In this document: positions 1-64,000 of the stretch, in pieces
Layout: each line of letters begins with the position of its first letter
Numbering within the stretch: the stretch's first letter is position 1
NCBI GenBank assembly: GCA_009773645.1
Contig: WSYB01000005.1
Span: 1-64,000 of the forward strand
DNA length: 64,000 nucleotides
Origin: Geobacteraceae bacterium
Lineage (GTDB): Bacteria; Desulfobacterota; Desulfuromonadia; Geobacterales; Geobacteraceae
Direction of reading: 5' to 3'
Notes under the pieces: generated by a model
Told to the model about the DNA's origin: nothing
The model's input: only the letters and a program-made list of their open reading frames with translations
Database searches by the model: none
Program-made: the position numbers and the translations under genes

Positions 1-2273
1 GGTCCGCTACCGCCAACAGCCACGAGAAGCACGTCGGCGGGGCGGCAGACTGTATCAAGTGCCACACCAAAACTACCGCCACCGGCACCAGCATCCTCGC
101 CGGTTCGCCGGAGCACGTGGACGGCACCATCGACGCCCGGTTCTCCAAGGTATCTTCCTTCACCAACTTCTCCGGCGCCTATAACAAAACCGGCAAGACC
201 TGTTCGGCCACTTACTGCCACGCCGGCTCGACTCCGCAGTGGGGCGCCAACGGCACCCTCAACTGCGCCTCCTGCCACAAGGCCGACAGCACGCTGCCCG
301 GCAAGCACAACAAACACTATGAGAGCGCGACCGTTGCCGGCAGCTATACGGCAACCCCGGGCAACAACGGCACGGCCGGTCAGTACCAGTTCCAGTGCAG
401 TTCCTGCCACGGCTTGAGCATCAGCAACCACGCCAGCGGCCCGGTAAGCGCCAGCGCAGCCGGTGAGATATTCTTCGGTTACTCCGCAGCCGGCAAGCGC
501 GGCACCTACACCTACGGAGCCACCGTCACCCTCGACGGCTCCCTCAACTGGACGAACGGGACCTGCGCCAACACCTACTGCCACAGTAACGGCGCCGGGG
601 CCGCCGGCAATAACACCACCTTCACCTGGGCAGCTCCAACACTCGGCTGCGCCGATTGTCACGGCGATGCGACGACCGCCGGCAAACTCCTCAATACCGG
701 CAAACATCAAGCCCATGTGAACAACGCGGCGTATCTGGGCACAAACTTCGGCTGCGCCGACTGCCACGCCAAAACAGTCACGAGCAGCACCGCCATAGCC
801 GACAAGACAAGGCACGTCAACAAGTTCATGGACTACTCAGGTGTGCGCGCCGGCAGGAACAAAACCTGCTCCAATATCTACTGCCACTCCAACGGGAAGG
901 GGAACTACATCAACCCGACCGGCTGGAGTGCCGCATCCACGCCGCTTGCCTGCAACGGCTGCCACCTCAACACCTCGTCTAGCCATCCGAAGCACGTGAC
1001 GACAAGCGGTATCACCTGCGACAAGTGCCACAACGCGACAGCGGCAAGCAACACGGCCCTGGTTGCCGTCAACGTCACCCACGTAAACGGCAACGCCCAG
1101 GATGTCAGCATAGCCGCCGCGTACGACGGCAACGGCGTGACCGGCAACTACACGCCGGGCACCCAGACCTGCTCCAGCGTAACCTGCCACTCCAACGGCA
1201 AGGGTGGTTACCAGGACGTCGCTTGGGGCGCCACGCTCAACTGCGGCTCCTGTCACCCGTTCGGAAGCCTGTCCGCCGGTCATGCCAAGCATATAGACGT
1301 AACCCAGACGAGCATCTTCTACACCTACACCGCTAACCGCTCCGGCGGTGACGAAGGTGCCGGCACGGCCAAATACCGGTTCGGCTGCTCAACCTGCCAC
1401 CCGACCAATGAGGCGATCTACCATACGAACGGCACCATCGACCTGACCTTGAAGCCGGAGTCGGGGATTGCCGGTTCGCTCCGCAACAAGAACGTTAACA
1501 TCACCACGGTGGGCAAGGACGTGGCCGGCAGCGGGGTGAAAACCTCCGGCGCGACCGTTACCTGCGATAATGTCTACTGTCACACCAATGCTTACGCGAC
1601 CAGCACGAACTGGAGCAATGTAACGCCAGCGTGGACCGGGAGCTTCGCCAACGCCGACCGATGCGCCAATTGCCACGGCAACTCGCCGAGTGTCGGGATA
1701 GCCGGCTCGGCTGCCCACGCTGCCCATGTGGTGGGGATCCATAGCGATGACATCTTCACCGGCACGAGCGGAAAACTTACAGCCGGCACCGGCGGCACCG
1801 GCGGCAACACCACGGCGGTCGGCCACGGCAGTTCCGTCCAGGCTACCACCATCAACTGCAACATCTGCCACAATGCGACCGTCACCTATGCACGCAACGA
1901 CCGCAACCCGTCCTGCAGCATCACCGGTTGTCATGCAGCCCCGACCAACCTGGCCCAGATCAACAACCGGGCAAACCATGTGAACGGCAAGGTGGACGTC
2001 TCCTTCCAGAACGTCCAGATCGTCTCCAAGGCCCAGCTACGGAAGACCAGCTTCGACAGCTACACGGCGGCGGGCGGCTACTGGACCCGTAACGGTGGGG
2101 CGACCCCGCACTATAAGGACGGTGGTCTTGCCTACGATACGGCGAAGGCTGCCCTCAACACCTCTACCATGTGGAATGCAGGCGCCTGCTCCAACATCGC
2201 CTGCCACATGGGCAAGACCGTCAACTGGAACGACACGACTGTCAGCTGCCAGAGCTGTCACAGCAAGCTGTAA
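1..2273 (+). CDS. Multihaem c-type cytochrome, CX4CH/CX2CH repeat type (5' partial)
   Basis: The reading frame is open to the left edge, so the true start and any signal peptide lie outside the window. The visible part carries 19 haem-binding motifs: 12 CX2CH and 7 CX4CH (for example CSATYCH, CANTYCH, CSNIYCH, CDNVYCH). A CX4CH is usually followed 15-40 residues later by a CX2CH, the arrangement of the Geobacter CxxxxCH...CXXCH family. Spacer regions are rich in Gly, Ala, Thr and Asn and low in hydrophobics, as expected of an exported haem wire. It lacks the C-terminal CSDCHGSD...IPHG block shared by the next two cytochromes, so it is a different subtype. By family it should be a periplasmic or outer-surface electron carrier. 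A hairpin follows the stop and another cytochrome gene begins 101 bases on. Confidence 0.93.
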   Translation, partial: SATANSHEKHVGGAADCIKCHTKTTATGTSILAGSPEHVDGTIDARFSKVSSFTNFSGAYNKTGKTCSATYCHAGSTPQWGANGTLNCASCHKADSTLPGKHNKHYESATVAGSYTATPGNNGTAGQYQFQCSSCHGLSISNHASGPVSASAAGEIFFGYSAAGKRGTYTYGATVTLDGSLNWTNGTCANTYCHSNGAGAAGNNTTFTWAAPTLGCADCHGDATTAGKLLNTGKHQAHVNNAAYLGTNFGCADCHAKTVTSSTAIADKTRHVNKFMDYSGVRAGRNKTCSNIYCHSNGKGNYINPTGWSAASTPLACNGCHLNTSSSHPKHVTTSGITCDKCHNATAASNTALVAVNVTHVNGNAQDVSIAAAYDGNGVTGNYTPGTQTCSSVTCHSNGKGGYQDVAWGATLNCGSCHPFGSLSAGHAKHIDVTQTSIFYTYTANRSGGDEGAGTAKYRFGCSTCHPTNEAIYHTNGTIDLTLKPESGIAGSLRNKNVNITTVGKDVAGSGVKTSGATVTCDNVYCHTNAYATSTNWSNVTPAWTGSFANADRCANCHGNSPSVGIAGSAAHAAHVVGIHSDDIFTGTSGKLTAGTGGTGGNTTAVGHGSSVQATTINCNICHNATVTYARNDRNPSCSITGCHAAPTNLAQINNRANHVNGKVDVSFQNVQIVSKAQLRKTSFDSYTAAGGYWTRNGGATPHYKDGGLAYDTAKAALNTSTMWNAGACSNIACHMGKTVNWNDTTVSCQSCHSKL

Positions 2274-2286
2274 CATCCTTTATGCA

Positions 2287-2318
2287 TAGCCGGCCTCTGA
2301 AATTCCAGAGGCCGGCTA
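2287..2318 (+). terminator. Hairpin after partial cytochrome gene
   Basis: A perfect 13-bp stem (arms 2287-2299 and 2306-2318) with a 6-base loop begins 14 bases past the stop. The U-rich tract is displaced (a T5 run lies about 15 bases further on), so it may be a weak terminator or an RNA 3'-end stabiliser between two cytochrome genes. Confidence 0.55.
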
Positions 2319-2374
2319 CCTTGAAGCTTACTGTTTTTATTAATGTGACAAGTTTATAAAGAGGTGAGGTCACC

Positions 2375-5300
2375 ATGGGAGCGATAATGGCAAAAAACAA
2401 CTCTAGGAGAGGGAGCGAGGGAAAGAATCGGCTAGCGCTCTTTATGACGGTGCTATTCGTTTTTACCGTGAGCGGATCGTTATTGCCAGGATTGACTCAC
2501 GCTCTGGTCACCCCTCTCATGCATGACAGCAACAATCTCGGTACCAGGTACGGCACGTGGGGGACCACCCAGGACTGCACATGGTGTCATTCTCCCAATA
2601 CATCCAACGTCAAGCAGGTTGCGGCAACAATAAACACCCCCACCGGTTCCCGGCCCGTCATCTTCACCCGGATGACCGCCTCATCCAATGCGACCAGCGG
2701 CATTTTCGGCAACGACGAGCGGACCTACGCGCTGAATGCGTCTACGAATGTGTGCGAAGTATGTCACCATAAGACAACATACCATCAGTACAGCTCGGGC
2801 AAGATTGCCGACAAGGCCCATACCGGCCATAACAGCAACCGGAAGGACTGCATCCAGTGCCATCTCCACGGCGCCGGTTTCAAGGCGGGGTGCAATAACT
2901 GCCACGGCTATCCGCCGACCTCCAATGCAGCCTATGGCGGGCCGGACGGCCTTGCCACGCCCGCCACCCTTGCACTCGGCGGCACCACCACAACACCGCC
3001 TGCCAACGTCGGCGCCCATGCCGTTCACGTGACCACTAAGGGGATGCTGTGCGCCTCATGCCACAACAATAATACCGCCTCCGGACACCCCGGTTCCGTC
3101 ATAGACATGGGCTTTGTCGCCAATGCCACCAACTGGCCCGGCTTTGCCGGGACTGCCGCTTACGGGTCCTATACCGGCAACAACAGCGCCGGCGCCAAGT
3201 CTGCGGCAAGCAGTCATGCCGGCACCATCGTCAGGAACATCGCCAGCACACGCAACTCCTGCAACGTTTACTGCCACGGCAACTGGACTGGGGCAAATCG
3301 TAGCCTCAACCCGTCGTGGATCGGTGGCGCCACGCAGGACGCCTGCGGCGCCTGTCACGGCACAACGGCGGCCCAAGGGCCGCAGACCGGCTCCCACGCC
3401 AAGCACGTCGCCTCTTCAGGTTACAGTTTAGCCTGTTCCTTCTGCCACCGGGCGTACACCGACAACGCGCACGTGGACGGAAATGTGGCGTGGAAACTGA
3501 ACCGCGGCGATGTGAAGGTGGGAACGAACGCCACCTATAAGAACCTCTCCAGCGGCAAGACCGGCGCCATTGCCCTAGGCGCCGCCTTCGGCGACTGCGC
3601 CAACGTCTATTGCCATTCCAACGGCCTGGCGACGCCAACCTACGTTACCAACCTGACCTGGGGCGCCGCTTCCGAAGGGGCATGCGGCACCTGCCACGGC
3701 GTTCTCGACGCAACACCACCCGCGTCCGCGGCCCATACGAAACACGTGGGAACGGTGGCCGGCTACATTTACTCCTGCATCAAATGTCACCCCAACGTAA
3801 GCTCCACGGTCAACTCAACAACGACGGCCACCATTACCAACACGGCCACCCATGTCAACAAGACTAATGATGTGACATTCGATGCATTCAACCCAGGTGC
3901 CGGTTCAACATGCTCGGCAACATATTGCCACAGTGAGGGAACCGGCGCGACGGGACAGTCTGGAGATGCCCGGCTCCAGGATCCTCCTGCCACTGCTCCG
4001 ACTTGGACCAGCACCGCCAGTTGCTCCATGTGTCATACAGGCGGCACGACAACAGGCCCCACTTATACGAGCGGCAAAGCCAACAGCCATGCTTTGCATA
4101 CGGCTGCCGGAATCGCTTATACATGCGACGTGTGCCACTATGCAACCACCACCAATGGTACGACGATCGATAAGCCTAAGAGGCACGTGAACAAGTTCTA
4201 CAACATTTCCGCCAATACCGCCAAAACAGGCGCATTCGCCTACACTTATGTCTCTACCGGCGGCACCTGCGCATCCACCAGGTGCCACGGCGCCCGCACC
4301 GTCACATGGGGCGCCAATACCACCAACGCTCAATGCACCAAGTGCCACGGTAAAACAATCGCCCAGGCAAACTACTCCACTGCAACCAACAAGCAGTCAG
4401 CTCCCGGCTATGGCGTGACCGGTGTCGACACGGCCAACCAATCGGGGACGGTGTCCGGCAACGTCTCCAACGACGCCCAGGTCGGCGCCCATGATGTGCA
4501 TCTGCGCGTACTCAACAAATATGCCAATCCAACTGCCTGCAGCAGTTGTCATACCGTTCCGGCAACAGTAACTGCCGCAGGCCACATGAACGGCACCCCG
4601 GCTGCTATCGCCTGGAGTTCCTTCGTAACGGAAGGTGGAACCCTCACGCCTAGCTATACCGCCGGCACGTGTACAAACACTTACTGCCACGGCGGCTCGA
4701 TGACTGACGGCTCGCCTGCTACCAAGGCAAATCCCACCTGGACGGGTGGCACGCTCCTCGCCGGGACAGGTGGGACAGACTGCGGCAAGTGTCATGGCAA
4801 CCCGCCCAACTCAGCCGGGCATTCAGGCGTAACCGCCAACCAGTGCAATTCCTGCCATTCACACGCTATTAACGGCGCCACGGCTGCCCCCTTCTTCAGC
4901 GACATCAGCAAGCACCTAAACGGCGTCCTGGACGGCGGCATCTCCAACGGTGGTCAGCTCTGCTACGGTTGCCACGGCACCTACCAGACCGCCATGGAAG
5001 ACGGCACCGGCACCAAGACCGGTGCAACCAGGACCAGCTTCTACCACCACGTCCTCGGCGGGACGGCAGGCGATGGTGAAATAGCTCCGAACGCCGGCAG
5101 CTACCAGACCAGCACCACGGATGTTTACTGTACGTCATGCCACGGCGACCACAACTACTTCAACGCCAACAAGGGGGCAAACCTTCGCTCCAACGCGACC
5201 GTCGCCACGGTAACCGCATCGAATACCGACTTCTCGGCGACTTCACCGAACGGCGTCTGCGTGTCGTGCCACACCAACAGCCTTACCAAGGACACCGCGA

Positions 5301-7321
5301 ACCAGAAGAGCGGCGGCGCGGCGACCACCCCGGCCATAAGCGGAGCCAATTACAACCTCTCCATGCACAATTACACCTCCACGTCGCTCTACGGCACATC
5401 CCGCTTCGACGCCAACTGCTCCAAGTGCCACTCCGACGAGCAGACCAAGGACAAGCAGACCTCCGCGAAAAAGTTCGGCACCCACTTCACTGCCCTGCGG
5501 AGCATCACCAACCCGCTGGGGATCACCACCCCGACTGACCCGTTGGGGGCCAACTTCTGCTATCGCTGCCACAGCAAGACCACCGACACCAACCCCGGTG
5601 GCGGGCCGGCCAAGGGGACGGCCGGCAGGGATTACCTCGGTTCCCAGGCGATGATTGCTTCGGCTGAGGACACCTTCGCTGCCATGCAGTTGGGATCTGC
5701 CAGCTTGCCGGGCGGACAGCCGACCACGAGCACCAATACCCTTCACTTCTTGCCCGGGACCGAATATACTCCGCCGGGGACCCTGCCGACAGCCCACCTG
5801 AGTACTGCCGACACATTTGCCGGCGGCACCTTCCGAGCCCGAGGGATGGCGCCGTACCCATCAACGACTGCCTACGAGAGTTGGGACACCACGGCGGTAT
5901 CGGTTACCGCTTCGACTCAGAACTGGCGGCGGGTCTCCTTCATCTCGCCGACCGTGGCCACCGCCTTCAGCACCGGGACCGGCACCTGGGCCATCAACAT
6001 CTACGACCGGGAGAGCAGTACTAACGCCAATGCTCGGGTACGTTATGCGATCTATACCATCAATTCTGCCGGGGCCCTCAAGTCGACCATCGTCGCCCGG
6101 GCCAATGGCGGCACCGAGATGGCGATCACCGCGGCACCCGGCGCCTTGCAGGCGATCACCACCGCCGCCGGGACGAACACATCGGTTGCAGTGGGCGACC
6201 GGGTCGTGGTGGACCTGGAGATCCAGACCCTCAGCGTTACCACCGCTGGCAGTTATTCCATGACCTTCTTTTACGGCAACGGCGCGGCGAGCAACGTGGT
6301 GATGCCGGTCAGCGCCACCTTTAACTATACCAGCCAAGCGACCCCGGCATCGGGACGCCACGACGTGGCGAGCTATAAGGGGCTCCACAAGTACAACGAG
6401 ACAAGGACCGACATCGCCGCCGCCAAGCACGTGGAGTGCTCCGACTGCCATGAGCCGCACCAGGCCAAGCAGGGGCTTCACACCAAGGGGAGCGGGACCC
6501 TGGCTGGCGTCCTCACCGGCGCCACCGGCGTGACCGTCACCACCTGGGGCGCCAACTGGGCCGGGGTGACCACCTGGACACAGGGGACTACCGCTGCCCT
6601 GCCGGCCGCAACAGCCGAATGGCAGATATGCTTCAAGTGCCACTCCGCGGCCAATGCCAACTATGCCACCTGGGGTGGGGCCGGCGCCAATGCTTGGACC
6701 GACCTGGCCCTGGAGTTCAACCCGAACAACGAGTCTTACCATCCGGTCATCCAGGCTCTGCCCTCCACGGGCAACAGGAGGCTTGCCTCTACGGCCCTCA
6801 CCGGCGGGTGGACGCCGGGGCTGGTGATGAACTGCTCCGACTGCCACGGCTCCGACTCGGCGGGGGGCTCCAGGGGTCCGCACGGCGCATCGGTCAAATG
6901 GATGCTCAACCCCAATACGACGGCCACCAAGTACTACAACTGGCCTTACACAACGGCGGCCGGTAACGGTGGGAGCACCGGCACCCTCATCACAGGCACC
7001 GGCACCACTACGGTTCCCGGCACTAACTTCTGCTTCAGCTGCCACGTCTGGAGCGGCGGCGGCACAGCGCACACCGGACGATCAGATCACGCCGTCGCCT
7101 GTGTCGGCTGCCACATTCGGGTGCCCCACGGCGGCAAGGCCCTGCGTCTCCTTACGGGCACGAACGCCCCGGCCCGTTACAAGCCGAACGGCAACGGCGG
7201 CGGCACCTTCTACATGAACGGCGGCAGCAGGCCGGCTTCCGGTACCATGGGCGAGAGCAACTGTCAAACGGCAAGCGGCTGCACCCAGCATACCGCCACC
7301 GGCACCCTGCTCGGATGGTAA
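2375..7321 (+). CDS. Giant 30-haem-motif c-type cytochrome
   Basis: A 1648-residue exported cytochrome. The start is chosen by the GAGGTGAGGT ribosome site just upstream; an in-frame ATG at 2387 is an alternative. A basic N-terminus and hydrophobic segment (about residues 20-40) end in a plausible signal peptidase site after THA (residue 43). I count 30 haem motifs: 25 CX2CH, 4 CX4CH (CANVYCH, CSATYCH, CASTRCH, CTNTYCH) and one CX3CH (CNVYCH, codons at 3260-3277). Residues about 1105-1325 have no haem motif and read as a beta-rich domain; haem motifs resume after it. The C-terminal block (CSDCHGSD, CFSCH, CVGCH, then IRVPHG) is shared with the cytochrome at 26378. By family it should carry electrons in the periplasm or on the outer surface; the partner is unknown. 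A strong terminator follows, then ResB/CcsA genes. Confidence 0.95.
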   Translation: MGAIMAKNNSRRGSEGKNRLALFMTVLFVFTVSGSLLPGLTHALVTPLMHDSNNLGTRYGTWGTTQDCTWCHSPNTSNVKQVAATINTPTGSRPVIFTRMTASSNATSGIFGNDERTYALNASTNVCEVCHHKTTYHQYSSGKIADKAHTGHNSNRKDCIQCHLHGAGFKAGCNNCHGYPPTSNAAYGGPDGLATPATLALGGTTTTPPANVGAHAVHVTTKGMLCASCHNNNTASGHPGSVIDMGFVANATNWPGFAGTAAYGSYTGNNSAGAKSAASSHAGTIVRNIASTRNSCNVYCHGNWTGANRSLNPSWIGGATQDACGACHGTTAAQGPQTGSHAKHVASSGYSLACSFCHRAYTDNAHVDGNVAWKLNRGDVKVGTNATYKNLSSGKTGAIALGAAFGDCANVYCHSNGLATPTYVTNLTWGAASEGACGTCHGVLDATPPASAAHTKHVGTVAGYIYSCIKCHPNVSSTVNSTTTATITNTATHVNKTNDVTFDAFNPGAGSTCSATYCHSEGTGATGQSGDARLQDPPATAPTWTSTASCSMCHTGGTTTGPTYTSGKANSHALHTAAGIAYTCDVCHYATTTNGTTIDKPKRHVNKFYNISANTAKTGAFAYTYVSTGGTCASTRCHGARTVTWGANTTNAQCTKCHGKTIAQANYSTATNKQSAPGYGVTGVDTANQSGTVSGNVSNDAQVGAHDVHLRVLNKYANPTACSSCHTVPATVTAAGHMNGTPAAIAWSSFVTEGGTLTPSYTAGTCTNTYCHGGSMTDGSPATKANPTWTGGTLLAGTGGTDCGKCHGNPPNSAGHSGVTANQCNSCHSHAINGATAAPFFSDISKHLNGVLDGGISNGGQLCYGCHGTYQTAMEDGTGTKTGATRTSFYHHVLGGTAGDGEIAPNAGSYQTSTTDVYCTSCHGDHNYFNANKGANLRSNATVATVTASNTDFSATSPNGVCVSCHTNSLTKDTANQKSGGAATTPAISGANYNLSMHNYTSTSLYGTSRFDANCSKCHSDEQTKDKQTSAKKFGTHFTALRSITNPLGITTPTDPLGANFCYRCHSKTTDTNPGGGPAKGTAGRDYLGSQAMIASAEDTFAAMQLGSASLPGGQPTTSTNTLHFLPGTEYTPPGTLPTAHLSTADTFAGGTFRARGMAPYPSTTAYESWDTTAVSVTASTQNWRRVSFISPTVATAFSTGTGTWAINIYDRESSTNANARVRYAIYTINSAGALKSTIVARANGGTEMAITAAPGALQAITTAAGTNTSVAVGDRVVVDLEIQTLSVTTAGSYSMTFFYGNGAASNVVMPVSATFNYTSQATPASGRHDVASYKGLHKYNETRTDIAAAKHVECSDCHEPHQAKQGLHTKGSGTLAGVLTGATGVTVTTWGANWAGVTTWTQGTTAALPAATAEWQICFKCHSAANANYATWGGAGANAWTDLALEFNPNNESYHPVIQALPSTGNRRLASTALTGGWTPGLVMNCSDCHGSDSAGGSRGPHGASVKWMLNPNTTATKYYNWPYTTAAGNGGSTGTLITGTGTTTVPGTNFCFSCHVWSGGGTAHTGRSDHAVACVGCHIRVPHGGKALRLLTGTNAPARYKPNGNGGGTFYMNGGSRPASGTMGESNCQTASGCTQHTATGTLLGW

Positions 7322-7342
7322 TTCATATTTAACTTAAATGAC

Positions 7343-7376
7343 AAAAAAGCCAAGGGTTCGCCCTTGGCTTTTTTTT
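7343..7376 (+). terminator. Rho-independent terminator after 30-haem cytochrome
   Basis: An 8-bp GC-rich stem (gccaaggg/cccttggc) with a TTCG tetraloop is extended by A/T pairs and followed by eight T's. It sits 22 bases past the cytochrome stop. Confidence 0.92.
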
Positions 7377-7496
7377 GCTGTTTTAAATCCATGGATTTGT
7401 TTATAATCTCAATAGCAAATAATGCATGAAGACGAATACATGTCCCGATAACTTCATGCACACGAACTTTTTATTTCATCAGGGTAGTCAGTTTGC

Positions 7497-8798
7497 ATGA
7501 AGCATTTTTTCCTGTCGCGAAAAACCGTACTCACTCTCCTTACACTCATTTTCATCACCGTAGTTTTATCCTATGTCATTCCCCAGAGAATTTCCGTAAC
7601 ACAGTTAACTCTGAATAAGTGGCGGGACGGTCATGCCCCATTGCTTTCGGCGGTGGACCTGCTGGGCCTGCATACCATCTTTACCTCCCCCTGGTTTGCG
7701 GCCATTCTTGGCCTGTTCCTTATCTCAATAATAACATCGTGCGTTCAACAGTTCGCCATTGCCAGGCAAAAGACCTTTCCGCATGCTTTCGCAGAAGCCG
7801 GCAACTGGCTACCCGTTCGGTGCGACCGGACGGCGGCGGGTGATACCCTTAAAAAACTGGGATATGTGCAGATTAGCCATAAAGACGGGATAACCGGGTT
7901 TATCAGGCATCCCTGGGGATACTGGGGAAATTTTTTGCTGCACCTCGGGATTGTCGTTGTGATCGCTTCTTCCCTCGTCATCCTGCTGACCCAGCAGCGT
8001 GGTTTGTTACATATGACCAAAGGCGAGATAATCGATCCCGGCACTTCCTGGGACTCCGAGGAACACGGACTTTTCACGGAGAGGCTCGTTCTTCCGTCGG
8101 CAATAACCCTCGTCAACTCCATAGCCCGGTTTTGGGAAACCGACGACATCAGACAGATTGAATCGTCCCTGGAATTTATCAAGCCCGATCAGTCCAGGGA
8201 TAGGGTCAACCTGAGCATCAACAGGCCTGCCTGGTACCATGGCATGAAAATCTACCAGAGTCATCAGGCAGGGCGCAGTTTTTACCTTGAATTTTCGGAT
8301 GGCAACGTGGGAACCATGGGGCACATCCTCCTGTTTCAACTGCCGCCCAGCCGTGATAAGGCCTCTTATAACGAGTTTCAGCTCAGCGGGATGCCGTTCC
8401 GGATTAAGGGAAAGTATTTTACCGATGCCGGAAAGAAGAGTATGGTGAGCAACGATCCCCTTTTGGTGCTGAGGTTGTACGATAAGGACTCGCTGCTCGG
8501 GGAGCTGCCGCTGCGGATCGGTGAGAGCGGGCCGCTGGGAAAGTACCGGGTAAGCCTGGTAAGGTCCGGTCAATGGGCTGGAATAAATTTTCTGGTAATT
8601 ACCGGCATGCCCGGCATATTTTTGGGCTTTCTTATCATTATCGGCGGCGGTTTATTGCATTATTTCGCTATACCCCGTGAGCTGATAATGAAACAGGACG
8701 GTTCGATGGTGAATATACAGTGGCGGGCGGCCAGGTTTGCGGAATTCTATGGCGATGAATACGAAGACCTGCTGACGAAATTTAACAGGGAGCAGTAG
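7497..8798 (+). CDS. ResB/CcsB-like cytochrome c biogenesis protein (module 1)
   Basis: A 433-residue membrane protein of the ResB/Ccs1 family, the partner of CcsA in system II cytochrome c maturation. System II delivers reduced haem to apocytochrome on the outer face of the membrane. Hydrophobic segments are visible near residues 10-30, 60-80, 140-162 and 365-390, with a large periplasmic domain between the last two. A His lies in the third segment (NFLLHLGIVVV), where the family has a conserved membrane His. It is paralogous to the product of 12502-13812, sharing the block DPLLVLR(L/I) and the C-terminal PRE motif. The ribosome site is weak. CcsA follows 103 bases downstream and a lipoprotein overlaps CcsA, giving a three-gene module directly behind a giant cytochrome. 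Confidence 0.9.
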   Translation: MKHFFLSRKTVLTLLTLIFITVVLSYVIPQRISVTQLTLNKWRDGHAPLLSAVDLLGLHTIFTSPWFAAILGLFLISIITSCVQQFAIARQKTFPHAFAEAGNWLPVRCDRTAAGDTLKKLGYVQISHKDGITGFIRHPWGYWGNFLLHLGIVVVIASSLVILLTQQRGLLHMTKGEIIDPGTSWDSEEHGLFTERLVLPSAITLVNSIARFWETDDIRQIESSLEFIKPDQSRDRVNLSINRPAWYHGMKIYQSHQAGRSFYLEFSDGNVGTMGHILLFQLPPSRDKASYNEFQLSGMPFRIKGKYFTDAGKKSMVSNDPLLVLRLYDKDSLLGELPLRIGESGPLGKYRVSLVRSGQWAGINFLVITGMPGIFLGFLIIIGGGLLHYFAIPRELIMKQDGSMVNIQWRAARFAEFYGDEYEDLLTKFNREQ

Positions 8799-8901
8799 CG
8801 CGAGATCGAATGGCAGCAGAGTGGTGCGCTGCTCCGTAAATATTTTCTCACGTGTTTTTGTGCCTCCAGCGAAAAATATAGGGAAGAAGGGAACATGAGA
8901 C

Positions 8902-9729
8902 ATGTATGACCCACTCATCATAGATACCGCCATCCACTGGGGAGCTGTTATCCTCTATGTCGTTGCCACAATCGCCAACGTCTGGGGGGTGATCTTCAGG
9001 AACGAGAAAACGGAGCGCAACAGCTACCGCATTGCCCTGGCAGGCCTTTGTGTCCACAGTGCCGCTCTCCTCTACCGCTGGAAGCTGGCCGGGCACGGCC
9101 CTTACATGGCGCATCGGGAAGTGCTCTCCTCCGATGCGTGGGTCATGTTGGTTTTGTTCCTCGTTTTTATGAAATTTTATCCCAGGGTTAAGCCGGCAAG
9201 CATAATAGTTTTCCCTGCCACATTCATGCTGATCGCCCTCGGGCTCTTTTTTAATCCCGCAGTCAAAAAGATCCCGCCAACCCTTCGCAGTATCTGGCTG
9301 GTGCTGCACGTTTCGTTCTACAAGATAGCGCTCGGCACTATTCTGGTCGCACTGGCATTCTCCATTTTTTATATTCTTAAGAACAGGAAATCTTTTGACT
9401 GGCTTGCCCGTTTGCCGGATAAGGAGATCCTTGATCTGTATGCTTTCAGGTTTGCCGGCTTCGGCTTCGTATTCTGGGCGATCGCCATGCTGGCCGGTTC
9501 CATCTGGGCCTACCAGTCGTGGGGCCGTTTTTGGGCATGGGACCCGGTTGAAACCTGGTCTCTGATCACCTGGCTTGCCTTCGGCATCTATCTGCATCTG
9601 CGCCGATTCTTCGGTTGGAAGGGGGAGCGGGCTGCATACTTCTACATTATCTGTTTCGCTCTTTCGATAATCGCCGTGTTTTTTACCTCGGTAATGGAAT
9701 CGTCCATTCATTCGGAGTATTTCAAATGA
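8902..9729 (+). CDS. CcsA/ResC-like haem exporter/lyase subunit (module 1)
   Basis: A 275-residue polytopic membrane protein (about 8 segments) of the CcsA/CcmC/CcmF haem-handling family. The tryptophan-rich WWD motif at residues 202-219 is canonical: WGRFWAWDPVETW. Family work on CcsBA assigns haem binding to this loop and to flanking His residues; here candidates are H65 (GHGPY), H136 and H270 (SSIHSEYF at the extreme C-terminus). The gene follows ResB by 103 bases and its stop overlaps the start of the downstream lipoprotein (ATGA), implying translational coupling. It pairs with the ResB at 7497 to form a system II synthetase. It closely resembles 13809-14636, which has a degraded WWD motif. 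Confidence 0.93.
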   Translation: MYDPLIIDTAIHWGAVILYVVATIANVWGVIFRNEKTERNSYRIALAGLCVHSAALLYRWKLAGHGPYMAHREVLSSDAWVMLVLFLVFMKFYPRVKPASIIVFPATFMLIALGLFFNPAVKKIPPTLRSIWLVLHVSFYKIALGTILVALAFSIFYILKNRKSFDWLARLPDKEILDLYAFRFAGFGFVFWAIAMLAGSIWAYQSWGRFWAWDPVETWSLITWLAFGIYLHLRRFFGWKGERAAYFYIICFALSIIAVFFTSVMESSIHSEYFK

Positions 9730-10253
9730 TAAGAAACCTCTGCTGCCTGCTGTTCATTATCACATGTGTTGCCGCCTGCAGCCGTGAAACCGGCGAGAGC
9801 CGGCAGGTCAAGGCCGTTATCATGCGGTACAACCAACTGCTCGTCGAAGGTTATAAAAAACTCAACATGAACCCCCTCCAGGAGGTTACTACCCCGGAGC
9901 AGGCCACCAAGTTGTACTACCACATGTCTGCCCTCGGTGAGGGTAAGCTGCGCATGGATTCGACAATGAAAAATATCGAGTTCCGCAAGCTTGAATTCCG
10001 CAATAACGGCGAAGCGGTGGCAGAAACTCGCGAAATTTGGGATTTCACCCATCTTGATATGAACAGCGGGAAGAAGTTTTATGAGGAGAAGGATTTCATT
10101 TATGAGATGGGTTATGAACTGAAAAAAGAGGGCGGAAGGTGGCTTATCACCCGAGTCACCGCCCTTTCGGGAAAGAGCACCAACACGACTGTTCCCTGGC
10201 CGGAAACAAAGCGGCATGGGGGTATGTCTTCGGTTGGCAATGGAAGAAAATGA
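9726..10253 (+). CDS. Lipoprotein associated with ResB/CcsA module 1
   Basis: A 175-residue predicted lipoprotein. The hydrophobic N-terminus ends in a VAAC lipobox (Cys at residue 18). The start is taken as the ATG overlapping the CcsA stop (ATGA); the frame is open further upstream but that lies inside CcsA. The core motif (V/I)MRYNQLL..GY..LNM.PLQEV and a C-terminal GGRWLIT segment are shared with the lipoprotein at 14636, so the pair are paralogues that travelled with their ResB/CcsA genes. The RWLIT ending suggests a small alpha+beta (NTF2/SnoaL-like) fold, but that is a guess. I do not know its function. Strict co-occurrence with CcsA suggests an envelope accessory in haem attachment or apocytochrome delivery. 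Confidence 0.85.
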   Translation: MIRNLCCLLFIITCVAACSRETGESRQVKAVIMRYNQLLVEGYKKLNMNPLQEVTTPEQATKLYYHMSALGEGKLRMDSTMKNIEFRKLEFRNNGEAVAETREIWDFTHLDMNSGKKFYEEKDFIYEMGYELKKEGGRWLITRVTALSGKSTNTTVPWPETKRHGGMSSVGNGRK

Positions 10254-11266
10254 AGAAGGTGATGGGAAAAAAGTCCGTTGTCCGGATATTTGTTCTGCTG
10301 GCGGTATTTTTACTGGGCGGCGTCAGCGGCTGGTTTATCGGCAGCGCCCCGGAACGAAATGAACCAGAGGAGTCCAAAGGCTATCTGATCCGCCAGGGGG
10401 GGTACCGCCTGATCAACCCGCTGCTCGAGTGCGAAATTGCCGAGGACACCATCAGGAGCAGGGAACTGAGCCCATTCAAGGCCAAAACTGAAAAATTGAT
10501 TGCGGCGGTAAAAAAGGACAAAAGGGCTACCAGCGTCTCCGTATATTTCCGGGACCTCAACAGCGGGGCCACGTTCAACATCAACGCCAACGAGGGCTAT
10601 TCCCCCGCCAGTCTCAGCAAGCTGCCGGTCCTGATCGCTTATCTGAGGATGGCGGAAAAAGAACCGCATATCCTGGGTAAAAAAATTGAATTCGAAGGCA
10701 ACGATGACTGGGGCGAGATGCAGAACATCAAGCCGGAAAAGGTTATCGAGAAGGGGAAGTCCTATGCCATCGAAGACCTCCTGTACAGAATGATGGCCTA
10801 TTCCGACAACAATGCCTGGGGTCTCCTGTTTAACCGGGTGGGAGTCGATTATCTGGACAAAATCCTGGCGGATCTGGGCGTTGATTACGACAAGGCAAAG
10901 GAAGAGGATTTCGTTACGGTCAAGTCGTATGCCAGATTCCTGCGCATCCTCTATAACGCCTCCTATCTGAGCAAGGAAATGTCGGAGAAGGCATTGCAGT
11001 ATCTTACCGTGGTCGATTTTACCAAGGGGCTGGTTGCCGGGGTGCCGAAAGATGTCATGGTGGCCAGCAAATTCGGCGAACGCACCTTGGGCCCAAACAG
11101 GGAGATTAAGCAGTTGCACGATTTCGGGATAATTTATTACCCGAACCGTCCCTACCTGCTGTGCTTGATGACAAGGGGTGATGATTTCGAGAAACTGGCC
11201 GGGGTGATTCGGGATGTTTCCCGGCTGGTGTATGAAGAGATTGACCGGCAGGTCAAATCACACTGA
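10250..11266 (+). CDS. Serine hydrolase of class A beta-lactamase fold, membrane-anchored
   Basis: A 338-residue protein starting at the ATG that overlaps the preceding stop. One hydrophobic segment (residues 10-31) anchors or exports it. The catalytic domain shows the penicillin-recognising signature: S121-x-x-K124 (SLSK) and S185-D186-N187 (SDN). The third box, normally K-T/S-G, reads KFGE at 274-277, so classical beta-lactam hydrolysis is doubtful. A peptidoglycan- or ester-directed hydrolase is equally possible. It sits at the end of the first ResB-CcsA-lipoprotein module with ATGA coupling, so it is probably co-expressed with it; why a cytochrome assembly module should carry it is unclear. 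Confidence 0.85.
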   Translation: MKKVMGKKSVVRIFVLLAVFLLGGVSGWFIGSAPERNEPEESKGYLIRQGGYRLINPLLECEIAEDTIRSRELSPFKAKTEKLIAAVKKDKRATSVSVYFRDLNSGATFNINANEGYSPASLSKLPVLIAYLRMAEKEPHILGKKIEFEGNDDWGEMQNIKPEKVIEKGKSYAIEDLLYRMMAYSDNNAWGLLFNRVGVDYLDKILADLGVDYDKAKEEDFVTVKSYARFLRILYNASYLSKEMSEKALQYLTVVDFTKGLVAGVPKDVMVASKFGERTLGPNREIKQLHDFGIIYYPNRPYLLCLMTRGDDFEKLAGVIRDVSRLVYEEIDRQVKSH

Positions 11267-11331
11267 CCGTTGCGATTTTGTCAACGAAATTGCGAAGGCG
11301 GCTATCTAATATGTTGCAGGAGACATCTCTA

Positions 11332-12213
11332 ATGCGAACTATGAAAGCGGTATTGATGTTTATTGCCGTCTTATCCGTGTTTCCCGGCGTCACCCTTGCG
11401 ACGAACGTCATACAGGCGGAGCTTGCCGGGGCGGACGCTCTGGACCGGGAAGTACTGCAATTATTCAGGACCGGCAAGTACCGGGAGGCGCTGGCCAAGG
11501 CGCAGAAGGCACTTGATGTCAGGGAAAAGGCGAAGGGGAAGGACGATCTGAAGCTGGCGGCCAGTCTGAACAACCTGGCGGAGATTTACCGGGTTATCGG
11601 CCTATACGCCGAAGCGGAGCCTCTGTACAAGAGGGCACTGGTCATCGACGAGAAAGTCCTGGGGAGGGGGCATCCCGATGTGGCAACGAACATGAATAAC
11701 CTGGGCATTCTGCATTACCTTACCAAGCGGTACTCGGAAGCGGAACCACTGTTCAAGCGAGCCTTGCAGATCAGGGAGAAGGCTTTCGGCAAGGAAAATC
11801 CGGCAGTGGCCTCCAGCCTCAATAACCTGGCGACACTGTATAAATCGACCGGGAAGACGGCAGAGGCCGAATCGCTCTACAAAAGGGCGACAGCCATGTG
11901 GGGAAAGACCTTAGGGGAAGAGCACCCGGACGTGGCAAATGCCTTGAACGGGCTGGCAACCCTTTATATGGATAACAAACGCTATGCCGAGGCAGAGCCC
12001 CTGTTCAAAAGGGGACTGGCGATACGGGAAAAAACCCTGGGGAAGAACCATCCCGACGTGGCGACAATCCTCATGAACCTGGCGATGCTTTGCAAGGCAA
12101 CCGGCCGGGATGCCGAAGCCCATACCTATTACACACGTGCAACAGCCCCCCAGTTCCCTTTCTCCGGGCGTGTCCCGCTGGCGCCGCCATCCTTGAATAC
12201 CTTGCCGCCCTGA
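11332..12213 (+). CDS. Exported TPR-repeat protein with a foreign C-terminal tail
   Basis: A 293-residue protein with a signal peptide (start at 11332, AGGAG site 9 bases upstream; the frame is open further left from a TTG). It contains about five 42-residue tetratricopeptide repeats of the kinesin-light-chain type, each with the pattern LNNLA.LY...G.Y.EAE.LY.RAL.I.EK.LG..HPDVA. These domains normally mediate protein-protein contacts. The last 22 or so residues (from APQFPFSGRV on) are not TPR: they are read from a duplicated fragment of the radical SAM gene at 22961, fused in frame at a C6 run. The native C-terminus may therefore have been lost. It lies between two cytochrome assembly modules. 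Confidence 0.85.
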   Translation: MRTMKAVLMFIAVLSVFPGVTLATNVIQAELAGADALDREVLQLFRTGKYREALAKAQKALDVREKAKGKDDLKLAASLNNLAEIYRVIGLYAEAEPLYKRALVIDEKVLGRGHPDVATNMNNLGILHYLTKRYSEAEPLFKRALQIREKAFGKENPAVASSLNNLATLYKSTGKTAEAESLYKRATAMWGKTLGEEHPDVANALNGLATLYMDNKRYAEAEPLFKRGLAIREKTLGKNHPDVATILMNLAMLCKATGRDAEAHTYYTRATAPQFPFSGRVPLAPPSLNTLPP

Positions 12214-12314
12214 CCCTGCGCGCCGACCCGTGCATCGAGGTCGAGCTGATTGACGCTAACCAGACCACTGTAGAGGCCGCTTCTCTGAACGCCGACCTGG
12301 TGGCGATCAGCGCC
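12146..12314 (+). pseudogene. 5' fragment of a B12-binding radical SAM gene (remnant)
   Basis: These 169 bases match 22980-23149, the start of the intact radical SAM gene, at roughly 90% identity with one deleted base (a C near 12190) that breaks the frame. The two pieces encode PQFPFSGRVPL, then after the shift ILEYLAALTLRAD and VELIDANQT, as in the intact protein. Nothing beyond the first 60 codons is present. It has been captured as the 3' end of the TPR gene and is followed by a terminator. Confidence 0.9.
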
Positions 12315-12390
12315 TTCAGCTGCAGCGGCGGCCAGCATACCGGGGGAACTCAAGCGTGGTAATGCGTTAACTCGTGCTTCTGAATTACTG

Positions 12391-12416
12391 CCGGGGGCTT
12401 CGTCCCCGGTTTTTTT
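12391..12416 (+). terminator. Rho-independent terminator
   Basis: A GC-rich stem (ccggggg/tccccgg, one G-T pair) with a CTTCG loop is followed by seven T's. It closes the transcript that starts with module 1 and separates it from the second ResB gene. Confidence 0.9.
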
Positions 12417-12501
12417 GCCACTGACAGGATTTATGATACATTTTCCATGAGTGTAAATGGAGAGAATATACGGCATATGCAGCCCGCGAGACAGGCATGA
12501 C

Positions 12502-13812
12502 ATGTGGTTGAAAAGGGTCGTAACCAGCAGAAAATTCATTACAGCGGTTTTTTTGCTCCTGATTTCGTCGCTCCTGCTCTCGAATTTCCTCCCGCGGCAC
12601 GGGAGCATGGCGAACGAGTTGCCCCTATGGTACGCCCAGTTCCCAAATCTCGCCAAACTGGTGACCCTGCTCGGCCTGAATGCGCTCCATACATCGGTCT
12701 GGTTTTCCATCGTCGGCTTGCTGTTTCTTGTCTCGCTCTCCTTTTCCACGTTCGACCAGGGAGAGCGGAGCTATCGCCTGATGAAGCAGTTTCCGGCCGA
12801 GATAGGCGGCGAGGAAGAGGCGCTTCGGGTCGAATTGCTCGAATTTACCGGGTATCTGAAACGTGAGGGGTATTTCTGTCTTGCGGACAATGGCATCATC
12901 AGCCGCCATGTGAGGGCACCGTGGGGGTACTGGGGCAATTTTGTCCTGCACCTGGGCCTTACCTGTGTCGTCCTGTTCGCGTTTGTGCGTGTGCTTACGG
13001 AGCACAGAACGCTCTTTCGGATCGTCGAAGGAGTCGTAGTTTCCCGTGAAGACGGGACAACCGGTGAAGTAGCCGGTCTGCTCGCAAGAAAGATGACCTA
13101 CCCGGCCACGGTGCGCCTGGAGCGGCTGACTCCCTTGTTCTGGGACAATGACCAGCTCAAGTCGGTCACGGCGGAAGTCGCACTCTATGACGATCTGGGC
13201 GGATTGGAAAAGGTCGGCCTGAATGCGTTCGATGGGACAAAAGTACACGGGCAGATGTTCTACCTGAGCCCGCATTTCGGGAACGCCTTTTTCCTGCAGT
13301 TCTATAGCGGGGATACCCCCCCGTTCACGTCGGTCCTTACGATCGGGAGACCGCCGCGCAGAGACAAGGCCGGCTACGGCGACCTTGATCTGCCCGGCGG
13401 GCGGCTTCACCTGAAGGCGAAGTATTACGCGGATGCCGACAGGCAGAGCATGTACACCGGGAATCCGCTTCTGGTGCTTCGTATCTTCGACGGGCCGAAT
13501 CTCCTGAATGAGATCCGGCTGCGCCGGGGAGAGAGCGGTAAACTCGGACCTTACCTGGTGCGGCTGGCAGAGGTGCGGGGGATGGGAGAGCTTCTCTCGG
13601 TTGGGGGGGTCGGCGTTGCTGGTATCTACGGCGGCTTTGCCATTATTTTCCTCGGCTCGGTACTGGTCTATTGCGCCACGCCGAGGGAAGTCGTGTTGCG
13701 GCGGTCTGCCTCCGGGATAATGGTCAGCTGGCGGTCGGTAAGGTTCCGCGACCTGTACCGTACCGAACGGGAACGAGTCATGGAATTCTGCAGGGGAGAG
13801 AAGAAGTCATGA
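12502..13812 (+). CDS. ResB/CcsB-like cytochrome c biogenesis protein (module 2)
   Basis: A 436-residue paralogue of the ResB at 7497. The start at 12502 (MWLKRVV) is chosen because it aligns with that protein's N-terminus; an in-frame ATG at 12457 would add 15 residues, and neither has a strong ribosome site. Membrane segments fall near residues 10-31, 60-80, 145-165 and 375-400. The membrane His (NFVLHLGL) and the block NPLLVLRIFD are retained. The periplasmic domain has diverged more than the membrane parts, which would fit a change of client. It overlaps the next CcsA gene (ATGA) and so forms a second system II synthetase with it. Confidence 0.9.
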   Translation: MWLKRVVTSRKFITAVFLLLISSLLLSNFLPRHGSMANELPLWYAQFPNLAKLVTLLGLNALHTSVWFSIVGLLFLVSLSFSTFDQGERSYRLMKQFPAEIGGEEEALRVELLEFTGYLKREGYFCLADNGIISRHVRAPWGYWGNFVLHLGLTCVVLFAFVRVLTEHRTLFRIVEGVVVSREDGTTGEVAGLLARKMTYPATVRLERLTPLFWDNDQLKSVTAEVALYDDLGGLEKVGLNAFDGTKVHGQMFYLSPHFGNAFFLQFYSGDTPPFTSVLTIGRPPRRDKAGYGDLDLPGGRLHLKAKYYADADRQSMYTGNPLLVLRIFDGPNLLNEIRLRRGESGKLGPYLVRLAEVRGMGELLSVGGVGVAGIYGGFAIIFLGSVLVYCATPREVVLRRSASGIMVSWRSVRFRDLYRTERERVMEFCRGEKKS

Positions 13813-14636
13813 ACGGACAGTTTGCCCTGGTAACCGGTCTCCACTGGGGAGCGGTGGCCTGTTACGTGGTTGCGACGTTGTGCGCCGTGACAGGGGTCAT
13901 CTTCAAGAGCGAGAAGTCTGAGCGGTACGGGCTGATTATCGCAATTCCGGGACTCCTCCTGCATGGAATTGCGCTTCTGATCTGGTGGCGCATTGTCGGC
14001 CATGGGCCGTACATGGACCGTTTCGAGGTCCTCTCATCCAACGCCTGGGTAATGCTTGCTCTCTTTCTTCCGGCGATCCGCTTCTATCCACGGTTGCGGT
14101 CCGCCGCCGTGGTGGTCTTCCCGGCCACCTTCTTTCTCGTGGCCCTCGGTCTTTTTCTCCGGCCGGAGATCAAGAACCTGCCAGCAAGCTATCGCGGGTA
14201 CTGGCTGATCCTCCATATCGTTTTCTACAAGATTTCCTTTGCGGCCACTCTGATTGCGGTAACTTTTTCCATCTTTTATCTGCTTGCTACGGGCAAGAGC
14301 CCCAGGCGTCTTTCATTCCTTCCCGAGCCCGATGTCATGGACCTGTATGCCTACCGTTTCGCCAGCTTCGGTTTCATCTTCTGGGTGATCGGCATGCTGG
14401 CCGGTTCCATCTGGGCCTATCAGTCGCTGAACATGTTCTGGAGCTGGGAGCCGGTGCAGATCTGGTCCCTCGTGACCTGGGTGCTTTTCGGCCTCTACCT
14501 GCACATGCGGCGGTTCTACGGCTGGGCGGGGCGGAAGGCTGCCTGGCTCTATATTCTCTGTTTCGCCCTTGCGGTTTTCTCGCTGTTTGTAACCCCTTTC
14601 ATCAACTCGTCAATCCATTCGGAGTATTTCAAGTGA
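13809..14636 (+). CDS. CcsA/ResC-like protein with degenerate WWD motif (module 2)
   Basis: A 275-residue paralogue of the CcsA at 8902, aligning without gaps over nearly its whole length. His residues at 65, 136 and 270 are retained, including the C-terminal SSIHSEYFK. The haem-binding WWD loop is altered at normally invariant positions: where module 1 has WGRFWAWDPVETW, this copy has LNMFWSWEPVQIW, that is W207L, G208N, D214E and E217Q (read from codons at 14427-14465). The rest of the protein looks under selection, so this is not an obvious pseudogene. It may handle a different haem or apocytochrome context, or act as a regulatory partner. ATGA overlap with ResB upstream and near overlap with the lipoprotein downstream. 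Confidence 0.9.
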   Translation: MNGQFALVTGLHWGAVACYVVATLCAVTGVIFKSEKSERYGLIIAIPGLLLHGIALLIWWRIVGHGPYMDRFEVLSSNAWVMLALFLPAIRFYPRLRSAAVVVFPATFFLVALGLFLRPEIKNLPASYRGYWLILHIVFYKISFAATLIAVTFSIFYLLATGKSPRRLSFLPEPDVMDLYAYRFASFGFIFWVIGMLAGSIWAYQSLNMFWSWEPVQIWSLVTWVLFGLYLHMRRFYGWAGRKAAWLYILCFALAVFSLFVTPFINSSIHSEYFK

Positions 14637-15223
14637 TGACACCGATCCGCGTTCTGACATTGACTGCCCTCACGTTCTCTCTGCTGTTCACGGGGTGCAG
14701 TGAAAAATTTTCCACCCAGCAGGAAAAGGAGCAGCAGAAATCGACCCCGGCGACTGCCGACGGCTCCATTTCCCAGCAAACGGCCCACGCCGTGGTAATG
14801 CGTTATAACCAGCTCCTGGCCGACGGCTACCGCAACCTGAACATGACCCCGCTTCAGGAGGTGGCAACGGAGGATCTGGCGCGAAAGGCCTACCACCACA
14901 TGGCGGCAATCAGCGAGGGGAAGAAGCGGATGGATTCCAAACTGAAGAAGTTTGAATTCGTCAAGACCGAGTTTCCGCAGCCGGGGAGATGCCGGATCCA
15001 GACGCGGGAGTTGTGGGATTACAACTACAGTGACATCGAAACCGGCAAAATAAGCACAGAGGTGAAGGATTACATCTATCACGTCAACTATACCCTGGAG
15101 AACAGGGGAGGGCGGTGGCTCATCACATCCATCGTTGCCAATGGCGAAGAATCGGGGGGGAAGTCCGTCCCCTCCTGGGACAAGATGTTCGAGGGCGGGA
15201 AAACCACGCCGCAGAAAAAGTGA
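14636..15223 (+). CDS. Lipoprotein associated with ResB/CcsA module 2
   Basis: A 195-residue predicted lipoprotein whose ATG overlaps the CcsA stop (TGATG); a GTG one codon earlier is also possible. The signal sequence ends in the lipobox FTGC (Cys at residue 21). After a polar linker rich in Gln and Glu comes the conserved core VVMRYNQLLADGYRNLNM and the C-terminal GGRWLITSI, both shared with the module 1 lipoprotein. The core differs mostly by conservative changes, while the linker is longer. No known domain is recognised. Its position and paralogy argue that ResB, CcsA and this lipoprotein act as one unit. Confidence 0.85.
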   Translation: MTPIRVLTLTALTFSLLFTGCSEKFSTQQEKEQQKSTPATADGSISQQTAHAVVMRYNQLLADGYRNLNMTPLQEVATEDLARKAYHHMAAISEGKKRMDSKLKKFEFVKTEFPQPGRCRIQTRELWDYNYSDIETGKISTEVKDYIYHVNYTLENRGGRWLITSIVANGEESGGKSVPSWDKMFEGGKTTPQKK

Positions 15224-15235
15224 TTGAAGAAGCAG

Positions 15236-16021
15236 ATGCCCAAGATAACTTCCCGTAGCCTGATAGCCGTTTCTGTGGCCATAGTTGTTGCGGCCATCCT
15301 GGTGGTCGTCCTGCTCGACCGCTATGGCCGGAATGCGCGAACCTACGGCGCGGTCGGCGCCATCGACAGCCCGCAGGTCGTCAGGATGGTCGTGGAGTCT
15401 CCGCTCGATGCCTATGCCTTCTGGAAGCAGCAAGGTTTCAAGGGGAGGACCATCCTGCTGATTGCCGATGCCTGGGAGCGCCTGGGGATCGTCAACCAGG
15501 CCGATATTCCCTCGGCGCGTCCCTATCCGCTCCGTCTGTACCACATACCGACCACTTTCGAACGGGAGAAGCTGTCCCCGGCCAACTTCCTCTACGTTGC
15601 CGCCCTGAACGGAATCACGCGGAGAGTCGTTGCCATCCTTTCGCAGCCCGGATACGACGATATGGCAGCGATGGCACAGAGGGCGACAGAGGCGAGGATC
15701 GGCGCAGGGGAGTTATATCTTCCGCATCAGGGATTTCCGCGCTGGTTTACGACGCTCGCCCGCTTCAGGGGGGAGAAGGAGCCGGTGCTCCTGTATGTCA
15801 ACGCCTCTTATTTCAGAACCGTGGAACCCGAAGATCTGTACCGGCAGCTGAAGGCCTCAGGGGTTGCGACCGATGCGGTCATACTCTGCCGGGGGGGAGA
15901 GGACAACCGCCTCACGAATCTTGAGCGCGCTAAACTTGAAAGGTTTGCCCGCCTGATCGGCATTCCCGCGGCCAAGAACGATTCGCCCGCTGCAGCTCCT
16001 GCCGCCAGGCCCCGGCAATGA
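15236..16021 (+). CDS. Single-pass membrane protein of unknown function
   Basis: About 261 residues if started at the ATG at 15236; a TTG at 15224, directly behind the previous stop, would add four. One membrane segment lies at about residues 8-28, and the rest (about 230 residues) is predicted to be outside the cytoplasm. The soluble part has alternating hydrophobic strands (RTILLIADAW, PVLLYVNASYF, TDAVILCRGG) that suggest an alpha/beta fold, and a Pro/Ala-rich tail. I do not recognise a family. It overlaps the following GT39 glycosyltransferase by four bases (ATGA), so it is probably co-translated with it and may be part of the same envelope glycan pathway. Confidence 0.75.
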   Translation: MPKITSRSLIAVSVAIVVAAILVVVLLDRYGRNARTYGAVGAIDSPQVVRMVVESPLDAYAFWKQQGFKGRTILLIADAWERLGIVNQADIPSARPYPLRLYHIPTTFEREKLSPANFLYVAALNGITRRVVAILSQPGYDDMAAMAQRATEARIGAGELYLPHQGFPRWFTTLARFRGEKEPVLLYVNASYFRTVEPEDLYRQLKASGVATDAVILCRGGEDNRLTNLERAKLERFARLIGIPAAKNDSPAAAPAARPRQ

Positions 16022-17310
16022 GCGGGGCATCCGTTCCCATGATGACCGGCATTCCCTGCCAACGCTTTCATATCCATCTGGGCTTCATCACCCTGCTGGG
16101 ATTCTTCCTGCGCACCTTGCTCCTCCCCTCCCAGCCTGTGACGTGGGACGACTATTCCGTCGGACTCACGGCTATCAACTACATGGAGTCGGGTCAGCTC
16201 GGCCCGATCATGTGGAATCATCCCGAACTGGGGAATATCCTGGTCTACTCCGCTCTGCGACTATTCGGCACCGGCCTGGTGGGGCTGAAGGGGATGAGCG
16301 TCATCGTAGGCGTCCTCTCGATAACCCTGGTCGGGCTGGTATCCCGGCAGCTTTTGCGCAACGAGACCATGGCGCTCCTGGCAGCTCTCCTCTGGGCCCT
16401 GGACCCGCTGGCCATCGACATGTCGCGTCAGGCGGTACATGAGATCTACATGGCGTTTTTCCCCCTTGCAGGCATCTATTGCATTTCACGATACAGGATG
16501 GGCCGGAACCACTGGTGGCTTCTCGCTGCAGGGGCCGGTTTCGGTCTCGGGCTGGCGTCGAAATGGAGCGTTGCCTTCCCGCTCGTCGTCTCTCTTGCGT
16601 TTCTGATCAACGACTTCCGGCGTAAGGGTGCCTCCGGCGTTCCCGTCCCGGCCAGGATGCTGTTTGCGGCAGTTTCCCTCATGGTACTGCCGGCTGTAAT
16701 CTATATCTTGACCTTCATCCCCTGGTTCGGCCAGGGACATTCGGTTGGCGAGTGGCTGGAACTGCACAAGGACATGTATGTGGAAACCAAGCTGCATGTC
16801 GGTTATGAAGAGCTTTCCAGGAGGGATCATCGGGCCTATGAATGGTTTATCCGGCCCGTCTCGTGGCGCGACAGCACTTTCAATAACGACACCGGCGAGC
16901 CCATGGTGGAGGCCGAATCCGGGAAGTACTTTATCGATCTGATCGGAGTAGGGAATCCGTTCGTCTGGTTTCTGGTGATCCCGGCCGTCCTCTACCTGGT
17001 GCGTAAGTGCGTGCAACGGCGGGACGAAGGGCTCATGTACGCGGCGGCACTCTTTCTCGCCTCCTACCTGCCCCTGGCTTTCACCTACAGCCGGCCGATC
17101 TTTGTGAACGCGGCGCTGTCGGTCATGCCGTTCGCCATGATGGCGGTGGCGCATCTTGTCGTCTCCACCCTCTGCACGACCAGGGCGCGGAAGAGGATTT
17201 TCGCCCTCTACCTCGCCCTGGTCGTGTTCGCGACAGTCCCGCTCTACTTTCTTGCCATCGGCAAGGGAGCCGAATTCCCGTTTCTGAGAGACTATTTCCT
17301 GCAGAACTGA
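16018..17310 (+). CDS. GT39/ArnT-like membrane glycosyltransferase (copy 1)
   Basis: A 430-residue polytopic membrane protein. It resembles the PMT/ArnT superfamily (GT-C fold), which moves sugars from polyprenyl phosphate to proteins or lipids on the outer side of the membrane. The acidic pair D44-D45 in the first outer loop (TWDDYSVGLTAINY) is where the family has its catalytic or metal-binding Asp. It is followed by an R..F.G...GLKG segment and many hydrophobic stretches (around 25-38, 90-130, 155-185, 215-235, 310-400). The start at 16018 overlaps the upstream gene; ATG 16039 is an alternative. The neighbouring gene is a paralogue. Substrate and acceptor cannot be deduced. Confidence 0.85.
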   Translation: MSGASVPMMTGIPCQRFHIHLGFITLLGFFLRTLLLPSQPVTWDDYSVGLTAINYMESGQLGPIMWNHPELGNILVYSALRLFGTGLVGLKGMSVIVGVLSITLVGLVSRQLLRNETMALLAALLWALDPLAIDMSRQAVHEIYMAFFPLAGIYCISRYRMGRNHWWLLAAGAGFGLGLASKWSVAFPLVVSLAFLINDFRRKGASGVPVPARMLFAAVSLMVLPAVIYILTFIPWFGQGHSVGEWLELHKDMYVETKLHVGYEELSRRDHRAYEWFIRPVSWRDSTFNNDTGEPMVEAESGKYFIDLIGVGNPFVWFLVIPAVLYLVRKCVQRRDEGLMYAAALFLASYLPLAFTYSRPIFVNAALSVMPFAMMAVAHLVVSTLCTTRARKRIFALYLALVVFATVPLYFLAIGKGAEFPFLRDYFLQN

Positions 17311-17317
17311 GTGACCC

Positions 17318-18712
17318 ATGACATCACCCGCCGGCATGGACAACATTAAGAACCCCGACACCATCGGGCCGGACCGTGCCACGGCCAAAACCGGTCCGCG
17401 CAGGTATTTCCTGCCAATGCTTCTCCTGTTGACGCTCCTCGGACTCTTTTCCCGCCAGTACCTCCTGCACTCCCAACCGGTTTCGGTGGACGATTTCTCG
17501 GTGGGGCTCACGGCCATAAACTACGTGGAGTCGGGACAACTGGGGCCGACCATGTGGAACCATTCCAACCTGTGCGGGATACTGGTCTACGGCGCCATGC
17601 GGCTTTTCGGCACCGGGGTCGTTGGACTGAAGGGGGTGAGCCTCATGTTCGGCCTCTTCTCCATCCCGCTGCTCGGCCTTGTGGCCCGGAGGTTCATGTC
17701 GGAGAGTGCTGCCCTCCTTGCCTCTTTCCTCTGGACTGTCGAACCCCTTGCAATCGACTTTTCCCGCCAGGCCATCGGTGACATCTACCTAGCTTTTTTC
17801 CCGCTGCTCGGGATCTATTTTGCCTGCCGGTACCGGGAGAGCCGGCGCCAATACTGGCTGCTTGCCGCCGGGGTGAGTTTCGGCTGCGGATTGTCCACCA
17901 AGTGGAGCGTCATTTTCCCCTTGGCAGTTACCCTGGTGCTGGTTGCCCGCTCTATCCGGAAGGGACGAGAGGAGAGTGGGGCGTGTCGGGCAATCAGCAT
18001 GGTCCACTGCTTTGCCGCGCTGGTCTTGCTTCCCCTGATCATTTACCTGCTCACCTTCATCCCCTGGTTTGGCCGCGGATACGATGCCAGCGAGTGGCCT
18101 GCCCTGCAGCAGGCCATGTACCGGGAGACCTCCCAACATACCGGCTATCACCCCCTGGAGCAGGACTACCGGGATCATTGGGCCTACGAGTGGTTTGTCC
18201 GCCCCATAACCTACGAGGATGTCTATGCCAATCGGGACGGCAACGGTCAGGAAGGGCTGGACGGAAGCGACGGCCGGATGACCGTCCTCCTGGCGGTCGC
18301 CAATCCGCTGGTCTGGCTGGCGGTGCTGCCGTCGCTGCTGTTTGCCGCATGGCAGGGTATTCGCAAGCGCGACGAGGGGCTCTGCTATCTGGCGGGACTT
18401 TTCCTCTGTTCTTACCTGCCGCTGGCGCTGGCGCAACGTCCCATCTGGGCGAACACGGCCCTGTCCGTACTCCCCTTCGCCTTTATGGCAGTGGCTTATT
18501 CCATAACCGCCATTGCCGGGAATCCCGTGACAAGGCAACGGATCATCGCCGCCTATGTGGTGGCGGTTGCACTGACCACTGCGCCGCTCTACCCTCTCGT
18601 GATAGGGAAGGGTTTTGAGTTGCCGTACCTGAAGGATTACCTGGAGCAGAACTATGCGGACAAGCTCCAGCGGATGAGGGATGGGGGAGCTTTCCCATCC
18701 GGCGGCAGATGA
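17318..18712 (+). CDS. GT39/ArnT-like membrane glycosyltransferase (copy 2)
   Basis: A 464-residue paralogue of the preceding gene, 7 bases downstream of its stop. The diagnostic loop is nearly identical (SVDDFSVGLTAINYVESGQL), with the acidic pair at D58-D59. The stretches FGTGVVGLKG, LTFIPWFG and the ending IGKGFELPYLKDYLEQN also match copy 1 (there IGKGAEFPFLRDYFLQN). It has an extra cytoplasmic N-terminus of about 15 residues and a short C-terminal tail. Such tandem pairs may add successive sugars or act on different acceptors. Co-transcription with copy 1 is likely from the spacing. Confidence 0.87.
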   Translation: MTSPAGMDNIKNPDTIGPDRATAKTGPRRYFLPMLLLLTLLGLFSRQYLLHSQPVSVDDFSVGLTAINYVESGQLGPTMWNHSNLCGILVYGAMRLFGTGVVGLKGVSLMFGLFSIPLLGLVARRFMSESAALLASFLWTVEPLAIDFSRQAIGDIYLAFFPLLGIYFACRYRESRRQYWLLAAGVSFGCGLSTKWSVIFPLAVTLVLVARSIRKGREESGACRAISMVHCFAALVLLPLIIYLLTFIPWFGRGYDASEWPALQQAMYRETSQHTGYHPLEQDYRDHWAYEWFVRPITYEDVYANRDGNGQEGLDGSDGRMTVLLAVANPLVWLAVLPSLLFAAWQGIRKRDEGLCYLAGLFLCSYLPLALAQRPIWANTALSVLPFAFMAVAYSITAIAGNPVTRQRIIAAYVVAVALTTAPLYPLVIGKGFELPYLKDYLEQNYADKLQRMRDGGAFPSGGR

Positions 18713-18753
18713 GGAGCCATGATGCCGGAATACAGTTCATCTCAGGAGGCCCC

Positions 18754-18918
18754 ATGATGGGCCGAATCTCCTGGCGTTCCGTGATTGCGCCGCTCCTCCT
18801 CGTTGGCGCCGGATTGGCAGTTCGGAATCATTCCCTCCCCCGCCAGGGGGGAGGGGACTTTATTCATGCTTGCGGAAGATTGGTGCTAATCAGTTTCGGG
18901 GATGACACCTTCAGCTGA
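18754..18918 (+). CDS. Short ORF with strong ribosome site, possible truncated third GT39 copy
   Basis: A 54-codon frame begins at a double ATG preceded by a perfect AGGAGG six bases upstream. The start matches neither neighbour, so something was once translated here. The first 30 residues (one membrane segment, PLLLVGAGLAVRNHSLPRQ) loosely resemble the N-terminus of the two GT39 proteins just upstream (L.LLGLFSRQYLLHSQP), after which the similarity stops. It may be the stub of a third tandem copy. The similarity is weak, and a real small membrane peptide is not excluded. Confidence 0.4.
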   Translation: MMGRISWRSVIAPLLLVGAGLAVRNHSLPRQGGGDFIHACGRLVLISFGDDTFS

Positions 18919-18949
18919 AGATCAGTTTTAATCACAAGGGAATTTGTCG

Positions 18950-19993
18950 ATGGATGTGCGTACCGTCCTCATTACAGGCGGCGCCGGATTCTATGGTGAA
19001 TCGCTCAAGGAGTACCTCCTGGAGCGCGGGGTCCGTTGTGTCTCCGTTGATGTCGAGGAAGATTTCTCCAGGCATCCGCTTCTGACCTCGGTGCGGGGGG
19101 ACATTCGTGACCGGGAGCTGCTGGCGCGGCTGGCCGCCACGCATCGATTCGACGCGATCTGCCATCTGGCCGCCGTTCTGGCCCATTCGGTAAAAGACGA
19201 GAGTCACCTCTGGTCCGTGAATGTGGACGGGACGAGAAACGTCGCCGAGGTGGCGGCAGAGTTCAGTATACCCAAGGTTATCTTCACTTCGTCCAACTGT
19301 CTCTGGGGAGAAGGTTTCGGCAGGCCGGTCAGCGAAGACGATCAGCCGCGGCCGGTGGAGATATATGGTCGATCCAAGTGGGAGGGAGAAAAAATTCTCC
19401 TCGGCTCTGCGGATCGGTTCGATGTGGTGGTCTTGCGCTGTCCCACCATAGTTGCGGCCGGGCGTCTCGGCCTGTTGGCGATCCTTTTCGAGTTCATCGC
19501 CGAAGGGCGCAGGGTCTGGGTGGTCGATGGAGGCAGGAACCGTTACCAGTTCATCTCGGCTGCCGATCTGAACGATGCCTGTCTGAGGGCGCTCGAATAC
19601 AGGGGGAGCGATCTCTTCAATATCGGCTCCGACAATGTCCCTACCCTGGCCGAGGCGTACCGGTATGTCATCGACAGGGCCGGGACAAAGGCGCGGGTGG
19701 CGAGCCTTCCGGGACGGATCGCCCTTCCGCTGATGAGATACGCCCATCGGTTCGGTCTCTCTCCGCTCGGCCCGTACCAGTACAAGATGATTGCCGAGAG
19801 CTTTGAGTTCGATACGGCGAAGATAAAGGCCCGGCTGGGCTGGTCCCCTTCCATCACCAACCGGGAGATGCTTTGGGACGCCTATCGCTATTACCACGAC
19901 CATCTGGCGGAGATAAAACAGAGGAAGAACGTCTCTCCCCACAAAAAGCCCGCCAGCCTGGGGATCATCAGGCTGCTGAAGTGGCTGTCCTGA
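18950..19993 (+). CDS. NAD-dependent epimerase/dehydratase (extended SDR)
   Basis: A 347-residue protein with the start set by an AAGGG site 9 bases upstream; a TTG at 18944 is in frame. The N-terminal nucleotide-binding motif is GGAGFYG, followed by the acidic DVEEDF at the end of the second strand and DIRD further on. The active-site region has TSSNCLWGEG and YGRSKWEGE, that is Ser/Thr plus the YxxxK pair of extended short-chain dehydrogenases. The family usually epimerises, reduces or dehydrates nucleotide sugars, and some members act on sterol- or polyprenyl-type substrates. It heads a run of radical SAM and FAD enzymes downstream, so the substrate may be a sugar or lipid made by that cluster. 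Confidence 0.88.
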   Translation: MDVRTVLITGGAGFYGESLKEYLLERGVRCVSVDVEEDFSRHPLLTSVRGDIRDRELLARLAATHRFDAICHLAAVLAHSVKDESHLWSVNVDGTRNVAEVAAEFSIPKVIFTSSNCLWGEGFGRPVSEDDQPRPVEIYGRSKWEGEKILLGSADRFDVVVLRCPTIVAAGRLGLLAILFEFIAEGRRVWVVDGGRNRYQFISAADLNDACLRALEYRGSDLFNIGSDNVPTLAEAYRYVIDRAGTKARVASLPGRIALPLMRYAHRFGLSPLGPYQYKMIAESFEFDTAKIKARLGWSPSITNREMLWDAYRYYHDHLAEIKQRKNVSPHKKPASLGIIRLLKWLS

Positions 19994-20074
19994 TGAACGG
20001 GTGGTCTCCCATGGGAGGTTGTTATAATCACCAGGCCTGAAAATATCCTGAAGCTGATCAGGGTCTTCTGGAGA

Positions 20075-21079
20075 ATGCGGCGCTTCAAGCCGACATTCGT
20101 CAGTTTCAACTCCTTGAATTCCTGCAATCAGGCCTGCCCGATGTGCGCAGTCTGGCGTCGTGGCGGGGAGATGCTGACGGTCGAAGAGATGGAGCCCATC
20201 TTTCGCGACCTGAAGCGTTTCGGATTCATGGTAACGGAGATCTCCGGCGGCGAGCCTTTTTTGCGGGAAGACATCTACGACATCTTTGCCATGCTGGACC
20301 GGCTCTCCTTCCTCTATACCACGGCGACCAACGGCACGCTCTTCACTCCCGCAGGCATAGATAGGCTTCGTTCGGCCAAAGGGCTCCTGCAACTGGCGGT
20401 CAGCATCGACTCGCTCGACCCGCATACCTACGCCCGCCTGCGGGGACGTGATTTCCTGCCGGATGTGCTCAAGAATCTGGAGCGCCTGATAGCCGCGAAG
20501 TTGCCTTTTCCCGTCAAGGTGAACCTGGTGATGAACCGACATAACTACCGGGAGACCTTTCGCTTTCTTGATTTCGTGAAGGAGCGCGGCATAAGCCTCT
20601 CCGTCTTCCCCATCAATCAGGGGGAAGGGTTCTTCCACCGGCATACGGATCCCCTGTTCCGGGCAACAGCCGAGGAGCGACAGGAGATGGCGGAGATATT
20701 CCGTGAGCTCGCCCGGCTGCGGCGGTGCGGCGAGCCGCTCTGGGAGTACAGCGGGTTTTATGAACTGGCCGCGGAATACGTACTGGGGCGACCGGTGGGG
20801 CCGTGTGACGCCGGGCGAATGTACATCGATCTCAATGCCGACGGTCAGGTTGCCGTCTGTCTTGACCACGAGGGTGTCGGCGATATCCGCCGGAACAGTA
20901 TCAGTGATATCTGGCGCGAGCTGCAATCCCAGCGAGACAAGATCAAGGTCTGTCAGGAAGGTACTCCCTGTTTCTATACCTGCACCTACAACATTTCCAT
21001 TACCGCCCGGAATGAATTCTCTTTTTTCGCTGAAACCGCGCGGACAGGTATGCGTCGTTTCTGGCAGAGGACGATATGA
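20075..21079 (+). CDS. Radical SAM enzyme with SPASM-like C-terminus
   Basis: A 334-residue protein with the cluster motif CNQACPMC (CxxxCxxC) at about residues 17-24, then a GGEPF motif that binds the SAM amino group. The C-terminal part (about residues 245-320) has further cysteines in the order [22 protein letters not shown] and YTC, as in SPASM/twitch domains that hold auxiliary Fe-S clusters. The assigned ATG has GGAG immediately before it, which is too close. The frame is open upstream to 19997 without a standard start, so the true N-terminus is uncertain. It overlaps the next gene (ATGA). SPASM enzymes modify peptides, alcohols or sugars; no precursor peptide is obvious here. Confidence 0.87.
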
Positions 21080-22521
21080 GCCGAAAGGGCCGCTTCAGTA
21101 ATACCTCCAGGGATGTCGTAATAATCGGCGCCGGCCCGGCCGGACTCACCGCTGCCTATGAACTGACCAGGGAAGGGATTCCAGTGGTCCTGTTCGAGCA
21201 GGGAACGGCACCTGGCGGCATAGCCAGGACCGCCGAGTACCGGGGTTTCCGCTTCGACATCGGCGGGCACCGCTTCTTTACCAAGCACCTGATCGTACGG
21301 AGTCTCTGGCAGTCGCTGTTAGGGGATGATCTGCTCACCCGGCCGCGTCTCTCCAGGATATATTACGCCGGCCGCTTTTTCGACTACCCCCTCAAGCCGC
21401 TCAACGTCCTGAAAAACCTCGGCGCTGTTACCAGCCTCCTCATCCTGGCGAGTTATCTTCGGCGCATGATCCGGCCGATCCGTCCCGAGGCGAGCCTCGC
21501 CGACTGGGTGACCAACCGCTTCGGCAGCCGTCTCTACGAGATGTTTTTCCGGGCCTATACCGAAAAGGTATGGGGGATCCCTTGCCGGCGCATCGGCGCC
21601 CAGTGGGCGGCCCAGCGGATCAAGGGGCTGTCGCTGAAGAGCGCGGTGCTGAGCATGTTTGCCCCCCGGCGTGCGCTCCGGGGCGAGGGGGCGATCAGGA
21701 CCCTGATCGAGGAGTTCCTCTATCCCCGGCGCGGACCGGGGATGATGTGGGATGCCCTCTGCGGGTTCATCCGCTCCCATGGAGGGACGATCGGTTTCGG
21801 CAGCAGGGTCGCGGCGCTTCTGCACGACGGCAAGCGGGTCACGGCTATGGAAGTGGATCGGGACGGGGTACGGGAGAAGCAGCCGGTGTCGCATGTCATC
21901 TCCACCATGCCGCTCAAGGAGCTGGTCAACGCCATGCGTCCCGCGCCGCCGGCCGCAGTGCTCGCCGCGGCGGAACGACTCTCCTACCGGGACTTTCTGA
22001 CCGTGGCGCTGATCATCGACCGGGCGGAGCTCTTTCCCGACAACTGGATCTACGTGCATGAGCCGTCGCTCCGGGTGGGGAGGATCCAGAACTACAAGAA
22101 CTGGAGCCCGGACATGGTCCCTGACCAGTCAAAGACCTGTCTGGGGCTGGAGTATTTCTGCTTTGCCGGGGATGAGCTCTGGACGATGCCCGACTCCGAG
22201 CTGCTGGCACTGGCCAGGAGGGAACTGGCCGCCATCGGGCTTGCCGATCCCGACCTCGTGAGCGACGGCACGGTGGTGCGGATGCCGAAGGCCTATCCCG
22301 TCTATGATGAGGGGTACGAGGAGTCACTGACGCAAATCCGGCGCTATCTGGCCGGGTTCGAGAACCTGCAGGTGATCGGGCGGAACGGCATGCATCGCTA
22401 CAACAATATGGACCATTCCATGTTGACAGCCATCCTGGCAGTGCGTAACATGTTCGGAGAGCATCACGACCTGTGGGAGGTGAATGTCGATGAGGAGTAT
22501 CATGAGATCCGGTATGGGTGA
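21076..22521 (+). CDS. FAD-dependent oxidoreductase of the amine oxidase/UGM-like superfamily
   Basis: A 481-residue flavoprotein. The N-terminus has the dinucleotide fold motif [15 protein letters not shown] with an acidic residue closing the second strand (LFEQG), then [20 protein letters not shown], typical of protoporphyrinogen-oxidase-like and UDP-galactopyranose-mutase-like proteins. The C-terminal FAD contact is seen as [15 protein letters not shown]. The length is normal for the family. The start overlaps the radical SAM stop. The family includes desaturases, carotenoid and sugar-ring enzymes and PPOX-like proteins, so the reaction is open. The location between an epimerase and radical SAM enzymes suggests a step in one pathway. 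Confidence 0.87.
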
Positions 22522-22598
22522 CGTGCGTGAAGGTGGAATTCCCGAAACCCTATGGGCATTGCATACGAACGCACAATAAAAATCAAGAGAGGTTGAAC

Positions 22599-22949
22599 AT
22601 GGACCTGAAGAAAACGGCCATCGTACTGAACGGCTTTATCCACGACTTCGCCACCGGCTACTGGCTTTCGGCAATGATCGCCATATACTTCCTGCACGAT
22701 TTCCAGGACGCATACCCGTCAGTTGCAGCCCTTCTGAATGTCATTGAAAGGTTCTTTTTCTGGAACACGATCGGCGCGGTGGTGGTCATTCTTGCCACTG
22801 GCGCCGGGCGGACCTATACTTACGTGGATAACGTCTTCGGCGAGAGCACCGAAAAGACCCGCCGCAGAATGCTGATCATCAAACACGCAATCCTTTTCGC
22901 CATCTTCGGCTCAGCGGGGTGGTGGGCCTACACCGTAACGTTTCACTGA
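22599..22949 (+). CDS. Small three-segment membrane protein, unknown
   Basis: 116 residues, started at the ATG with a GAGAGG site six bases upstream (the longer frame from 22518 has no site). Three hydrophobic segments are apparent, near residues 7-31, 46-68 and 92-113. Histidines occur at or near segment ends (FIHDFATGYW, YFLHDF, IIKHAILF), a pattern that could ligate haem as in small cytochrome-b-like proteins, but this is only suggestive. No family recognised. It ends 11 bases before the next radical SAM gene, so it is probably in the same operon. Confidence 0.75.
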   Translation: MDLKKTAIVLNGFIHDFATGYWLSAMIAIYFLHDFQDAYPSVAALLNVIERFFFWNTIGAVVVILATGAGRTYTYVDNVFGESTEKTRRRMLIIKHAILFAIFGSAGWWAYTVTFH

Positions 22950-22960
22950 GGTTCAGGAAG

Positions 22961-24271
22961 ATGAAAATTACCATAATATCCCCCCAGTTCCCTTTCTCCG
23001 GGCGTGTCCCGCTGGTGCCGCCCATCCTTGAATACCTTGCCGCACTGACCCTGCGCGCCGACCCGGGCATTGAGGTCGAGCTGATTGACGCCAACCAGAC
23101 CCCTGTAGAGGCCGCTTCTCTGAACACCGGCCTGGTGGCGATCAGCGCCATGACAGCTACGGCGCCGTGGACTTACCGGTTTGCCGATGAGTGCCGGAGC
23201 CTGGGACTGCCGGTGGTGCTGGGCGGGATACACCCTACGGCGCTGCCGGACGAGGCGGCGCGCCATGCCGACGCGGTGGTGGCGGGGGAGGCTGAGTCGG
23301 TCTGGGGAGAGGTTCTTGCTGATGCCGGAACCCGCTCACTGAGAAAGCTGTATCAGGGCGAAAGATTGACTCTGGACGGCCTGCCGATGCCTGTTGATGG
23401 GAAGCTTCAGGGGAATTACCGTTTTCGCGCCTTTTTCACCATGCGCGGCTGCCCCTATCGCTGCACCTTCTGCTCCGTGCGCCGCTTTTTCGGCGACACC
23501 ATCCGCTATCGGCCGGTTGCCGAGGTGGCCGCCGAGATCGAGGCCGGAGCGGGGAAGGTCTGGTTCAACGGCGATGACAACATCTGGGGAGGGGATGCGA
23601 AGCGGAGCATCGCCCTGTTTGAGGCGCTTGCCGGGGGCTCGAAGAAACACTGGTACGGGTTTGGCGATTTGCAGGCGGCTCAGGGGAGAGAGGGAGAGCG
23701 CATGCTCTCCGCGGCCAGAAAAAGCGGGCTTTTTTCAGTTTGGGTCGGCTGGGAGAGTGGCTCTACAGATACCCTCCACTCGTTCAAGGCGGCCGGCAAA
23801 CAGGGGGCTGACCGGATTGGGGCAATCAAAAGAATGCAGGATGCGGGGATCGACGTGGTCCTCTTTGTGGTGCTGGGGGGCCGCCAGGACTCCATTGACA
23901 GCTTCAAGCGCACCCTGGAACTTGCCGATTCCCTGAATGTGGGAATCCACCCCGTTCTGCTTACCCCTCTTCCCGGCACCGAACTGTTCGAGGAATACCG
24001 GGAACATCTCATCCCCGGCCTTGGCTGGGAATACTTTACCGGGGTCAGATCGGTCTTTACCCACCCTGATCCGGAGATGACAGCAAGGCGTCGTGAGGAG
24101 GAATACCACAAGCTTGCCCGGGAGCTCTTCAGGTTTGAGCGCATCTTCAAACGGATATCCAAAATACCGATGAGCGGTTTTCCCTCCACCCATTTTCTCT
24201 CCCTCATGAAGCAGCTTCCGATGAAAAGGGCGCTCAGAAAGGCTTATGAGGAATGGCTTGCGGAAGAGTGA
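22961..24271 (+). CDS. B12-binding-type radical SAM enzyme (copy A)
   Basis: A 436-residue protein, started at the ATG with GAGG nine bases upstream. The first 130 residues read as a Rossmann-like cobalamin-binding domain (VELIDANQT, VVLGGIHPTALPDEA). The radical SAM core follows with the cluster motif CPYRCTFC at about residues 164-171. Family members use SAM, often with cobalamin, for methylations and ring or chain chemistry on tetrapyrroles, hopanoids, lipids and natural products. A duplicate of its first 170 bases is fused to the TPR gene at 12146. Substrate unknown; its neighbours are an FAD enzyme and another B12-type radical SAM protein. Confidence 0.9.
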   Translation: MKITIISPQFPFSGRVPLVPPILEYLAALTLRADPGIEVELIDANQTPVEAASLNTGLVAISAMTATAPWTYRFADECRSLGLPVVLGGIHPTALPDEAARHADAVVAGEAESVWGEVLADAGTRSLRKLYQGERLTLDGLPMPVDGKLQGNYRFRAFFTMRGCPYRCTFCSVRRFFGDTIRYRPVAEVAAEIEAGAGKVWFNGDDNIWGGDAKRSIALFEALAGGSKKHWYGFGDLQAAQGREGERMLSAARKSGLFSVWVGWESGSTDTLHSFKAAGKQGADRIGAIKRMQDAGIDVVLFVVLGGRQDSIDSFKRTLELADSLNVGIHPVLLTPLPGTELFEEYREHLIPGLGWEYFTGVRSVFTHPDPEMTARRREEEYHKLARELFRFERIFKRISKIPMSGFPSTHFLSLMKQLPMKRALRKAYEEWLAEE

Positions 24272-24447
24272 GCGTTTTGTTGCTGTCCTGTTCGAACGGT
24301 TTTTCCGGGCAGATTGCCAATGGGTTCCTCTAAAAAAATTAAAGACAAAAAAAACGTAATCCTGTAATATGAAAAACTCCGTTACAAAAACGTGTGGCCT
24401 GATAATTGCAAAATAAAAAACTTCAAGCTTCTCTGAAGGAAAAGTCG

Positions 24448-25953
24448 ATGAAGATAAAAAAAGTAGCCCTCATTACCCCTCCTTACCATTCCGGCGTCGT
24501 CGAGTCAGCCGGTACATGGCTGAATGTGGGGTTTGTCTATATAGCCGGCGCTCTTCGGGCGCAGGGCTTTGAGGTCGATTATTACGACGCCATGTCTTTG
24601 TGGCACAAGTGGCCCGATATCCGGAAGAGAATCGAGGCGTTCCAGCCGGATGTGGTCGCCACCACCGCATTTACCGCTTCCATCGTCGATGCGGTCAAGC
24701 TCCTCAGGTTTGCCAAGGAGATAAATCCCGGTGTCGTTACGGTGCTGGGGAACGTCCACGCCACCTTCTGCTATGAGGAGATCCTCAAGGCCGACCACGA
24801 TGCGGTTGATTACATCGTGCGCGGCGAAGGGGAGGTGACCCTGCCGACCCTCCTCAACTGCCTGAAGGCCGGTGACGATCCGCAAAATGTGCCGGGACTC
24901 GCCTACTACCGGGACGGCACGGTGAGTGCGACACCCAAGGCCCCTTTCATCCATGATCTTGATTCTCTGCCCACCGCCTGGGACCTGGTGGAATGGCCCA
25001 TTTACAGCTACCGGGCCAAGAACAACGCGCGCCTGGCCATCGTTTCTTCATCGCGGGGCTGCCAGCAAAAATGCTCGTTCTGCTCCCAGCAGCTCTTCTG
25101 GGCGCAAACCTGGCGGGCCAGGAGTCCGGAAAACTTCATAACCGAACTGGAGATGCTCAATCAAAAGTATGGTGTCGAGGTTGCAATGCTCGCCGATGAG
25201 ATACCTACCTTTGACAGGGAGCGCTGGGAGCGGATTCTCGACCTGATGATCGAACGCCGGGTGGGGGTGAAGCTCCTGATGGAGACCCGCGTAGACGACA
25301 TCCTGCGTGATGCCGACATCATGGACAAGTACCGCCGGGCGGGGGTGGAGCATATCTACGTCGGTGTCGAGGCCGGCTCCCAGGAGACCCTCGACCTGTT
25401 CAAGAAGGACACGCTGGTCGAGCAGTCCAAGGCGGCCATAGACCTCATCAACAATGCCGACATCGTTTCCGAGACCTCCTTTGTCCTCGGCATGCCCGAA
25501 GATACCCCCGAATCGATCGCAGCCACCATCGAGCTGGCCAAGCACTACAACCCGGACATGGCCTTCTTCCTTGCCATTGCCCCCTGGCCCTACGCGGAAC
25601 TCTACCCGCAGCTGGAAGAGTACGTGGCAACCAAGGACTACCGTAAATACAACCTGGTGGAACCGGTCATCAAGCCCAGGAACATGACCCTCAAAGATCT
25701 GGAGCGTGAGCTGGGAAGGGCGTCCCAGAAGTTCTACATGCACAAGTTCCAGAACCTGGACAAGCTCACCCCGTGGAAACGGGAATTCATGCTTGCGGTA
25801 TTCGATATTCTCGTCAACAACTCCTATCTGGCCGGGCAGATGCGTGACATGATGAAGGAAGGGAAGGAGATGCCGCCGGAGGTGAAGGCGCTCATCCGGG
25901 ATATCAAGGGCCATAAATCGGGTGCTCCGCATCCCATAGCGCCGATCCCGTAA
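24448..25953 (+). CDS. B12-binding-type radical SAM enzyme, BchE-like (copy B)
   Basis: A 501-residue protein, started at the ATG with a GAAGGA site seven bases upstream. Residues 1-170 form the B12-binding-type domain (ALITPPYHSG, GFVYIAGALRAQG, VLGNVHATF). The radical SAM core has CQQKCSFC at about residues 206-213 and GVEAGSQETLD further on. Overall it resembles the anaerobic Mg-protoporphyrin ester cyclase (BchE) and related methyltransferase families. There are no other bacteriochlorophyll genes nearby, so that function is not implied. A 176-base AT-rich gap separates it from copy A; a strong terminator follows. Confidence 0.9.
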   Translation: MKIKKVALITPPYHSGVVESAGTWLNVGFVYIAGALRAQGFEVDYYDAMSLWHKWPDIRKRIEAFQPDVVATTAFTASIVDAVKLLRFAKEINPGVVTVLGNVHATFCYEEILKADHDAVDYIVRGEGEVTLPTLLNCLKAGDDPQNVPGLAYYRDGTVSATPKAPFIHDLDSLPTAWDLVEWPIYSYRAKNNARLAIVSSSRGCQQKCSFCSQQLFWAQTWRARSPENFITELEMLNQKYGVEVAMLADEIPTFDRERWERILDLMIERRVGVKLLMETRVDDILRDADIMDKYRRAGVEHIYVGVEAGSQETLDLFKKDTLVEQSKAAIDLINNADIVSETSFVLGMPEDTPESIAATIELAKHYNPDMAFFLAIAPWPYAELYPQLEEYVATKDYRKYNLVEPVIKPRNMTLKDLERELGRASQKFYMHKFQNLDKLTPWKREFMLAVFDILVNNSYLAGQMRDMMKEGKEMPPEVKALIRDIKGHKSGAPHPIAPIP

Positions 25954-26002
25954 CAGATTAACCGGTTTCCAGATCGGAAACTAACTACAATTATTGAAGA
26001 AG

Positions 26003-26032
26003 AAAAAGGCCGGGTAATTCCCGGCCTTTTTC
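26003..26032 (+). terminator. Rho-independent terminator after radical SAM cluster
   Basis: A 12-bp stem (aaaaaggccggg/cccggccttttt) with a TAATT loop is followed by more T's. It lies 50 bases past the stop. Confidence 0.92.
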
Positions 26033-26039
26033 TTTTTTT

Positions 26040-26377
26040 GCTGCCCGGTTTAATCCAGATACTGAGCTGCCGACGCGCCTTCCCACGTTGGTATGGCTGG
26101 GTATGCAAATTGCTAGTAAATTTTAATTGAAATTAATTGCAGTTTACGTATAAAATGCCGTTAACACTAATCATTTGTTTCAGTTAATCCATGTATATCC
26201 GATAATTAATGGGTAGGTTATATGGCAGGGTGTTGCGGTGTTCTGACTGGCAGGCGCAGCTCTTGCCGTCCTGTTTAAGCGGCGGAAATATCCGACACTG
26301 CATGACAGGTTCCAACGGAAGTTTGAAAGAACTCTTTACCTTTGAATTTAGGAAGCGTTGCAGAAAAGGAGACCGGA
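26040..26377. other. AT-rich intergenic region before the 28-haem cytochrome
   Basis: About 340 bases without a gene, more AT-rich than its surroundings in its first half. It presumably holds the promoter of the large cytochrome. I see no c-di-GMP/cGAMP (GEMM) riboswitch signature (GGACGCAAAGCC-type core) and only an off-spacing match to a sigma-54 site. Confidence 0.6.
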
Positions 26378-29300
26378 ATGGAAAGAGACCTCAGATTGGG
26401 ACACATGAAGACACGGCTCATGTTGTGGCTGTTTACACTGGCGATATGCATCTCAACATCCTTGCCGGCCTATGCCGGACCCCAATATAACTTTACCTGC
26501 AGTTCGTGCCACGACATGCCGCCGCTGGATTCCGCAAGCAGGGATATCACCACCGGCGCCTTCAAGGGGAATCATCAGACCCATCAGCCGGCCGCAGCCC
26601 AGCCGGCAAACTGTGTAATCTGCCATAACAGCACTGGTTTCACTACCAGCCATTTGGACGGCGGGATCAGCTTTCCGTCAAATATAAACAGCTCTCCGGC
26701 AACCGGTCAGTACAAGGTTGGCGGCGTTACGGTCTCATTCAAAAACCAGACTTCGGTTCCGGTCCTCGGCTCCTGTACCAATGTCAACTGCCACCTTGAG
26801 AAGGCAACCCCCGTCTGGGGCAGTGCAAATTTCACCTATACCAACACCACTTCCAATGACTGCGACCAGTGCCACGGGGCGCCGCCGGCCGGCACCACAG
26901 ACGCGCCCGGGGCGGCCGGCAGCCATGGGAAACACGACATGTATTACACCGGAGCGGCCCAGTGCAGGAAGTGTCATGCCGATCATCCGGCGGAGGCGAA
27001 CAAGTTCGCCCATGCCACAAGCGCCGGGAACAGGGACCTGATCATCCAGCTCAAAGACCCGCAGGACGTGGCCGGCGGCACCTACAGCGGCCCCCTCAAC
27101 GACTACCTGCCGAGCCAGACCAACGCCTTTGGCGGCTGCACCAACCTCTACTGCCACAGCGACGGGCAGGCGACCCCCACTTATAAAACAGTCACCTGGG
27201 GGGCTTCTCTTCCGGCCGACTGCACCGGCTGCCACGGCAACGCCACCAGCAACACCCTATCCGGCAAGCACCAACAGCACCTAAACCCTGCAGTCAACAC
27301 CAGTCTCGGCCTGGGCAACGGTCTTGGCTGCGTCGACTGCCATGCCAAGACGGTCAGCAATAATACCACCGTGAGCGACAAGACGAGGCATGTAAACAAG
27401 TACATCGACTACTCCAGCACGCACGGCGGCGGGAGCGCGAAATACAGTACCGCAACCAAGCAGTGCACGAACAGCTACTGTCACTCCAACGGCAATCCGG
27501 CAGCCCCGGTCTTCGTCAGCATGACCGGGAGCAAGACGTGGAACGGTGTGGCGTCCTTTGGCTGCAACGGCTGTCACGGCAGGAGCTCTGCCATCGGGGC
27601 GCCCGACTATGCAAACGGCGGCCCGGTTCCATCCGTCACCGCCAACAGCCACGGTAAGCATGTGGCAGGGGCGAGCGGCACGACCGTCTGTTCGGACTGC
27701 CACATAAAGACCGCAAGCATGACCGCGGCCGGCCGGTTCAAGGATTACTCGGCAGCTTCCTACCATCTGAACGGCACGCCGAACGTCTACTTCAACACGG
27801 CCAAGGCAGGCGCGGCCGCCTGGACCCAGGGGACCGGCCAGTGCAGCAACGTCACCTGTCACGGCGGCAATACCGTCACATGGGGCGCCACCCTCAATTG
27901 CCAGGACTGCCACGGCGGCGCTGTTGACGCGGAAAGCTTCTCCCCCTTGACTGGCACTCAATTCTGGAACGACGGCGCTGCCACCAAGATTAACACTTCT
28001 ACGGAATGGGGCGCCACCGGTCACGGCAAGGCTTCCGGCACCTATAGCGGATCCGGCAATCCCGCCGCCGGATTCACGGTTGCCAATGCCTGTGAATACT
28101 GCCACGAACCTTCGGTAGGCCACCATGACAACACCAACCCCTTCCGTCTGAGGAATCAGAATGACGCAACGTGGGGCAAGAACGGGGTCTGCATGAGCTG
28201 CCACTCCGCCACCGCCCCCGGTGTCACGGTGGGCGGCGTCCTGAAGAAACGGACCACCTCCAAGGCTATCGGCTCCTACCACTACGGGGCAAAGCATGCT
28301 GCAAACGGCGGCGGCAGGTACTGCTGGGATTGCCATGACGGCCATGGCGACAGCAACTCGTTCATGGTCCATGCCCAAGTCGCCAAGACCTCCGAGACAA
28401 CCATCGGCGCGCCCACGACATTCGTTATCCCGAGCTTCGTCCTGACCGCCACGCCAGTGTGGGGCGATTACGTCAAGACCCCGGCCAATAACGGCATCTG
28501 TCAGGTCTGCCACACCAACACCAACTACTTTACCGCAACCCTTTACACCGCCGGCCATAATGCCGGCATCCGCTGCACCAGCTGTCATACCCATACCGGC
28601 GCGACCATCAGCACCGCCTTCCCCGGCAGCGAATCGTCCGGCGGCGCCCCCTGTCTAGGGTGTCACAATACCGGTTTCACCAACATGCAGAGCAACGCAA
28701 GCTATCATCATTACATGCAGAATGACGCGGCGACCTACTCCAACACCGCCACGCCGACCGTGAACGACACCAACCGGCGCTGCATGATGTGCCATGTTGA
28801 CCACGACATCTTCCGTCCCGACCTGAACGCAAACGGCGCGCGCGCCAAAAACCTGCGGACCGGGGCGACCGATGCGGTGTCATCAACTGCAGGCTTTGTC
28901 AACAACGATTTTGACAACAGTCTGACTTCGGGTGGCATATGTGTCAGCTGCCACACCAACCAGCAGACGAAGAACGCCGTGAGCCGCAAGAGCGACGGGA
29001 CAACGGTCACGCCGCTCGTTACCAAGGCGGACTATGGGGCAGCGGCGCACAACTACGCCACCACCAGCGCCGCTTATTCCGATACCTCCAGAATGAACGC
29101 CAACTGCGTCAAGTGCCATAATGCGCAGAACGGCGAGACTTCGCCGAAGACTAACTTCGGCAACCACGACAGTACCACGCGGTCACTCATGGGCGCGCTC
29201 GGGGGGACGCTTGCCGATCCATACGAGGCGCCCCTTTGCTACCGCTGCCACAGCAAGGCGGCCGACGCCATCGGCGGGACCAAGAAGACGGCCGATGCCA

Positions 29301-30322
29301 ACGACTGGTACGGTGCCGTCACAAACATGTCCGACCATTCAACCGACATCTACCAGGTATTCCAGAAGGCCAACAAGCACCAGGTGGACCTGGCGGCTTA
29401 CAGCGGCAAGCACAAGCCGACTTTGGCGGATGAATCGAGGACATATATCTCCAATGCGGCCAACAAACATATTGAATGCGGAGACTGCCACAACTCCCAC
29501 GCGGCCACCGCTGCAAATCCGACCAAGGGGGCGATGGGGGTAAATCCGACCAACAGCGCCAGCAACTGGACGGCGCCGACCGGGTACGCGGAGATGAGCG
29601 TTGCCGGTGGTGACGACGAGTACAGGATCTGCTTCAGGTGCCACAGCGGGTACAATACCGGTCTTGCCTCCTGGAACAGCGCCTGGACCAACATCGGCAA
29701 GGAATTCAGCACGAACAACAAGTCGTATCACTGGGTGGAGGGGGACAGGGGAGCCGCCAAGGCGGACACCACCTATGGAAATTTCAATGCCACCTATGTC
29801 GGAAAAATGATGCCGAGGTACAACGGGTCGACCAACGCGGTGCTGAGGGGTGTGAAGATGCGCTGCTCGGACTGCCATGGGTCGGACAACGCGGAGAACA
29901 ACCCGAACGGCCCCCACGGCTCCGCCTATGCTAAGATGCTCAAGGTGCCGGCGGGAAGCCCCTATACCACCTGGAACAGCACGGTGTCCATCAATAACAG
30001 AGGCACGGTCTGGTGTTTCAACTGCCACGACCCGAACTTTACCAACAGCGGCTTCCGGGGTCCTGACGGCGAGCTCCACGTGGGTAAGCACAACAAGTCG
30101 GAAGCGAAGTGCATGAGCTGCCACATCAAGATACCCCACGGCTGGCAGATACCGCACCTCCTGAAACCGTACAACATGCCGACGAACTATCCGGCGGACA
30201 ACGCCGCCTATAACGGCACGGGGTCCTCCTCTGGGATAGACCTGCCGCTCAACAGCACCAACTGGAACCTGAGCGGCAGCTGGACGGAAAACAGCTGCGG
30301 CTCGCACCAGAGATGTAATTAA
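26378..30322 (+). CDS. Giant 28-haem-motif c-type cytochrome
   Basis: A 1314-residue exported cytochrome. The start is fixed by an AAGGAG site six bases upstream; ATG 26405 is a possible inner start. The signal peptide ends after AYA (residue 33). I count 28 motifs: 24 CX2CH and 4 CX4CH (CTNVNCH, CTNLYCH, CTNSYCH, CSNVTCH). The C-terminal part (CYRCHSKA, CGDCHNSH, CFRCH, CSDCHGSD, CFNCH, CMSCHIKIPHG) follows the same order as the 30-motif protein at 2375, without that protein's beta-rich insert. The two therefore share a common architecture. Expected role: multihaem electron conduit in the periplasm or on the surface. A terminator and a third ResB/CcsA pair follow at once. Confidence 0.95.
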   Translation: MERDLRLGHMKTRLMLWLFTLAICISTSLPAYAGPQYNFTCSSCHDMPPLDSASRDITTGAFKGNHQTHQPAAAQPANCVICHNSTGFTTSHLDGGISFPSNINSSPATGQYKVGGVTVSFKNQTSVPVLGSCTNVNCHLEKATPVWGSANFTYTNTTSNDCDQCHGAPPAGTTDAPGAAGSHGKHDMYYTGAAQCRKCHADHPAEANKFAHATSAGNRDLIIQLKDPQDVAGGTYSGPLNDYLPSQTNAFGGCTNLYCHSDGQATPTYKTVTWGASLPADCTGCHGNATSNTLSGKHQQHLNPAVNTSLGLGNGLGCVDCHAKTVSNNTTVSDKTRHVNKYIDYSSTHGGGSAKYSTATKQCTNSYCHSNGNPAAPVFVSMTGSKTWNGVASFGCNGCHGRSSAIGAPDYANGGPVPSVTANSHGKHVAGASGTTVCSDCHIKTASMTAAGRFKDYSAASYHLNGTPNVYFNTAKAGAAAWTQGTGQCSNVTCHGGNTVTWGATLNCQDCHGGAVDAESFSPLTGTQFWNDGAATKINTSTEWGATGHGKASGTYSGSGNPAAGFTVANACEYCHEPSVGHHDNTNPFRLRNQNDATWGKNGVCMSCHSATAPGVTVGGVLKKRTTSKAIGSYHYGAKHAANGGGRYCWDCHDGHGDSNSFMVHAQVAKTSETTIGAPTTFVIPSFVLTATPVWGDYVKTPANNGICQVCHTNTNYFTATLYTAGHNAGIRCTSCHTHTGATISTAFPGSESSGGAPCLGCHNTGFTNMQSNASYHHYMQNDAATYSNTATPTVNDTNRRCMMCHVDHDIFRPDLNANGARAKNLRTGATDAVSSTAGFVNNDFDNSLTSGGICVSCHTNQQTKNAVSRKSDGTTVTPLVTKADYGAAAHNYATTSAAYSDTSRMNANCVKCHNAQNGETSPKTNFGNHDSTTRSLMGALGGTLADPYEAPLCYRCHSKAADAIGGTKKTADANDWYGAVTNMSDHSTDIYQVFQKANKHQVDLAAYSGKHKPTLADESRTYISNAANKHIECGDCHNSHAATAANPTKGAMGVNPTNSASNWTAPTGYAEMSVAGGDDEYRICFRCHSGYNTGLASWNSAWTNIGKEFSTNNKSYHWVEGDRGAAKADTTYGNFNATYVGKMMPRYNGSTNAVLRGVKMRCSDCHGSDNAENNPNGPHGSAYAKMLKVPAGSPYTTWNSTVSINNRGTVWCFNCHDPNFTNSGFRGPDGELHVGKHNKSEAKCMSCHIKIPHGWQIPHLLKPYNMPTNYPADNAAYNGTGSSSGIDLPLNSTNWNLSGSWTENSCGSHQRCN

Positions 30323-30342
30323 TTTGTACTTATTGTCAACAG

Positions 30343-30373
30343 AAAGGCCTGGTGAAAGCCAGGCCTTTTTTTT
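30343..30373 (+). terminator. Rho-independent terminator after 28-haem cytochrome
   Basis: A 10-bp stem (aaaggcctgg/ccaggccttt) with a TGAAAG loop is followed by a T run, 20 bases past the cytochrome stop. The ResB-like gene starts only 15 bases later, so read-through could supply it. Confidence 0.92.
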
Positions 30374-30387
30374 ATAATCGGGGACAC

Positions 30388-31311
30388 GTGCTCACTCAGA
30401 TACTCGGCAACAAAAAAATCACGATCATCCTGTTTCTTTTATTACTTTCTCTCGTGGTGCTGGCGGGATTGACCGGGAAGGTGTCCGCAAACCTGTTAAT
30501 CATGTTTGCGCTGCCATTGGCGGTGAACCTTTTGTGCTGCATTTACGAGCACACAAAGAGAATAAAGCTATGGAATGTCAAGCGCGCGGGCTTCGTTCTT
30601 TTTCATATCGGCTTTCTCATTGTTATTACGGGTGGCATGATCACCTATCTGACCTACTCGATTGGGTACATCGAAATTGCCGAGGGAAACGGTTTTTCCG
30701 ACAGGAGTGAAAACTACAGCGGCTGGAAGCAGAGATTCGGAACCAGGCGTGGGACCGGGATTGAGATTTTCGTAAAAAAAATCCATATGACGTTTTGGGA
30801 AAATGGTCAACTCAGGGAGTATTACAATAACATTGTCATAAAAGACGGCACACGCGTGCAGGAAGCTACAGCACGGGTAAACGGTTCGGTCGGGTATGGG
30901 GGGCTCCTGATAAATCTGGCCCGATTTTACGGGCTTGCGCCGTATTTTACCCTTACTGCTCCTGAAATAATGAGGTCCGGGTATGTATATATAGGCAGCA
31001 CAACCAAAACAAACAATTTTGTCATACCTGCGGTGCAGTACAAGGCTCAGGTTTCGTATAACGATTTGGCGGACAAAAAAGTAAGGGTGCAGATTTATTT
31101 AGATAAAACAAGAACAATCGAAAAAACTATGAGAATTGGGGACAGCATTCCTTTGGGAGATGCGCAGCTTACACTTTCAAACCTGACGATCTGGAATGGG
31201 CTGACCGTGGTGAGTGATTACGGCAGATGGATCACCTACAGCGGTTTCGGGCTTTTTCTCATGGGCCTTGCCGCATACTACTGGGAAAGATTTTATCGGG
31301 GTAAAGAATAA
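30388..31311 (+). CDS. Divergent ResB/CcsB-like protein (module 3)
   Basis: A 307-residue membrane protein. The GTG at 30388 has GGGGA just upstream; the frame opens earlier, but that start would lie within the terminator stem. Membrane segments lie near residues 10-28, 33-52, 63-88 and 275-295, with a shorter periplasmic domain than in modules 1 and 2. The third segment has the membrane His (LFHIGFLIVI). It belongs to the ResB family by layout and by its overlap with a clear CcsA (TAATG), though its sequence is far from the other two copies. Its base composition is more AT-rich than modules 1 and 2, so it was probably acquired separately rather than by the local duplication. Confidence 0.83.
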   Translation: MLTQILGNKKITIILFLLLLSLVVLAGLTGKVSANLLIMFALPLAVNLLCCIYEHTKRIKLWNVKRAGFVLFHIGFLIVITGGMITYLTYSIGYIEIAEGNGFSDRSENYSGWKQRFGTRRGTGIEIFVKKIHMTFWENGQLREYYNNIVIKDGTRVQEATARVNGSVGYGGLLINLARFYGLAPYFTLTAPEIMRSGYVYIGSTTKTNNFVIPAVQYKAQVSYNDLADKKVRVQIYLDKTRTIEKTMRIGDSIPLGDAQLTLSNLTIWNGLTVVSDYGRWITYSGFGLFLMGLAAYYWERFYRGKE

Positions 31312-32144
31312 TGGTTTTTATCGAGAAAATTTTTTTGTTCGCTTCAATACCGGTCTGTGCACTCAGCTCGGTCCTTCTCATCCTCGGCTGGATTTTCGAA
31401 AAGAAGCGGCTCTTCATCATGGGCAGGGGGCTCACTTGGGTTTTCCTCGCGACGGTCACTGCCACTATTGCCGTCAGGTGGCATTATCAGGGACATGGTC
31501 CGTACATAACCATGTATGAGGTTTTTCTTTCCAACGTCTGGATAGCCACACTCATTTATCTTGTATTCTTCTCAAGAAAAAAGGGGCTGGATGTGCTAGG
31601 GGTGTTCGCCATGCCGATAATACTGCTCATTATGGGCGCGGTTGTCATGTCCCCTGCACAGATTTCTTATCTCACCCCTTCCTATAGAAGCGTCTGGCTT
31701 ATGGTCCATGTACTGTTCGCCAAACTTACCTATGGGAGCATTCTCATGGCAACAGCGCTCTCCATCTCCGTTCTCTTCCATAGGTACGGCAATCCTGAAA
31801 AAAACCGATACATTCAAAGGCTGTCAGACCCCGAGCAGGCCGATATCCTCAGTTACAAGCTTATAGTTTCTGCATTGTTCTTTGCTTCCATCATGATTAT
31901 CTCCGGCTCAATCTGGGCCAATCAGCTCTGGGGGAAATACTGGGGATGGGATCCGATTGAGGTCTGGTCGCTCGTGACATGGATCGTCTACGGACTGTAT
32001 CTTCACCTGCGGATAACATACAAATTTAAAGGAGTACCGGCGGCGATTTATATTATATTGGGTTTTTTTCTGTCAGTATTTTCATTTTTTATAATGCCGT
32101 ATGTTTTACCTACGGTTCACAACAGTTTCATGTTTGCAAAATAA
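31311..32144 (+). CDS. CcsA/ResC-like haem exporter/lyase subunit (module 3)
   Basis: A 277-residue polytopic membrane protein. The WWD loop is canonical (WGKYWGWDPIEVW), with GHGPY upstream and a C-terminal TVHNSFMF that provides the second outer His. It overlaps the ResB stop by one base. There is no third lipoprotein gene after it, in contrast to modules 1 and 2. Together with 30388-31311 it should form a system II cytochrome c synthetase. Its place next to the 28-haem cytochrome suggests that protein as a client. Confidence 0.92.
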   Translation: MVFIEKIFLFASIPVCALSSVLLILGWIFEKKRLFIMGRGLTWVFLATVTATIAVRWHYQGHGPYITMYEVFLSNVWIATLIYLVFFSRKKGLDVLGVFAMPIILLIMGAVVMSPAQISYLTPSYRSVWLMVHVLFAKLTYGSILMATALSISVLFHRYGNPEKNRYIQRLSDPEQADILSYKLIVSALFFASIMIISGSIWANQLWGKYWGWDPIEVWSLVTWIVYGLYLHLRITYKFKGVPAAIYIILGFFLSVFSFFIMPYVLPTVHNSFMFAK

Positions 32145-32182
32145 ACTCAGAGTGGCTGAGATGAGATTTTTGAAGATAAAAC

Positions 32183-32210
32183 GCCCCCGGCCGCTTTCGC
32201 GACCGGGGGC
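32183..32210. terminator. Bidirectional hairpin between convergent genes
   Basis: The arms gcccccgg/ccgggggc, extended by cgc/gcg after one mismatch, lie between the CcsA gene and the convergent DUF362 gene. The T-rich tail is better on the minus strand (CGTTTTATC), so it serves the minus gene more clearly. Confidence 0.7.
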
Positions 32211-32237
32211 CGGACTTTCCGGATGGAAACGAAACAG

Positions 32238-33344
32238 TTATATCTTTATCAGCTCATATTCCCTCGTCCCCATTCCAAGCTTCTCCGCATGTTCCAGCTG
32301 AATCTCCCAGTCGATGTCCGGATGTACTCCCCGGAACTTGTCCCCGCCCGGCTCAAAGCCGCTTTGCAGGGCGGTGTTGGGATTGCCGACCGCATTGTTC
32401 ACCAGGTCTGCGCAGGCCTGGTCCAGCGCTACCGGGTCGGTGGAGGCGCAGATGCCGATGTCGTTGACGACAGGGGCGTCGGCATGGCCATAACAGTCAC
32501 AGGCGGGGGAGACCTGGGTGATGAAGTTGATGAAGATGGATTTGTCTTCCTTCCCCTTGAGGGCGCCAAGGGCGAATTCGCACATCTTTTTCATGACCAG
32601 CGGTGTTGCCTCGTTCCACTGGATGTTGATCGCCTTCTGTTGGCAGACGGTGATGCAGCGCCCACAGCCGACGCATCGCTCCGGGGAGATAACGGCTTTT
32701 CCTTCGATGATGGCAATGGCGTCATGAACGCAGGCCTTGAGACACAACGCGCAGGCGGTGCAGAATTTTTCCGCCACTTTCGGGGCGACGTTGGAGTGCT
32801 GGATCAGCTTGCCTTCCCTGCTTGCGCACCCCATGCCGAGGTTTTTCAGGACGCCGCCGAAACCGGTCAGTTCATGGCATTTGAAGTGGGAAACCGCCAC
32901 CAGCGCGTCGGCTTCGATGATTTCCGCGCCGATGGATACCTTACTCAAAAGCTCTCCCGTGATTGCCACGTCAACAGCAGTGTGCCCACGCAGGCCGTCG
33001 CTCATGATGAGCGGCGCGCCCACCACGGCGAAGGCAAAGCCGTTTTCAACGGCGCAGGCAAGCGCCGAAACCGCTTCCTTGCGTTCCCCCGGATAGAGGG
33101 TGGATGAGTCGGTCAGGAACGGGCTGGCGCCGCAGCTCTTTATTTCATCGACAACCCGCCGGACAAAGATGGGGCGGACAAAGGTATGGTTCCCCCGTTC
33201 TCCGAAGTGGACCTTGACCGCCACCAGGTCACCCGGTGCGATCCGCCCCTTGATGTCGCTGTTGTGCAGGAGTCTGCCGATTTTAGAGAACAGGTTCTCC
33301 TTGTGTCCTGCCCGCATGTCGGCGAAAAAGACCTTGCTTGCCAT
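32238..33344 (-). CDS. DUF362 protein with two [4Fe-4S] ferredoxin motifs
   Basis: A 368-residue cytoplasmic protein. The start is the ATG behind a GGAGGGATTC ribosome site; the frame extends upstream only through the heptamer repeat. The N-terminal two thirds is the DUF362 domain (VAVKVHFGERGNHTF, HFKCHELTGFGG). Two ferredoxin motifs follow near residues 190-235: CTACALCLKAC and CVGCGRCITVC, each with a trailing Cys-Pro-like or Cys-Gln position. DUF362 proteins are common in anaerobes and their function is not settled. A second family member lies at 53397. A redox or metal-centre assembly role is likely. Confidence 0.88.
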   Translation of the reverse strand: MASKVFFADMRAGHKENLFSKIGRLLHNSDIKGRIAPGDLVAVKVHFGERGNHTFVRPIFVRRVVDEIKSCGASPFLTDSSTLYPGERKEAVSALACAVENGFAFAVVGAPLIMSDGLRGHTAVDVAITGELLSKVSIGAEIIEADALVAVSHFKCHELTGFGGVLKNLGMGCASREGKLIQHSNVAPKVAEKFCTACALCLKACVHDAIAIIEGKAVISPERCVGCGRCITVCQQKAINIQWNEATPLVMKKMCEFALGALKGKEDKSIFINFITQVSPACDCYGHADAPVVNDIGICASTDPVALDQACADLVNNAVGNPNTALQSGFEPGGDKFRGVHPDIDWEIQLEHAEKLGMGTREYELIKI

Positions 33345-33392
33345 GAATCCCTCCGAAAAAAAAGCAAAAAGTGAAAGGTGAACTAAAAGGTT

Positions 33393-33482
33393 TTCCCGTT
33401 CCCCGTTCCCCGGTTCCCGATTCCCGGTTCCCGGTTCCCGATTCCCGGTTCCCGGTTCCCGGTTCCCGGTTCCCGGTTCCCG
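33393..33482. repeat. Heptanucleotide tandem repeat (ggttccc type)
   Basis: About twelve 7-base units, mostly ggttccc with variants gattccc and gttcccc, lie just upstream of the DUF362 gene. All six frames except the extension of that gene are non-coding in appearance. Similar arrays occur at several other gene borders in the window. Confidence 0.9.
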
Positions 33483-33608
33483 AAAAGCTACCACATAACA
33501 TCTTGATTATCAAGCCGCCCTGGACATCCCGGAGAAGATTTTTCTTGCAGTAGGGAGAAAATATGATATTTATTAGAAAGCTTAAAACCGATTAGACAGG
33601 GAGAATGC

Positions 33609-34346
33609 ATGGCTGAACCGGCTAACGAACGTGAACTCTGGATATTGGGGCTTGGTGAGAGGGACGAGAGAGGGGCGATTGTGCGCGGTTATCTGGCGGA
33701 AGCCGGCTACTGTACACGCCCGGCAACCGTTGCTGAACTGGCCGAGGGGAGACCGCTGGGGGTTTTGCTCGATCTTTCCCCCTATTCCGCGGACGGTTGG
33801 GGAATTCTGCTGGACATCAAAAATAACCGGGCAACCCGTGATATTCCCGTCCTCCCCCTTTATCTGAGCGAGGAAGGGAAGGTGGGGGGGATATTTCCGG
33901 TTGCAGGGTTTTTTACTCTCCCGGTTGACGAGGATTACCTGATAGAAAGGCTGGCAGTTCTGGGCTTGATCGAGGATGCGGAGGATTATGACCTGCAGGC
34001 CCTTGTTGTATCACGCAAGGGAGAAGAAAAGGTCGCCAAGGCACTGGAATCTCTCGGTTTTGAGGTGGTTAACGCCTATACCGGCAAGGAAGCCGTGGCG
34101 TTGGCGACGATCGGACGCCAGTACCTCATATTTTGTACGCTCATGCTTCCCGATACGCCGTCGTTTGAGCTGGTGGAGAGGTTCCGCCTTTATCCCCAAA
34201 CCAGGAACATCCCCTTTTTCGTGCTAATAAAGGATGCCATGAAGGAGGGGGAAAGGAACGCCTTGAGCCGTGAGATAGAGCATCTGGTAAGGAAGAAGGA
34301 GCTCTCCAAGGAGGAGTTCCTCGGTTATTTCAGGCGGCGCGCCTGA
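33609..34346 (+). CDS. Tandem pseudo-receiver (response-regulator-like) protein
   Basis: A 245-residue cytoplasmic protein with two CheY-like halves. The first (about 10-120) keeps an Asp at the end of strand three (LLDLSPYSADGW) and a TLPVDEDYL segment in place of the usual KP. The second (about 128-235) is a poorer match (YLIFCTLMLPDTPSFELV), where the phospho-acceptor Asp position is Cys or Thr. There is no output domain, so it would act by protein contacts, for example with the sigma-54 activator encoded convergently next door. A GGGAGA site lies 5 bases before the ATG. Moderate confidence in family, low in function. Confidence 0.75.
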   Translation: MAEPANERELWILGLGERDERGAIVRGYLAEAGYCTRPATVAELAEGRPLGVLLDLSPYSADGWGILLDIKNNRATRDIPVLPLYLSEEGKVGGIFPVAGFFTLPVDEDYLIERLAVLGLIEDAEDYDLQALVVSRKGEEKVAKALESLGFEVVNAYTGKEAVALATIGRQYLIFCTLMLPDTPSFELVERFRLYPQTRNIPFFVLIKDAMKEGERNALSREIEHLVRKKELSKEEFLGYFRRRA

Positions 34347-34350
34347 AATA
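34326..34350. terminator. Palindrome at the end of the pseudo-receiver gene
   Basis: An 11-bp perfect stem (tatttcaggcg/cgcctgaaata, GCG loop) includes the stop codon. There is no T tract, so termination is uncertain. Confidence 0.45.
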
Positions 34351-34351
34351 C

Positions 34352-34430
34352 AGGACCGAGGATCGAGGAACGAGGTCCGCAGGTTGGCTCCAAGGGTTTC
34401 CCTCGCTCCTCGTACCCCGCTCCTCGTCAC
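34352..34430. repeat. Inverted heptamer-type repeat between convergent genes
   Basis: Units of the form gaggatc/gaggaac on one side and ctcctcg/cctcgct on the other can fold back on each other. The element fills the gap between the pseudo-receiver gene and the sigma-54 activator gene. Confidence 0.7.
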
Positions 34431-34432
34431 TT

Positions 34433-37243
34433 CTATAGCTTCACCGTCTTGTATAAAAAATTCTTGAACTTGAAGAACCGCTTGCGTTCCTCTTCGTCTC
34501 CATTGATGTCGCCGGCAACCGCTTTGAGATAACGCGCGATCTCCGGCATGCTTTTCCCCGCAGCGCTCCTGCTCCTTTCTATCACCAGCCTGACCACGTC
34601 TCTGGAGATGAGGTTCTGCGAATACGGTTCATAAACCGCTTCCCAGAAATCCTTATCAGTTCCTACGCTCTCCAGTATTTCTTCCGCTACCTTTTCGTTC
34701 AGCGCCTGGGAGGCCTGGGGTGGAGGCTCCCGCATGCCGTCCCTGACGGCCCGGCGGATGTCATCGCCGGAGATCGTCTTTCCTTTCCTGAAAAAGAGCG
34801 CCCGTAAGAGAATGCTTCTCAGTTCCCGGATGTTTCCCTTGTAACTGTGATTGACGAGGGCCTGTTTGGCCTCTTCGGACAGCACGGGGGGGGCTTCTCC
34901 TAGGTCTTCCTTCCCCCAGTAAGTCCGGTAGAGCTTTCCCATAAAGTGGGTGGCCAGGTCCGGTATATCCTCGCGCCGTTCGTTAAGCGAAGGTACCTTT
35001 ACCGACAGCTCGGAAAGCCTGTGGTAGAGATCTTCCCTGAAGTTTCCCTTGCCGATCTCTTCCATCAGATTTCTGTTGGTCGCCGCCACCAGCAGGACCC
35101 GGCTGTAACGCTCCTGATTGTCGCCCAGTCTGAAAAACCCGCCGTTGTCCAGAAAACGCAGGAGCTGCACCTGGGTCTTCGGGTCGGCGTCTCCGATTTC
35201 GTCGAGGAAAACGACCCCGCCGTGGGCTTCTTCCAGAATCCCCTTCCGGTCGCTGTAGGCGCCGGTGAAGGCCCCTTTTTTGTGGCCGAACAGCTCGGAG
35301 TAGGTCAGCTCACCACTGTAAGCGGCAATGTTAGTCTTTTTCACCGACAGCTCCCCGGTGGAATTGACCTCCTTGCGGTACATCTCGTTCAGCTTGTTGT
35401 AGAGATTGTTGAAAAAAAACTCCTTCCCGGCGCCGGTTGGTCCCAGGACCAGGATAGAGGGGAGGCCGATGGTGGCCTCTTGCAGCACGTTTTTGCTCCA
35501 CAGGGTGATCCGGTTGAACAGGGGGACCGATACGGTATTGATAAAATCGACGATCTCCTGGGCCTTGCGGCTGTTGCCGATGATATTCCCCAGCCGGTAT
35601 GAGGATATCTGGGGGTCCTTGTAGGCCACGTCGCTTTGCAGGCGGGTGACTTCGCTTTGCAGTCTTTCGATCCGCTGGATGTCGGAGATGTGGCGGCTGG
35701 TCAGGCGGTCGATGATCTGCAGGATACGTTTGTGCTCTTCGGTGAAGTAGGCGGGCGACAGGGAATTGAGGCAGATGACGGCGATCACTTCGTCGTCGCT
35801 GATGATAGGCACCGCCATCTCGCTTTTTATCAAATCGCTCATGGAACGGTGGAACCCCTCCCCCTGCTGTTCCTCCTCCACATGGGCGATTATTTTCGGT
35901 TGTTGTGCCCAGGCAACATACCCGGTCAGGCTCCGTTCCTGGGGAAGGAGTTCATGCCCGCCGATCCTGAAGGGGGGGATATACTTCTTGAGCCATTCCT
36001 TGTTTTTGGCGCCGACGATGGTGCCCCGCTCATCTTCCACGACCAGCCATTTTTCTCCTTCCCGCTCTTCCACGATGGCGATACTCCCCGTGTCCGCGCC
36101 GATCAGCTCGGTGGCCTTCGACAGCACCTTGGTCAGGAAGGGGTGCAGTTCCTCATTACGCTCCTGCAAAAGATCGGTGATCTCTGCCAGCACCCTGATC
36201 TCCAGGTGCTCCCCACCTATTTCCCGGATGACGCTTTCCACCATCTCGGCATGGTTTTGCATGAGCCCCATTTCAAATTCGGAAAAGCGGTAGACGTCCC
36301 GGGTGAAGTAATTCACCAGGCAGATCACCTTGCGGGTGTCGGGTTCATACCTGGGGACCACGTAAAGGGAGCGAAGCGACATCTTTTCCGTGAGGGCGCG
36401 CTTTTGCAAGGTGTGCTGGGTCAGGTCGGGGATAAACATGGGCCGGAGCAGCCGGTCGTCGGAGATCACTGCATCGTCGCGCACATAACGCGAAATGAGG
36501 GATTTCCCTTTTTCCAGGTCGATGGCTCCCTGCGCGTCATACAGAGCCTTCAACTCAGTGTCTTCCGAGTGGCTGGCCAGTATCTCCAGCGCGCCCTCTC
36601 CCTTGCCTCCCACGCTCGGGACCAGCACCGACGCCAGCGACAGGCGATCTATCAGCCGCACCGCAGATTTGACCATGAAGCCGGCCGACTCCCGTTTTTT
36701 ATACTCCTCCACGCTGCGCGCGAGCAAAAGCTGCTGGTGGTATTTCCTGGCATGATCGAGCCGGTCGGCGATGCCCGCGACAAAATCGCCGAGGAGGGCT
36801 TTTTCACGGGCGCTGAGAACCTCGCCGGGGCGGTCCTGGTCGATACAGACGACCCCGATGGATTTACCCTGGCTGGTTATGGGGATGAGGTGGGATGCCG
36901 CTATGTTGAAGCGGTCGGCAAAACCTTTATCCAGCGCCAGACCGTGCCCCACGGTGTCACGGAATTCCGCCGGGTACTGGGAGACGAAGACGCTGGAGAC
37001 CATAGCGGCATTGGAAATGATGGGAAAGGTCTCTTCCTTGATCTCGGCGGCAAAGGGCCCGGAAGTATAGGCGCAGGATAAAGCGCCTTTTGTCAGGTCC
37101 TCCAGGTAAATCCTGGCCCGTTCTCTTCCGGTTACCAGGCGGATACCTTCGGCCGTGGCATGCAGCATCTCCTCCATGTTTTCTTTGCCGAACCCGGCAA
37201 TTTTATCGCGGAGATGCGCCAGTTGGGATTTTATCGATTCCAT
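34433..37243 (-). CDS. GAF-domain sigma-54-dependent activator
   Basis: A 936-residue regulator, started at the ATG with AGAGGA five bases upstream (ATG 37270 is an alternative). Residues about 20-180 and 355-530 read as GAF sensor domains, with a further GAF-like region between them. The AAA+ domain follows (about 600-830): Walker A GPTGAGKE, the sigma-54 contact loop GAFTGA, Walker B VVFLDEIGD and a sensor-like R/N segment (AATNRNLMEEI). The C-terminus (about 130 residues) does not look like the usual Fis-type helix-turn-helix, so DNA binding may be absent or unusual. Expected to activate sigma-54 promoters in response to a small ligand or redox signal. Confidence 0.9.
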   Translation of the reverse strand: MESIKSQLAHLRDKIAGFGKENMEEMLHATAEGIRLVTGRERARIYLEDLTKGALSCAYTSGPFAAEIKEETFPIISNAAMVSSVFVSQYPAEFRDTVGHGLALDKGFADRFNIAASHLIPITSQGKSIGVVCIDQDRPGEVLSAREKALLGDFVAGIADRLDHARKYHQQLLLARSVEEYKKRESAGFMVKSAVRLIDRLSLASVLVPSVGGKGEGALEILASHSEDTELKALYDAQGAIDLEKGKSLISRYVRDDAVISDDRLLRPMFIPDLTQHTLQKRALTEKMSLRSLYVVPRYEPDTRKVICLVNYFTRDVYRFSEFEMGLMQNHAEMVESVIREIGGEHLEIRVLAEITDLLQERNEELHPFLTKVLSKATELIGADTGSIAIVEEREGEKWLVVEDERGTIVGAKNKEWLKKYIPPFRIGGHELLPQERSLTGYVAWAQQPKIIAHVEEEQQGEGFHRSMSDLIKSEMAVPIISDDEVIAVICLNSLSPAYFTEEHKRILQIIDRLTSRHISDIQRIERLQSEVTRLQSDVAYKDPQISSYRLGNIIGNSRKAQEIVDFINTVSVPLFNRITLWSKNVLQEATIGLPSILVLGPTGAGKEFFFNNLYNKLNEMYRKEVNSTGELSVKKTNIAAYSGELTYSELFGHKKGAFTGAYSDRKGILEEAHGGVVFLDEIGDADPKTQVQLLRFLDNGGFFRLGDNQERYSRVLLVAATNRNLMEEIGKGNFREDLYHRLSELSVKVPSLNERREDIPDLATHFMGKLYRTYWGKEDLGEAPPVLSEEAKQALVNHSYKGNIRELRSILLRALFFRKGKTISGDDIRRAVRDGMREPPPQASQALNEKVAEEILESVGTDKDFWEAVYEPYSQNLISRDVVRLVIERSRSAAGKSMPEIARYLKAVAGDINGDEEERKRFFKFKNFLYKTVKL

Positions 37244-37319
37244 GCAATCCTCTGAGTAATTTTTGTACACGCACAGATTACTTTAGAGGAAATTGAGGTG
37301 GGATGTCAAGGGGGATAAG

Positions 37320-37393
37320 GCCGGGAAGCGGGAACCGGGACTCGGGAACCGCAAAAGCCTTTACTCTTCCTGGTTCACGCTTCCCGAATCCCG
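37320..37393. repeat. Heptamer-type inverted repeat
   Basis: Units cgggaag, cgggaac and cgggact on the left face ttcacgcttcccgaatccc on the right, so the transcript could fold. It lies between two minus-strand genes, in the leader of the sigma-54 activator. Confidence 0.7.
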
Positions 37394-37394
37394 G

Positions 37395-39239
37395 TCAGTT
37401 AAGTCCTTTCCGTATCTGGTACAGCTCTTCCATATCAAGGCCGTTCAGGTCGTAATACTCGCGTTCCAGTTCTTCCACCAGGAAGCGGTCCAGTCCCGAA
37501 TTTTCCAGGAAATCCTCGCGCAGCGATATATCTTTTGCGTCGATTATGTGCGGCAGGAGGCTATGGATGTAAACCGCTTCCTTTTTGATGTTAAGCACGG
37601 TTTCATGGAAGAGACCGTCCGGTATCTCCCCCCTGATGAGCTTCTTGTTGCGGAGTTCCTCGGTAACCTCGCGCTTGAGGGCTTCCTGATCGGCCTTTGA
37701 GGAGTATCTGGAATAGAAGTTTCTGATCCGCTCCCGCACATTTTCCAATATGGTGAGGAACATCCGCTCTTCCTGGTCTATCACAAGGAGTTTGTCCAGC
37801 AGGGCCGCAATGGTGAGGCGTTTTTCCTCGATGAGCCTGAGACCGCCGATCAGCGTGGTGACCTTTTTCCTGCCGTATTTCCCCAGGTATTTGTTTTCAC
37901 ATATCCCGGTGATGAAAAGTTCCTCAAAAAGGCCGTGTTTCAGGAGGTCAAACTCGTTCTTGTTACCCAGAAGGCTCCTCAGCATCTCCTCGGAGATCCT
38001 GACATTTTCCATGAAGGCCAGCTGGTTGATAACGGAAGAAGTGGTGTCATAGCGGTCAAAGTAGGTGATAATGTACGAAAAGCCTTCCAGGATGGAAATT
38101 TCGGCGCCGTCACGGATCTTTTCATCGCAGTCGCGGCTTGCGTCCAGCAATATTTCTTCGAAGGTGTGGTCCCGGTTTTCCGCAGCCTGCTTCTTGGCGA
38201 AGAGAAGCTTGATCATGTCCTCACGGTCAATGGCGCTCTCTATCTGCCGCTCGGTCAGGAACAGCCCTTCGAGAATCTGCCTGGTTTCTGAAATATAGTC
38301 ATTTTCCTCCAGGTCCACCAGCTTCTTGTCTTTTTTCAGCATTTCGTCCAGGGTGTAAAAGAGGGCGCCCGGTATCTTGTTGCGCACCGACAAGGTTTTA
38401 AGCCTTGTCAGACGGGCGTTTTCAAGTTTGTTGATTTCACCCTTGCGGTTGCAGGCGATCAGGATGTTCCGGTATTCGTCAACGATCCTTTTGTTGGCGG
38501 GATGTTTGTACATGACATCGATACGGATGCGTTCCTGCTGGTAACGGTCGATGCAGTATCTTTCGGCAACGGAGGTCAGTGCGGCAAAATCCTCATCCGC
38601 TATCTTTTTGCTTCTGAAATAGAGTGACTTGAAAAGTTCGCCGTACTCCTTGTGCTTCAGGTTGACGAGCTTGAACAGAAAGAACTGGGTGTTCGTGTCA
38701 TCCAGCAGGGCAAGGACTTCGTCTATAATGTCGTTGTCATTTCCTTCATATACGGCGGAGGATCGCTTGATTGACTTACCCAGGAGCTTCAATATCTGCT
38801 CCTGCTGTTTTTTCAATGAACCGCCGATCTTATCGGAATGGACAAAAAAGAAATAATTGCATATGGCGTTGCCGTCGAAGAATATCTTCTCAAAACTCTG
38901 GGTGCCTGAGGTCTGGTCGGTGAATTTAAGGGTCCCGGCTTCGTGGTCGTAGCGGGCGCCGAACAGGACCAGGCGGTTTATGACATCTCCCTTGGCCAGG
39001 TCGGCGATCGGCTGATCGACACCGAACATGTATTCGCAGAAGGAGCCGCCGTTACCCTGGTGGCTGATTCCCTCCCGTCCGATCACGAATTCATTGCCGG
39101 GAGAGAAGATGCGGAGCTCGCCGTCATCCGCCTGGTCGATGGTGAATAAATAACGCTTATGCACGTCACAGCCGGCTGCAATGGCGTAATATTCGACATG
39201 ATCACCGGTTTGACCGTGCAGTCTAATGTCTCTGTTCAT
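37395..39239 (-). CDS. Large cytoplasmic protein of unknown function
   Basis: 614 residues, no signal peptide or membrane segment. The N-terminal 130 residues appear beta-rich (DVHKRYLFTIDQ, LVLFGARYDHE). The rest is strongly helical and charged, with long amphipathic stretches (for example around 150-330 and 470-600). I do not recognise the family. It sits upstream of, and in the same direction as, the sigma-54 activator, separated by a heptamer repeat, so it could be a co-expressed signalling or scaffold protein. The ribosome site (GGACGGA) is moderate. Confidence 0.8.
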   Translation of the reverse strand: MNRDIRLHGQTGDHVEYYAIAAGCDVHKRYLFTIDQADDGELRIFSPGNEFVIGREGISHQGNGGSFCEYMFGVDQPIADLAKGDVINRLVLFGARYDHEAGTLKFTDQTSGTQSFEKIFFDGNAICNYFFFVHSDKIGGSLKKQQEQILKLLGKSIKRSSAVYEGNDNDIIDEVLALLDDTNTQFFLFKLVNLKHKEYGELFKSLYFRSKKIADEDFAALTSVAERYCIDRYQQERIRIDVMYKHPANKRIVDEYRNILIACNRKGEINKLENARLTRLKTLSVRNKIPGALFYTLDEMLKKDKKLVDLEENDYISETRQILEGLFLTERQIESAIDREDMIKLLFAKKQAAENRDHTFEEILLDASRDCDEKIRDGAEISILEGFSYIITYFDRYDTTSSVINQLAFMENVRISEEMLRSLLGNKNEFDLLKHGLFEELFITGICENKYLGKYGRKKVTTLIGGLRLIEEKRLTIAALLDKLLVIDQEERMFLTILENVRERIRNFYSRYSSKADQEALKREVTEELRNKKLIRGEIPDGLFHETVLNIKKEAVYIHSLLPHIIDAKDISLREDFLENSGLDRFLVEELEREYYDLNGLDMEELYQIRKGLN

Positions 39240-39316
39240 CGGTTCCGTCCGAAAATTAAAGGTAGAGGCAACCCTGTTGTAGCGCTACAGCGCACAGGTG
39301 TGTGTTTGCCCTGATT

Positions 39317-39338
39317 GGGCGGCCACACGGGGCCGCCC
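39317..39338. terminator. GC-rich hairpin after the metallo-hydrolase gene
   Basis: The stem gggcggcc/ggccgccc with a 6-base loop directly abuts the stop of the minus-strand gene. There is no T tract, so it may stabilise the RNA end rather than terminate. Confidence 0.5.
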
Positions 39339-40097
39339 CTACAACAACTCCAGGGTCATGCCGTCGAAGGCGAATTCAACGCCGGCCGGCAGTTTTTCTC
39401 CGTCACCATACGGAACTTCATGGGTCAGGTGGGTAAAGATTGCCCGCTTGGGCTTTAGCTGCTCCACTACGTGCAGCGCCCCTTCGATATTGAAGTGATT
39501 GGGGTGAGGTGTATAGCGAAGAGCGTCTATGATGAGAACGTCCAGACCGGTCAGTTTTGCCATCGAGGGGTCAGGGATGAGGCTGCAATCGGTCAGGTAT
39601 GCCGTATCGTTGAAGCGGTAGCCGGTGGCCGTCATGGTGCCGTGCATGAGCGGGATGGGAACGATGTCGCAGCCGAACAGACTGAACGGACCGGTCACCG
39701 AGTGCGGTTCGAGGAGAGGGGCGTAGCCGGCCGTCTCCAAACCTTTGAAAATGTAGGAAAAGTTTCCGGCGATGGTGTCTATGGTCTCTGTTGTGCCGTA
39801 GCAGGGGATAACCCGCTTATGGATGAAGTGGAATCCGCGCAGGTCGTCGATACCGTGGATATGATCGGCATGGGAATGGGTGAACAGGACGGCGTCGATG
39901 TGCGGTATTTTTTCGCGGATCGCCTGTTTTCGGAAATCGGTGGACGTGTCCACGAGGATATATCTGCCGGCCGTCTCCACCAGAATGGAGGCGCGGGTCC
40001 TCTTGTCGCGCGGGTCTTGAGAAGTGCAGACCGGGCAGCGGCAACCGACCATCGGCACCCCGGTGGACGTGCCGCTGCCGAGGATGAATATTTTCAT
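39339..40097 (-). CDS. PhnP-like metallo-beta-lactamase-fold phosphodiesterase
   Basis: A 252-residue soluble hydrolase. The N-terminus LGSGTSTGVPMVGCRCPVC is typical of PhnP-like proteins, in which extra cysteines can bind a structural zinc. The metal-binding signature is HSHADH (about residues 74-79), with later His and Asp ligands in LMHGT, YLTDCS and HPNHFN. Family members cleave cyclic phosphodiesters, such as 5-phosphoribosyl 1,2-cyclic phosphate in phosphonate use. No phn genes are near, so the substrate may differ. Normal length for the family. Confidence 0.88.
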   Translation of the reverse strand: MKIFILGSGTSTGVPMVGCRCPVCTSQDPRDKRTRASILVETAGRYILVDTSTDFRKQAIREKIPHIDAVLFTHSHADHIHGIDDLRGFHFIHKRVIPCYGTTETIDTIAGNFSYIFKGLETAGYAPLLEPHSVTGPFSLFGCDIVPIPLMHGTMTATGYRFNDTAYLTDCSLIPDPSMAKLTGLDVLIIDALRYTPHPNHFNIEGALHVVEQLKPKRAIFTHLTHEVPYGDGEKLPAGVEFAFDGMTLELL

Positions 40098-40229
40098 GGC
40101 GGTTCCCCTGGAAAGTCAGAAGAAAATAGCATGATTACACCATCCAGGCAAGGGGTTTGTCCTTGCACGGGCGCGGGATTGCGGCTATTATTCGGGAAGC
40201 GGGAACCGGAGAAGCGGAGGAGCATTTTC

Positions 40230-41258
40230 ATGAAGATTGCACTGATTACCCCTCATTATTACCCTGCTGTTCGCGGCAACGCGGTAACGGTGCGGCGCAT
40301 TGGGAAATACCTGGTTCTCCGTGGGTGTGAGGTAAGGACCTATTCACTCGACACCGTGAGCGTCCAGGAGATATTCTCCGGCATAAGAGGATATGGGCCG
40401 GACCTGATCCACGCCTTCCACGGTTACACGGGGGGAAGGATTGCCCGCCTGGCGGCGCAGGGAACCGGCATTCCCTATATCATTACTCTGACCGGTACCG
40501 ATGTTTATGAGGCCCTTGATGACAGCCGAAAAATGGATGTCCATGCTGCGCTCAGGGATGCCGTCGCCCTGGTGGCATTTCACAAGAGCGTGAAGAAGAG
40601 GCTCGCGGAACATTTTCCCACCATGGCGGCCAAGACCACGATCATTCCCCAGGGGGTGGAGCTGCCGGGAGAGGATTGCTCGGGGCTCGGGGGATTTCCC
40701 TTTCCTGCCGGGAAGTTCACGTTTCTCCTGCCCGCAGGGTTGCGGCCGATTAAGAACGTCCTGTTCCCATTGGCTCCTTTGGCCGAGCTATACGCAAGAG
40801 AGCCGAGTCTCCGATTCATCCTTGCCGGACCGTTGCTTGACGCCCGTTATGCCGCAGAGGTGATGGAACGGTTGGAGCGCTATCCGTTTGCCCACTATCT
40901 TGGGGGGATAGGGCACGATGCCATCGGCTGCCTCTTCAGGAAGGCCGACGCGGTGCTCAACACCTCGCTCTTCGAGGGGGGGATGGCCAACAGCGTGTTG
41001 GAGGCGCTGGCCTTTGGAAAGCCGGTCCTGGCGAACGACATCGAAGGGAACCGCTCCCTTGTCAAGGATGGTGTTACGGGGCTGTTGTACCGGAGCGAGG
41101 ACGATTTCCGGGAAAAGGCGTGGCGGCTGCTGGCTGACGGAAAGCTCAGGGAAAAGCTCGGCGAGCGCGGTCGGCGGTTCGTCCTGAAGAATTTCCCGCC
41201 TGAGCGGGAGGCGGAGGCGTATGTGAGGCTGTATGAGGCGGTGAGGAGTGAGGAGTGA
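40230..41258 (+). CDS. GT4-type glycosyltransferase
   Basis: A 342-residue GT-B-fold enzyme. The start at 40230 has GGAGGAG eight bases upstream; the frame is open for 750 bases further, but that part is antisense to the metallo-hydrolase and is not coding. Visible features are the N-terminal ITPHYYPAVRGNAVTVRRI, an acceptor-side PDLIHAFHGYTGG, and the C-terminal nucleotide-sugar motif (LNTSLFEGGMANSVLEALAFGKPVL, with E of the E-x7-E pattern). The last residues (RSEE) are read from the start of a gaggagt tandem repeat. Acceptor unknown; a role in envelope polysaccharide is likely by family. Confidence 0.9.
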   Translation: MKIALITPHYYPAVRGNAVTVRRIGKYLVLRGCEVRTYSLDTVSVQEIFSGIRGYGPDLIHAFHGYTGGRIARLAAQGTGIPYIITLTGTDVYEALDDSRKMDVHAALRDAVALVAFHKSVKKRLAEHFPTMAAKTTIIPQGVELPGEDCSGLGGFPFPAGKFTFLLPAGLRPIKNVLFPLAPLAELYAREPSLRFILAGPLLDARYAAEVMERLERYPFAHYLGGIGHDAIGCLFRKADAVLNTSLFEGGMANSVLEALAFGKPVLANDIEGNRSLVKDGVTGLLYRSEDDFREKAWRLLADGKLREKLGERGRRFVLKNFPPEREAEAYVRLYEAVRSEE

Positions 41259-41316
41259 GGAGTGAGGAGTGAGGAGTCTGTGCCCCGTTCCCCGGTCCCT
41301 AGTCCCCGGTCCCGAT
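41242..41316. repeat. Heptamer tandem repeat overlapping a gene end
   Basis: Five gaggagt units start inside the last codons of the glycosyltransferase and continue past the stop, followed by ccccggtccc-type units up to the convergent metX stop. The array thus provides the stop codon of one gene and abuts the next. Confidence 0.8.
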
Positions 41317-42408
41317 TTTCTCCAGAAATGCCCGCACCATCGGCGCAAACGTCTCATGTTCCAGGAGGAAGGCGTCGTGACCGTAGGAGGACTCGATCAG
41401 GTGGTACTCCACCGGCTTTCCCAGCGCTTCCAGCGCCTGCACCATCTCCTCGGTCTGGTAGGGGGGATAGAGCCAGTCGGAGGTGAAGGCGAAGAACTGG
41501 ATAGGGGCCGTAACCGGCTCGAATGCCTCCTGCAATGATTCACACCCCCACGCCACATCGTAGAGGTCCAACGCCTTGGCCAGATAGAGGAAGGAGTTGG
41601 TGTCGAAGCGGTCCACGAAGTTGTAACCGTTGTAGAAGAGGTAGCGTTCCACCTCGAACTGGCCGAAGAAGTCGAACAGACCGTCCTTGGCGGAAAAGCG
41701 GCGGCCAAACTTGGCGGTCATGGAGTCGTCGGAGAGGAAGGTGATGTGGCCGATGCCGCGGGCCAGCGCCAGGCCGTCCTTGGGGTTTTTCCGGTATTCC
41801 CCCTTTTTCCAGGAGGGGTCGTTGAAGATGGCCCAGCGCGCCACCGCGTTCAGACTTATTGCCTGGGCCGAAGGCCTTGGCGATGTGGCGAGCACCACGG
41901 CCGAGGCGACCCTGTCCGGGAACTGGGTCGCCCATTCCAGCGCCTGCATCCCTCCCATGCTCCCCCCCAGGACGGTCAGCAGTTTATCGATTCCCAGGTG
42001 GTCCATAAGGAGTTTTTGCGCCCGAACCATGTCCCGCACCGTGATGACCGGAAACGACAGGTTGTACCTCTTGCCGGTCTTGGGGTTGATCGAGGCGGGA
42101 CCGGTGGAGCCGTAGCAGGAGCCGATCACGTTGGAGCAGATGACGAAGTGTCTGTCGGTATCCAGGAGCCGGCCGGGGCCGATGATGGCGTCCCACCATC
42201 CCGGCTTCTGTTCATCTTCGCTGTACTTCCCCGCCAGATGGGCGTTTCCGGTCCAGGCATGGGTTACCAGGATGGCGTTGGAACGCTTTTCATCCAGCTT
42301 GCCGTAAGTCTCATAGACAAGTGTAACGGGACCGAGAATACGGCCGCTCTCCAGGCGGAGATCGGTGTCGAAGGTGACGGATTTTTCTTCAACGATGCCA
42401 GCGTACAT
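41299..42408 (-). CDS. metX: Homoserine O-acetyltransferase
   Basis: 369 residues, normal for MetX. It acetylates homoserine with acetyl-CoA in methionine synthesis (some relatives are succinyltransferases). The alpha/beta-hydrolase catalytic triad is readable: S150 in the nucleophile elbow GGSMGGMQ, D311 in SDWLYPP and H344 in YGHDAFL. The N-terminal YETYGKL and the [12 protein letters not shown] loop are family hallmarks. Expression is very probably controlled by the SAM-I riboswitch and terminator just upstream (42445-42612), so the gene is off when SAM is plentiful. Confidence 0.96.
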
Positions 42409-42444
42409 TGAAATACCAGGTTAAGGTTCAGGTTAAGAGAAAGG

Positions 42445-42478
42445 AAAAGCCCCTTCTCGTTTGATGAGAAGGGGCTTT
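42445..42478 (-). terminator. Expression-platform terminator of the SAM riboswitch
   Basis: The stem agccccttctc/gagaaggggct, with a T tract on the minus strand, lies between the aptamer and metX. The GATGAG piece in its 5' arm as transcribed is also near the 3' end of the aptamer, as expected of a switch. Confidence 0.85.
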
Positions 42479-42501
42479 CGACATGCTGCTATGGCTAAAG
42501 C

Positions 42502-42612
42502 ACCTTTCTCATCTATGCCTTACGGCAGGATTTAGCACCTGACGTTTGCCGAAGGCAAACCGGTTGCTGTGGTTTCGCAGGGCCTTTCCCTCCACCACTC
42601 TTGATAAGAAAG
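42502..42612 (-). promoter_or_regulatory. SAM-I (S-box) riboswitch upstream of metX
   Basis: Read on the minus strand, the segment has the conserved pieces in order: CTTATCAAGAG.GGTGGAGGGA, GGCCCTGCGAAACC, GCAACC, GGTGCTAAATCCTGC and GATGAGA. These form the four-way junction of the S-box aptamer, which binds S-adenosylmethionine. Followed by an intrinsic terminator and metX. Confidence 0.96.
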
Positions 42613-42691
42613 CTATCTATTCGGTTTTCATGAAGAATACGGGAGGAAGATAATTTTGTCAACGGAAATGTTGGCCGGGTGTTCGACGCAG

Positions 42692-42722
42692 AAAAGGCCG
42701 CTCCGTCCGAAGCGGCCTTTTC
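42692..42722 (-). terminator. Terminator after sucD
   Basis: The stem aaaaggccgct/agcggcctttt, with a T tail on the minus strand, lies 25 bases past the sucD stop. Confidence 0.85.
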
Positions 42723-42746
42723 TGCTGCCATCTGAAACCGAAGCGG

Positions 42747-43637
42747 TTACTTCTTTTTCTTTGGCGAATGGTTCATCGCCTCTACCATGGCATCCCCCAT
42801 CTTGGTGGGGCTCATGGCAACGGTGACGCCGCACTCCTGCAAGGTGCGGATCTTATCCTCCGCCTTCCCCTTGCCTCCGGTGATAATAGCGCCTGCATGC
42901 CCCATCCGTTTCCCCGGGGGGGCGGTCACGCCAGCGATGAATGCGCCGACCGGCTTCTTCATGTTATCACGGATCCAGAACGCAGCTTCTTCCTCGGCGC
43001 CGCCGCCGATTTCGCCGATCATGAAGACCCCTTCCGTCTCCGGATCTTCGTTGAACAGTTTGAGGACATCAATGAACTTCATGCCGATGATGGGGTCTCC
43101 ACCGATCCCCACACAGGTGGACTGGCCGAGTTCCATGTCGGTGAGCTGCTTGACCGCTTCGTAGGTCAGGGTGCCGCTCCTGGAGACCACGCCAATTTTC
43201 CCCTTCCTGTGGATGTGGCCGGGCATGATACCGACCTTGCACTCATCCGGGGTGATCACGCCGGGGCAGTTGGGCCCGACCAGGCGCATCTTCTTACCCT
43301 CAAGGACGCGCCGGGCCAATACCATGTCGCGAACAGGTATCCCCTCGGTAATGCAGACCGCCAGCGCAATTCCGGCGTCGGCCGCTTCGAGGATGGCGTC
43401 GGCTGCTGCGGGAGGGGGGACAAAGATCATGGAGACGTTGGCCTTCGTGTAGTGGACCGCTTCCTCCACCGAGTTAAAGACCGGAATCCCCTCAATGTGG
43501 ATGCCCCCCTTACCCGGCGTTACCCCTGCCACGACTTTGCTGCCGTAATCCCGGCACTGCTGGGTGTGGAACAGACCGCTTCTGCCGGTTATCCCCTGCA
43601 CAACTATTTTGGAATCTTTATTCAAAAGGATAGACAT
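42747..43637 (-). CDS. sucD: Succinyl-CoA ligase alpha subunit
   Basis: A 296-residue subunit that binds CoA and carries the phospho-His. The N-terminal Rossmann CoA site begins [15 protein letters not shown], the P-loop-like region reads [12 protein letters not shown] (here [12 protein letters not shown]), and the active His is in the block [17 protein letters not shown] near residue 250. It interconverts succinyl-CoA and succinate with nucleotide phosphorylation in the TCA cycle. A GGAG site lies eight bases upstream. It follows sucC by 66 bases in the same direction. Confidence 0.97.
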
Positions 43638-43703
43638 TGTGCTTTCTCCATTTCTATTAAAAATATTTTGGGGCGCAATTCATTGCGCCCAGGGAGTGAT
43701 GAA

Positions 43704-44870
43704 TCAAGCCCCTGCCCCGAGCATCTGCACGATGCGCGCGGCGCCGTCTCCCAGGTTGTCGCCGATCTGGACATTGAGCCCCGACTCCAGAAGAAGCTTT
43801 TTCCCCTCTTCCACCTTGCTGCCGTCCATTCTCACCACAATGGGGAGCGCGCAGTGCACCTCCGAAGCGGCCTCGATGATCCCCTGGGCGATGACGTCGC
43901 AGCGCATGATACCGCCGAAAATATTGACGAATACCCCCTTGACGTCGCTGTCCTGGAGGATGATCTTGAACGCTTCCGCCACCTTCTCCCGGGTAGCCCC
44001 GCCTCCCACATCGAGGAAGTTGGCAGGCTCGCCCCCGAATTCCTTGAGTACATCGAGGGTGGCCATGGCCAGACCGGCACCGTTGACCATGCAGCCGATG
44101 TTCCCCTGCAGCTTGATGTAGGAGAGGTCGTACTTGCCGGCGTTGATCTCCAGGGTGTCCAATTGTGAGTAGTCGAGCATGTCGGGGTATTCCCGGTGGC
44201 GGAACATGGCATTGTCGTCGAAGTTGATCTTGGCGTCCATGGCCATGAGCCATCCCGTCTTGGTCACCACCAGCGGGTTGATCTCCACCAGGAAGCAGTC
44301 CTTTTCAAGGCAGCAGCGGTAGAGGTTGAGGATCAGTTCGACGCAGTCCTCGCAGACGCTCCCCTGAAGCCCGAGGGCAAGGGCGATCTTGCGCGCCTGG
44401 TAGGGGCGAAGGCCGGTGAACGGATCGATGGTCAGCATGTGAATCTTCTCCGGCGTTTTTGCAGCCACCTCCTCGATCTCGACCCCACCTTCTGCTGACG
44501 CAATCAGGCAGTAACGGGAACTTTCCCGGTCAAGGGTGATGGAGAGGTAGAATTCACGGGCGATCTCCACCGCCTCCTCCACGAGTATCCTCCGCACCCG
44601 GAGCCCCTCGGGGCCGGTCTGGGGTGTGACAAGTTTTCTGGTGAAAAGGTCCTTTCCCAGTTCCTGTGCCTGCTCCGGGTGATGGACCAGTTTGACGCCG
44701 CCCGCCTTGCCCCTGCCGCCGGCGTAAATCTGCGCCTTCACCACGCAGCGTCCACCCATCTCCTTGGCGGCCCGCTCCACCTGGTCTGAGGTAAGCGCCA
44801 CCCGCCCGCGCGGCACGGGTATGCCGAACGAATTCAGTATCTCCTTTGCCTGGTACTCATGGATGTTCAT
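43704..44870 (-). CDS. sucC: Succinyl-CoA ligase beta subunit (ATP-grasp)
   Basis: A 388-residue subunit of normal length. The N-terminal ATP-grasp domain starts MNIHEYQAKEIL, with the nucleotide-binding KAQIYAGGRGKAGGVKL. Metal- and substrate-binding residues appear in LVEINPLVVT, and NGAGLAMATLD and the subunit-contact domain follow (GGATREKVAEAFKIIL, NIFGGIMRCD). It pairs with sucD downstream. The ribosome site is GGGGAG. No other TCA gene is present in the window, but the 2-oxoacid dehydrogenase operon next door feeds related acyl-CoA pools. Confidence 0.97.
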   Translation of the reverse strand: MNIHEYQAKEILNSFGIPVPRGRVALTSDQVERAAKEMGGRCVVKAQIYAGGRGKAGGVKLVHHPEQAQELGKDLFTRKLVTPQTGPEGLRVRRILVEEAVEIAREFYLSITLDRESSRYCLIASAEGGVEIEEVAAKTPEKIHMLTIDPFTGLRPYQARKIALALGLQGSVCEDCVELILNLYRCCLEKDCFLVEINPLVVTKTGWLMAMDAKINFDDNAMFRHREYPDMLDYSQLDTLEINAGKYDLSYIKLQGNIGCMVNGAGLAMATLDVLKEFGGEPANFLDVGGGATREKVAEAFKIILQDSDVKGVFVNIFGGIMRCDVIAQGIIEAASEVHCALPIVVRMDGSKVEEGKKLLLESGLNVQIGDNLGDGAARIVQMLGAGA

Positions 44871-44907
44871 AAACTGCTCCCCTTTTTACTGAAAATAAAT
44901 TTTTTTA

Positions 44908-44935
44908 CTTATATCATAATGGTCTTGGAACGCAA
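44908..44935 (-). promoter_or_regulatory. Possible sigma-70 promoter of sucCD
   Basis: On the minus strand TTGCGT and TATAAG are separated by 16 bases, 38 bases before the sucC start. The match is moderate only. Confidence 0.35.
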
Positions 44936-45082
44936 GCTAAAATCACGTTCTATCCTTCCATCTTTTGTAATTGCCCCTGCACAAAGTTTTCCTGAATCAC
45001 CGATAAATCCCTGTGGTTTGCACAGTTAATATTGTATATCGGTTTTACATTTCGATGCTTGAATTAAAACTGGTGGCTGGAA

Positions 45083-45152
45083 GGAACGAGGATCGGGGCT
45101 CGAGGTCCGAGGACTACCACAACCTCGCACCTCGTACCTCGGACCTCGAGCT
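45083..45152. repeat. Inverted heptamer-type repeat
   Basis: Units gaggatc/ctcgagg/tccgagg on the left face cctcgca/cctcgta/cctcgga on the right, giving a long imperfect hairpin. It lies downstream of the E2 gene and upstream of the sucCD promoter region; the nearby ORF at 45013 is not credible. Confidence 0.7.
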
Positions 45153-45156
45153 TTTT

Positions 45157-46320
45157 TCAGGTGCTTTCAATGAAGATGAGCGCCGGGTCTTCCAGATACT
45201 CCGCGACCTTGGCCAGGAACCGGGTCGCGTAGACACCGTCCGTTACCCGGTGGTCGAAGGTGAGGGATAGGGGGAGGATCTTTCTGATGGCGATCTGACC
45301 GTCTTTCACCCATGGTTTGGCAGTGATCCGCCCGCACCCCAGGATGGCGACGTCGGGGAAGTTGATGATGGGGGTGGTGTAGGTACCGCCGAAATGGCCG
45401 CAATCGGTGATGGTAAAGGTACTTCCCTTCATTTCCTCCAGGGTGATTTTCCGCTCCCGTGCCCTTTGTCCCAGGCGCTCGATCTCAGCAGCGAGCTCCA
45501 GAATGCTCTTTTTAGCCACATCCTTCACCACCGGCACCATGAGTCCGTCGGGGGTGTCAACCGCAATGCCGATGTTGCAGTACTTCTTGACGATGATTTC
45601 TTCCCGCGCGTCATCCACGGAAGCGTTGAGGAGCGGGTGCGCCGCCAGGGCATGCTGTACCGCCTTGATAAAGAAGGGGAAAAAGGTGAGGTGGATACCC
45701 TTCTCCTTCAGGGCCTTTCGCTCCCGCTCCCGCAGCTCCCACAGTTCGCTGATGTCCGCTTCTTCCATGCCGGTGACAAAGGCGGTTGTTCGTTGCGAGA
45801 CAACGAGGTTGCGGGCGATGGTCCTGCGCACCCCCCGGAGCGGGATTCTCTCCACATCACCGTACTTGTCCCCGGCAGGCTGGGCCATGGCGGTCGCCTT
45901 GTTGACATCCTCCGGGGTTATGCTCCCGCGGGGGCCGGTTCCGGTCACCCCTTCCAGCCGCACCCCGAGCTCCCGCGCCAGTTTCCGCACCGCCGGAGTG
46001 GCGAGGATTTCCCTTTCTTCCTCTGCTTCGGGGAGGACCCCCACGACGGAGACCGATGCGGGGCGTTCCGCCACCGTCTCCCCTGCTTCGGCGATGGTCA
46101 TGAGCACTTCCCCGACTTTTACCGTCTCCCCATCTCTTTTGGCGATCCTCGCCACCGTTCCTCTCCGGGGGGAAGGGACTTCGACCACGGCCTTGTCCGT
46201 TTCGATCTCCACCACCGACTGGTGTTCGAGAACGGCATCTCCTTCATGGACGAGCCATTTGCGGACCTCTCCTTCCGTTATCCCTTCGCCCAGATCGGGG
46301 AGCACAAAGTCAAAAGGCAT
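45157..46320 (-). CDS. 2-oxoacid dehydrogenase E2, dihydrolipoamide acyltransferase
   Basis: 387 residues, started at the ATG with an AAGGAG site (the frame extends upstream only within the E1beta gene). A single lipoyl domain (1-75) has the lipoylated K43 in ETDKAVVEV. A peripheral subunit-binding domain lies at about 120-155 (ATPAVRKLARELGV, GPRGSITPEDV). The acyltransferase core ends with the catalytic DHRVTDG (His near residue 357). It transfers the acyl group from lipoate to CoA. With the two E1 genes upstream it forms a pyruvate- or branched-chain-type complex. No E3 (lipoamide dehydrogenase) gene is in the window. Confidence 0.94.
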   Translation of the reverse strand: MPFDFVLPDLGEGITEGEVRKWLVHEGDAVLEHQSVVEIETDKAVVEVPSPRRGTVARIAKRDGETVKVGEVLMTIAEAGETVAERPASVSVVGVLPEAEEEREILATPAVRKLARELGVRLEGVTGTGPRGSITPEDVNKATAMAQPAGDKYGDVERIPLRGVRRTIARNLVVSQRTTAFVTGMEEADISELWELRERERKALKEKGIHLTFFPFFIKAVQHALAAHPLLNASVDDAREEIIVKKYCNIGIAVDTPDGLMVPVVKDVAKKSILELAAEIERLGQRARERKITLEEMKGSTFTITDCGHFGGTYTTPIINFPDVAILGCGRITAKPWVKDGQIAIRKILPLSLTFDHRVTDGVYATRFLAKVAEYLEDPALIFIEST

Positions 46321-46337
46321 TAAACACTCCTTAGTCG

Positions 46338-47300
46338 TCAGTATTTCAGAATTTCGTCCAGCGCCTTGCGGACCCGCTCCACTGAAGGGAGGTAGTGGTC
46401 GATGAGCCTGGCCAGGGTGACCGGCACATCGCTGCCGGTCACCCGGAGAATCGGTCCCTTCAGGTGGAGCATCGCCTCTTCGGCGATGGATGCGGCAAGC
46501 TCCGCCCCGAATCCGCACGTCTTGGGCGCCTCGTGAACGATGACCGCCCGGCCGGTCTTTTTTACCGAAGCATACATGGTCTCTTCGTCAAAAGGGGAAA
46601 GGGTCATGGGATCGATCACCTCCGCATCGTACCCTTCCACCGCCTGCAACACCCGGTGCAGCATGCTCCCCCAGGCGATCACCGTCACCCCGCTCCCCTC
46701 CCGGACGATCCGCGCCTGACCCAGCGCGACGGTATATTCCCCTTCGGGGACCTCCTCTTTGACGAGGCGGTACAGGCGCGTCGGTTCAAGGAAAATAACC
46801 GGGTCCGGGTCTCTGATTGCCGACACCAGCAGCCCCTTGGCGTGATAGGGGGTGGCCGGGACCACTACTTTCACCCCGGGCATGTGGCAGAAGAAGGCCT
46901 CGGTGCTCTCCTCGTGGAGTTCGGGGGCCTTGATCCCCCCGCCGTAAGGAGTTCGGACCACCAGGGGACAGGAGTACCTCCCCCGCGAACGGTTGCGGAT
47001 CCGTGCAGCATGGGTGAATATCTGATCGAAGGCGGGGTAGATGAACCCCATGAACTGGATTTCCGCCACCGGCCGCAGACCGTAGGCGGCCATGCCGATT
47101 GCTGCCCCCACAATGGCCGATTCGGCCAGGGGGGTGTCGATTACCCGCTCGGGGCCGAATAGTTCCAACAGCCCTTCGCTGATCCGGAACACCCCGCCGT
47201 CCTTCCCCACATCCTCGCCGAGGAGGATGACGCGGTCATCCCGGTTCATTTCCTCGCGCAGGGCGAGGTTTATCGCCTGGACCATGTTCAGAACCGGCAT
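46338..47300 (-). CDS. 2-oxoacid dehydrogenase E1 beta subunit
   Basis: 320 residues, typical of E1beta. Characteristic stretches are the N-terminal QAINLALREEM and LLGEDVGKDGGVF, RVIDTPLAESAIVGAAIGMA, and the C-terminal VIVHEAPKTCGFGAELAA. It shapes the thiamine diphosphate site together with E1alpha, whose stop lies one base before this start. E2 follows 17 bases later. The substrate (pyruvate, acetoin or branched-chain oxoacids) cannot be settled from sequence reading alone. Confidence 0.94.
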   Translation of the reverse strand: MPVLNMVQAINLALREEMNRDDRVILLGEDVGKDGGVFRISEGLLELFGPERVIDTPLAESAIVGAAIGMAAYGLRPVAEIQFMGFIYPAFDQIFTHAARIRNRSRGRYSCPLVVRTPYGGGIKAPELHEESTEAFFCHMPGVKVVVPATPYHAKGLLVSAIRDPDPVIFLEPTRLYRLVKEEVPEGEYTVALGQARIVREGSGVTVIAWGSMLHRVLQAVEGYDAEVIDPMTLSPFDEETMYASVKKTGRAVIVHEAPKTCGFGAELAASIAEEAMLHLKGPILRVTGSDVPVTLARLIDHYLPSVERVRKALDEILKY

Positions 47301-47301
47301 C

Positions 47302-48357
47302 TTACATATCCTTCATCTGTTTCTGCTGTCTGGGTGTAGGCTCTGCAAAGGTATAGTCAAACATCTCCTGCGGCTGCGGAGGCTCGGTGGCTTCGGCAGC
47401 CGTAACGGCCTCGTCGATGATGCTTTTGGCCCGGTCTTCCGTATCCTTTGCATACGCTTCGTTCCACAGCCCTTTGCGTTCCATGAAACGCGTGAGCCTC
47501 AGGATCGGGTCCTTGCCGCGCCATGCCTCGATGGTTTCCCTGGAACGGTAACGGGCGGCATCATCGGCAGTGGTGTGGTCCGCCATCCGGTAGGTGAGGC
47601 ACTCGATAAAGGTCGGCCCGCCGCCGCTCCTCGCCTTTTCCAGGGCCGCCCTGGTGGCGAGATAAACGGCGAACACATCATTGCCGTCCACCCGCAACCC
47701 CTCGAAACCGTAACCTATTGCCTTCTGGGCCAGGGTCGCGGCTGCGGTCTGCCGTTCCACCGGTACCGAGATGGCCCACTGGTTGTTCTGACAGATGAAC
47801 ACCAGCGGGAGCTTGAAAACCCCGGCCATGTTGAAGCCTTCGTGGAAATCGCCCTTCGAGGAGCCGCCGTCGCCGAAATAGCAAATCACTGCAATGTTGT
47901 CTCCCCTGTATTTGGCCGCCATGGCGGCTCCTGCGGCATGGGGGATCTGGGTTCCCACGGAGATGCTGATGGGGAAGATGTTGAGTCCGTCAGGGGTTCT
48001 GTGCCCGCGCTCGTCGCCGGCCCAGTATTGAAAGAGGAGATGGATGGGATAGCCCAGTGTGATGTGCATCCCGTTTTCCCGGAAAGAGGGGAATATCCAG
48101 TCGTTCTCGGCAATGGCAAAGGCGCTCCCCACCTGGGCCGCCTCCTGCCCGAGGATGGAGGGGTAGGTGCCGAGCCGTCCTTCCCGCTGGAGGGAGAGGG
48201 CCCGCTGGTCAAAGGTCCTGGAGAGTACCAGCAGCTCGTAGATGCGCCTGATTTCCTCATCGGAAAGTGCGGGCATGAGCGCTTCATCCACGTTTCCCGC
48301 TTCATCCAGGATACTGAGGCGCTCCACGCTGAATATTTCGATCACGTCCCGGGGCAT
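47302..48357 (-). CDS. 2-oxoacid dehydrogenase E1 alpha subunit
   Basis: 351 residues. The thiamine diphosphate motif is readable as GDGGSSKGDFHEG...CQNNQWAIS (GDG to NN, about 27 residues). The phosphorylation-loop region is YRMADHTTADDAARYR. It decarboxylates the 2-oxoacid and passes the acyl group to E2 lipoate. First gene of the E1alpha-E1beta-E2 operon. The ribosome site before the assigned ATG is poor, so the exact start is less certain. Confidence 0.94.
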   Translation of the reverse strand: MPRDVIEIFSVERLSILDEAGNVDEALMPALSDEEIRRIYELLVLSRTFDQRALSLQREGRLGTYPSILGQEAAQVGSAFAIAENDWIFPSFRENGMHITLGYPIHLLFQYWAGDERGHRTPDGLNIFPISISVGTQIPHAAGAAMAAKYRGDNIAVICYFGDGGSSKGDFHEGFNMAGVFKLPLVFICQNNQWAISVPVERQTAAATLAQKAIGYGFEGLRVDGNDVFAVYLATRAALEKARSGGGPTFIECLTYRMADHTTADDAARYRSRETIEAWRGKDPILRLTRFMERKGLWNEAYAKDTEDRAKSIIDEAVTAAEATEPPQPQEMFDYTFAEPTPRQQKQMKDM

Positions 48358-48554
48358 AGCTAAAAGATAGCACGCCGGCGGGCACAGTCAATTGCCGGGA
48401 AGGAGAAACCGCATAAAAACATTGGGTTCTCTTTTCTTTTGTGAGTGAATATGGGAAAATATACAGGTCTTCCCCCTGTCCGGCCGGCGGCCGTGCGGAT
48501 TGATGCGTGGGCGAAGGGGGATGTTAAAACAGATTGGGGAGAAAGGAATAGTCA

Positions 48555-49691
48555 ATGGTCGGATTGCTTGTGATGCTGGAGCTTGCCGCGCTTCTCCTGG
48601 TGGCGTACCCTGTGATCGCCGATACCGGGCCGTACGGCGGCAAAGACGGCGCAGCCTTGGCTGTATCACAGGAGCGCGGGGCCGATGGTCCCCGACGTGG
48701 TCACGCCGGCGCCGCCGGGGAGGAGAGGACCGGGGAAAGGGAAAAGCGCTTCATCATCCGGACGCTCGATGACTTCAAGGGTTCGCTCTCCCTTGCAGAG
48801 GACGAGATACAGGAGCTCGAAAAGGAGATCGATGCCATTACCCTCCTCGAATCCCTTCAGCGGGAAAAGGATTTCACGAATTTCCTGGACTGGTACCATG
48901 GATATGCCGACTGGCTGAAGGATGTGATCGGCGATTTCGAAGATGATCTGGCGCTTTTCCCTGCCGGACCTTCTCGGGGTGAAGAACGGTGGATGGGGCG
49001 CTTTGGCGGCATGGTGAAGAAGCAGCATGCTCTTGCGAGAGAGCTGGAGAAACGGGTCAAGAGGTATGATGCGGAGGAAAAGCGGCTGGCAGGCATCATA
49101 GAGAGGCGGAGAGAGCTGCGGGAGCGGTTCGGTGAGCTGCATGACAGTCTGGCGCGGATCGAGGACCGTATCAGGGAGTCGCAGGGTTCATCCTCTGAAC
49201 GCAGAGAAAACGAAAAAAAGGCGGAAAAGTTCCGGGCGGACATCAGGGTGGTGCAGAACGAGCTTTTATCTCTCCCCCTGGTGGACGAGGATATCCTGAA
49301 GCATTATGCGGTCCTTGTGGAGCGGGGGGAGGCTGAGATCGACTGGTTGTCGCTGAAGCGCGACGAGTACGAGGCGATGAGAGACGTTGCCGCAGTAGTC
49401 GGGCGCGATCCCCGGCGCGACGCTTCTGCAATCGAGGCGGCGTATCGGCGGGTGGTGCGGGTGCTTGAGAGCGCGATCAACCGGCTTTTCCGCAAGATGG
49501 ATGAGCTGGACCGGAAGCGCGCACGGGTCACGCCTGCCGGCTCTTTAAGAGAGGTGGAGCGCTCACGTGAGCTTGCGGGCTTCTACGAGCGGCTCCAGGG
49601 GAGGTACGACGGAGAGATCAGGCGACTCCGGGTGCTGATCGGCGCCTATGATGCGGAACTGGCCGAGGTGTTATCGGAGAGGGGACGGTAG
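48555..49691 (+). CDS. Exported coiled-coil protein of unknown function
   Basis: 378 residues, with a hydrophobic N-terminus (residues 4-22) that is a signal peptide or anchor, cleaved perhaps after VIA. An Ala/Gly/Arg-rich linker follows, then about 310 residues of charged heptad-rich helix (for example 75-100, 150-225, 300-370), very rich in Arg and Glu. No enzymatic motif is seen. Such proteins often have structural or scaffolding roles in the periplasm. An AAGGA site lies nine bases before the ATG. It converges on the MacAB-type operon with a 30-base gap. Confidence 0.8.
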   Translation: MVGLLVMLELAALLLVAYPVIADTGPYGGKDGAALAVSQERGADGPRRGHAGAAGEERTGEREKRFIIRTLDDFKGSLSLAEDEIQELEKEIDAITLLESLQREKDFTNFLDWYHGYADWLKDVIGDFEDDLALFPAGPSRGEERWMGRFGGMVKKQHALARELEKRVKRYDAEEKRLAGIIERRRELRERFGELHDSLARIEDRIRESQGSSSERRENEKKAEKFRADIRVVQNELLSLPLVDEDILKHYAVLVERGEAEIDWLSLKRDEYEAMRDVAAVVGRDPRRDASAIEAAYRRVVRVLESAINRLFRKMDELDRKRARVTPAGSLREVERSRELAGFYERLQGRYDGEIRRLRVLIGAYDAELAEVLSERGR

Positions 49692-49721
49692 GAATTTTTT
49701 GATGTCCCAGGAAACCCGTCC

Positions 49722-50947
49722 CTACTCATATCTGAGGGCGTCGATGGGGTTCAGGGATGCCGCCTTCCTGGCCGGATAGAAGCCGAAGAAGATGCCGACC
49801 CCGGCGGAAAAGGCGAAGGCGATGAGAATCGCCTGGGACGAGATCAGGGTCGGCCATTGCATCAGTTTCGACACTGCCATTGCCCCCGCCACCCCCAGCC
49901 CCATGCCTATTATCCCGCCGCACGTAGTCAAGAGCACCGCTTCGGTGAGAAACTGGAGCAGAATGTCCCGCTGCTTGGCGCCGATCGCCATCCGGATGCC
50001 GATCTCCCTGGTCCGCTCCGTCACCGACACCAGCATGATATTCATGATTCCGATCCCGCCGACGATGAGGGAGATGGAGGCTACCGCCCCCAAGAGCAGC
50101 GACATCACCTTGGAGGATTGTTCGGAGACGGCCAGGATCTCCGAGAGGTTGCGCACCGTGAAGTCCCGTTCCCTGGCCGGGCCGATCCGGTGACGCTGGT
50201 CGAGAAGTGTGGTCACCTCTTCTTCGGCCTTTTTCAGGACCTCAGCATTCTGTGCTTGAATCATCATGGCGCCGACGGAGTTAGGGAACTGGCTGCCGAA
50301 GACTTTACGTTGCGCCGTGCGCAGGGGGATGTAGATCACGTCGTCCTGGTCCTGCCCCTGGGGCGACTGTCCCTTGTGTTCCAGCATGCCGATGACCGTA
50401 AAGGGTATTTTCTTGATCCGGATGATCTTGCCGACCGGATCGGCGCTGCCGAAGAGGTTTTCGGCCACTGTCTGGCCGATCAGGCAGTTCTTAGTGGCGC
50501 CGTCCACATCGGCCTGGGAGATGTTTCTTCCTGCCGCCAGCGGCCAGTCCCTGACCGTCAGCATCTCCGGTGTGGTGCCCATGACGATGGTGGACCAGTT
50601 CTGATTGCCGAAGACCACTTGGGCAGAGCCCCGGATCGTTGGGGCCACCTCGGCTACGGAGGGGCATTCGGCCTTGATGGCCCGGGCGTCGTCGTAGGTG
50701 AGGGAGGGGGTTCCGCCGGAGCCGGTGCGCAGGCCCCCGCTGGTGGTGGAGCCGGGGAGGACCAGGAGCAGATTGCTGCCGATGCTGGCGATCTGGTCGG
50801 TGATCATCTTGCTCGCCCCGGAGCCGATGGCGACCATGGCGATGACGGCGGCGATGCCGATGATGATGCCGAGCATGGTCAGCAGTGCCCGCATCTTGTT
50901 GACCCGCAGTGCCCGGATGGCGATCAGCAGGCTTTGCCAGAGAGTTG

Positions 50948-50951
<4 letters not shown>
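49722..50951 (-). CDS. MacB/FtsX-type ABC transporter permease
   Basis: 409 residues with the MacB-type layout: one membrane segment near the N-terminus (about 18-40, MRALLTMLGIIIGIAAVIAMVAIG), a large periplasmic domain (about 50-280) and three segments at the C-terminus (about 285-400), ending PARKAASLNPIDALRYE. That ending is standard for the family. It is the mechanotransmission permease of a tripartite efflux or export pump that needs an adaptor (51674) and an outer-membrane TolC-like channel (not in the window). It overlaps the ATPase gene by four bases. Confidence 0.93.
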
Positions 50952-51673
<722 letters not shown>

Positions 51674-52882
51674 TTAGAACCTCGGCCCCATGGGGCCGCC
51701 CCCCATGCCTCCCGATTTTTTCTGAGTGGATACCTGTTCGGTGATCACTTCGTCGTTCTCCTTGAGGTTCCCCTCTACAAGCTCCACCTGGCCGTCGTTG
51801 CTGATGCCGGTCTTGAGCGGCACCGGGACCGGCTTGTTCTCCGGTCCCGGGATGAAGACCCGTTGTCCGGCTTCCTTCTTCCTCTTGGCCGGCTCGGACT
51901 TGTCCGGCTTCTCTTTCCCTTCTTTCGCCCCTTTCGGCTTGAAGCGGAGGGCCGCTGCCGGGATTTTCAGCACGTCGTCCTTGCGGGCCGTTTCTATGCT
52001 GACGTTGGCGGTCATCCCCGGCTTCAGCTTCAGGTCCTTGTTGTCGACGCTGATCACCACGACATAGGTGACCACGTTCTGGGTGACGACCGGTGCATTC
52101 CTGATCTGGGCCACTTTGCCGGCGAAGCGGCTTTCCGGATAGGCATCAACGGTGAAGGATGCTGGCTGGCCGACTCTGACCCGGCTGATGTCGGATTCAT
52201 CCACGCTGGTGTCGATCTCCATCCTGGTCAGGTCCTGGGCGATGGTGAAGAGGGTCGGGGTCTGGAACGAGGCGGCCACGGTCTGGCCAACATCCACGTT
52301 GCGCGAGACCACGATTCCGTCCACCGGCGAGCGGATAGTGGCATAGCGGAGGTTGGTTTCGGCCTGGTTAAAGGCACCGCGGGTCTGGGCCACACCTCCT
52401 TCGGCTGCCTTTAAGGTGGCAACGGCCATCTCGTACCTGGTTTCCGCCATGTCGAAATCGCTCTGGGCAACGATACCGTCCTTGATGAGCTGGCGGTTTC
52501 GCTCAAGGTTGCGTTTTGCGTCGTTCAGGTCGGCCTTTGCCTTTTGCAGGTTGCCCTGGGCGCTCAGATAATTCCCCCGGCTCTGATCCAACTGGGCCGA
52601 AAAGAGGGCTGGATCGATCTGAGCTATGACCTGACCTCTCTTCACCGGCGAATTGAAGTCAACGAAGAGCTTCTGAATGGTTCCGGAGACCTGGGTGCCG
52701 ACCTGGACTGTAACGACGGCGGTCAGGTTGCCGGTAGCGGAGACGGCCGAGACAATGGCGCCCCGCTCAATTTTGGCCGTCTTGTAAACCGTTGGCGGAG
52801 TTTTTTTGCTGTAGAAATAAATTCCCATGGCCACGGCGATGACAACGGCCGCTCCGGAAACAGAAATAATGATCTTTTTCAT
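51674..52882 (-). CDS. MacA/HlyD-type periplasmic adaptor
   Basis: 402 residues. An N-terminal membrane anchor (7-24) is followed by a first beta-barrel/lipoyl half (GTQVSGTIQKLFVDFNSPVKRGQ), a long alpha-helical hairpin (about 95-185), and the second lipoyl half with ATIRSPVDGIVVSRNVDVGQ. A charged insertion rich in Lys and Glu lies near 300-330, and the Gly/Met-rich C-terminus reads GGMGGGPMGPRF. It links the MacB-type pump to an outer-membrane channel. First gene of the export operon, 141 bases downstream of a promoter that carries palindromic operators. Confidence 0.93.
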   Translation of the reverse strand: MKKIIISVSGAAVVIAVAMGIYFYSKKTPPTVYKTAKIERGAIVSAVSATGNLTAVVTVQVGTQVSGTIQKLFVDFNSPVKRGQVIAQIDPALFSAQLDQSRGNYLSAQGNLQKAKADLNDAKRNLERNRQLIKDGIVAQSDFDMAETRYEMAVATLKAAEGGVAQTRGAFNQAETNLRYATIRSPVDGIVVSRNVDVGQTVAASFQTPTLFTIAQDLTRMEIDTSVDESDISRVRVGQPASFTVDAYPESRFAGKVAQIRNAPVVTQNVVTYVVVISVDNKDLKLKPGMTANVSIETARKDDVLKIPAAALRFKPKGAKEGKEKPDKSEPAKRKKEAGQRVFIPGPENKPVPVPLKTGISNDGQVELVEGNLKENDEVITEQVSTQKKSGGMGGGPMGPRF

Positions 52883-53000
52883 GAATTACCTCGGCCTGAC
52901 ATTTCTCGGGACACGGTATGCTTCCAAAGTTTCCCCGTGGTCCTGAAACGGGACCTGTGAGGAGGTCGAACGCATCGCGGAACAGGGATGTTTTATTACC

Positions 53001-53030
53001 TGAACAGATGTTCACCTGAACGATTGTTCG
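53001..53030. promoter_or_regulatory. Palindromic operator array over the macA-type promoter
   Basis: The array TGAACA-GA-TGTTCA-CC-TGAACG-AT-TGTTCG consists of alternating half-sites. The first pair is a perfect palindrome with a 2-base spacer and the others are near matches. It covers the -10 box and the start of transcription, the usual place for a TetR/AcrR-type repressor. No such regulator is encoded in the window. Confidence 0.65.
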
Positions 53031-53051
53031 ATATCATTATCATTTTGTCAA
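53023..53051 (-). promoter_or_regulatory. Sigma-70-type promoter of the MacAB-type operon
   Basis: On the minus strand a perfect TTGACA is followed after 17 bases by AACAAT. The -10 lies inside the operator array. Confidence 0.65.
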
Positions 53052-53148
53052 GGTTATTTTACCGCGAGCGGACATCTGGCAAAAGGGCAGAAAGCGGGCA
53101 GTGTGGACCGTGCAGGCAGCGCCGCCGATGAGTCATTCGCCTTGCGGA

Positions 53149-53176
53149 CAAAAAAAAGCCCCCTGTTTTATCCAGG
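53149..53176 (-). terminator. Rho-independent terminator
   Basis: The stem gccccctg/cagggggc is followed on the minus strand by eight T's. No protein gene ends nearby; the closest minus-strand gene stops 220 bases upstream. Confidence 0.88.
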
Positions 53177-53338
53177 GGGCTTCTCTTGGGTCGCCCGCCG
53201 CGCCAAACCGGCGGGCTAACTAGGGCAACCTTCTTTACAGCGGGTTACCGGGCGAAGCATATAGATTGTTGTCCACATGAGTTATAAGGTCTCCTTTCGC
53301 TGTGTATTTCCTTCCCTCTCTCTTGCTTCCCGGAGGAT
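53149..53338 (-). ncRNA. Candidate small transcription unit (sRNA or short leader peptide)
   Basis: A strong promoter (53345-53373) and a strong terminator (53149-53176) frame about 190 bases on the minus strand, with no gene in between. Read as RNA it has a hairpin with arms 53193-53199/53210-53216. It also contains a 20-codon frame (53278-53216, MWTTIYMLRPV...) and an overlapping 13-codon frame from GTG 53276. An AGGAG lies 12-14 bases before these starts, longer than usual, so translation is uncertain. I do not recognise an RNA family. It is a separate unit from the downstream MacAB operon, which has its own promoter. Confidence 0.5.
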
Positions 53339-53344
53339 GATTAA

Positions 53345-53373
53345 ATAATAATCCTCGCGAACGATAAAGTCAA
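53345..53373 (-). promoter_or_regulatory. Sigma-70-type promoter of the small unit
   Basis: On the minus strand TTGACT and TATTAT are separated by exactly 17 bases. Confidence 0.65.
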
Positions 53374-53396
53374 CGGGGCACAAATATTAAATTTAC

Positions 53397-54524
53397 CTAT
53401 AGATATTTCTTCATTAATCTCAGTAACGCCCCCTCTTTGACGTCAAGTGCCCCGTCCGGGCAGAGTTCCCGGCAGCAGAAGCAGCGGATGCAGCGGTGGT
53501 AGTCAAAATGGAGCTTCCCGTCCCTGACTTCAATAGCCTGCGGCGGACACGCCTCAACGCAGATGCGGCACAGCCTGCATTTTTCCGGGGAAGCCGCGGG
53601 GCGGGAGGTGAGGTAGTGGCGCAGCCGGTTTTTCAGAAACGGGGGGAGGCCCCACTGGACGTCGGAGATATGGGGGAGGCGGAAGTTGGACACCCGCGCT
53701 TCTTCAACCGGCATGCCGATTGTCCGGATGGTGGAGCGGTCAGCGCCGTCGAGCCCTAGTTTATCGGCCATCCGCTCGACGTAGAGGAGTTTTCGCGGGA
53801 TGCCGGCGATTTCTGCGGCAATCACATCCACTGCAACGGCGTTGGTTCCTGCGAGCAGAAGCCCCACGGCCCTGGGATCTCCGCTTCCCGGGCCGTTCCC
53901 TTCCATGGCGGTTATGGCATCAACGATAGTCAGGTCAGGCTTCCGCAGTTGGTATATTTCCAGGAGCATGCGTGCGAACATCTCCCGGTCGGCACCGGCC
54001 TTCAGGTGCCATGCGGCCTTGCCGGTCCCGACTACCGCACCGAACAGGTTTTTCACCGCGCAGGTCATGGTCATCATTTCGTGAGTCTTGAGCTTGGGGA
54101 GATTGATGAGCCGGTCGGCCTCCATGTAGGGGCGTGCCAGCTCAAAACGCTTGAAGGTCCCTTCGCCCGGCACTTCCATGGATTCGGCGAACTCCACCAG
54201 TTCGGCGCCGGTTTCCCGGACGACCTCAAGCATGCCGGACTTCTCGGCGACTCTGGCAAATCTCCCGATGCCGGGAGAATCTCCCACCAGCGGCACTCCA
54301 CCCCCTTCCTGCACCAGTTCGATCACTCCGCGGAGCACCGCCGGGTGGGTGGTAACGGCTGCTTCCGGCGGCTTTGCCGACAGCATGTTGGGCTTTATCA
54401 GCACCCGCTCGCCCGGCCCGACAAAGGTCGCCATTCCGCCGAGCGGCCCGAGAAGGCGGACGAGGGCGGACTTTACCTTTATTGTTTCGTAGATATCGGC
54501 TCTTTCAATGGTGACGAGATGCAT
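53397..54524 (-). CDS. DUF362 protein with C-terminal [4Fe-4S] ferredoxin domain
   Basis: 375 residues. The DUF362 domain spans about 1-290 (VLIKPNMLSAKPPEAAVTTHP, PLVGDSPGIG, LPKLKTHEMMTMTCAVKNLFG). The C-terminus has two ferredoxin motifs, CRLCRICVEACP and CIRCFCCRELCP. It is a second, distinct family member; the other lies at 32238. Proposed roles in the family include iron-sulfur or redox-linked maturation, none firmly established. No close operon partner: the next minus-strand gene upstream ends 171 bases away behind a terminator. Confidence 0.88.
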   Translation of the reverse strand: MHLVTIERADIYETIKVKSALVRLLGPLGGMATFVGPGERVLIKPNMLSAKPPEAAVTTHPAVLRGVIELVQEGGGVPLVGDSPGIGRFARVAEKSGMLEVVRETGAELVEFAESMEVPGEGTFKRFELARPYMEADRLINLPKLKTHEMMTMTCAVKNLFGAVVGTGKAAWHLKAGADREMFARMLLEIYQLRKPDLTIVDAITAMEGNGPGSGDPRAVGLLLAGTNAVAVDVIAAEIAGIPRKLLYVERMADKLGLDGADRSTIRTIGMPVEEARVSNFRLPHISDVQWGLPPFLKNRLRHYLTSRPAASPEKCRLCRICVEACPPQAIEVRDGKLHFDYHRCIRCFCCRELCPDGALDVKEGALLRLMKKYL

Positions 54525-54633
54525 GGATGAACTATATGGTCAATCCGCACGGTTTGTCAAAGGGTTTTGGAGGGTTTTCCATGGTAAAAGGGATGGGATT
54601 CCGGGGGCATACGCAGGCCCGTTCCCCACAACG

Positions 54634-54658
54634 AAAAAGCCCGCTTGTCGCGGGCTTT
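54634..54658 (-). terminator. Terminator after the HepT gene
   Basis: The stem aaagcccgc/gcgggcttt with a 5-base loop is followed by a T5 tract on the minus strand. Confidence 0.85.
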
Positions 54659-54695
54659 GCTGCAATAGAAAAGCGTAATTGATGTCAGCGGTGGC

Positions 54696-55124
54696 TTACC
54701 CACCGATGAAGGCGCCGAATTCCTTGAGAAACCTCCTGATATCGTCAAGCCTCGTTTCGATAATGCGGTGCAACTCGGTATCGTCAATGTCCCAGTAGAT
54801 GTGCACGAGCCTGTTCCGGAAACGCGCCATCTGGATCAGGGCCGCGGTGAAATCGGCGGCAAAGGCCCCTCTCTCCTCCATGACCCGGAACGTATCGGCA
54901 TAATCTTCCGGTGTCCTGAAGCCATTCTTGGCGATAATGTGGTTGCACAGGTCCACCGCTCCTTCGATGGCAACGATCAGACTGTATTTTGCGCTTCCCA
55001 CCTTGTGCGGATCGGCCGTGAACTCGTGGGAAGAGAGCTTCCGCAGATCATCCAGTCGCTCCAGGGCGGCCAGTACTTCGGAAGAAATTTTTCTTATTTT
55101 GTCCGGGTTAAATTGCAAGTCCAA
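54696..55124 (-). CDS. HepT-type HEPN ribonuclease toxin (DUF86)
   Basis: 142 residues if started at the TTG at 55124; a second TTG at 55118 is also possible. An AAGGAG ribosome site sits inside the last codons of the overlapping MntA gene, and no ATG fits. The all-helical sequence carries the HEPN active-site motif RX4HXY as R103-NRLV-H108-I-Y110. By family, HepT is an RNA-cleaving toxin that MntA silences by adding AMP to the tyrosine of this motif. The overlap of the two genes supports the pair. Confidence 0.88.
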   Translation of the reverse strand: MDLQFNPDKIRKISSEVLAALERLDDLRKLSSHEFTADPHKVGSAKYSLIVAIEGAVDLCNHIIAKNGFRTPEDYADTFRVMEERGAFAADFTAALIQMARFRNRLVHIYWDIDDTELHRIIETRLDDIRRFLKEFGAFIGG

Positions 55125-55530
55125 GCGTCTCCTTGAGATACATCCGGCGGAAAGGGGCAAAGTCGAGGTAGTTGCGGATGGCGGCTTCCACGAAGTCGCT
55201 GCGGATGTCGTCGTCGTTTATGAAAAGCGGCCGTCCGAAACGGATCACGTTGTAGCGAAACGACAAGGGGGAGTTGTTCAGCACCCGCACATCCACCGGG
55301 AAATCCCTGACGGCGTTTCCCAACTCCGCTTCCAGAAGAAGCTCAATCTGGAGTGGGGAGTCGGGGGCGCTGTCGAAAAAGACCGCGATGTCGATATCGT
55401 TGAAACTTTCGTGCAAGGCAAAGGAGCCGTGCACATAAGCGAAGACAATGTCAAGGCGCTTTTCAAGGCATCCCCTGATGCGGGCCAGTAAGGCTTCTTT
55501 CCTATCCTCAGTGATTTCAGCCGCTTTCAT
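55108..55530 (-). CDS. MntA-type nucleotidyltransferase antitoxin
   Basis: 140 residues of the minimal nucleotidyltransferase class. The catalytic motif starts HGSFALHESFNDIDIAVFFD: the G35-S36 pair and the acidic D45-x-D47, with another acidic residue expected in the DVRVLNN strand. In MntA/HepT systems this enzyme AMPylates the HEPN toxin. It overlaps the toxin gene by 17 bases. Gene order antitoxin-toxin, single transcript ending at the hairpin at 54634. Confidence 0.88.
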   Translation of the reverse strand: MKAAEITEDRKEALLARIRGCLEKRLDIVFAYVHGSFALHESFNDIDIAVFFDSAPDSPLQIELLLEAELGNAVRDFPVDVRVLNNSPLSFRYNVIRFGRPLFINDDDIRSDFVEAAIRNYLDFAPFRRMYLKETLGLAI

Positions 55531-55599
55531 GGTAGTTGAATAGTAGCAGCAAGATAATGATGTGACAAGATTTTAATTGATCATATTAGATCATATTTA

Positions 55600-55647
55600 T
55601 TGCATAAGAGCCGTTTTTGCGCTTGACAGCGGCCTTTTAATGGGTGA
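55600..55647. repeat. 48-bp dispersed repeat, copy A
   Basis: It matches 61321-61368 at 41 of 48 positions. Both contain ttgacagc.gccttttaatgggtga. It lies upstream of xerC in a gap without genes. Confidence 0.8.
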
Positions 55648-55733
55648 CCCTACGCTGGGTGACGTTTTCAGTCTGTTCAAATCCATGACGACCCACTGCT
55701 TATGCCTTAGCAACCGTCAGGAGATACCCATCC

Positions 55734-56618
55734 ATGCAAAATGAAATCGACCACTTCATCAGCTACCTCTCCACCGAGCGCAACGTCTCCCTCCATACCA
55801 TCGAAGCCTACCGGTCCGATCTGGCGCAGTTCCGGGAATTCGTCCGCCGGGAACGGGGGGACGCCGCGGCGGCAGATACGGTGGACCACCTTCTCATCAG
55901 GCGTTTCATGGCCCTCCTCCACAAGGGGCACCGGAAGAGCTCCATTGGCAGGAAGCTGGCGTCGATCCGGGCGTTCTTCAAGTATCTCCTGCGCGAAGGA
56001 CGGGTAGCGAAAAATCCGGCGGAGCTTGTGTCGACGCCGAAAAAAGAGAAGACGGTCCCGTTCCATCTCACTATCGACGAGGTGACGGCACTGGTGAAGG
56101 CGCCTCACGATCCGGGGATACTGGGCATGCGCGACCGGGCGATTTTGGAGACCCTCTATTCCTGTGGCATCAGGGTTTCCGAGCTGACAGGGCTGAATGT
56201 GGAGGGACTCGATCCGGATGGCGGGCTGGTACGGGTGATGGGGAAGGGGGGTAAGGAGCGGATCGTGCCGATAGGCCACTATGCCCTCTCCGCCATATCC
56301 GCCTATCTTTCGGCCAGAAACAACCCTCCCCGGGATGCACCGCTCTTCCTCAACGCCCGGGGCGGCCGGCTTACCCGCCGCAGCGTGGCGAGGATCGTGG
56401 ACAAGCACATTCTAAAGATCGCCGCCATGAAGAAGATATCACCCCATACACTGCGTCATACCTTTGCCACCCACATGCTGGAGGGGGGGGTGGACCTCCG
56501 CTCCATCCAGGAGCTCCTGGGACATGCCTCCCTTTCCACCACCCAGAAGTATACCCATGTGAGCATCGACCGGCTCATGGAGGTGTATGACAAGGCCCAC
56601 CCCAAAGCGCGAAAATAA
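55734..56618 (+). CDS. xerC: Tyrosine recombinase XerC/XerD
   Basis: 294 residues, the standard Xer length, with an N-terminal SAM-like core-binding domain (1-100). The catalytic set is complete: R147, K171, H238, R241, H264 and the nucleophile Y273 (TTQKYTHVS). It resolves chromosome dimers at dif, or integrates elements when accessory. XerC versus XerD cannot be told apart by eye. Its neighbourhood of toxin-antitoxin pairs, broken genes and repeats is typical of a flexible region, but the recombinase itself looks like the housekeeping type. Confidence 0.88.
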   Translation: MQNEIDHFISYLSTERNVSLHTIEAYRSDLAQFREFVRRERGDAAAADTVDHLLIRRFMALLHKGHRKSSIGRKLASIRAFFKYLLREGRVAKNPAELVSTPKKEKTVPFHLTIDEVTALVKAPHDPGILGMRDRAILETLYSCGIRVSELTGLNVEGLDPDGGLVRVMGKGGKERIVPIGHYALSAISAYLSARNNPPRDAPLFLNARGGRLTRRSVARIVDKHILKIAAMKKISPHTLRHTFATHMLEGGVDLRSIQELLGHASLSTTQKYTHVSIDRLMEVYDKAHPKARK

Positions 56619-56652
56619 AAGGTTCGAGGTTCGAGGAACGAGGCGCGAGACC
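56619..56652. repeat. Heptamer-type repeat after xerC
   Basis: Four or five units of the gaggttc/gaggaac type follow directly after the xerC stop and before the truncated SRPBCC gene. Confidence 0.65.
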
Positions 56653-56654
56653 AC

Positions 56655-56864
56655 TTAGAAGAAGCCCTCTCGCAAGTTGATCCCGTACTCGACGTAGGTC
56701 TTCAGGGAGCAAATCATCTGGGTCCAACCCATGCAGTTCATGTACGAATTGTCAAGGTCCTTCTGGTTTTCTTTCCAGCCGGATTCGCTGATTCTCACCA
56801 TTGTCGATCCGGCATCGAGCGCCTGGAAGGCCATCTCCACGCGAGTGTTGTAGTCCCTCAGCAT
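56655..56864 (-). pseudogene. Truncated SRPBCC (AHSA1-like) C-terminus
   Basis: A 69-codon frame whose sequence (VEMAFQALDAGSTMVRISESGWKENQ, then MNCMGWTQMICSLKTYVEYG) looks like the C-terminal half of SRPBCC/AHSA1 ligand-binding proteins, which are normally about 140-160 residues. The last helix (GWTQML..LK.YVE.G..LREGFF) is well preserved. No N-terminal half is found upstream, so it is a remnant. Confidence 0.65.
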
Positions 56865-56922
56865 CTTTTATTCTTTCAGACCCCGCTGACCCCTCTTTCG
56901 ACCTGACCCCTCATGGTTGTCC

Positions 56923-56942
56923 CTTGTTACAACTTGTTACAA
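56923..56942. promoter_or_regulatory. 10-bp direct repeat, possible OmpR-family binding site
   Basis: Two perfect tandem copies of cttgttacaa lie about 190 bases upstream of the envelope stress operon. A one-helical-turn direct repeat is the usual target of OmpR/CpxR-type dimers such as the regulator encoded at 57643. Confidence 0.5.
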
Positions 56943-57131
56943 AGATTTACCTTCACGAAAAGCATTCTAAAAAAAGAGGTGCTATACCAATAACATATTA
57001 AGCGGAAACACAACTCATGAAAGGAGGAGATTCAACTTTCGACGTTTGTATCCGGCAGAAGAAGCAGCGAACGGTTGAGACGCACGACCAAAGCAGGCAA
57101 GACCAATCTTATTTACTAGAAAGGAGCAGTT

Positions 57132-57578
57132 ATGTTAAGAAAGAAGAAGTTGTGGGGCTTTATTCCGGTTCTGATCGCCGGGCTGATGTTTCTCGGTGGG
57201 TGTCACAAGCCTTCCCCGGAGAAGATGGCAGATCACATCGTCGATGAACTTGTTGCGAAGCTGAGTTTGACCGCAGCACAACAGGAGCAGCTGAATGCCA
57301 CCAAGCTGGAGCTGTTGGGCAAAGTGGCAGAGATGAAGAAGAGCAAGGAAGCGATGCACGATGAAGTCATGGCGGAATTGCAGAAAGATCTCCTCGATCA
57401 GGGGCAGCTGAAAAAAATGGTTGCCACGCACAAGGGGGAAATGGACGAAATGGCAAACCTGCTGATCGACAGGTTGGCAAAATTTCACGCCACTCTCACA
57501 GCCGAACAGAAAGCGAAACTGGTCGATCTCCTGAAAGAGATGGAGAAGCGCCACAAGAGCTGCTTCTTCGACAACTGA
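57132..57578 (+). CDS. Spy/CpxP-like periplasmic lipoprotein
   Basis: 148 residues, with a GAAAGGAG site. The signal sequence ends in the lipobox FLGGC (Cys near 24). The rest is helical and charged, with two LTAxQ motifs (LTAAQQEQL and LTAEQKAKL), the hallmark of Spy/CpxP proteins that chaperone periplasmic proteins or restrain a CpxA-type kinase. Downstream are an OmpR-type regulator and a CpxA-like kinase, the same grouping as the Cpx system. Probably both target and feedback regulator of that pair. Confidence 0.85.
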   Translation: MLRKKKLWGFIPVLIAGLMFLGGCHKPSPEKMADHIVDELVAKLSLTAAQQEQLNATKLELLGKVAEMKKSKEAMHDEVMAELQKDLLDQGQLKKMVATHKGEMDEMANLLIDRLAKFHATLTAEQKAKLVDLLKEMEKRHKSCFFDN

Positions 57579-57587
57579 TTTGAATCG

Positions 57588-57612
57588 GCGCCCGCCGGTC
57601 ATTGGCGGGCGC
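57588..57612 (+). terminator. Hairpin between the lipoprotein and response regulator genes
   Basis: A perfect 9-bp stem (gcgcccgcc/ggcgggcgc) with a 7-base loop is followed by TGCACCTTTTT. It could act as an attenuator that gives more lipoprotein than regulator. Confidence 0.55.
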
Positions 57613-57642
57613 TGCACCTTTTTACAGGGTTTGGAGTTGCTG

Positions 57643-58341
57643 ATGAAGAAATCGATCCTCATCATCGATGATGATGAGAAGCTGAATGCGCTGCTTACCG
57701 AATACCTCGGTAAATATGATTTTCAGGTAATGAGCGCCACCCACCCGGAAGAAGGATTGAAAAAGCTCAAGAACCTGTCACCGAATCTCATCATTCTGGA
57801 TGTGATGCTCCCGGGGATGAACGGCTTTGAGGTGATCAAGATTATTCGCCGTACCCAGGCGGTGCCGATCATCATGCTGACAGCCAGGGGAGAATTTACC
57901 GACAGAGTTGTGGGGCTGGAACTGGGGGCCGACGACTATCTGGCCAAACCCTTTGAACCGCGGGAACTGGCCGCCCGAATCCAGTCGATACTCCGCAGAA
58001 CCGAGCAGAGCGTGATATCGGCGAAACGGAGATTCGGCCCATTGGGCATCGACTTTCAGAAACGGCTCGCCTCCTTGCATGATCAGCCTCTGGATCTGAC
58101 GACAACTGAATTTGCGGCACTATCCCTGCTGGTGGAGAATCCGGGAGCGGTTCTGAATCGGGACCAGATCATGGACGCCTTGCGCGGCATGGAATGCGAG
58201 GCTTTCAACCGCTCCATCGATATTACCATGAGTCGGCTGCGCCAGAAACTGAAAGACAATCCAAAGAATCCGGATTTTATCAAAACCGTCTGGGGGACAG
58301 GATACGTATTTATCGCCAAGGAAACCGAAGATGCGCCATAA
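57643..58341 (+). CDS. OmpR/CpxR-family response regulator
   Basis: 232 residues, started at the ATG with GGAG seven bases upstream. The receiver domain has acidic D9-D11, phospho-acceptor D53 (LDVMLPG), T80 and K102 (AKPFEPREL). A winged-helix DNA-binding domain occupies about 135-230 (LTTTEFAALSLLVENPG, VWGTGYVFI). It overlaps the kinase gene by 11 bases. Likely regulates the upstream lipoprotein gene. Confidence 0.94.
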   Translation: MKKSILIIDDDEKLNALLTEYLGKYDFQVMSATHPEEGLKKLKNLSPNLIILDVMLPGMNGFEVIKIIRRTQAVPIIMLTARGEFTDRVVGLELGADDYLAKPFEPRELAARIQSILRRTEQSVISAKRRFGPLGIDFQKRLASLHDQPLDLTTTEFAALSLLVENPGAVLNRDQIMDALRGMECEAFNRSIDITMSRLRQKLKDNPKNPDFIKTVWGTGYVFIAKETEDAP

Positions 58342-59647
58342 CTCGTTCCGGCGGATTTTTCATTCGGTCTTCGCGCAACTCCTGCTGATCTGTCTTGTTG
58401 CCGGACTCGTTATCATCCTTCTAGTTGGCGGCTTTTTCGCCCATGTCTTTCGAAAGTCGGCCCATTTGCACCTGCAGAGGAATGTTACCCAGTATCTGAA
58501 TTATGTGGTCAAGGATCTGGGAACGCCCCCCAGCCTGGAGCGGGCCAGGAAGATTGCCAGGGATTCCGGTTTACAGATACGTTTCGAAAGTCCCGAAGGG
58601 GGGTGGAGCACATCTGATAAAATCCCCATCCTGCATGAACTGGGGGGGGAGAACCTGCCGCAGGATCAGCTTTCCATCCGTGGGATCCACCACGACAACT
58701 ACCCCATTCTCATCAAGCAAGGGACCGGTGCCTTTGTCTTCATCCTGAAGCCGGAACACACCATGGAAAGCGGCTGGGAAAAATGGACTGCCCTATTGAT
58801 AGTTTTGCTGACTTCGGTTGTGGTTCTGACCTATCTTGCCGTCCGGCATATCTTGAACCCATTGAAATTCCTGGCCGAAGGGGTGCAGCAGGTAAGTAAC
58901 GGCAACCTCGATTATCAGGTGCCCCACTGGAGATCGGCTGAATTCGATCAACTGGCCGAGGGGTTCAACACCATGACGGTCCGCATACGCAACATGCTCT
59001 ACGCCAAGGAACAACTGCTCCTGGATGTGAGCCATGAGCTGAGATCTCCTTTGACCCGGATGAAAGTGGCGCTGGAAATGGTCGCGGATGCCCGGGTAAA
59101 AGAGCCCTTGACAGACGATATCAGGGAGATGGAGACCATGGTCTCGGAAATTCTCGAAGCCGCCCGACTGCGCAATGTCGCCGGAGAGCTGAAGATTGAA
59201 GCAATTCCGGCCAAAATCCTCTTCCAGGAGATCGGCGAGCTTTATCAGAATCAGCCGCCGGGGCTCCTGATTGATCCTCTCCCCGATGATGCCATAATCC
59301 AAGGGGACCTGATGCTGATCAAGATTGTTTTCAACAACATCATCACCAACGCCATAAAGTATTCACCGGCCGATGGTGAAGCAGTCAGGTTGTCGTTCAG
59401 ACAGCATGAGGGGTACGCCATAGTTCAGGTTAAAGACCATGGACATGGGATTCCGGGGGAAGATCTGCCTTACATTTTCGAACCATTCTACAGGGTGGAC
59501 AAGTCCCGCTCAAAGCGTACCGGCGGTTACGGCCTGGGATTAAGCCTCTGCAAGACGATTATGGATGCCCATCAGGGCAGGATAGAGGTCGAAAGCACCC
59601 TGGGCGTCGGCACTACGACCTCCCTGTACTTCAAGAACAGCGGGTAA
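58331..59647 (+). CDS. CpxA-like sensor histidine kinase
   Basis: 438 residues. Two membrane segments (about 16-38 and 152-172) flank a periplasmic sensor of about 115 residues. HAMP (173-225), the DHp helix with H235 (DVSHELRSPLTRMK), and the ATPase domain follow with N box NNIITNAIKY, G1 DHGHGIPGED and G2 GGYGLGLSL. Forms a two-component pair with the overlapping regulator. With the Spy/CpxP-like lipoprotein upstream, this suggests envelope stress sensing. Confidence 0.94.
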   Translation: MRHNSFRRIFHSVFAQLLLICLVAGLVIILLVGGFFAHVFRKSAHLHLQRNVTQYLNYVVKDLGTPPSLERARKIARDSGLQIRFESPEGGWSTSDKIPILHELGGENLPQDQLSIRGIHHDNYPILIKQGTGAFVFILKPEHTMESGWEKWTALLIVLLTSVVVLTYLAVRHILNPLKFLAEGVQQVSNGNLDYQVPHWRSAEFDQLAEGFNTMTVRIRNMLYAKEQLLLDVSHELRSPLTRMKVALEMVADARVKEPLTDDIREMETMVSEILEAARLRNVAGELKIEAIPAKILFQEIGELYQNQPPGLLIDPLPDDAIIQGDLMLIKIVFNNIITNAIKYSPADGEAVRLSFRQHEGYAIVQVKDHGHGIPGEDLPYIFEPFYRVDKSRSKRTGGYGLGLSLCKTIMDAHQGRIEVESTLGVGTTTSLYFKNSG

Positions 59648-59710
59648 ACGAAACATGCCCAAAGTCGTCTGGATAATAACGAGGTAGGTCGGAATGAATA
59701 AGGGGGACAA

Positions 59711-59955
59711 TTATTCCTCCAGAATGTCTTTTAGAGTCCTCAGATCTTGCTCAACCAATTTTAGATCCTCAGCATATTGCTCTTCCGACATCTCGGGTAA
59801 TCGAAACAGCGTTAAGAGCACTTCACTGCCGGAACCGTTAGATATGACCCGCAACGGAACATAAACTTCCACTTCTTGAGCCGTTGTGACGTAATGGTAG
59901 AGACGCACCCTATTGTCAGTCCCGCCACGACAGCTAGCGCAATTGATCTTTTCAT
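59711..59955 (-). pseudogene. Frameshifted small lipoprotein gene
   Basis: An ATG at 59955 with an AGGAG site starts a lipoprotein-type signal (MKRSIALAVVAGLTIGC). In that frame the mature part is short and unlike protein. The other frame, from about 59908 on, gives a sensible domain (VRLYHYVTTAQEVEVYVPL to the stop). One missing or extra base near 59910 would join them. Either the gene is broken or there is a sequencing error. Function unknown. Confidence 0.55.
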
Positions 59956-59972
59956 TTTCTCCTCATTGTCTT

Positions 59973-60050
59973 AGGCGCATGTAACGGGGCTGAGGGTGAC
60001 CGGGTTCACCGGTCCTCCCGATGGTTGGCTACGCTTTCTCAGCACCGCCT
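59973..60050. other. Nested palindromes upstream of the broken lipoprotein gene
   Basis: Nested complementary arms (aggcg/cgcct, then gctgag/ctcagc) enclose a perfect inner hairpin (gaccgg/ccggtc, 59998-60014). Both strands could fold. It may be a structured leader on the minus strand or a recombination-type element. Not recognised. Confidence 0.4.
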
Positions 60051-60134
60051 CAACTTTTTAACAACTTTCTGGCTTGACCGATACCAATAAATATTATAAG
60101 TTAATAACAACTTGGCAGTATTGGAGGCTATAAA

Positions 60135-60377
60135 ATGCAAAAAAATACTAGTGTCACACTAGGCTCACACTACGAAAAATTCATCTCTCAACAGGTCGCC
60201 CAAGGCCGTTTCGGTTCGGCAAGCGAGGCGATCCGGGCCGGGTTACGGCTTCTGGAAGAACGTGAAACCAAACTTTCCTTGTTACGCCGTGCTCTTGTAG
60301 AAGGTGAAGAAAGCGGGACAGTCGATTACTCTCTTAAAGGCTTGATCGAGGAGATCGACAGCGAAGGCATCAACTGA
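60135..60377 (+). CDS. ParD/CopG-type antitoxin
   Basis: 80 residues, with a GGAGG site. The N-terminal ribbon-helix-helix (MQKNTSVTLGSHYEKFI...GRFGSASEAIRAGLRLLEE) binds DNA, and the acidic C-terminal tail neutralises the toxin. The stop codon shares a base with the toxin start. It probably represses its own operon. Confidence 0.92.
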   Translation: MQKNTSVTLGSHYEKFISQQVAQGRFGSASEAIRAGLRLLEERETKLSLLRRALVEGEESGTVDYSLKGLIEEIDSEGIN

Positions 60378-60682
60378 TGCCATCCATCATCCTCACTAAC
60401 ATGGCCTTTGCCGATTTAAAAGACATTGGTCGCTACACCCAAAACCAATGGGGTCGCGAGCAGCGCGACACGTATCTAAAGATGATGGATGCTTGTTTTC
60501 ATCAGTTGGCCGCCGCACCGCTCAAAGGGAAGGATTGTAGCGACATTCGCAACGGTTATCGAAAGCATACTGCCGGTAGCCACGTTATTTTCTATCGTCA
60601 ACTGCCTAACGATACGATAGAGATCGTCCGTGTGCTGCATGGGCGTATGGACATTGAAACGCGGCTTTCTGAATCCTCTTGA
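60377..60682 (+). CDS. ParE/RelE-type toxin
   Basis: 101 residues of the ParE/RelE fold: the N-terminal AFADLKDIGRYTQNQWG, a middle segment with LAAAPLKGKDCSDIRNGYRK, and the ending VIFYRQLPNDTIEIVRVLHGRMD. This is the usual end of ParE toxins, which target gyrase. It overlaps the antitoxin gene by one base (stop and start share an A). Confidence 0.92.
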   Translation: MPSIILTNMAFADLKDIGRYTQNQWGREQRDTYLKMMDACFHQLAAAPLKGKDCSDIRNGYRKHTAGSHVIFYRQLPNDTIEIVRVLHGRMDIETRLSESS

Positions 60683-60742
60683 AAATGGAGGATGGAGAGT
60701 TGCCCCATTTACTTTCCTATTTTTACCCGTCTATATCTGCGT

Positions 60743-60946
60743 TCAATCCGGCAATTTTGGTTCAAATGCATGGCATTTGAAGTTCTTTTCACCGCTCTGG
60801 TCACTACGGGTTAAAGTGCAAAGGATCTTCTCCATGCCTCCCGCATTATCTTTCCCGCATGTTAAGCACAAAGTTGGTTTTGGAACCAATTCCGGATCAA
60901 TTTTGCTTCCGTCATCATTATAGAAGCCTGATATTTCGTCGGGCAT
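60743..60946 (-). CDS. Small protein with paired cysteines, unknown
   Basis: 67 residues, with an AAAGGA ribosome site. It contains CLTCGKD and later LCTLTRSDQ and FKCHAFEPK, so it could bind one metal ion with three or four Cys/His ligands, like small zinc-ribbon proteins. Plausible real gene from its ribosome site and composition. Function unknown. Confidence 0.6.
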   Translation of the reverse strand: MPDEISGFYNDDGSKIDPELVPKPTLCLTCGKDNAGGMEKILCTLTRSDQSGEKNFKCHAFEPKLPD

Positions 60947-61048
60947 TGATATTCCTTTCTTTTGACGACAACTCGTTATTCACCGGCCAGGGTTAGTATC
61001 TAATAATAGATGCCGGTATATATTATTAGATGTTGGCATATAACTTTT

Positions 61049-61129
61049 AATGGCCAGAGGGACGCTGTTATTTATGTTTCTAATTCTTTCAATAGATAAA
61101 TAGATAAGAACGTCCCTGCTGCCTCCTCC
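61049..61129. repeat. 81-bp direct repeat, copy 1
   Basis: Identical to 61217-61297 except for one base. Each copy has gggacg near one end and cgtccc near the other, so each can pair its ends. Confidence 0.9.
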
Positions 61130-61216
61130 TTTCATCTGAACCTCCTGGCCCTATATATTGCCAGAAAGCTCTACTTTTAGCATGTCTCAATTTTGGGGAA
61201 GTTTACGGCCAGAGGT

Positions 61217-61320
61217 AATGGCCAGAGGGACGCTGTTATTTATTTTTCTAATTCTTTCAATAGATAAATAGATAAGAACGTCCCTGCTGCCTCCTCCAGA
61301 ACGTCCCTGCTGCCTCCTCC
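61217..61320. repeat. 81-bp direct repeat, copy 2, with a 23-bp terminal duplication
   Basis: The second copy (61217-61297) is followed at once by a tandem duplicate of its last 23 bases (61298-61320). The whole arrangement resembles remains of a small mobile or REP-type element. Confidence 0.85.
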
Positions 61321-61368
61321 TTGCATAGGGAACGTTTTTGCCGTTGACAGCAGCCTTTTAATGGGTGA
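61321..61368. repeat. 48-bp dispersed repeat, copy B
   Basis: Matches 55600-55647 with seven differences and no gaps. It begins exactly where the 81-bp repeat array ends. Confidence 0.8.
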
Positions 61369-61440
61369 TTCCTTAAGCTCTGCTTAAGCTCTGTGACCCC
61401 TTAAGCTCTGGCAGTATGTTTCACAGTATGATTGAGTACG

Positions 61441-62238
61441 CTAATCGTATCCTCGGAGTATATGGACGCATCCAGAAGCTTTGTTCTTCTCTAAGCTGTC
61501 AATTCGTTCCTTTATATCAGCTAATTCATAATCTTTGAGGGATGATTTGTCAGATGTGAGTAATATTCCCTTATAAAGTTTCAAAGCTTTCACTTTATAA
61601 GTATTTGCCAACTTTGCATCCTTCTGAAAGGTCACAACGAGGAAGCTCCAGTCATGACCTGGGTGCATAAGATTCCATAGATCATGATAATTATATGCAA
61701 GCGCTAATTTGGCACGGAGCGTAAATGTCCCGCTTGGATTTTTTTTTATATAATGCTCTAATTCGGAATTCCACTTTTCCCAATTGTTCACACTTGCGTT
61801 TCTGTCAAGCAGAGTATATTCAACTTCTTCACGATATTTGGAGTTCGGAAGCACAGCTTGAAGTTGTTTGAAGAAGTCATTCTCATAAACTATGTTAGCG
61901 CCTGGCGTATCGTAACCTAATTTTAACCCTAGTGCGTTATATGGCAATAGACCTTCCCATGAAGGGAAACTGGCGCCTTTATCAAAGGCTTTTTGAAATC
62001 CTTTATTCAAATCCCGGATTGCATCTTCTGCGATACTTTCACCTAAATATAGGCACTCTTCTAGATTAACAATAGATTTTATAGATGAGGACTTTAAGCA
62101 TGGCGCAACAATTTTTAATGCGTCAAAGTACTTCTTATTACTGACTAGATTTCTTGCTTTATTGATATCTATATCTGCAGCAAGTACTTTAAAACTTAAA
62201 AAAAAGATAATTGCCAATGACAAACTGTATATTTTCAT
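61441..62238 (-). CDS. Exported protein of unknown function, AT-rich
   Basis: 265 residues with a signal peptide (residues 1-20, cleavage after VLA). The mature part is helical, with TPR-like spacing at the start (INKARNLVSNKKYFDALKIV) and cysteines at CLKSSS and ECLYLGES. It is rich in Lys, Asn, Ile and Tyr, and its codons are much more AT-rich than the neighbouring genes, so it was probably acquired recently. No family recognised. It stands alone in a repeat-rich zone. Confidence 0.75.
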   Translation of the reverse strand: MKIYSLSLAIIFFLSFKVLAADIDINKARNLVSNKKYFDALKIVAPCLKSSSIKSIVNLEECLYLGESIAEDAIRDLNKGFQKAFDKGASFPSWEGLLPYNALGLKLGYDTPGANIVYENDFFKQLQAVLPNSKYREEVEYTLLDRNASVNNWEKWNSELEHYIKKNPSGTFTLRAKLALAYNYHDLWNLMHPGHDWSFLVVTFQKDAKLANTYKVKALKLYKGILLTSDKSSLKDYELADIKERIDSLEKNKASGCVHILRGYD

Positions 62239-62681
62239 TTGCCCTCTTTCCTTCTTTCCAACTCCCTTATAGTGGGAATTCTCGTGATCTTCCTTGGTAG
62301 CTATTTAAATATGGATTTCATGCAAATTAAAATTGACACATATAGCTGATAAATATAGCTTTGCAAAAAATAAAATATTCCATTACGCCTGTTGGCAGGA
62401 AAACCGGTCAACATTCCACAGGCTCGATTTCATCCCTCGGCGCTTGCTGTCTGGCCCGATTTCCGGGAGTTGGGTAAAGGGGAATTCCGGGAACATCCTG
62501 ACTACTTAATTCACCTGCTCCAAAGCAAAAAGCCGCCCCACCGGCAAAAATCCCGGCAAAGGCGGCTTTCAATCCGATACGTCTCGAATCCGTGACCCCA
62601 TCCTCTCCTCCATTAAGCGTCTTTAAATTACCCCCATCATCCTTGCCTGTCAATGAAATCATCCCGCTAAGGCGCTCCCAA

Positions 62682-62716
62682 GACCGGGGACTGGGGATCG
62701 GGGACCAGGGACCAGG
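62682..62716. repeat. Heptamer-type repeat (ggggacc variants)
   Basis: Five units of the form gggga(c/t)c/cagggac. Related to the arrays elsewhere in the window. Confidence 0.65.
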
Positions 62717-62768
62717 AAAAACATGAATATTTTTCGGTTGCCTGTCGTCAGTTGCTGCCGTACACTAT

Positions 62769-62833
62769 TTCCCGCTTCCCGCTTCCCGCTTCCCGCTTCC
62801 CGCTTCCCGCTTCCCCGACCCCCGATCCCCGCT
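62769..62833. repeat. Heptanucleotide tandem repeat (cgcttcc type)
   Basis: Six consecutive cgcttcc units are followed by degenerate ccccgat units. It lies about 90 bases upstream of the final gene. Confidence 0.9.
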
Positions 62834-62848
62834 TTCATGGTAAAAAAC

Positions 62849-62876
62849 TTGCATTTTCAAAACGGTGGTGTAAAAC
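62849..62876 (+). promoter_or_regulatory. Possible promoter of the binding-protein gene
   Basis: TTGCAT and TAAAAC separated by 16 bases, 48 bases before the start codon. Moderate match. Confidence 0.35.
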
Positions 62877-62923
62877 TGTTGCATCTGTTCTGTCCATGAC
62901 AATTATCCATCGGGAGGGGCTTT

Positions 62924-64000
62924 ATGAGAAAATGGCTGGTGCTTTTCTGCCTGTGTATGCTGGCGGTTGCCTGCACAAAAAAGGGGACAAAAGAGGAGAA
63001 TGTGATTAAGATCGGGGCAGCCGGGCAGCTGACCGGCCCCGAGGCGGTGTTCGGCGCCGATATGCTGAACGGCGTCAAGCTGGCGGTGGAGGAATGGAAC
63101 GCCAAGGGGGGCGTCCTCGGCAAGAAGATCGAGCTGGTGCCGGGCGACGACCAGGCCGAGCCGCGCCAGGCGGTGGCGGTGGCCAACAAGTTCGTCACCG
63201 AAGGGGTGGCCGGCGTGGTCGGTCACTTCAACAGCAGCTGCTCCATCCCGGCGTCGGATGTCTATCACAAGGCGGGGATTCCCCAGATATCCCACGCCTC
63301 CACCAACCCGCAGCTGACCGAGCAGGGGTTCGCCAACGTGTTCCGGGTCTGCGGCCGGGACGACCAGCAGGGGAAGGTGGCGGCCGAGTTCGCCCTGGGC
63401 AGGCTGAAGGTGAAGAAAGTCGCCATCATCCATGACAAGACCACTTACGGCCAGGGCTTCGCCGAGGAGTTCCAGAAGGGGCTCGGCAGCGGTGCCCAGG
63501 TGGTCGCCTTCGAAGGGATCACCAAGGGGGAGAAGGACTACTCCCCGGTGGTGACCAAGATCAAGGCGACCAACCCGGACGCCGTCTTCTTCGGCGGCAT
63601 CTACACCGAGGGAGGCCTTCTCATCAAGCAATACAAGGCGGTAGGAGGCACCGCGCCGTTCATCGGCGGCGACGGCATCATGAGCGAGGAACTGGTCAAG
63701 ATCGGCGGTCCGGCCACCGACGGCACCTATGCCACCTTCGGTCCCGACACGAAAGAAATCGCCAGCGCCAAAAACTTCAATGAAGCCTACCGCAAGAAGT
63801 ACGGCGAGCCGGGGGTTTACTCCATCTATGCCTACGACGCCGCCAACATCCTGCTGCAGTCTATCCAGAAGGCCGGCAGCATTGAAGGCGCCAAGGTTGT
63901 CGAGGCGATCCGCGCCATCGACTACAACGGCGCCCTCGGCCACATCCAGTTCAACCAGAAGGGGGATGTGAAGGATTCGCCGTATGTGGTGTGGAAGGTG
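62924..64000 (+). CDS. Branched-chain amino acid ABC transporter binding lipoprotein (3' partial)
   Basis: 359 codons to the window edge, where the frame is still open. The start has GGGAGGGG six bases upstream. The signal peptide ends in the lipobox LAVAC (Cys at residue 17). The mature protein is a type I periplasmic binding protein of the LivJ/LivK family: IGAAGQLTGPEAVFGADMLN at the start, VAGVVGHFNSSCSIPASDVY, and SYFGQGF-type TYGQGFAEEF in the hinge region. It should capture a branched-chain amino acid or similar ligand for import; the rest of the transporter is presumably to the right. Confidence 0.93.
   Translation, partial: MRKWLVLFCLCMLAVACTKKGTKEENVIKIGAAGQLTGPEAVFGADMLNGVKLAVEEWNAKGGVLGKKIELVPGDDQAEPRQAVAVANKFVTEGVAGVVGHFNSSCSIPASDVYHKAGIPQISHASTNPQLTEQGFANVFRVCGRDDQQGKVAAEFALGRLKVKKVAIIHDKTTYGQGFAEEFQKGLGSGAQVVAFEGITKGEKDYSPVVTKIKATNPDAVFFGGIYTEGGLLIKQYKAVGGTAPFIGGDGIMSEELVKIGGPATDGTYATFGPDTKEIASAKNFNEAYRKKYGEPGVYSIYAYDAANILLQSIQKAGSIEGAKVVEAIRAIDYNGALGHIQFNQKGDVKDSPYVVWKV

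Follow-up and report, generated by a model that had tools for sequence, protein, structure and literature searches.

We describe a family of small lipoproteins (Lp), predicted to adopt an NTF2-like fold, whose genes lie almost everywhere by those of a ResB-CcsA pair and a giant cytochrome; thus, Lp probably helps metal-breathing bacteria to assemble their largest electron-conducting proteins. To our judgment the chances are evenly balanced that Lp, with a dedicated ResB-CcsA pair, acts as a membrane-tethered, non-catalytic assembly factor for very large multihaem cytochromes. System II has been described as lyase and thiol oxidoreductases only. In bacteria such as Geobacter, one protein can carry tens of haems (as many as 45 haem motifs in this analysis), and these many haems must be loaded on a long unfolded chain without aggregation or mis-ligation. 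A small, conserved protein with an NTF2-like fold, acting with such dedicated lyases, could improve the production of recombinant giant cytochromes and cytochrome nanowires.

The two founding members, Lp1 and Lp2, are encoded in a 64,000-nt window of a Geobacteraceae bacterium (GCA_009773645.1, contig WSYB01000005.1, positions 1-64,000, forward strand), to which all coordinates refer (Table 1). As a preliminary description of this DNA had claimed, both modules have the order ResB-CcsA-lipoprotein. System II ResB (PF05140) and CcsA (PF01578) domains were identified in both, above the Pfam cut-offs, and both CcsA proteins carry the WWD haem motif, in altered form in CcsA2. The scores for the canonical CcsB equivalog TIGR03144 (150.6 and 123.9 bits) are below the curated cut-off (187.6), which places these lyases in a divergent subfamily. 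The cytochrome encoded upstream of module 1 includes MtrC/MtrF-like II/IV and GSu_C4xC domains.

Table 1. Features of the two ResB-CcsA-Lp modules and adjacent genes, in window coordinates.
Feature	Position	Strand	Evidence or remark
Giant multihaem cytochrome, 1648 aa, upstream of module 1, candidate client	2375..7321	+	25 CXXCH + 4 CX4CH
Terminator-like hairpin, cytochrome/ResB1 gap	7343..7374	+	14-pair stem
ResB1, 433 aa	7497..8798	+	PF05140 77.5 bits (cut-off 24.6)
CcsA1, 275 aa, haem motif WGRFWAWDPVETW	8902..9729	+	PF01578 135 bits (cut-off 29.9)
Lp1, NTF2-like lipoprotein (predicted fold), third gene of module 1	9726..10253	+	ORF, 175 aa, lipobox VAAC
Class-A beta-lactamase/transpeptidase-like serine hydrolase, downstream of Lp1	10250..11266	+	PF13354 132.7 bits
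Terminator-like hairpin, module 1 unit/ResB2 gap	12390..12416	+	9-pair stem + T-run
ResB2, 451 aa	12457..13812	+	PF05140 36.6 bits (cut-off 24.6)
CcsA2, 275 aa, altered haem motif LNMFWSWEPVQIW	13809..14636	+	PF01578 102.7 bits (cut-off 29.9)
Lp2, paralogous NTF2-like lipoprotein (predicted fold), third gene of module 2	14636..15223	+	ORF, 195 aa, lipobox FTGC
p9, conserved 265-aa protein, N-terminal hydrophobic segment, TTG start	15224..16021	+	Partner of Lp2-type genes
PMT-family glycosyltransferase 1, module 2 unit	16018..17310	+	PF02366
PMT-family glycosyltransferase 2, end of module 2 unit	17318..18712	+	PF02366

Both Lp genes are translationally coupled to ccsA, through an ATGA overlap in module 1 and a TGATG overlap in module 2. 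ResB2 and CcsA2 also overlap (ATGA). The stop/start overlaps reported earlier for both modules are thus present at three junctions, but ResB1 and CcsA1 are separated by a gap of 103 nt. The terminator-like hairpins part the ResB-CcsA-Lp units from the cytochrome gene and from one another. Both the coupling to ccsA and this partitioning argue for a role of Lp in assembly on the side of the lyase.

Further genes continue both units. The ATG of the serine hydrolase overlaps the Lp1 stop (ATGA), and this hydrolase was seen again beside Lp1-type modules at two further loci (L069 and L121). Lp2 abuts p9, the TGA of the former being followed directly by the TTG of the latter, and p9 adjoins every Lp2-type locus with a complete flank but one. 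A Pfam search with p9 gave no match. In its predicted fold the alpha/beta core resembles arginase (8brp, Z 14.8, 3.6 Å, 174 residues; pLDDT 80.7), in which no DxHxD metal motif is visible. The two glycosyltransferases (16018..18712) match PF02366 at 66.5 and 65.3 bits.

Lp1 and Lp2 lie exactly where the preliminary description placed them and are paralogous, as it proposed (52% identity over 128 aligned residues, E = 2e-47, in an alignment that includes the shared MRYNQLL...LNM.PLQEV core and GGRWLIT). Both have a type II signal peptide and a lipobox, the cysteine of which (Cys18) is invariant in a 28-member alignment, as expected for bacterial lipoproteins, and the signal sequence points to a periplasmic position. 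Distant members (L167-L178) have an N-terminal hydrophobic segment instead of a lipobox and are still linked to ResB/CcsA; thus, the association does not depend on lipidation.

The lipidated cysteine is the only conserved cysteine of the family, there is no CxxC, and mature Lp1 is cysteine-free. The further component that System II usually has is a thiol-redox protein such as ResA/CcsX (PMC12285233), and Lp might be expected to reduce CXXCH cysteines as these proteins do. Given the cysteine content and a predicted fold that is NTF2-like rather than thioredoxin-like, the probability of this is close to nil. We found no CxxC on a thioredoxin fold and consider a thiol oxidoreductase of this type refuted by the sequence.

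The Lp family has no name in either Pfam or NCBIfam. The AlphaFold (AF2) model of Lp1 predicts a confident NTF2-like domain (pLDDT 88.6), in which three helices pack against a long, curved sheet of four strands. A Foldseek search with this model returned 57 PDB chains at E ≤ 1e-3, with the intermembrane-space (IMS) domain of ARC6 first. The nearest folds are the ARC6/PARC6 IMS domains (best Z 17.2, 2.6 Å, 127 residues), then Tim44, so that, judged from the model, the closest relatives in structure are adaptor domains at membranes. Profile matches to PF13355 (ARC6-like IMS) occur in 17 of 25 Lp members and are weak: Lp1 and Lp2 (E = 0.0065) score 12.5 and 17.4 bits, respectively, below the cut-off of 22.8. 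A search for a solved structure by sequence profile gave only weak MlaC-type matches (E 0.08 or worse), and Pfam searches gave no match to TPR domains, as would be found in a protein of the CcmI/NrfG type.

The cone of NTF2-like folds is often a site of ligand binding, and H66-M67 and several tyrosines are invariant in the close Lp family. Lp might thus bind haem and, like CcmE but with an NTF2 fold, serve in the periplasm as its carrier or acceptor on the way from ResB-CcsA to the apocytochrome. We consider this improbable, as H66 and M67 are not retained in more distant members, which keep only Y35, E103, W105, Y130 and the lipobox cysteine, and as System II lyases themselves deliver haem (PMC10663686).

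Homologues of Lp were sought by profile search in 141 genomes of the order (Geobacterales), with mechanical ORFs as gene calls; the linkage probabilities ignore phylogeny. We identified 57 homologues. For 51 of them, ResB/CcsA is encoded on the same strand no more than 8 kb away, and of the remaining six, three are at contig ends. Among the 12 most distant homologues, found regardless of neighbourhood, 11 adjoin full ResB and/or CcsA. Outside the order, nine of ten Lp loci are beside ccs genes, and the linkage also occurs in Nitrospirota and Desulfobulbaceae. It persists through at least four gene orders. To the question of whether such lipoproteins always sit beside CcsA, the answer is thus mostly yes, and no known unrelated function was found for any homologue. 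The clusters are patchy (45 of 141 genomes) and occur across phyla, a pattern that would also suit a passenger of unrelated function spread with the clusters by horizontal transfer. However, Lp is kept in several gene orders and over deep divergences and is nearly absent elsewhere, with a single orphan (L072) among the 57 that has neither ccs genes nor a cytochrome, making a passenger quite improbable.

Distances between Lp proteins correlate with those between the corresponding CcsA proteins (r = 0.88 for 43 modules and 0.62 for 29 close modules; 0/2000 permutations), which may reflect inheritance as a block. The source genome encodes only two copies of Lp despite several more ResB/CcsA loci, canonical and other, which lack it. 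Also truly lacking Lp are 14 of the 45 modules of this CcsA clade. Lp is therefore an accessory and not a fixed part of the system. Eleven of the 14 absences form one supported, derived subclade, and the presence of Lp on the CcsA tree requires 7 changes (vs 18.4 when shuffled). The true absences rule out a strict association of Lp with each ResB-CcsA of this clade. Diverged copies hidden in the Lp-less modules were also rejected, as none came up when these loci were searched with a profile.

At 50 of the 57 loci, a multihaem ORF lies within 9 kb of Lp on the same strand, so linkage alone cannot separate an accessory of the haem lyase from a partner of the cytochrome. At three loci (L059, with 42 haem motifs, L149 and L187), Lp has a cytochrome beside it and no ccs gene nearby. 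Taken together, these observations indicate that the partner of Lp could be the cytochrome. Lp would then act at the outer membrane, as a lipoprotein that assists the mature giant cytochrome in anchoring, surface export or conduit assembly, and its place in the ccs cluster would follow solely from that of the cytochrome. In keeping with this, the lipobox +2 residue is mostly not Asp, which by the E. coli rule implies the outer membrane, away from ResB-CcsA, although the rule may not hold here, and Lp-linked cytochromes are longer than those at Lp-less modules (median 1527 vs 1040 aa, p = 3e-4, phylogeny ignored). Such a role deserves real weight, but we regard it as unlikely because Lp is coupled to ccsA and parted from the cytochrome gene by the module 1 hairpin, the cytochromes are diverse while Lp, CcsA and ResB co-diverge, and the linkage persists in distant members that have no lipobox.

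By sequence, the Lp-linked cytochromes form 15 groups or more. Such diversity is what one would expect if Lp belongs with the lyase and not with one cytochrome; we accordingly rejected a tie to a single cytochrome family. The non-canonical CX4CH motif is common in these cytochromes, and PF09698 CX4CH cytochromes are encoded in 34 of 34 genomes with a close Lp vs 90 of 141 overall (hypergeometric p = 1e-8, phylogeny ignored). Despite this strong co-occurrence, it is very improbable that modules with Lp are haem lyases specific for CX4CH, and we rejected this: many linked cytochromes have zero such motifs (e.g., 13 CXXCH + 0 and, in Nitrospirota, 37 + 0), and Lp-less modules adjoin cytochromes that do carry them.

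We return to the view that Lp is the third component in a specialised form of System II module that serves very large multihaem cytochromes. In this view, haem would be moved over the inner membrane and then attached by ResB-CcsA. Placed beside the lyase, Lp would use its NTF2-like domain to bind segments of the long cytochrome chain, still unfolded and loaded with only part of its haems, or else to bind ResB at its periplasmic part; it would so keep the chain presentable and perhaps hand it on. It is a plausible, if tentative, proposal that Lp is specifically a membrane-tethered apocytochrome chaperone, a System II counterpart of CcmI/NrfG, that helps the dedicated lyase to attach dozens of haems to a single giant cytochrome. 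An assembly role at the lyase draws on the breadth of the ccs linkage across gene orders and phyla, the co-divergence with CcsA and the predicted adaptor-type fold. Counting against it are the Lp-less modules of the same clade, which presumably work, the equally frequent cytochrome linkage, the three loci without ccs genes and the +2 residue. Thus, the earlier suggestion of a third System II component stands at the level of gene linkage, but the component is not fixed and is linked nearly as often to the cytochrome.

Dedicated lyases have precedents. A 2009 study of Geobacter proposed that ResB/ResC(CcsA) pairs each serve the neighbouring multihaem cytochromes with which they are co-transcribed (PMC2700814); the pairing beside multihaem cytochrome genes is as seen here, and the main text of that paper mentions no lipoprotein third component. 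Such a component was not found in the open-access literature searched, which gave no report of an NTF2-like lipoprotein in cytochrome c biogenesis, nor one joining an ARC6-type IMS domain with such a lipoprotein. A single Wolinella cell likewise has several System II lyases (NrfI, CcsA1 and CcsA2), each of them dedicated to certain cytochromes (PMC10663686). Unlike the ResB-CcsA-Lp modules, these are single fused CcsBA chains for unusual motifs (CXXCK, CX15CH), and their described partners are thiol oxidoreductases (PMC12285233), not NTF2-like lipoproteins.

For the proposed role, CcmI, NrfG and SirG are similar in being extra lyase-linked factors that hold the apocytochrome. They are TPR proteins of System I, whereas Lp is a predicted NTF2-like lipoprotein with System II. 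By analogy, the dedicated sets of lyase and apocytochrome chaperone known in System I (SirEF with SirG/CcmI; PMC6976685) would favour a lyase-side role for Lp. In predicted structure, Lp shares the fold of ARC6/PARC6 IMS domains (PF13355; Z 15-17, 2.4-2.9 Å, 125-128 residues), but at 13-14% identity and in proteins of plastid division. The C-terminal domain of Tim44 (Z 13.0, 3.1 Å, 130 residues) differs in its context of mitochondrial import and has about 9% identity, but it too is NTF2-like and is located at a membrane, by a translocating unfolded chain.

The genome (78 contigs, 4.74 Mb), whose cytochromes give it a Geobacter-like appearance, encodes in this window two units in which ResB and CcsA genes are followed by a lipoprotein gene, the order reported in the preliminary description for both modules. 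ResB1, ResB2, CcsA1 and CcsA2 all exceed Pfam cut-offs. Neither CcsA reaches the cut-off set for the canonical equivalog TIGR03144; the two thus represent a divergent subfamily. The lipoproteins, Lp1 and Lp2, both have type II signal peptides and are indeed related, as had been proposed (52% identity across 128 residues); no Pfam or NCBIfam family reached its cut-off for either. The stop/start overlaps also described earlier were found at CcsA1/Lp1 (ATGA), ResB2/CcsA2 (ATGA) and CcsA2/Lp2 (TGATG), but ResB1 and CcsA1 are 103 nt apart. The end of Lp2 abuts the following gene. The terminator-like hairpins that flank them suggest that each ResB-CcsA-Lp unit is transcribed on its own.

Features of the window associated with the ResB-CcsA-lipoprotein modules
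Feature	Position	Remarks
Terminator-like hairpin	7343-7374	Between upstream cytochrome and ResB1
Module 1	7497-10253	ResB-CcsA-lipoprotein unit
Class-A beta-lactamase/transpeptidase-like gene	10250-11266	ATGA-coupled to Lp1
Terminator-like hairpin with T-run	12390-12410	Between modules 1 and 2
Module 2	12457-15223	ResB-CcsA-lipoprotein unit
CcsA2 with changed WWD motif	13809-14636	Also L042-L045, L048, L074-L079, L081
p9	15224-16021	Unnamed 265-aa family following Lp2-type genes (alignment A4)
Two tandem PMT-family glycosyltransferases	16018-18712	Close module 2 unit
Terminator-like hairpin	18831	After last glycosyltransferase
Third cytochrome cluster, no Lp	26342-32144	Cytochrome with 24 CXXCH and 4 CX4CH, short ResB (319 aa), CcsA

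Several neighbouring genes recur. The beta-lactamase/transpeptidase-like gene is also next to Lp1-type modules at loci L069 (62% identity) and L121. p9, which has a TTG start in the window and an N-terminal hydrophobic segment, has no Pfam match; its predicted fold has an arginase-like alpha/beta core with no obvious metal motif. Genes of about the size of the glycosyltransferases (430-470 aa) follow p9 in relatives, and this arrangement suggests that the surface cytochrome could be glycosylated. In the p9-associated CcsA clade of module 2 the WWD haem motif reads WDPVQTW instead of WDP(V/I/T)ETW, and in CcsA2 of the window and two relatives it is SLNMFWSWEPVQIW, with loss of WG and Asp; the change may mark altered haem handling. 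ResB and CcsA of the third cluster belong to another clade. At loci L167-L178 the NTF2-like gene is followed by one of ~300-365 aa that weakly matches the C-terminal part of ResB and could represent a split or second ResB; in L167 and L177 a rhodanese-like protein is also encoded upstream. A recurrent type of giant cytochrome has exactly 13 CXXCH and lacks CX4CH (L055, L056, L058, L061, L070, L074-L076, L079-L081; 1280-1880 aa where complete); the one in L081 carries IPT/TIG and choice-of-anchor Z repeats.

An AlphaFold2 model built from 28 Lp sequences (pLDDT 88.6) has an NTF2-like fold and had as top Foldseek matches the intermembrane-space domains of ARC6 and PARC6 (E 4.5e-7), then Tim44. 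VIA-align gave Z 17.2 for ARC6 (2.6 A, 127 residues) and 13.0 for Tim44. Weak Pfam matches (ARC6-like IMS in 17/25 members, then YvbJ NTF2, MlaC and Tim44) agree with these structural matches. The ARC6 and Tim44 domains share an adaptor fold that acts at membranes on protein partners. The positions that never vary in the wide Lp alignment are the lipobox Cys, Y35, E103, W105 and Y130; the close family adds H66, M67, E72 and others. The most distant members lack the lipobox but have an N-terminal hydrophobic segment. Across the alignments the lipobox Cys is the only conserved one, so that a ResA/CcsX-like role can be ruled out.

Homologues were found with Lp1 alone as query in 34 of the 141 genomes of the order, and with the wide profile (A1) in 45 genomes (57 homologues). 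Of the 57, 51 have ResB and/or CcsA no more than 8 kb away and never on the opposite strand; 50 have a multihaem ORF (at least 5 CXXCH) on their own strand at up to 9 kb. Six homologues lack ccs genes; three of these (L049, L050, L080) lie at the end of a contig. The genuine exceptions are L059, near a cytochrome with 42 haem motifs; L167, with cytochromes and an ORF resembling the ResB C-terminus, without CcsA; and L072. The last (also L144; G088:C221) is the sole homologue with neither ccs nor multihaem cytochrome within ~9 kb, and two modules without Lp lie elsewhere in its genome, on other contigs. Twelve profile-only matches, gathered irrespective of neighbours, provide an unbiased check: 11 cluster with a full ResB and/or CcsA, and a multihaem cytochrome is present in almost all.

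Scanning of named genomes, in which carriers are mostly Geobacteraceae, recovered 30 loci. Ten lie beyond the order, in Nitrospirota/Thermodesulfovibrionia, Desulfobulbaceae and other Deltaproteobacteria. Eight of these ten have ResB-CcsA within 0.5 kb of Lp on the same strand; in L159 the distance is 7.5 kb, and L149 has a cytochrome alone. Among 395 genomes sampled across the phylum, the profile found just two further homologues from outside the order, L186 (9-haem cytochrome; ResB-CcsA 2.4 kb away on the opposite strand) and L187 (8-haem cytochrome, no ccs gene). Therefore, the family is rare and confined to such clusters.

The Lp gene most commonly follows CcsA, but it also occurs before ResB, between ResB and CcsA, or in the order Lp-p9-glycosyltransferase-ResB-CcsA. 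Linkage that survives such rearrangement argues for a common function. Lp distances correlate with those of the neighbouring CcsA (r = 0.88 for 43 modules, 0.62 for 29 close ones; 0/2000 permutations), a correlation that also reflects block inheritance. On a tree of 71 CcsA sequences, Lp presence requires 7 changes versus 18.4 with shuffled labels (0/500 as low). CcsA1 relatives form a distinct clade (45 copies in 34 genomes), with Lp within 8 kb of 28 copies. Of the 17 Lp-less modules, three (G106, G107, G108) are at a contig edge or have an Lp-side fragment on a separate contig. Eleven of the 14 true absences fall in one supported subclade, to which the window genome's own third copy (contig C10) belongs. 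Most absences are explained by a single loss. In this subclade the slot after CcsA is often occupied by a B12-binding radical SAM protein of ~500 aa (L123, L125); a gene of the same size is present in L126, L128, L129 and L131.

Based on the haem-lyase neighbours, the constant presence of a cytochrome and the adaptor fold, we propose that Lp would be a tethered, non-catalytic assembly factor that works alongside a dedicated ResB-CcsA. Its role during haem attachment would be to keep hold of the long apocytochrome or, alternatively, to steady the periplasmic part of ResB. Nearby cytochromes have up to 45 haem motifs. They are longer in Lp-linked than in Lp-less modules (median 1527 vs 1040 aa, p = 3e-4), as would suit a helper for long chains, although the single Lp-less subclade confounds this comparison. 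The main rival places Lp at the outer membrane as a partner of the mature cytochrome: lipobox +2 residues are mostly non-Asp, cytochrome linkage is as frequent as lyase linkage, and at three loci a cytochrome is present but no ccs gene. At least 15 sequence groups are represented among the linked cytochromes, yet Lp, CcsA and ResB co-diverge, a contrast that favours a partner on the lyase side rather than the cytochrome side. Since every one of the 34 genomes with close Lp encodes CX4CH cytochromes, a CX4CH-specific lyase was also weighed, but it was rejected as many Lp-linked cytochromes lack CX4CH.

The lipoprotein had been suggested to be an undescribed accessory, and our search of the open-access literature turned up no NTF2-like third component of System II; a 2025 review describes this system as consisting of cytochrome c synthases and thiol oxidoreductases (PMC12285233). 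Dedicated lyases occur in Wolinella (PMC10663686), and System I includes dedicated sets of lyase and apocytochrome chaperone (SirEF with SirG/CcmI; PMC6976685). Like the window modules, Geobacter ResB/ResC pairs each adjoin multihaem cytochromes, to which it was proposed in 2009 that they may be dedicated (PMC2700814). We regard the window modules as a form of System II that has an NTF2-like protein as a proposed extra component.

Follow-up and report, generated by a model that had tools for sequence, protein, structure and literature searches.

The arrest peptides SecM, ApdA and TnaC have a conserved C-terminal stretch, located within the exit tunnel, and an N-terminal part of variable length. 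CutF of Rhodobacter capsulatus is a copper-sensing nascent exported protein; its report describes a CxxxC motif in a small protein, an RNA stem-loop right after the gene and a proposed stalling of the ribosome, together with a signal sequence, a proline-rich end and control of the next gene (PMC9973294). The CruR/DUF2946 uORF of Bordetella is, in its report, a short frame with paired cysteines that has metal genes nearby in some lineages, carries CXXC and a RAPP arrest motif, and acts in cis by Rho termination (PMC9426467). The leader-sized peptide peTrpL of Sinorhizobium meliloti comes from the trp attenuator and acts in trans, on a multidrug efflux regulator, according to its report (PMC7298713).

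The window analysed here is a stretch of 64,000 nucleotides from a Geobacteraceae bacterium (WSYB01000005.1, positions 1 to 64,000). It contains a small unit encoding a micropeptide with a Cys-x3-Cys end, which resembles each of these systems in part. With CutF it shares CxxxC in a small product, a stem-loop right after the gene and a proposed stalling of the ribosome; it differs in having frames of mostly 16-28 codons, too short to hold a signal sequence, in lacking a proline-rich end and in having a next gene that varies. It is likewise a short frame with paired cysteines and, in some lineages, nearby metal genes, but its spacing is not that of CruR and it has no Pfam family match; with Pfam and NCBIfam searches of two family members, and with frames as short as these, neither a signal sequence nor DUF2946 membership was found. 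Like peTrpL it is leader-sized and may act in trans, but in the window it is not an attenuator product. The conserved C-terminal stretch, the variable N-terminal length and a presumed residence in the exit tunnel recall SecM, ApdA and TnaC. It departs from arrest peptides of the kind covered in the RAPP survey (PMC10987492) in having no RAPP-like motif (neither RAPP nor RGPP occurs in 20 family peptides), in being an autonomous unit and in its pseudoknot at fixed distance. CutF, CruR and peTrpL are the nearest precedents, and none is a relative by the tests made. The features of the locus are as follows.

53368..53373, minus strand: promoter -35 box TTGACT (scan and direct reading; TTGAC kept in most relatives)
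53345..53350, minus strand: promoter -10 box TATTAT (scan and direct reading; ATTAT kept)
53315..53336, minus strand: possible short stem near the transcript 5′ end, CCTC with GAGG (tentative)
53291..53297, minus strand: Shine-Dalgarno site AAAGGAG (direct reading; kept in the first 20 relatives)
53216..53278, minus strand: 20-codon gene for MWTTIYMLRPVTRCKEGCPS, including the stop TAG (kept with synonymous changes)
53225..53227, minus strand: Cys18 codon, the final codon of the conserved core
53217..53224, minus strand: 8-base spacer from the Cys18 codon to the hairpin
53193..53216, minus strand: GC hairpin, arms GCCCGCCG and CGGCGGGC (two helices, pairing in relatives)
53150..53182, minus strand: intrinsic terminator, stem 53182-53156 and then a T run (sequence, fold, pairing in relatives)
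53000..53051, minus strand: context, macA operon promoter and putative double-palindrome operator (scan, reading, comparison of loci)
53397..54524, minus strand: upstream neighbour, DUF362/4Fe-4S ferredoxin gene (PF04015, 219 bits)
49722..52882, minus strand: context, downstream MacA-like, ABC ATPase and MacB-like genes

The initial annotation, made from the sequence alone, had placed a small stand-alone transcription unit on the minus strand at 53149-53373. Sequence, scan and comparison confirm the unit and its coordinates, and its own promoter and terminator support its independence. The TTGACT/TATTAT promoter with its 17-base spacer was found both by the scan and by direct reading, and the boxes are kept in relatives; promoter-like sites number seven in 52000-55000, against 1.2 ± 1.1 in shuffles. 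The predicted GC hairpin and strong terminator are both present, at 53216-53193 and 53182-53156. Direct reading of the T run gives eight consecutive T's, the first two of them within the stem. The terminator at 53150..53182 is absent from the list returned by the terminator scan, probably because its stem is extendable into the T run. None of 200 shuffles folds as well as the RNA of the unit, which has a z of -4.5.

The next gene was also correctly said to have its own promoter, since TTGACA and a double palindrome are found at 53051-53000, before macA. The two palindromes, TGAACAATCGTTCA-like and TGAACATCTGTTCA, lie two bases apart, overlap the macA promoter and are kept in several relatives; from its sequence the pair looks like a repressor operator. 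The combination of TTGACA with TGAAC..GTTCA occurs in 5 of the 17 loci listed, the window's included.

A DNA search found the small unit in 50 of 58 related genomes, the own genome counted, and a peptide search found a MWTTIYMLRPVTRCKEGCPS-type peptide in 57 of 58 relatives, with a best E of 0.005 or lower in each. A profile of 20 peptides gave matches in 143 of the 277 genomes of the class; the own order contributes 132 (of 141) and the rest of the class 11 (of 136), three of the latter being weak. Many genomes have a second gene copy, of a type beginning MWTERFRIRPVSHCKEGC. The frame is intact in all of the first 20 loci, which were found by DNA similarity, and synonymous codon swaps are seen among them (TGC/TGT, AAA/AAG, GAA/GAG, GTA/GTT/GTG and CGC/AGA).

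The family shares a 13-residue core, [FYW]M[LI][RP]xV[AST][HR]C[KS]EGC. With a degenerate DNA pattern, relatives of the core were found in Omnitrophota, Actinomycetota, Moorella, Peptococcaceae, Chloroflexi and Patescibacteria-type bins, the pattern matching at least 117 stretches over the named genomes. Among the 80 matches listed, about 32 are, by record title, from Omnitrophota and about a dozen from Actinomycetota and related bins; two Moorella, two Peptococcaceae, one Chloroflexi and two Patescibacteria-type bins are also listed, as are Geobacter and other deltaproteobacterial records. Weak matches at phylum level led to relatives such as MKRFMIPRVAHCSEGCPRRSWARR, and with a second profile 64 of 395 phylum genomes had a match at E ≤ 0.05, the lowest-ranked of which are doubtful. 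A sample of Omnitrophota (the phylum of locus L145) has the peptide in 44 of 145 genomes, as a single copy in 42.

A set of 198 loci was gathered with a core regex requiring C.EG[CS], and its loci L144-L260 with the DNA pattern, for which 98 of the at least 117 stretches were typed. The invariance of C14, E16, G17 and C18 is therefore partly imposed by the choice of loci; the DNA search (58 genomes), the peptide search (58) and the profile search (277) are free of this bias. At locus L109/L118 the relative MARKKWAIRPVAHCEEGSIFDPHVQI no longer has the second cysteine or the pseudoknot and keeps the remaining core. By the structure that follows the core, the 198 loci divide into 90 with a pseudoknot, 99 with a GC-rich hairpin and nine others.

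Variation in both main types is concentrated at the third codon position, with an entropy of 1.40 against 0.48 (first) and 0.41 (second) for 89 pseudoknot-type sequences, and of 1.13 against 0.38 and 0.38 for 74 hairpin-type sequences. A Shine-Dalgarno-like site precedes 197 of the 198 collected frames, compared with 238 of 3000 random positions. Given this site and the synonymous changes, the 20-codon frame looks translated. It is one of two short frames proposed by the initial annotation, and the one that is real and kept. The other, a 13-codon frame with a GTG start in the +1 frame (product VDNNLYASPGNPL), is not kept, because its stop needs Cys14 to be TGT and most relatives have TGC. Conservation extends beyond the terminator and is strongest in the coding frame. 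The small unit is almost certainly a conserved gene for a micropeptide, with RNA structure in its 3′ part.

The structure in 90 of the 198 loci is an H-type pseudoknot after the Cys18 codon, N8-GUCC-Y-GGGCA-H-GAC-GNUAAAC-UGCCC. Nearly all of these loci are outside the own order, where the pseudoknot replaces the GC hairpin in most copies. Some genomes of the own order (G046 with L115/L120, G684 with L151) carry copies of both types. The pseudoknot type was sorted with a regex that matched the loop together with stem 1's 3′ strand, so that the 5′ strand and stem 2 played no part; the pair counts leave out L109, L247 and all but two of the nine other loci. In the 87 distinct sequences 92.1% of the cells are paired, compared with 25-41% when the partners are slid. 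Seven of nine pairs have changed on both sides. Cells changed on both sides number 35 against 14.7 ± 2.7 in shuffles, and none of 500 shuffles reaches 35. Covariation in stem 1, from G-C to C-G or A-U, can be seen in L150, L251, L180 and L159.

The fold of the own order also covaries in related genomes. Across 32 relatives, taken from the 80 hairpin-type units listed, the hairpins and terminator are 92.8% paired, with both-side changes at 12 of 22 pairs. The two helices of the GC hairpin have 96% and 95% of cells paired and both-side changes at four of eight pairs, and the terminator helix is 95% paired with compensatory changes. The possible 5′ stem is the weakest helix, with 77% of its cells paired.

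Covarying pseudoknot and hairpins, and the quality of the fold, would also be expected of a structured regulatory RNA or riboswitch that merely happens to contain a reading frame. We consider this very improbable: changes in the frame are mainly synonymous, the Shine-Dalgarno site is near universal and there is no Rfam family. No family was found for the small unit at the gathering threshold, and an E-value search gave nothing near the cut-off. PyrR and similar weak Rfam matches (31 bits, where the cut-off is 54) look like terminator matches and were rejected. The only gathering-level Rfam match in the window is a SAM riboswitch (RF00162, 42506-42610, minus strand, 76.2 bits). The structured element that had been suggested is retained as part of a peptide-coding mRNA and given up as a ligand-binding RNA by itself.

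The position of the folded RNA is tied to the Cys18 codon. With stem 1 of the pseudoknot placed at offset 8 after this codon, 88 of 90 loci pair over its full length, and a shift by 1 or 2 leaves none of the 90 fully paired. For the GC hairpin the start is at offset 8 in 66 loci out of 99, at 7 in 15 and at 6 in nine. The stop codon is far less regular, the number of codons from Cys18 to the stop being 0 (16 loci), 2 (58), 4 (5), 6 (64), 8 (40) or another value (13) in 196 loci. To judge from these sequences, the folded RNA usually starts about eight bases past the Cys18 codon, wherever the stop codon falls. Common descent alone could account for the shared offset; a single base separates GUCC in the pseudoknot from GCCC in the hairpin. 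Within the 8-base spacer the third base is T and the fourth A in 76 and 84 of 99 hairpin-type loci, and in 64 and 71 of 89 pseudoknot-type loci, a preference apparently beyond the demand of the amino acids.

A pseudoknot at such a distance is reminiscent of a ribosomal frameshift site leading to a longer protein, and the +1 frame is the most open (median 37 codons in the hairpin type, 20.5 in the pseudoknot type). The length of this open frame is not kept, the codon table has no slippery heptamer and no conserved protein was noticed in the shifted frames; of the explanations weighed, frameshifting is the least probable. A stop codon, mostly UGA, directly follows Cys18 in 16 loci and suggested a selenocysteine (SECIS) link. 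This was rejected because SelB is above the cut-off in only one of the 145 genomes of the Omnitrophota sample, and the peptide is present in 44 of them.

Neighbouring genes vary with lineage, and no single family common to all lineages was found at the loci surveyed. Within the own order a DUF362-family frame is upstream of the micropeptide gene in 32 of 47 loci, and a MacA-like frame is downstream in 21 of 47, with other genes elsewhere. Neighbours in the scan set are mechanical ORF picks, with Pfam checks for the named ones only; of ten neighbour ORFs checked, including those of L153, five had no match. From these picks 47 downstream and 50 upstream genes were selected by hand (from 56 and 74), a set from which the hairpin-type loci of Geobacterales and some picks of doubtful quality are omitted. 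The next gene downstream in this selection is Rrf2 in 19 of 47 cases, mostly in Omnitrophota by record title. Other next genes include a copper-type P-type ATPase (Moorella), ribonucleotide reductase, TetR, GrdB, radical SAM and hemerythrin, and ArsP accounts for four of the 50 upstream genes.

A cis-acting leader peptide or attenuator of the next gene has precedents in CutF (PMC9973294) and CruR (PMC9426467). The arrangement alone, a frame 30-60 bases before a co-directional Rrf2 gene, is found in many Omnitrophota. In the window a terminator and the separate macA promoter intervene, and the unit does not have the position of a leader, immediately before a regulated gene and on one transcript with it. 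Downstream genes differ among relatives, and L153 has no co-directional neighbour, being flanked by a DEAD-box helicase gene and a TerC gene, each with a clear Pfam match and each on the opposite strand. Control in cis is accordingly improbable as a general explanation. For the MacAB genes, an attenuator in which a hairpin arm pairs alternatively with the terminator (judged by eye) was dropped because macA has its own promoter/operator and the downstream genes vary. The initial annotation had offered an sRNA, a leader peptide gene or a structured sensor; a MacAB leader finds no support and a short peptide gene strong support, the small peptide gene being, on sequence evidence, the best fit among these guesses.

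A recurring neighbourhood in Omnitrophota (L145, L158, L183 and others) consists of the micropeptide, Rrf2, ferredoxin, zinc-ribbon or rubredoxin, and hybrid-cluster-protein genes. The gene hcp is present in 36 of 44 sampled Omnitrophota genomes with the peptide and in 37 of 101 without it (Fisher p 5.8e-7, uncorrected for kinship), and 19 of 44 micropeptide copies lie within 5 kb of hcp. The Rrf2 and hybrid-cluster-protein neighbours hint at a role in redox or NO stress in this phylum. One explanation of the gene is that the peptide itself does the work, as a soluble Cys-x3-Cys micropeptide with a role in metal binding, in reactions with thiols or NO, or in the regulation of a protein. On this view the 3′ structure would only protect the mRNA or mark its end, and no pause of the ribosome would be programmed. 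The strong selection on the amino acids, the redox, metal and efflux neighbours (Rrf2, copper-type ATPase, ArsP, hemerythrin) and the link to hcp, by co-occurrence (with its kinship caveat) and by proximity, all agree with this explanation. It leaves two things unexplained: the distance of the structure is held to Cys18 rather than the stop codon, and the pseudoknot reaches into the end of the frame. We regard it as a serious possibility, ranked second.

Database searches gave no established identity. Two family members have no match in Pfam or NCBIfam, no solved structure in the PDB matches the micropeptide, and a search for phage or plasmid carriage gave only chance matches (E 8-9). The strings RPVTRCKEGC, AHCKEGC, AHCSEGC, SHCKEGC, TRCKEGC and HCKEGC have no match in the literature within the scope of the search (which stopped short of subscription papers, supplements and preprints), and nothing on this element was noticed among the papers listed for G. 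sulfurreducens small RNAs, arrest peptides, pseudoknots, micropeptides or Omnitrophota. As regards a RiPP precursor (PqqA-like, GeoRSP), one radical SAM gene (L174) was found among ten downstream genes checked. GeoRSP and geopeptide are, we presume, names for a radical-SAM peptide of this sort; among the papers listed in a literature search none had the term GeoRSP.

We favour, tentatively and ahead of the plain functional micropeptide, a programmed pause at Cys18 that involves the nascent Cys-x3-Cys peptide and has its output in trans. The two-cysteine end and the near-constant folded RNA suggest a very small protein whose translation includes an intended pause of the ribosome. The helicase site of the ribosome is about 11 bases from the P site. 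With the structure at offset 8, a ribosome would first meet it intact when Cys18 is in the P site, and it is on this coincidence that the pause model is based. The whole conserved peptide would at that point still be inside the exit tunnel, and translation may pause or arrest with ...CKEGC just made. Tuning of the pause by the nascent Cys-x3-Cys peptide, in response to redox state, NO or a metal, could set the amount of peptide or of mRNA that survives. The pause may thus serve a nascent-peptide sensor or, alternatively, the controlled release of a trans-acting Cys-x3-Cys peptide. Action in trans is proposed because the neighbouring genes vary and because some copies are not adjoined by any gene in their own direction.

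It is possible, if doubtful, that there is a cross-phylum class of autonomous “ribosome-stop” micro-genes, in which a 16-20 residue Cys-x3-Cys nascent peptide and a pseudoknot eight bases past its last conserved codon work together as one translation-time sensor of redox state, NO or metal, with a trans output and no cis-regulated gene. The gene is very short and deeply conserved, and its 13-residue core extends over several phyla, apparently unannotated. The covarying pseudoknot stands at a fixed distance from one codon, and peptide and RNA are therefore separately testable. If the pause is real, the gene would be a translation-time sensor that needs no gene in cis.
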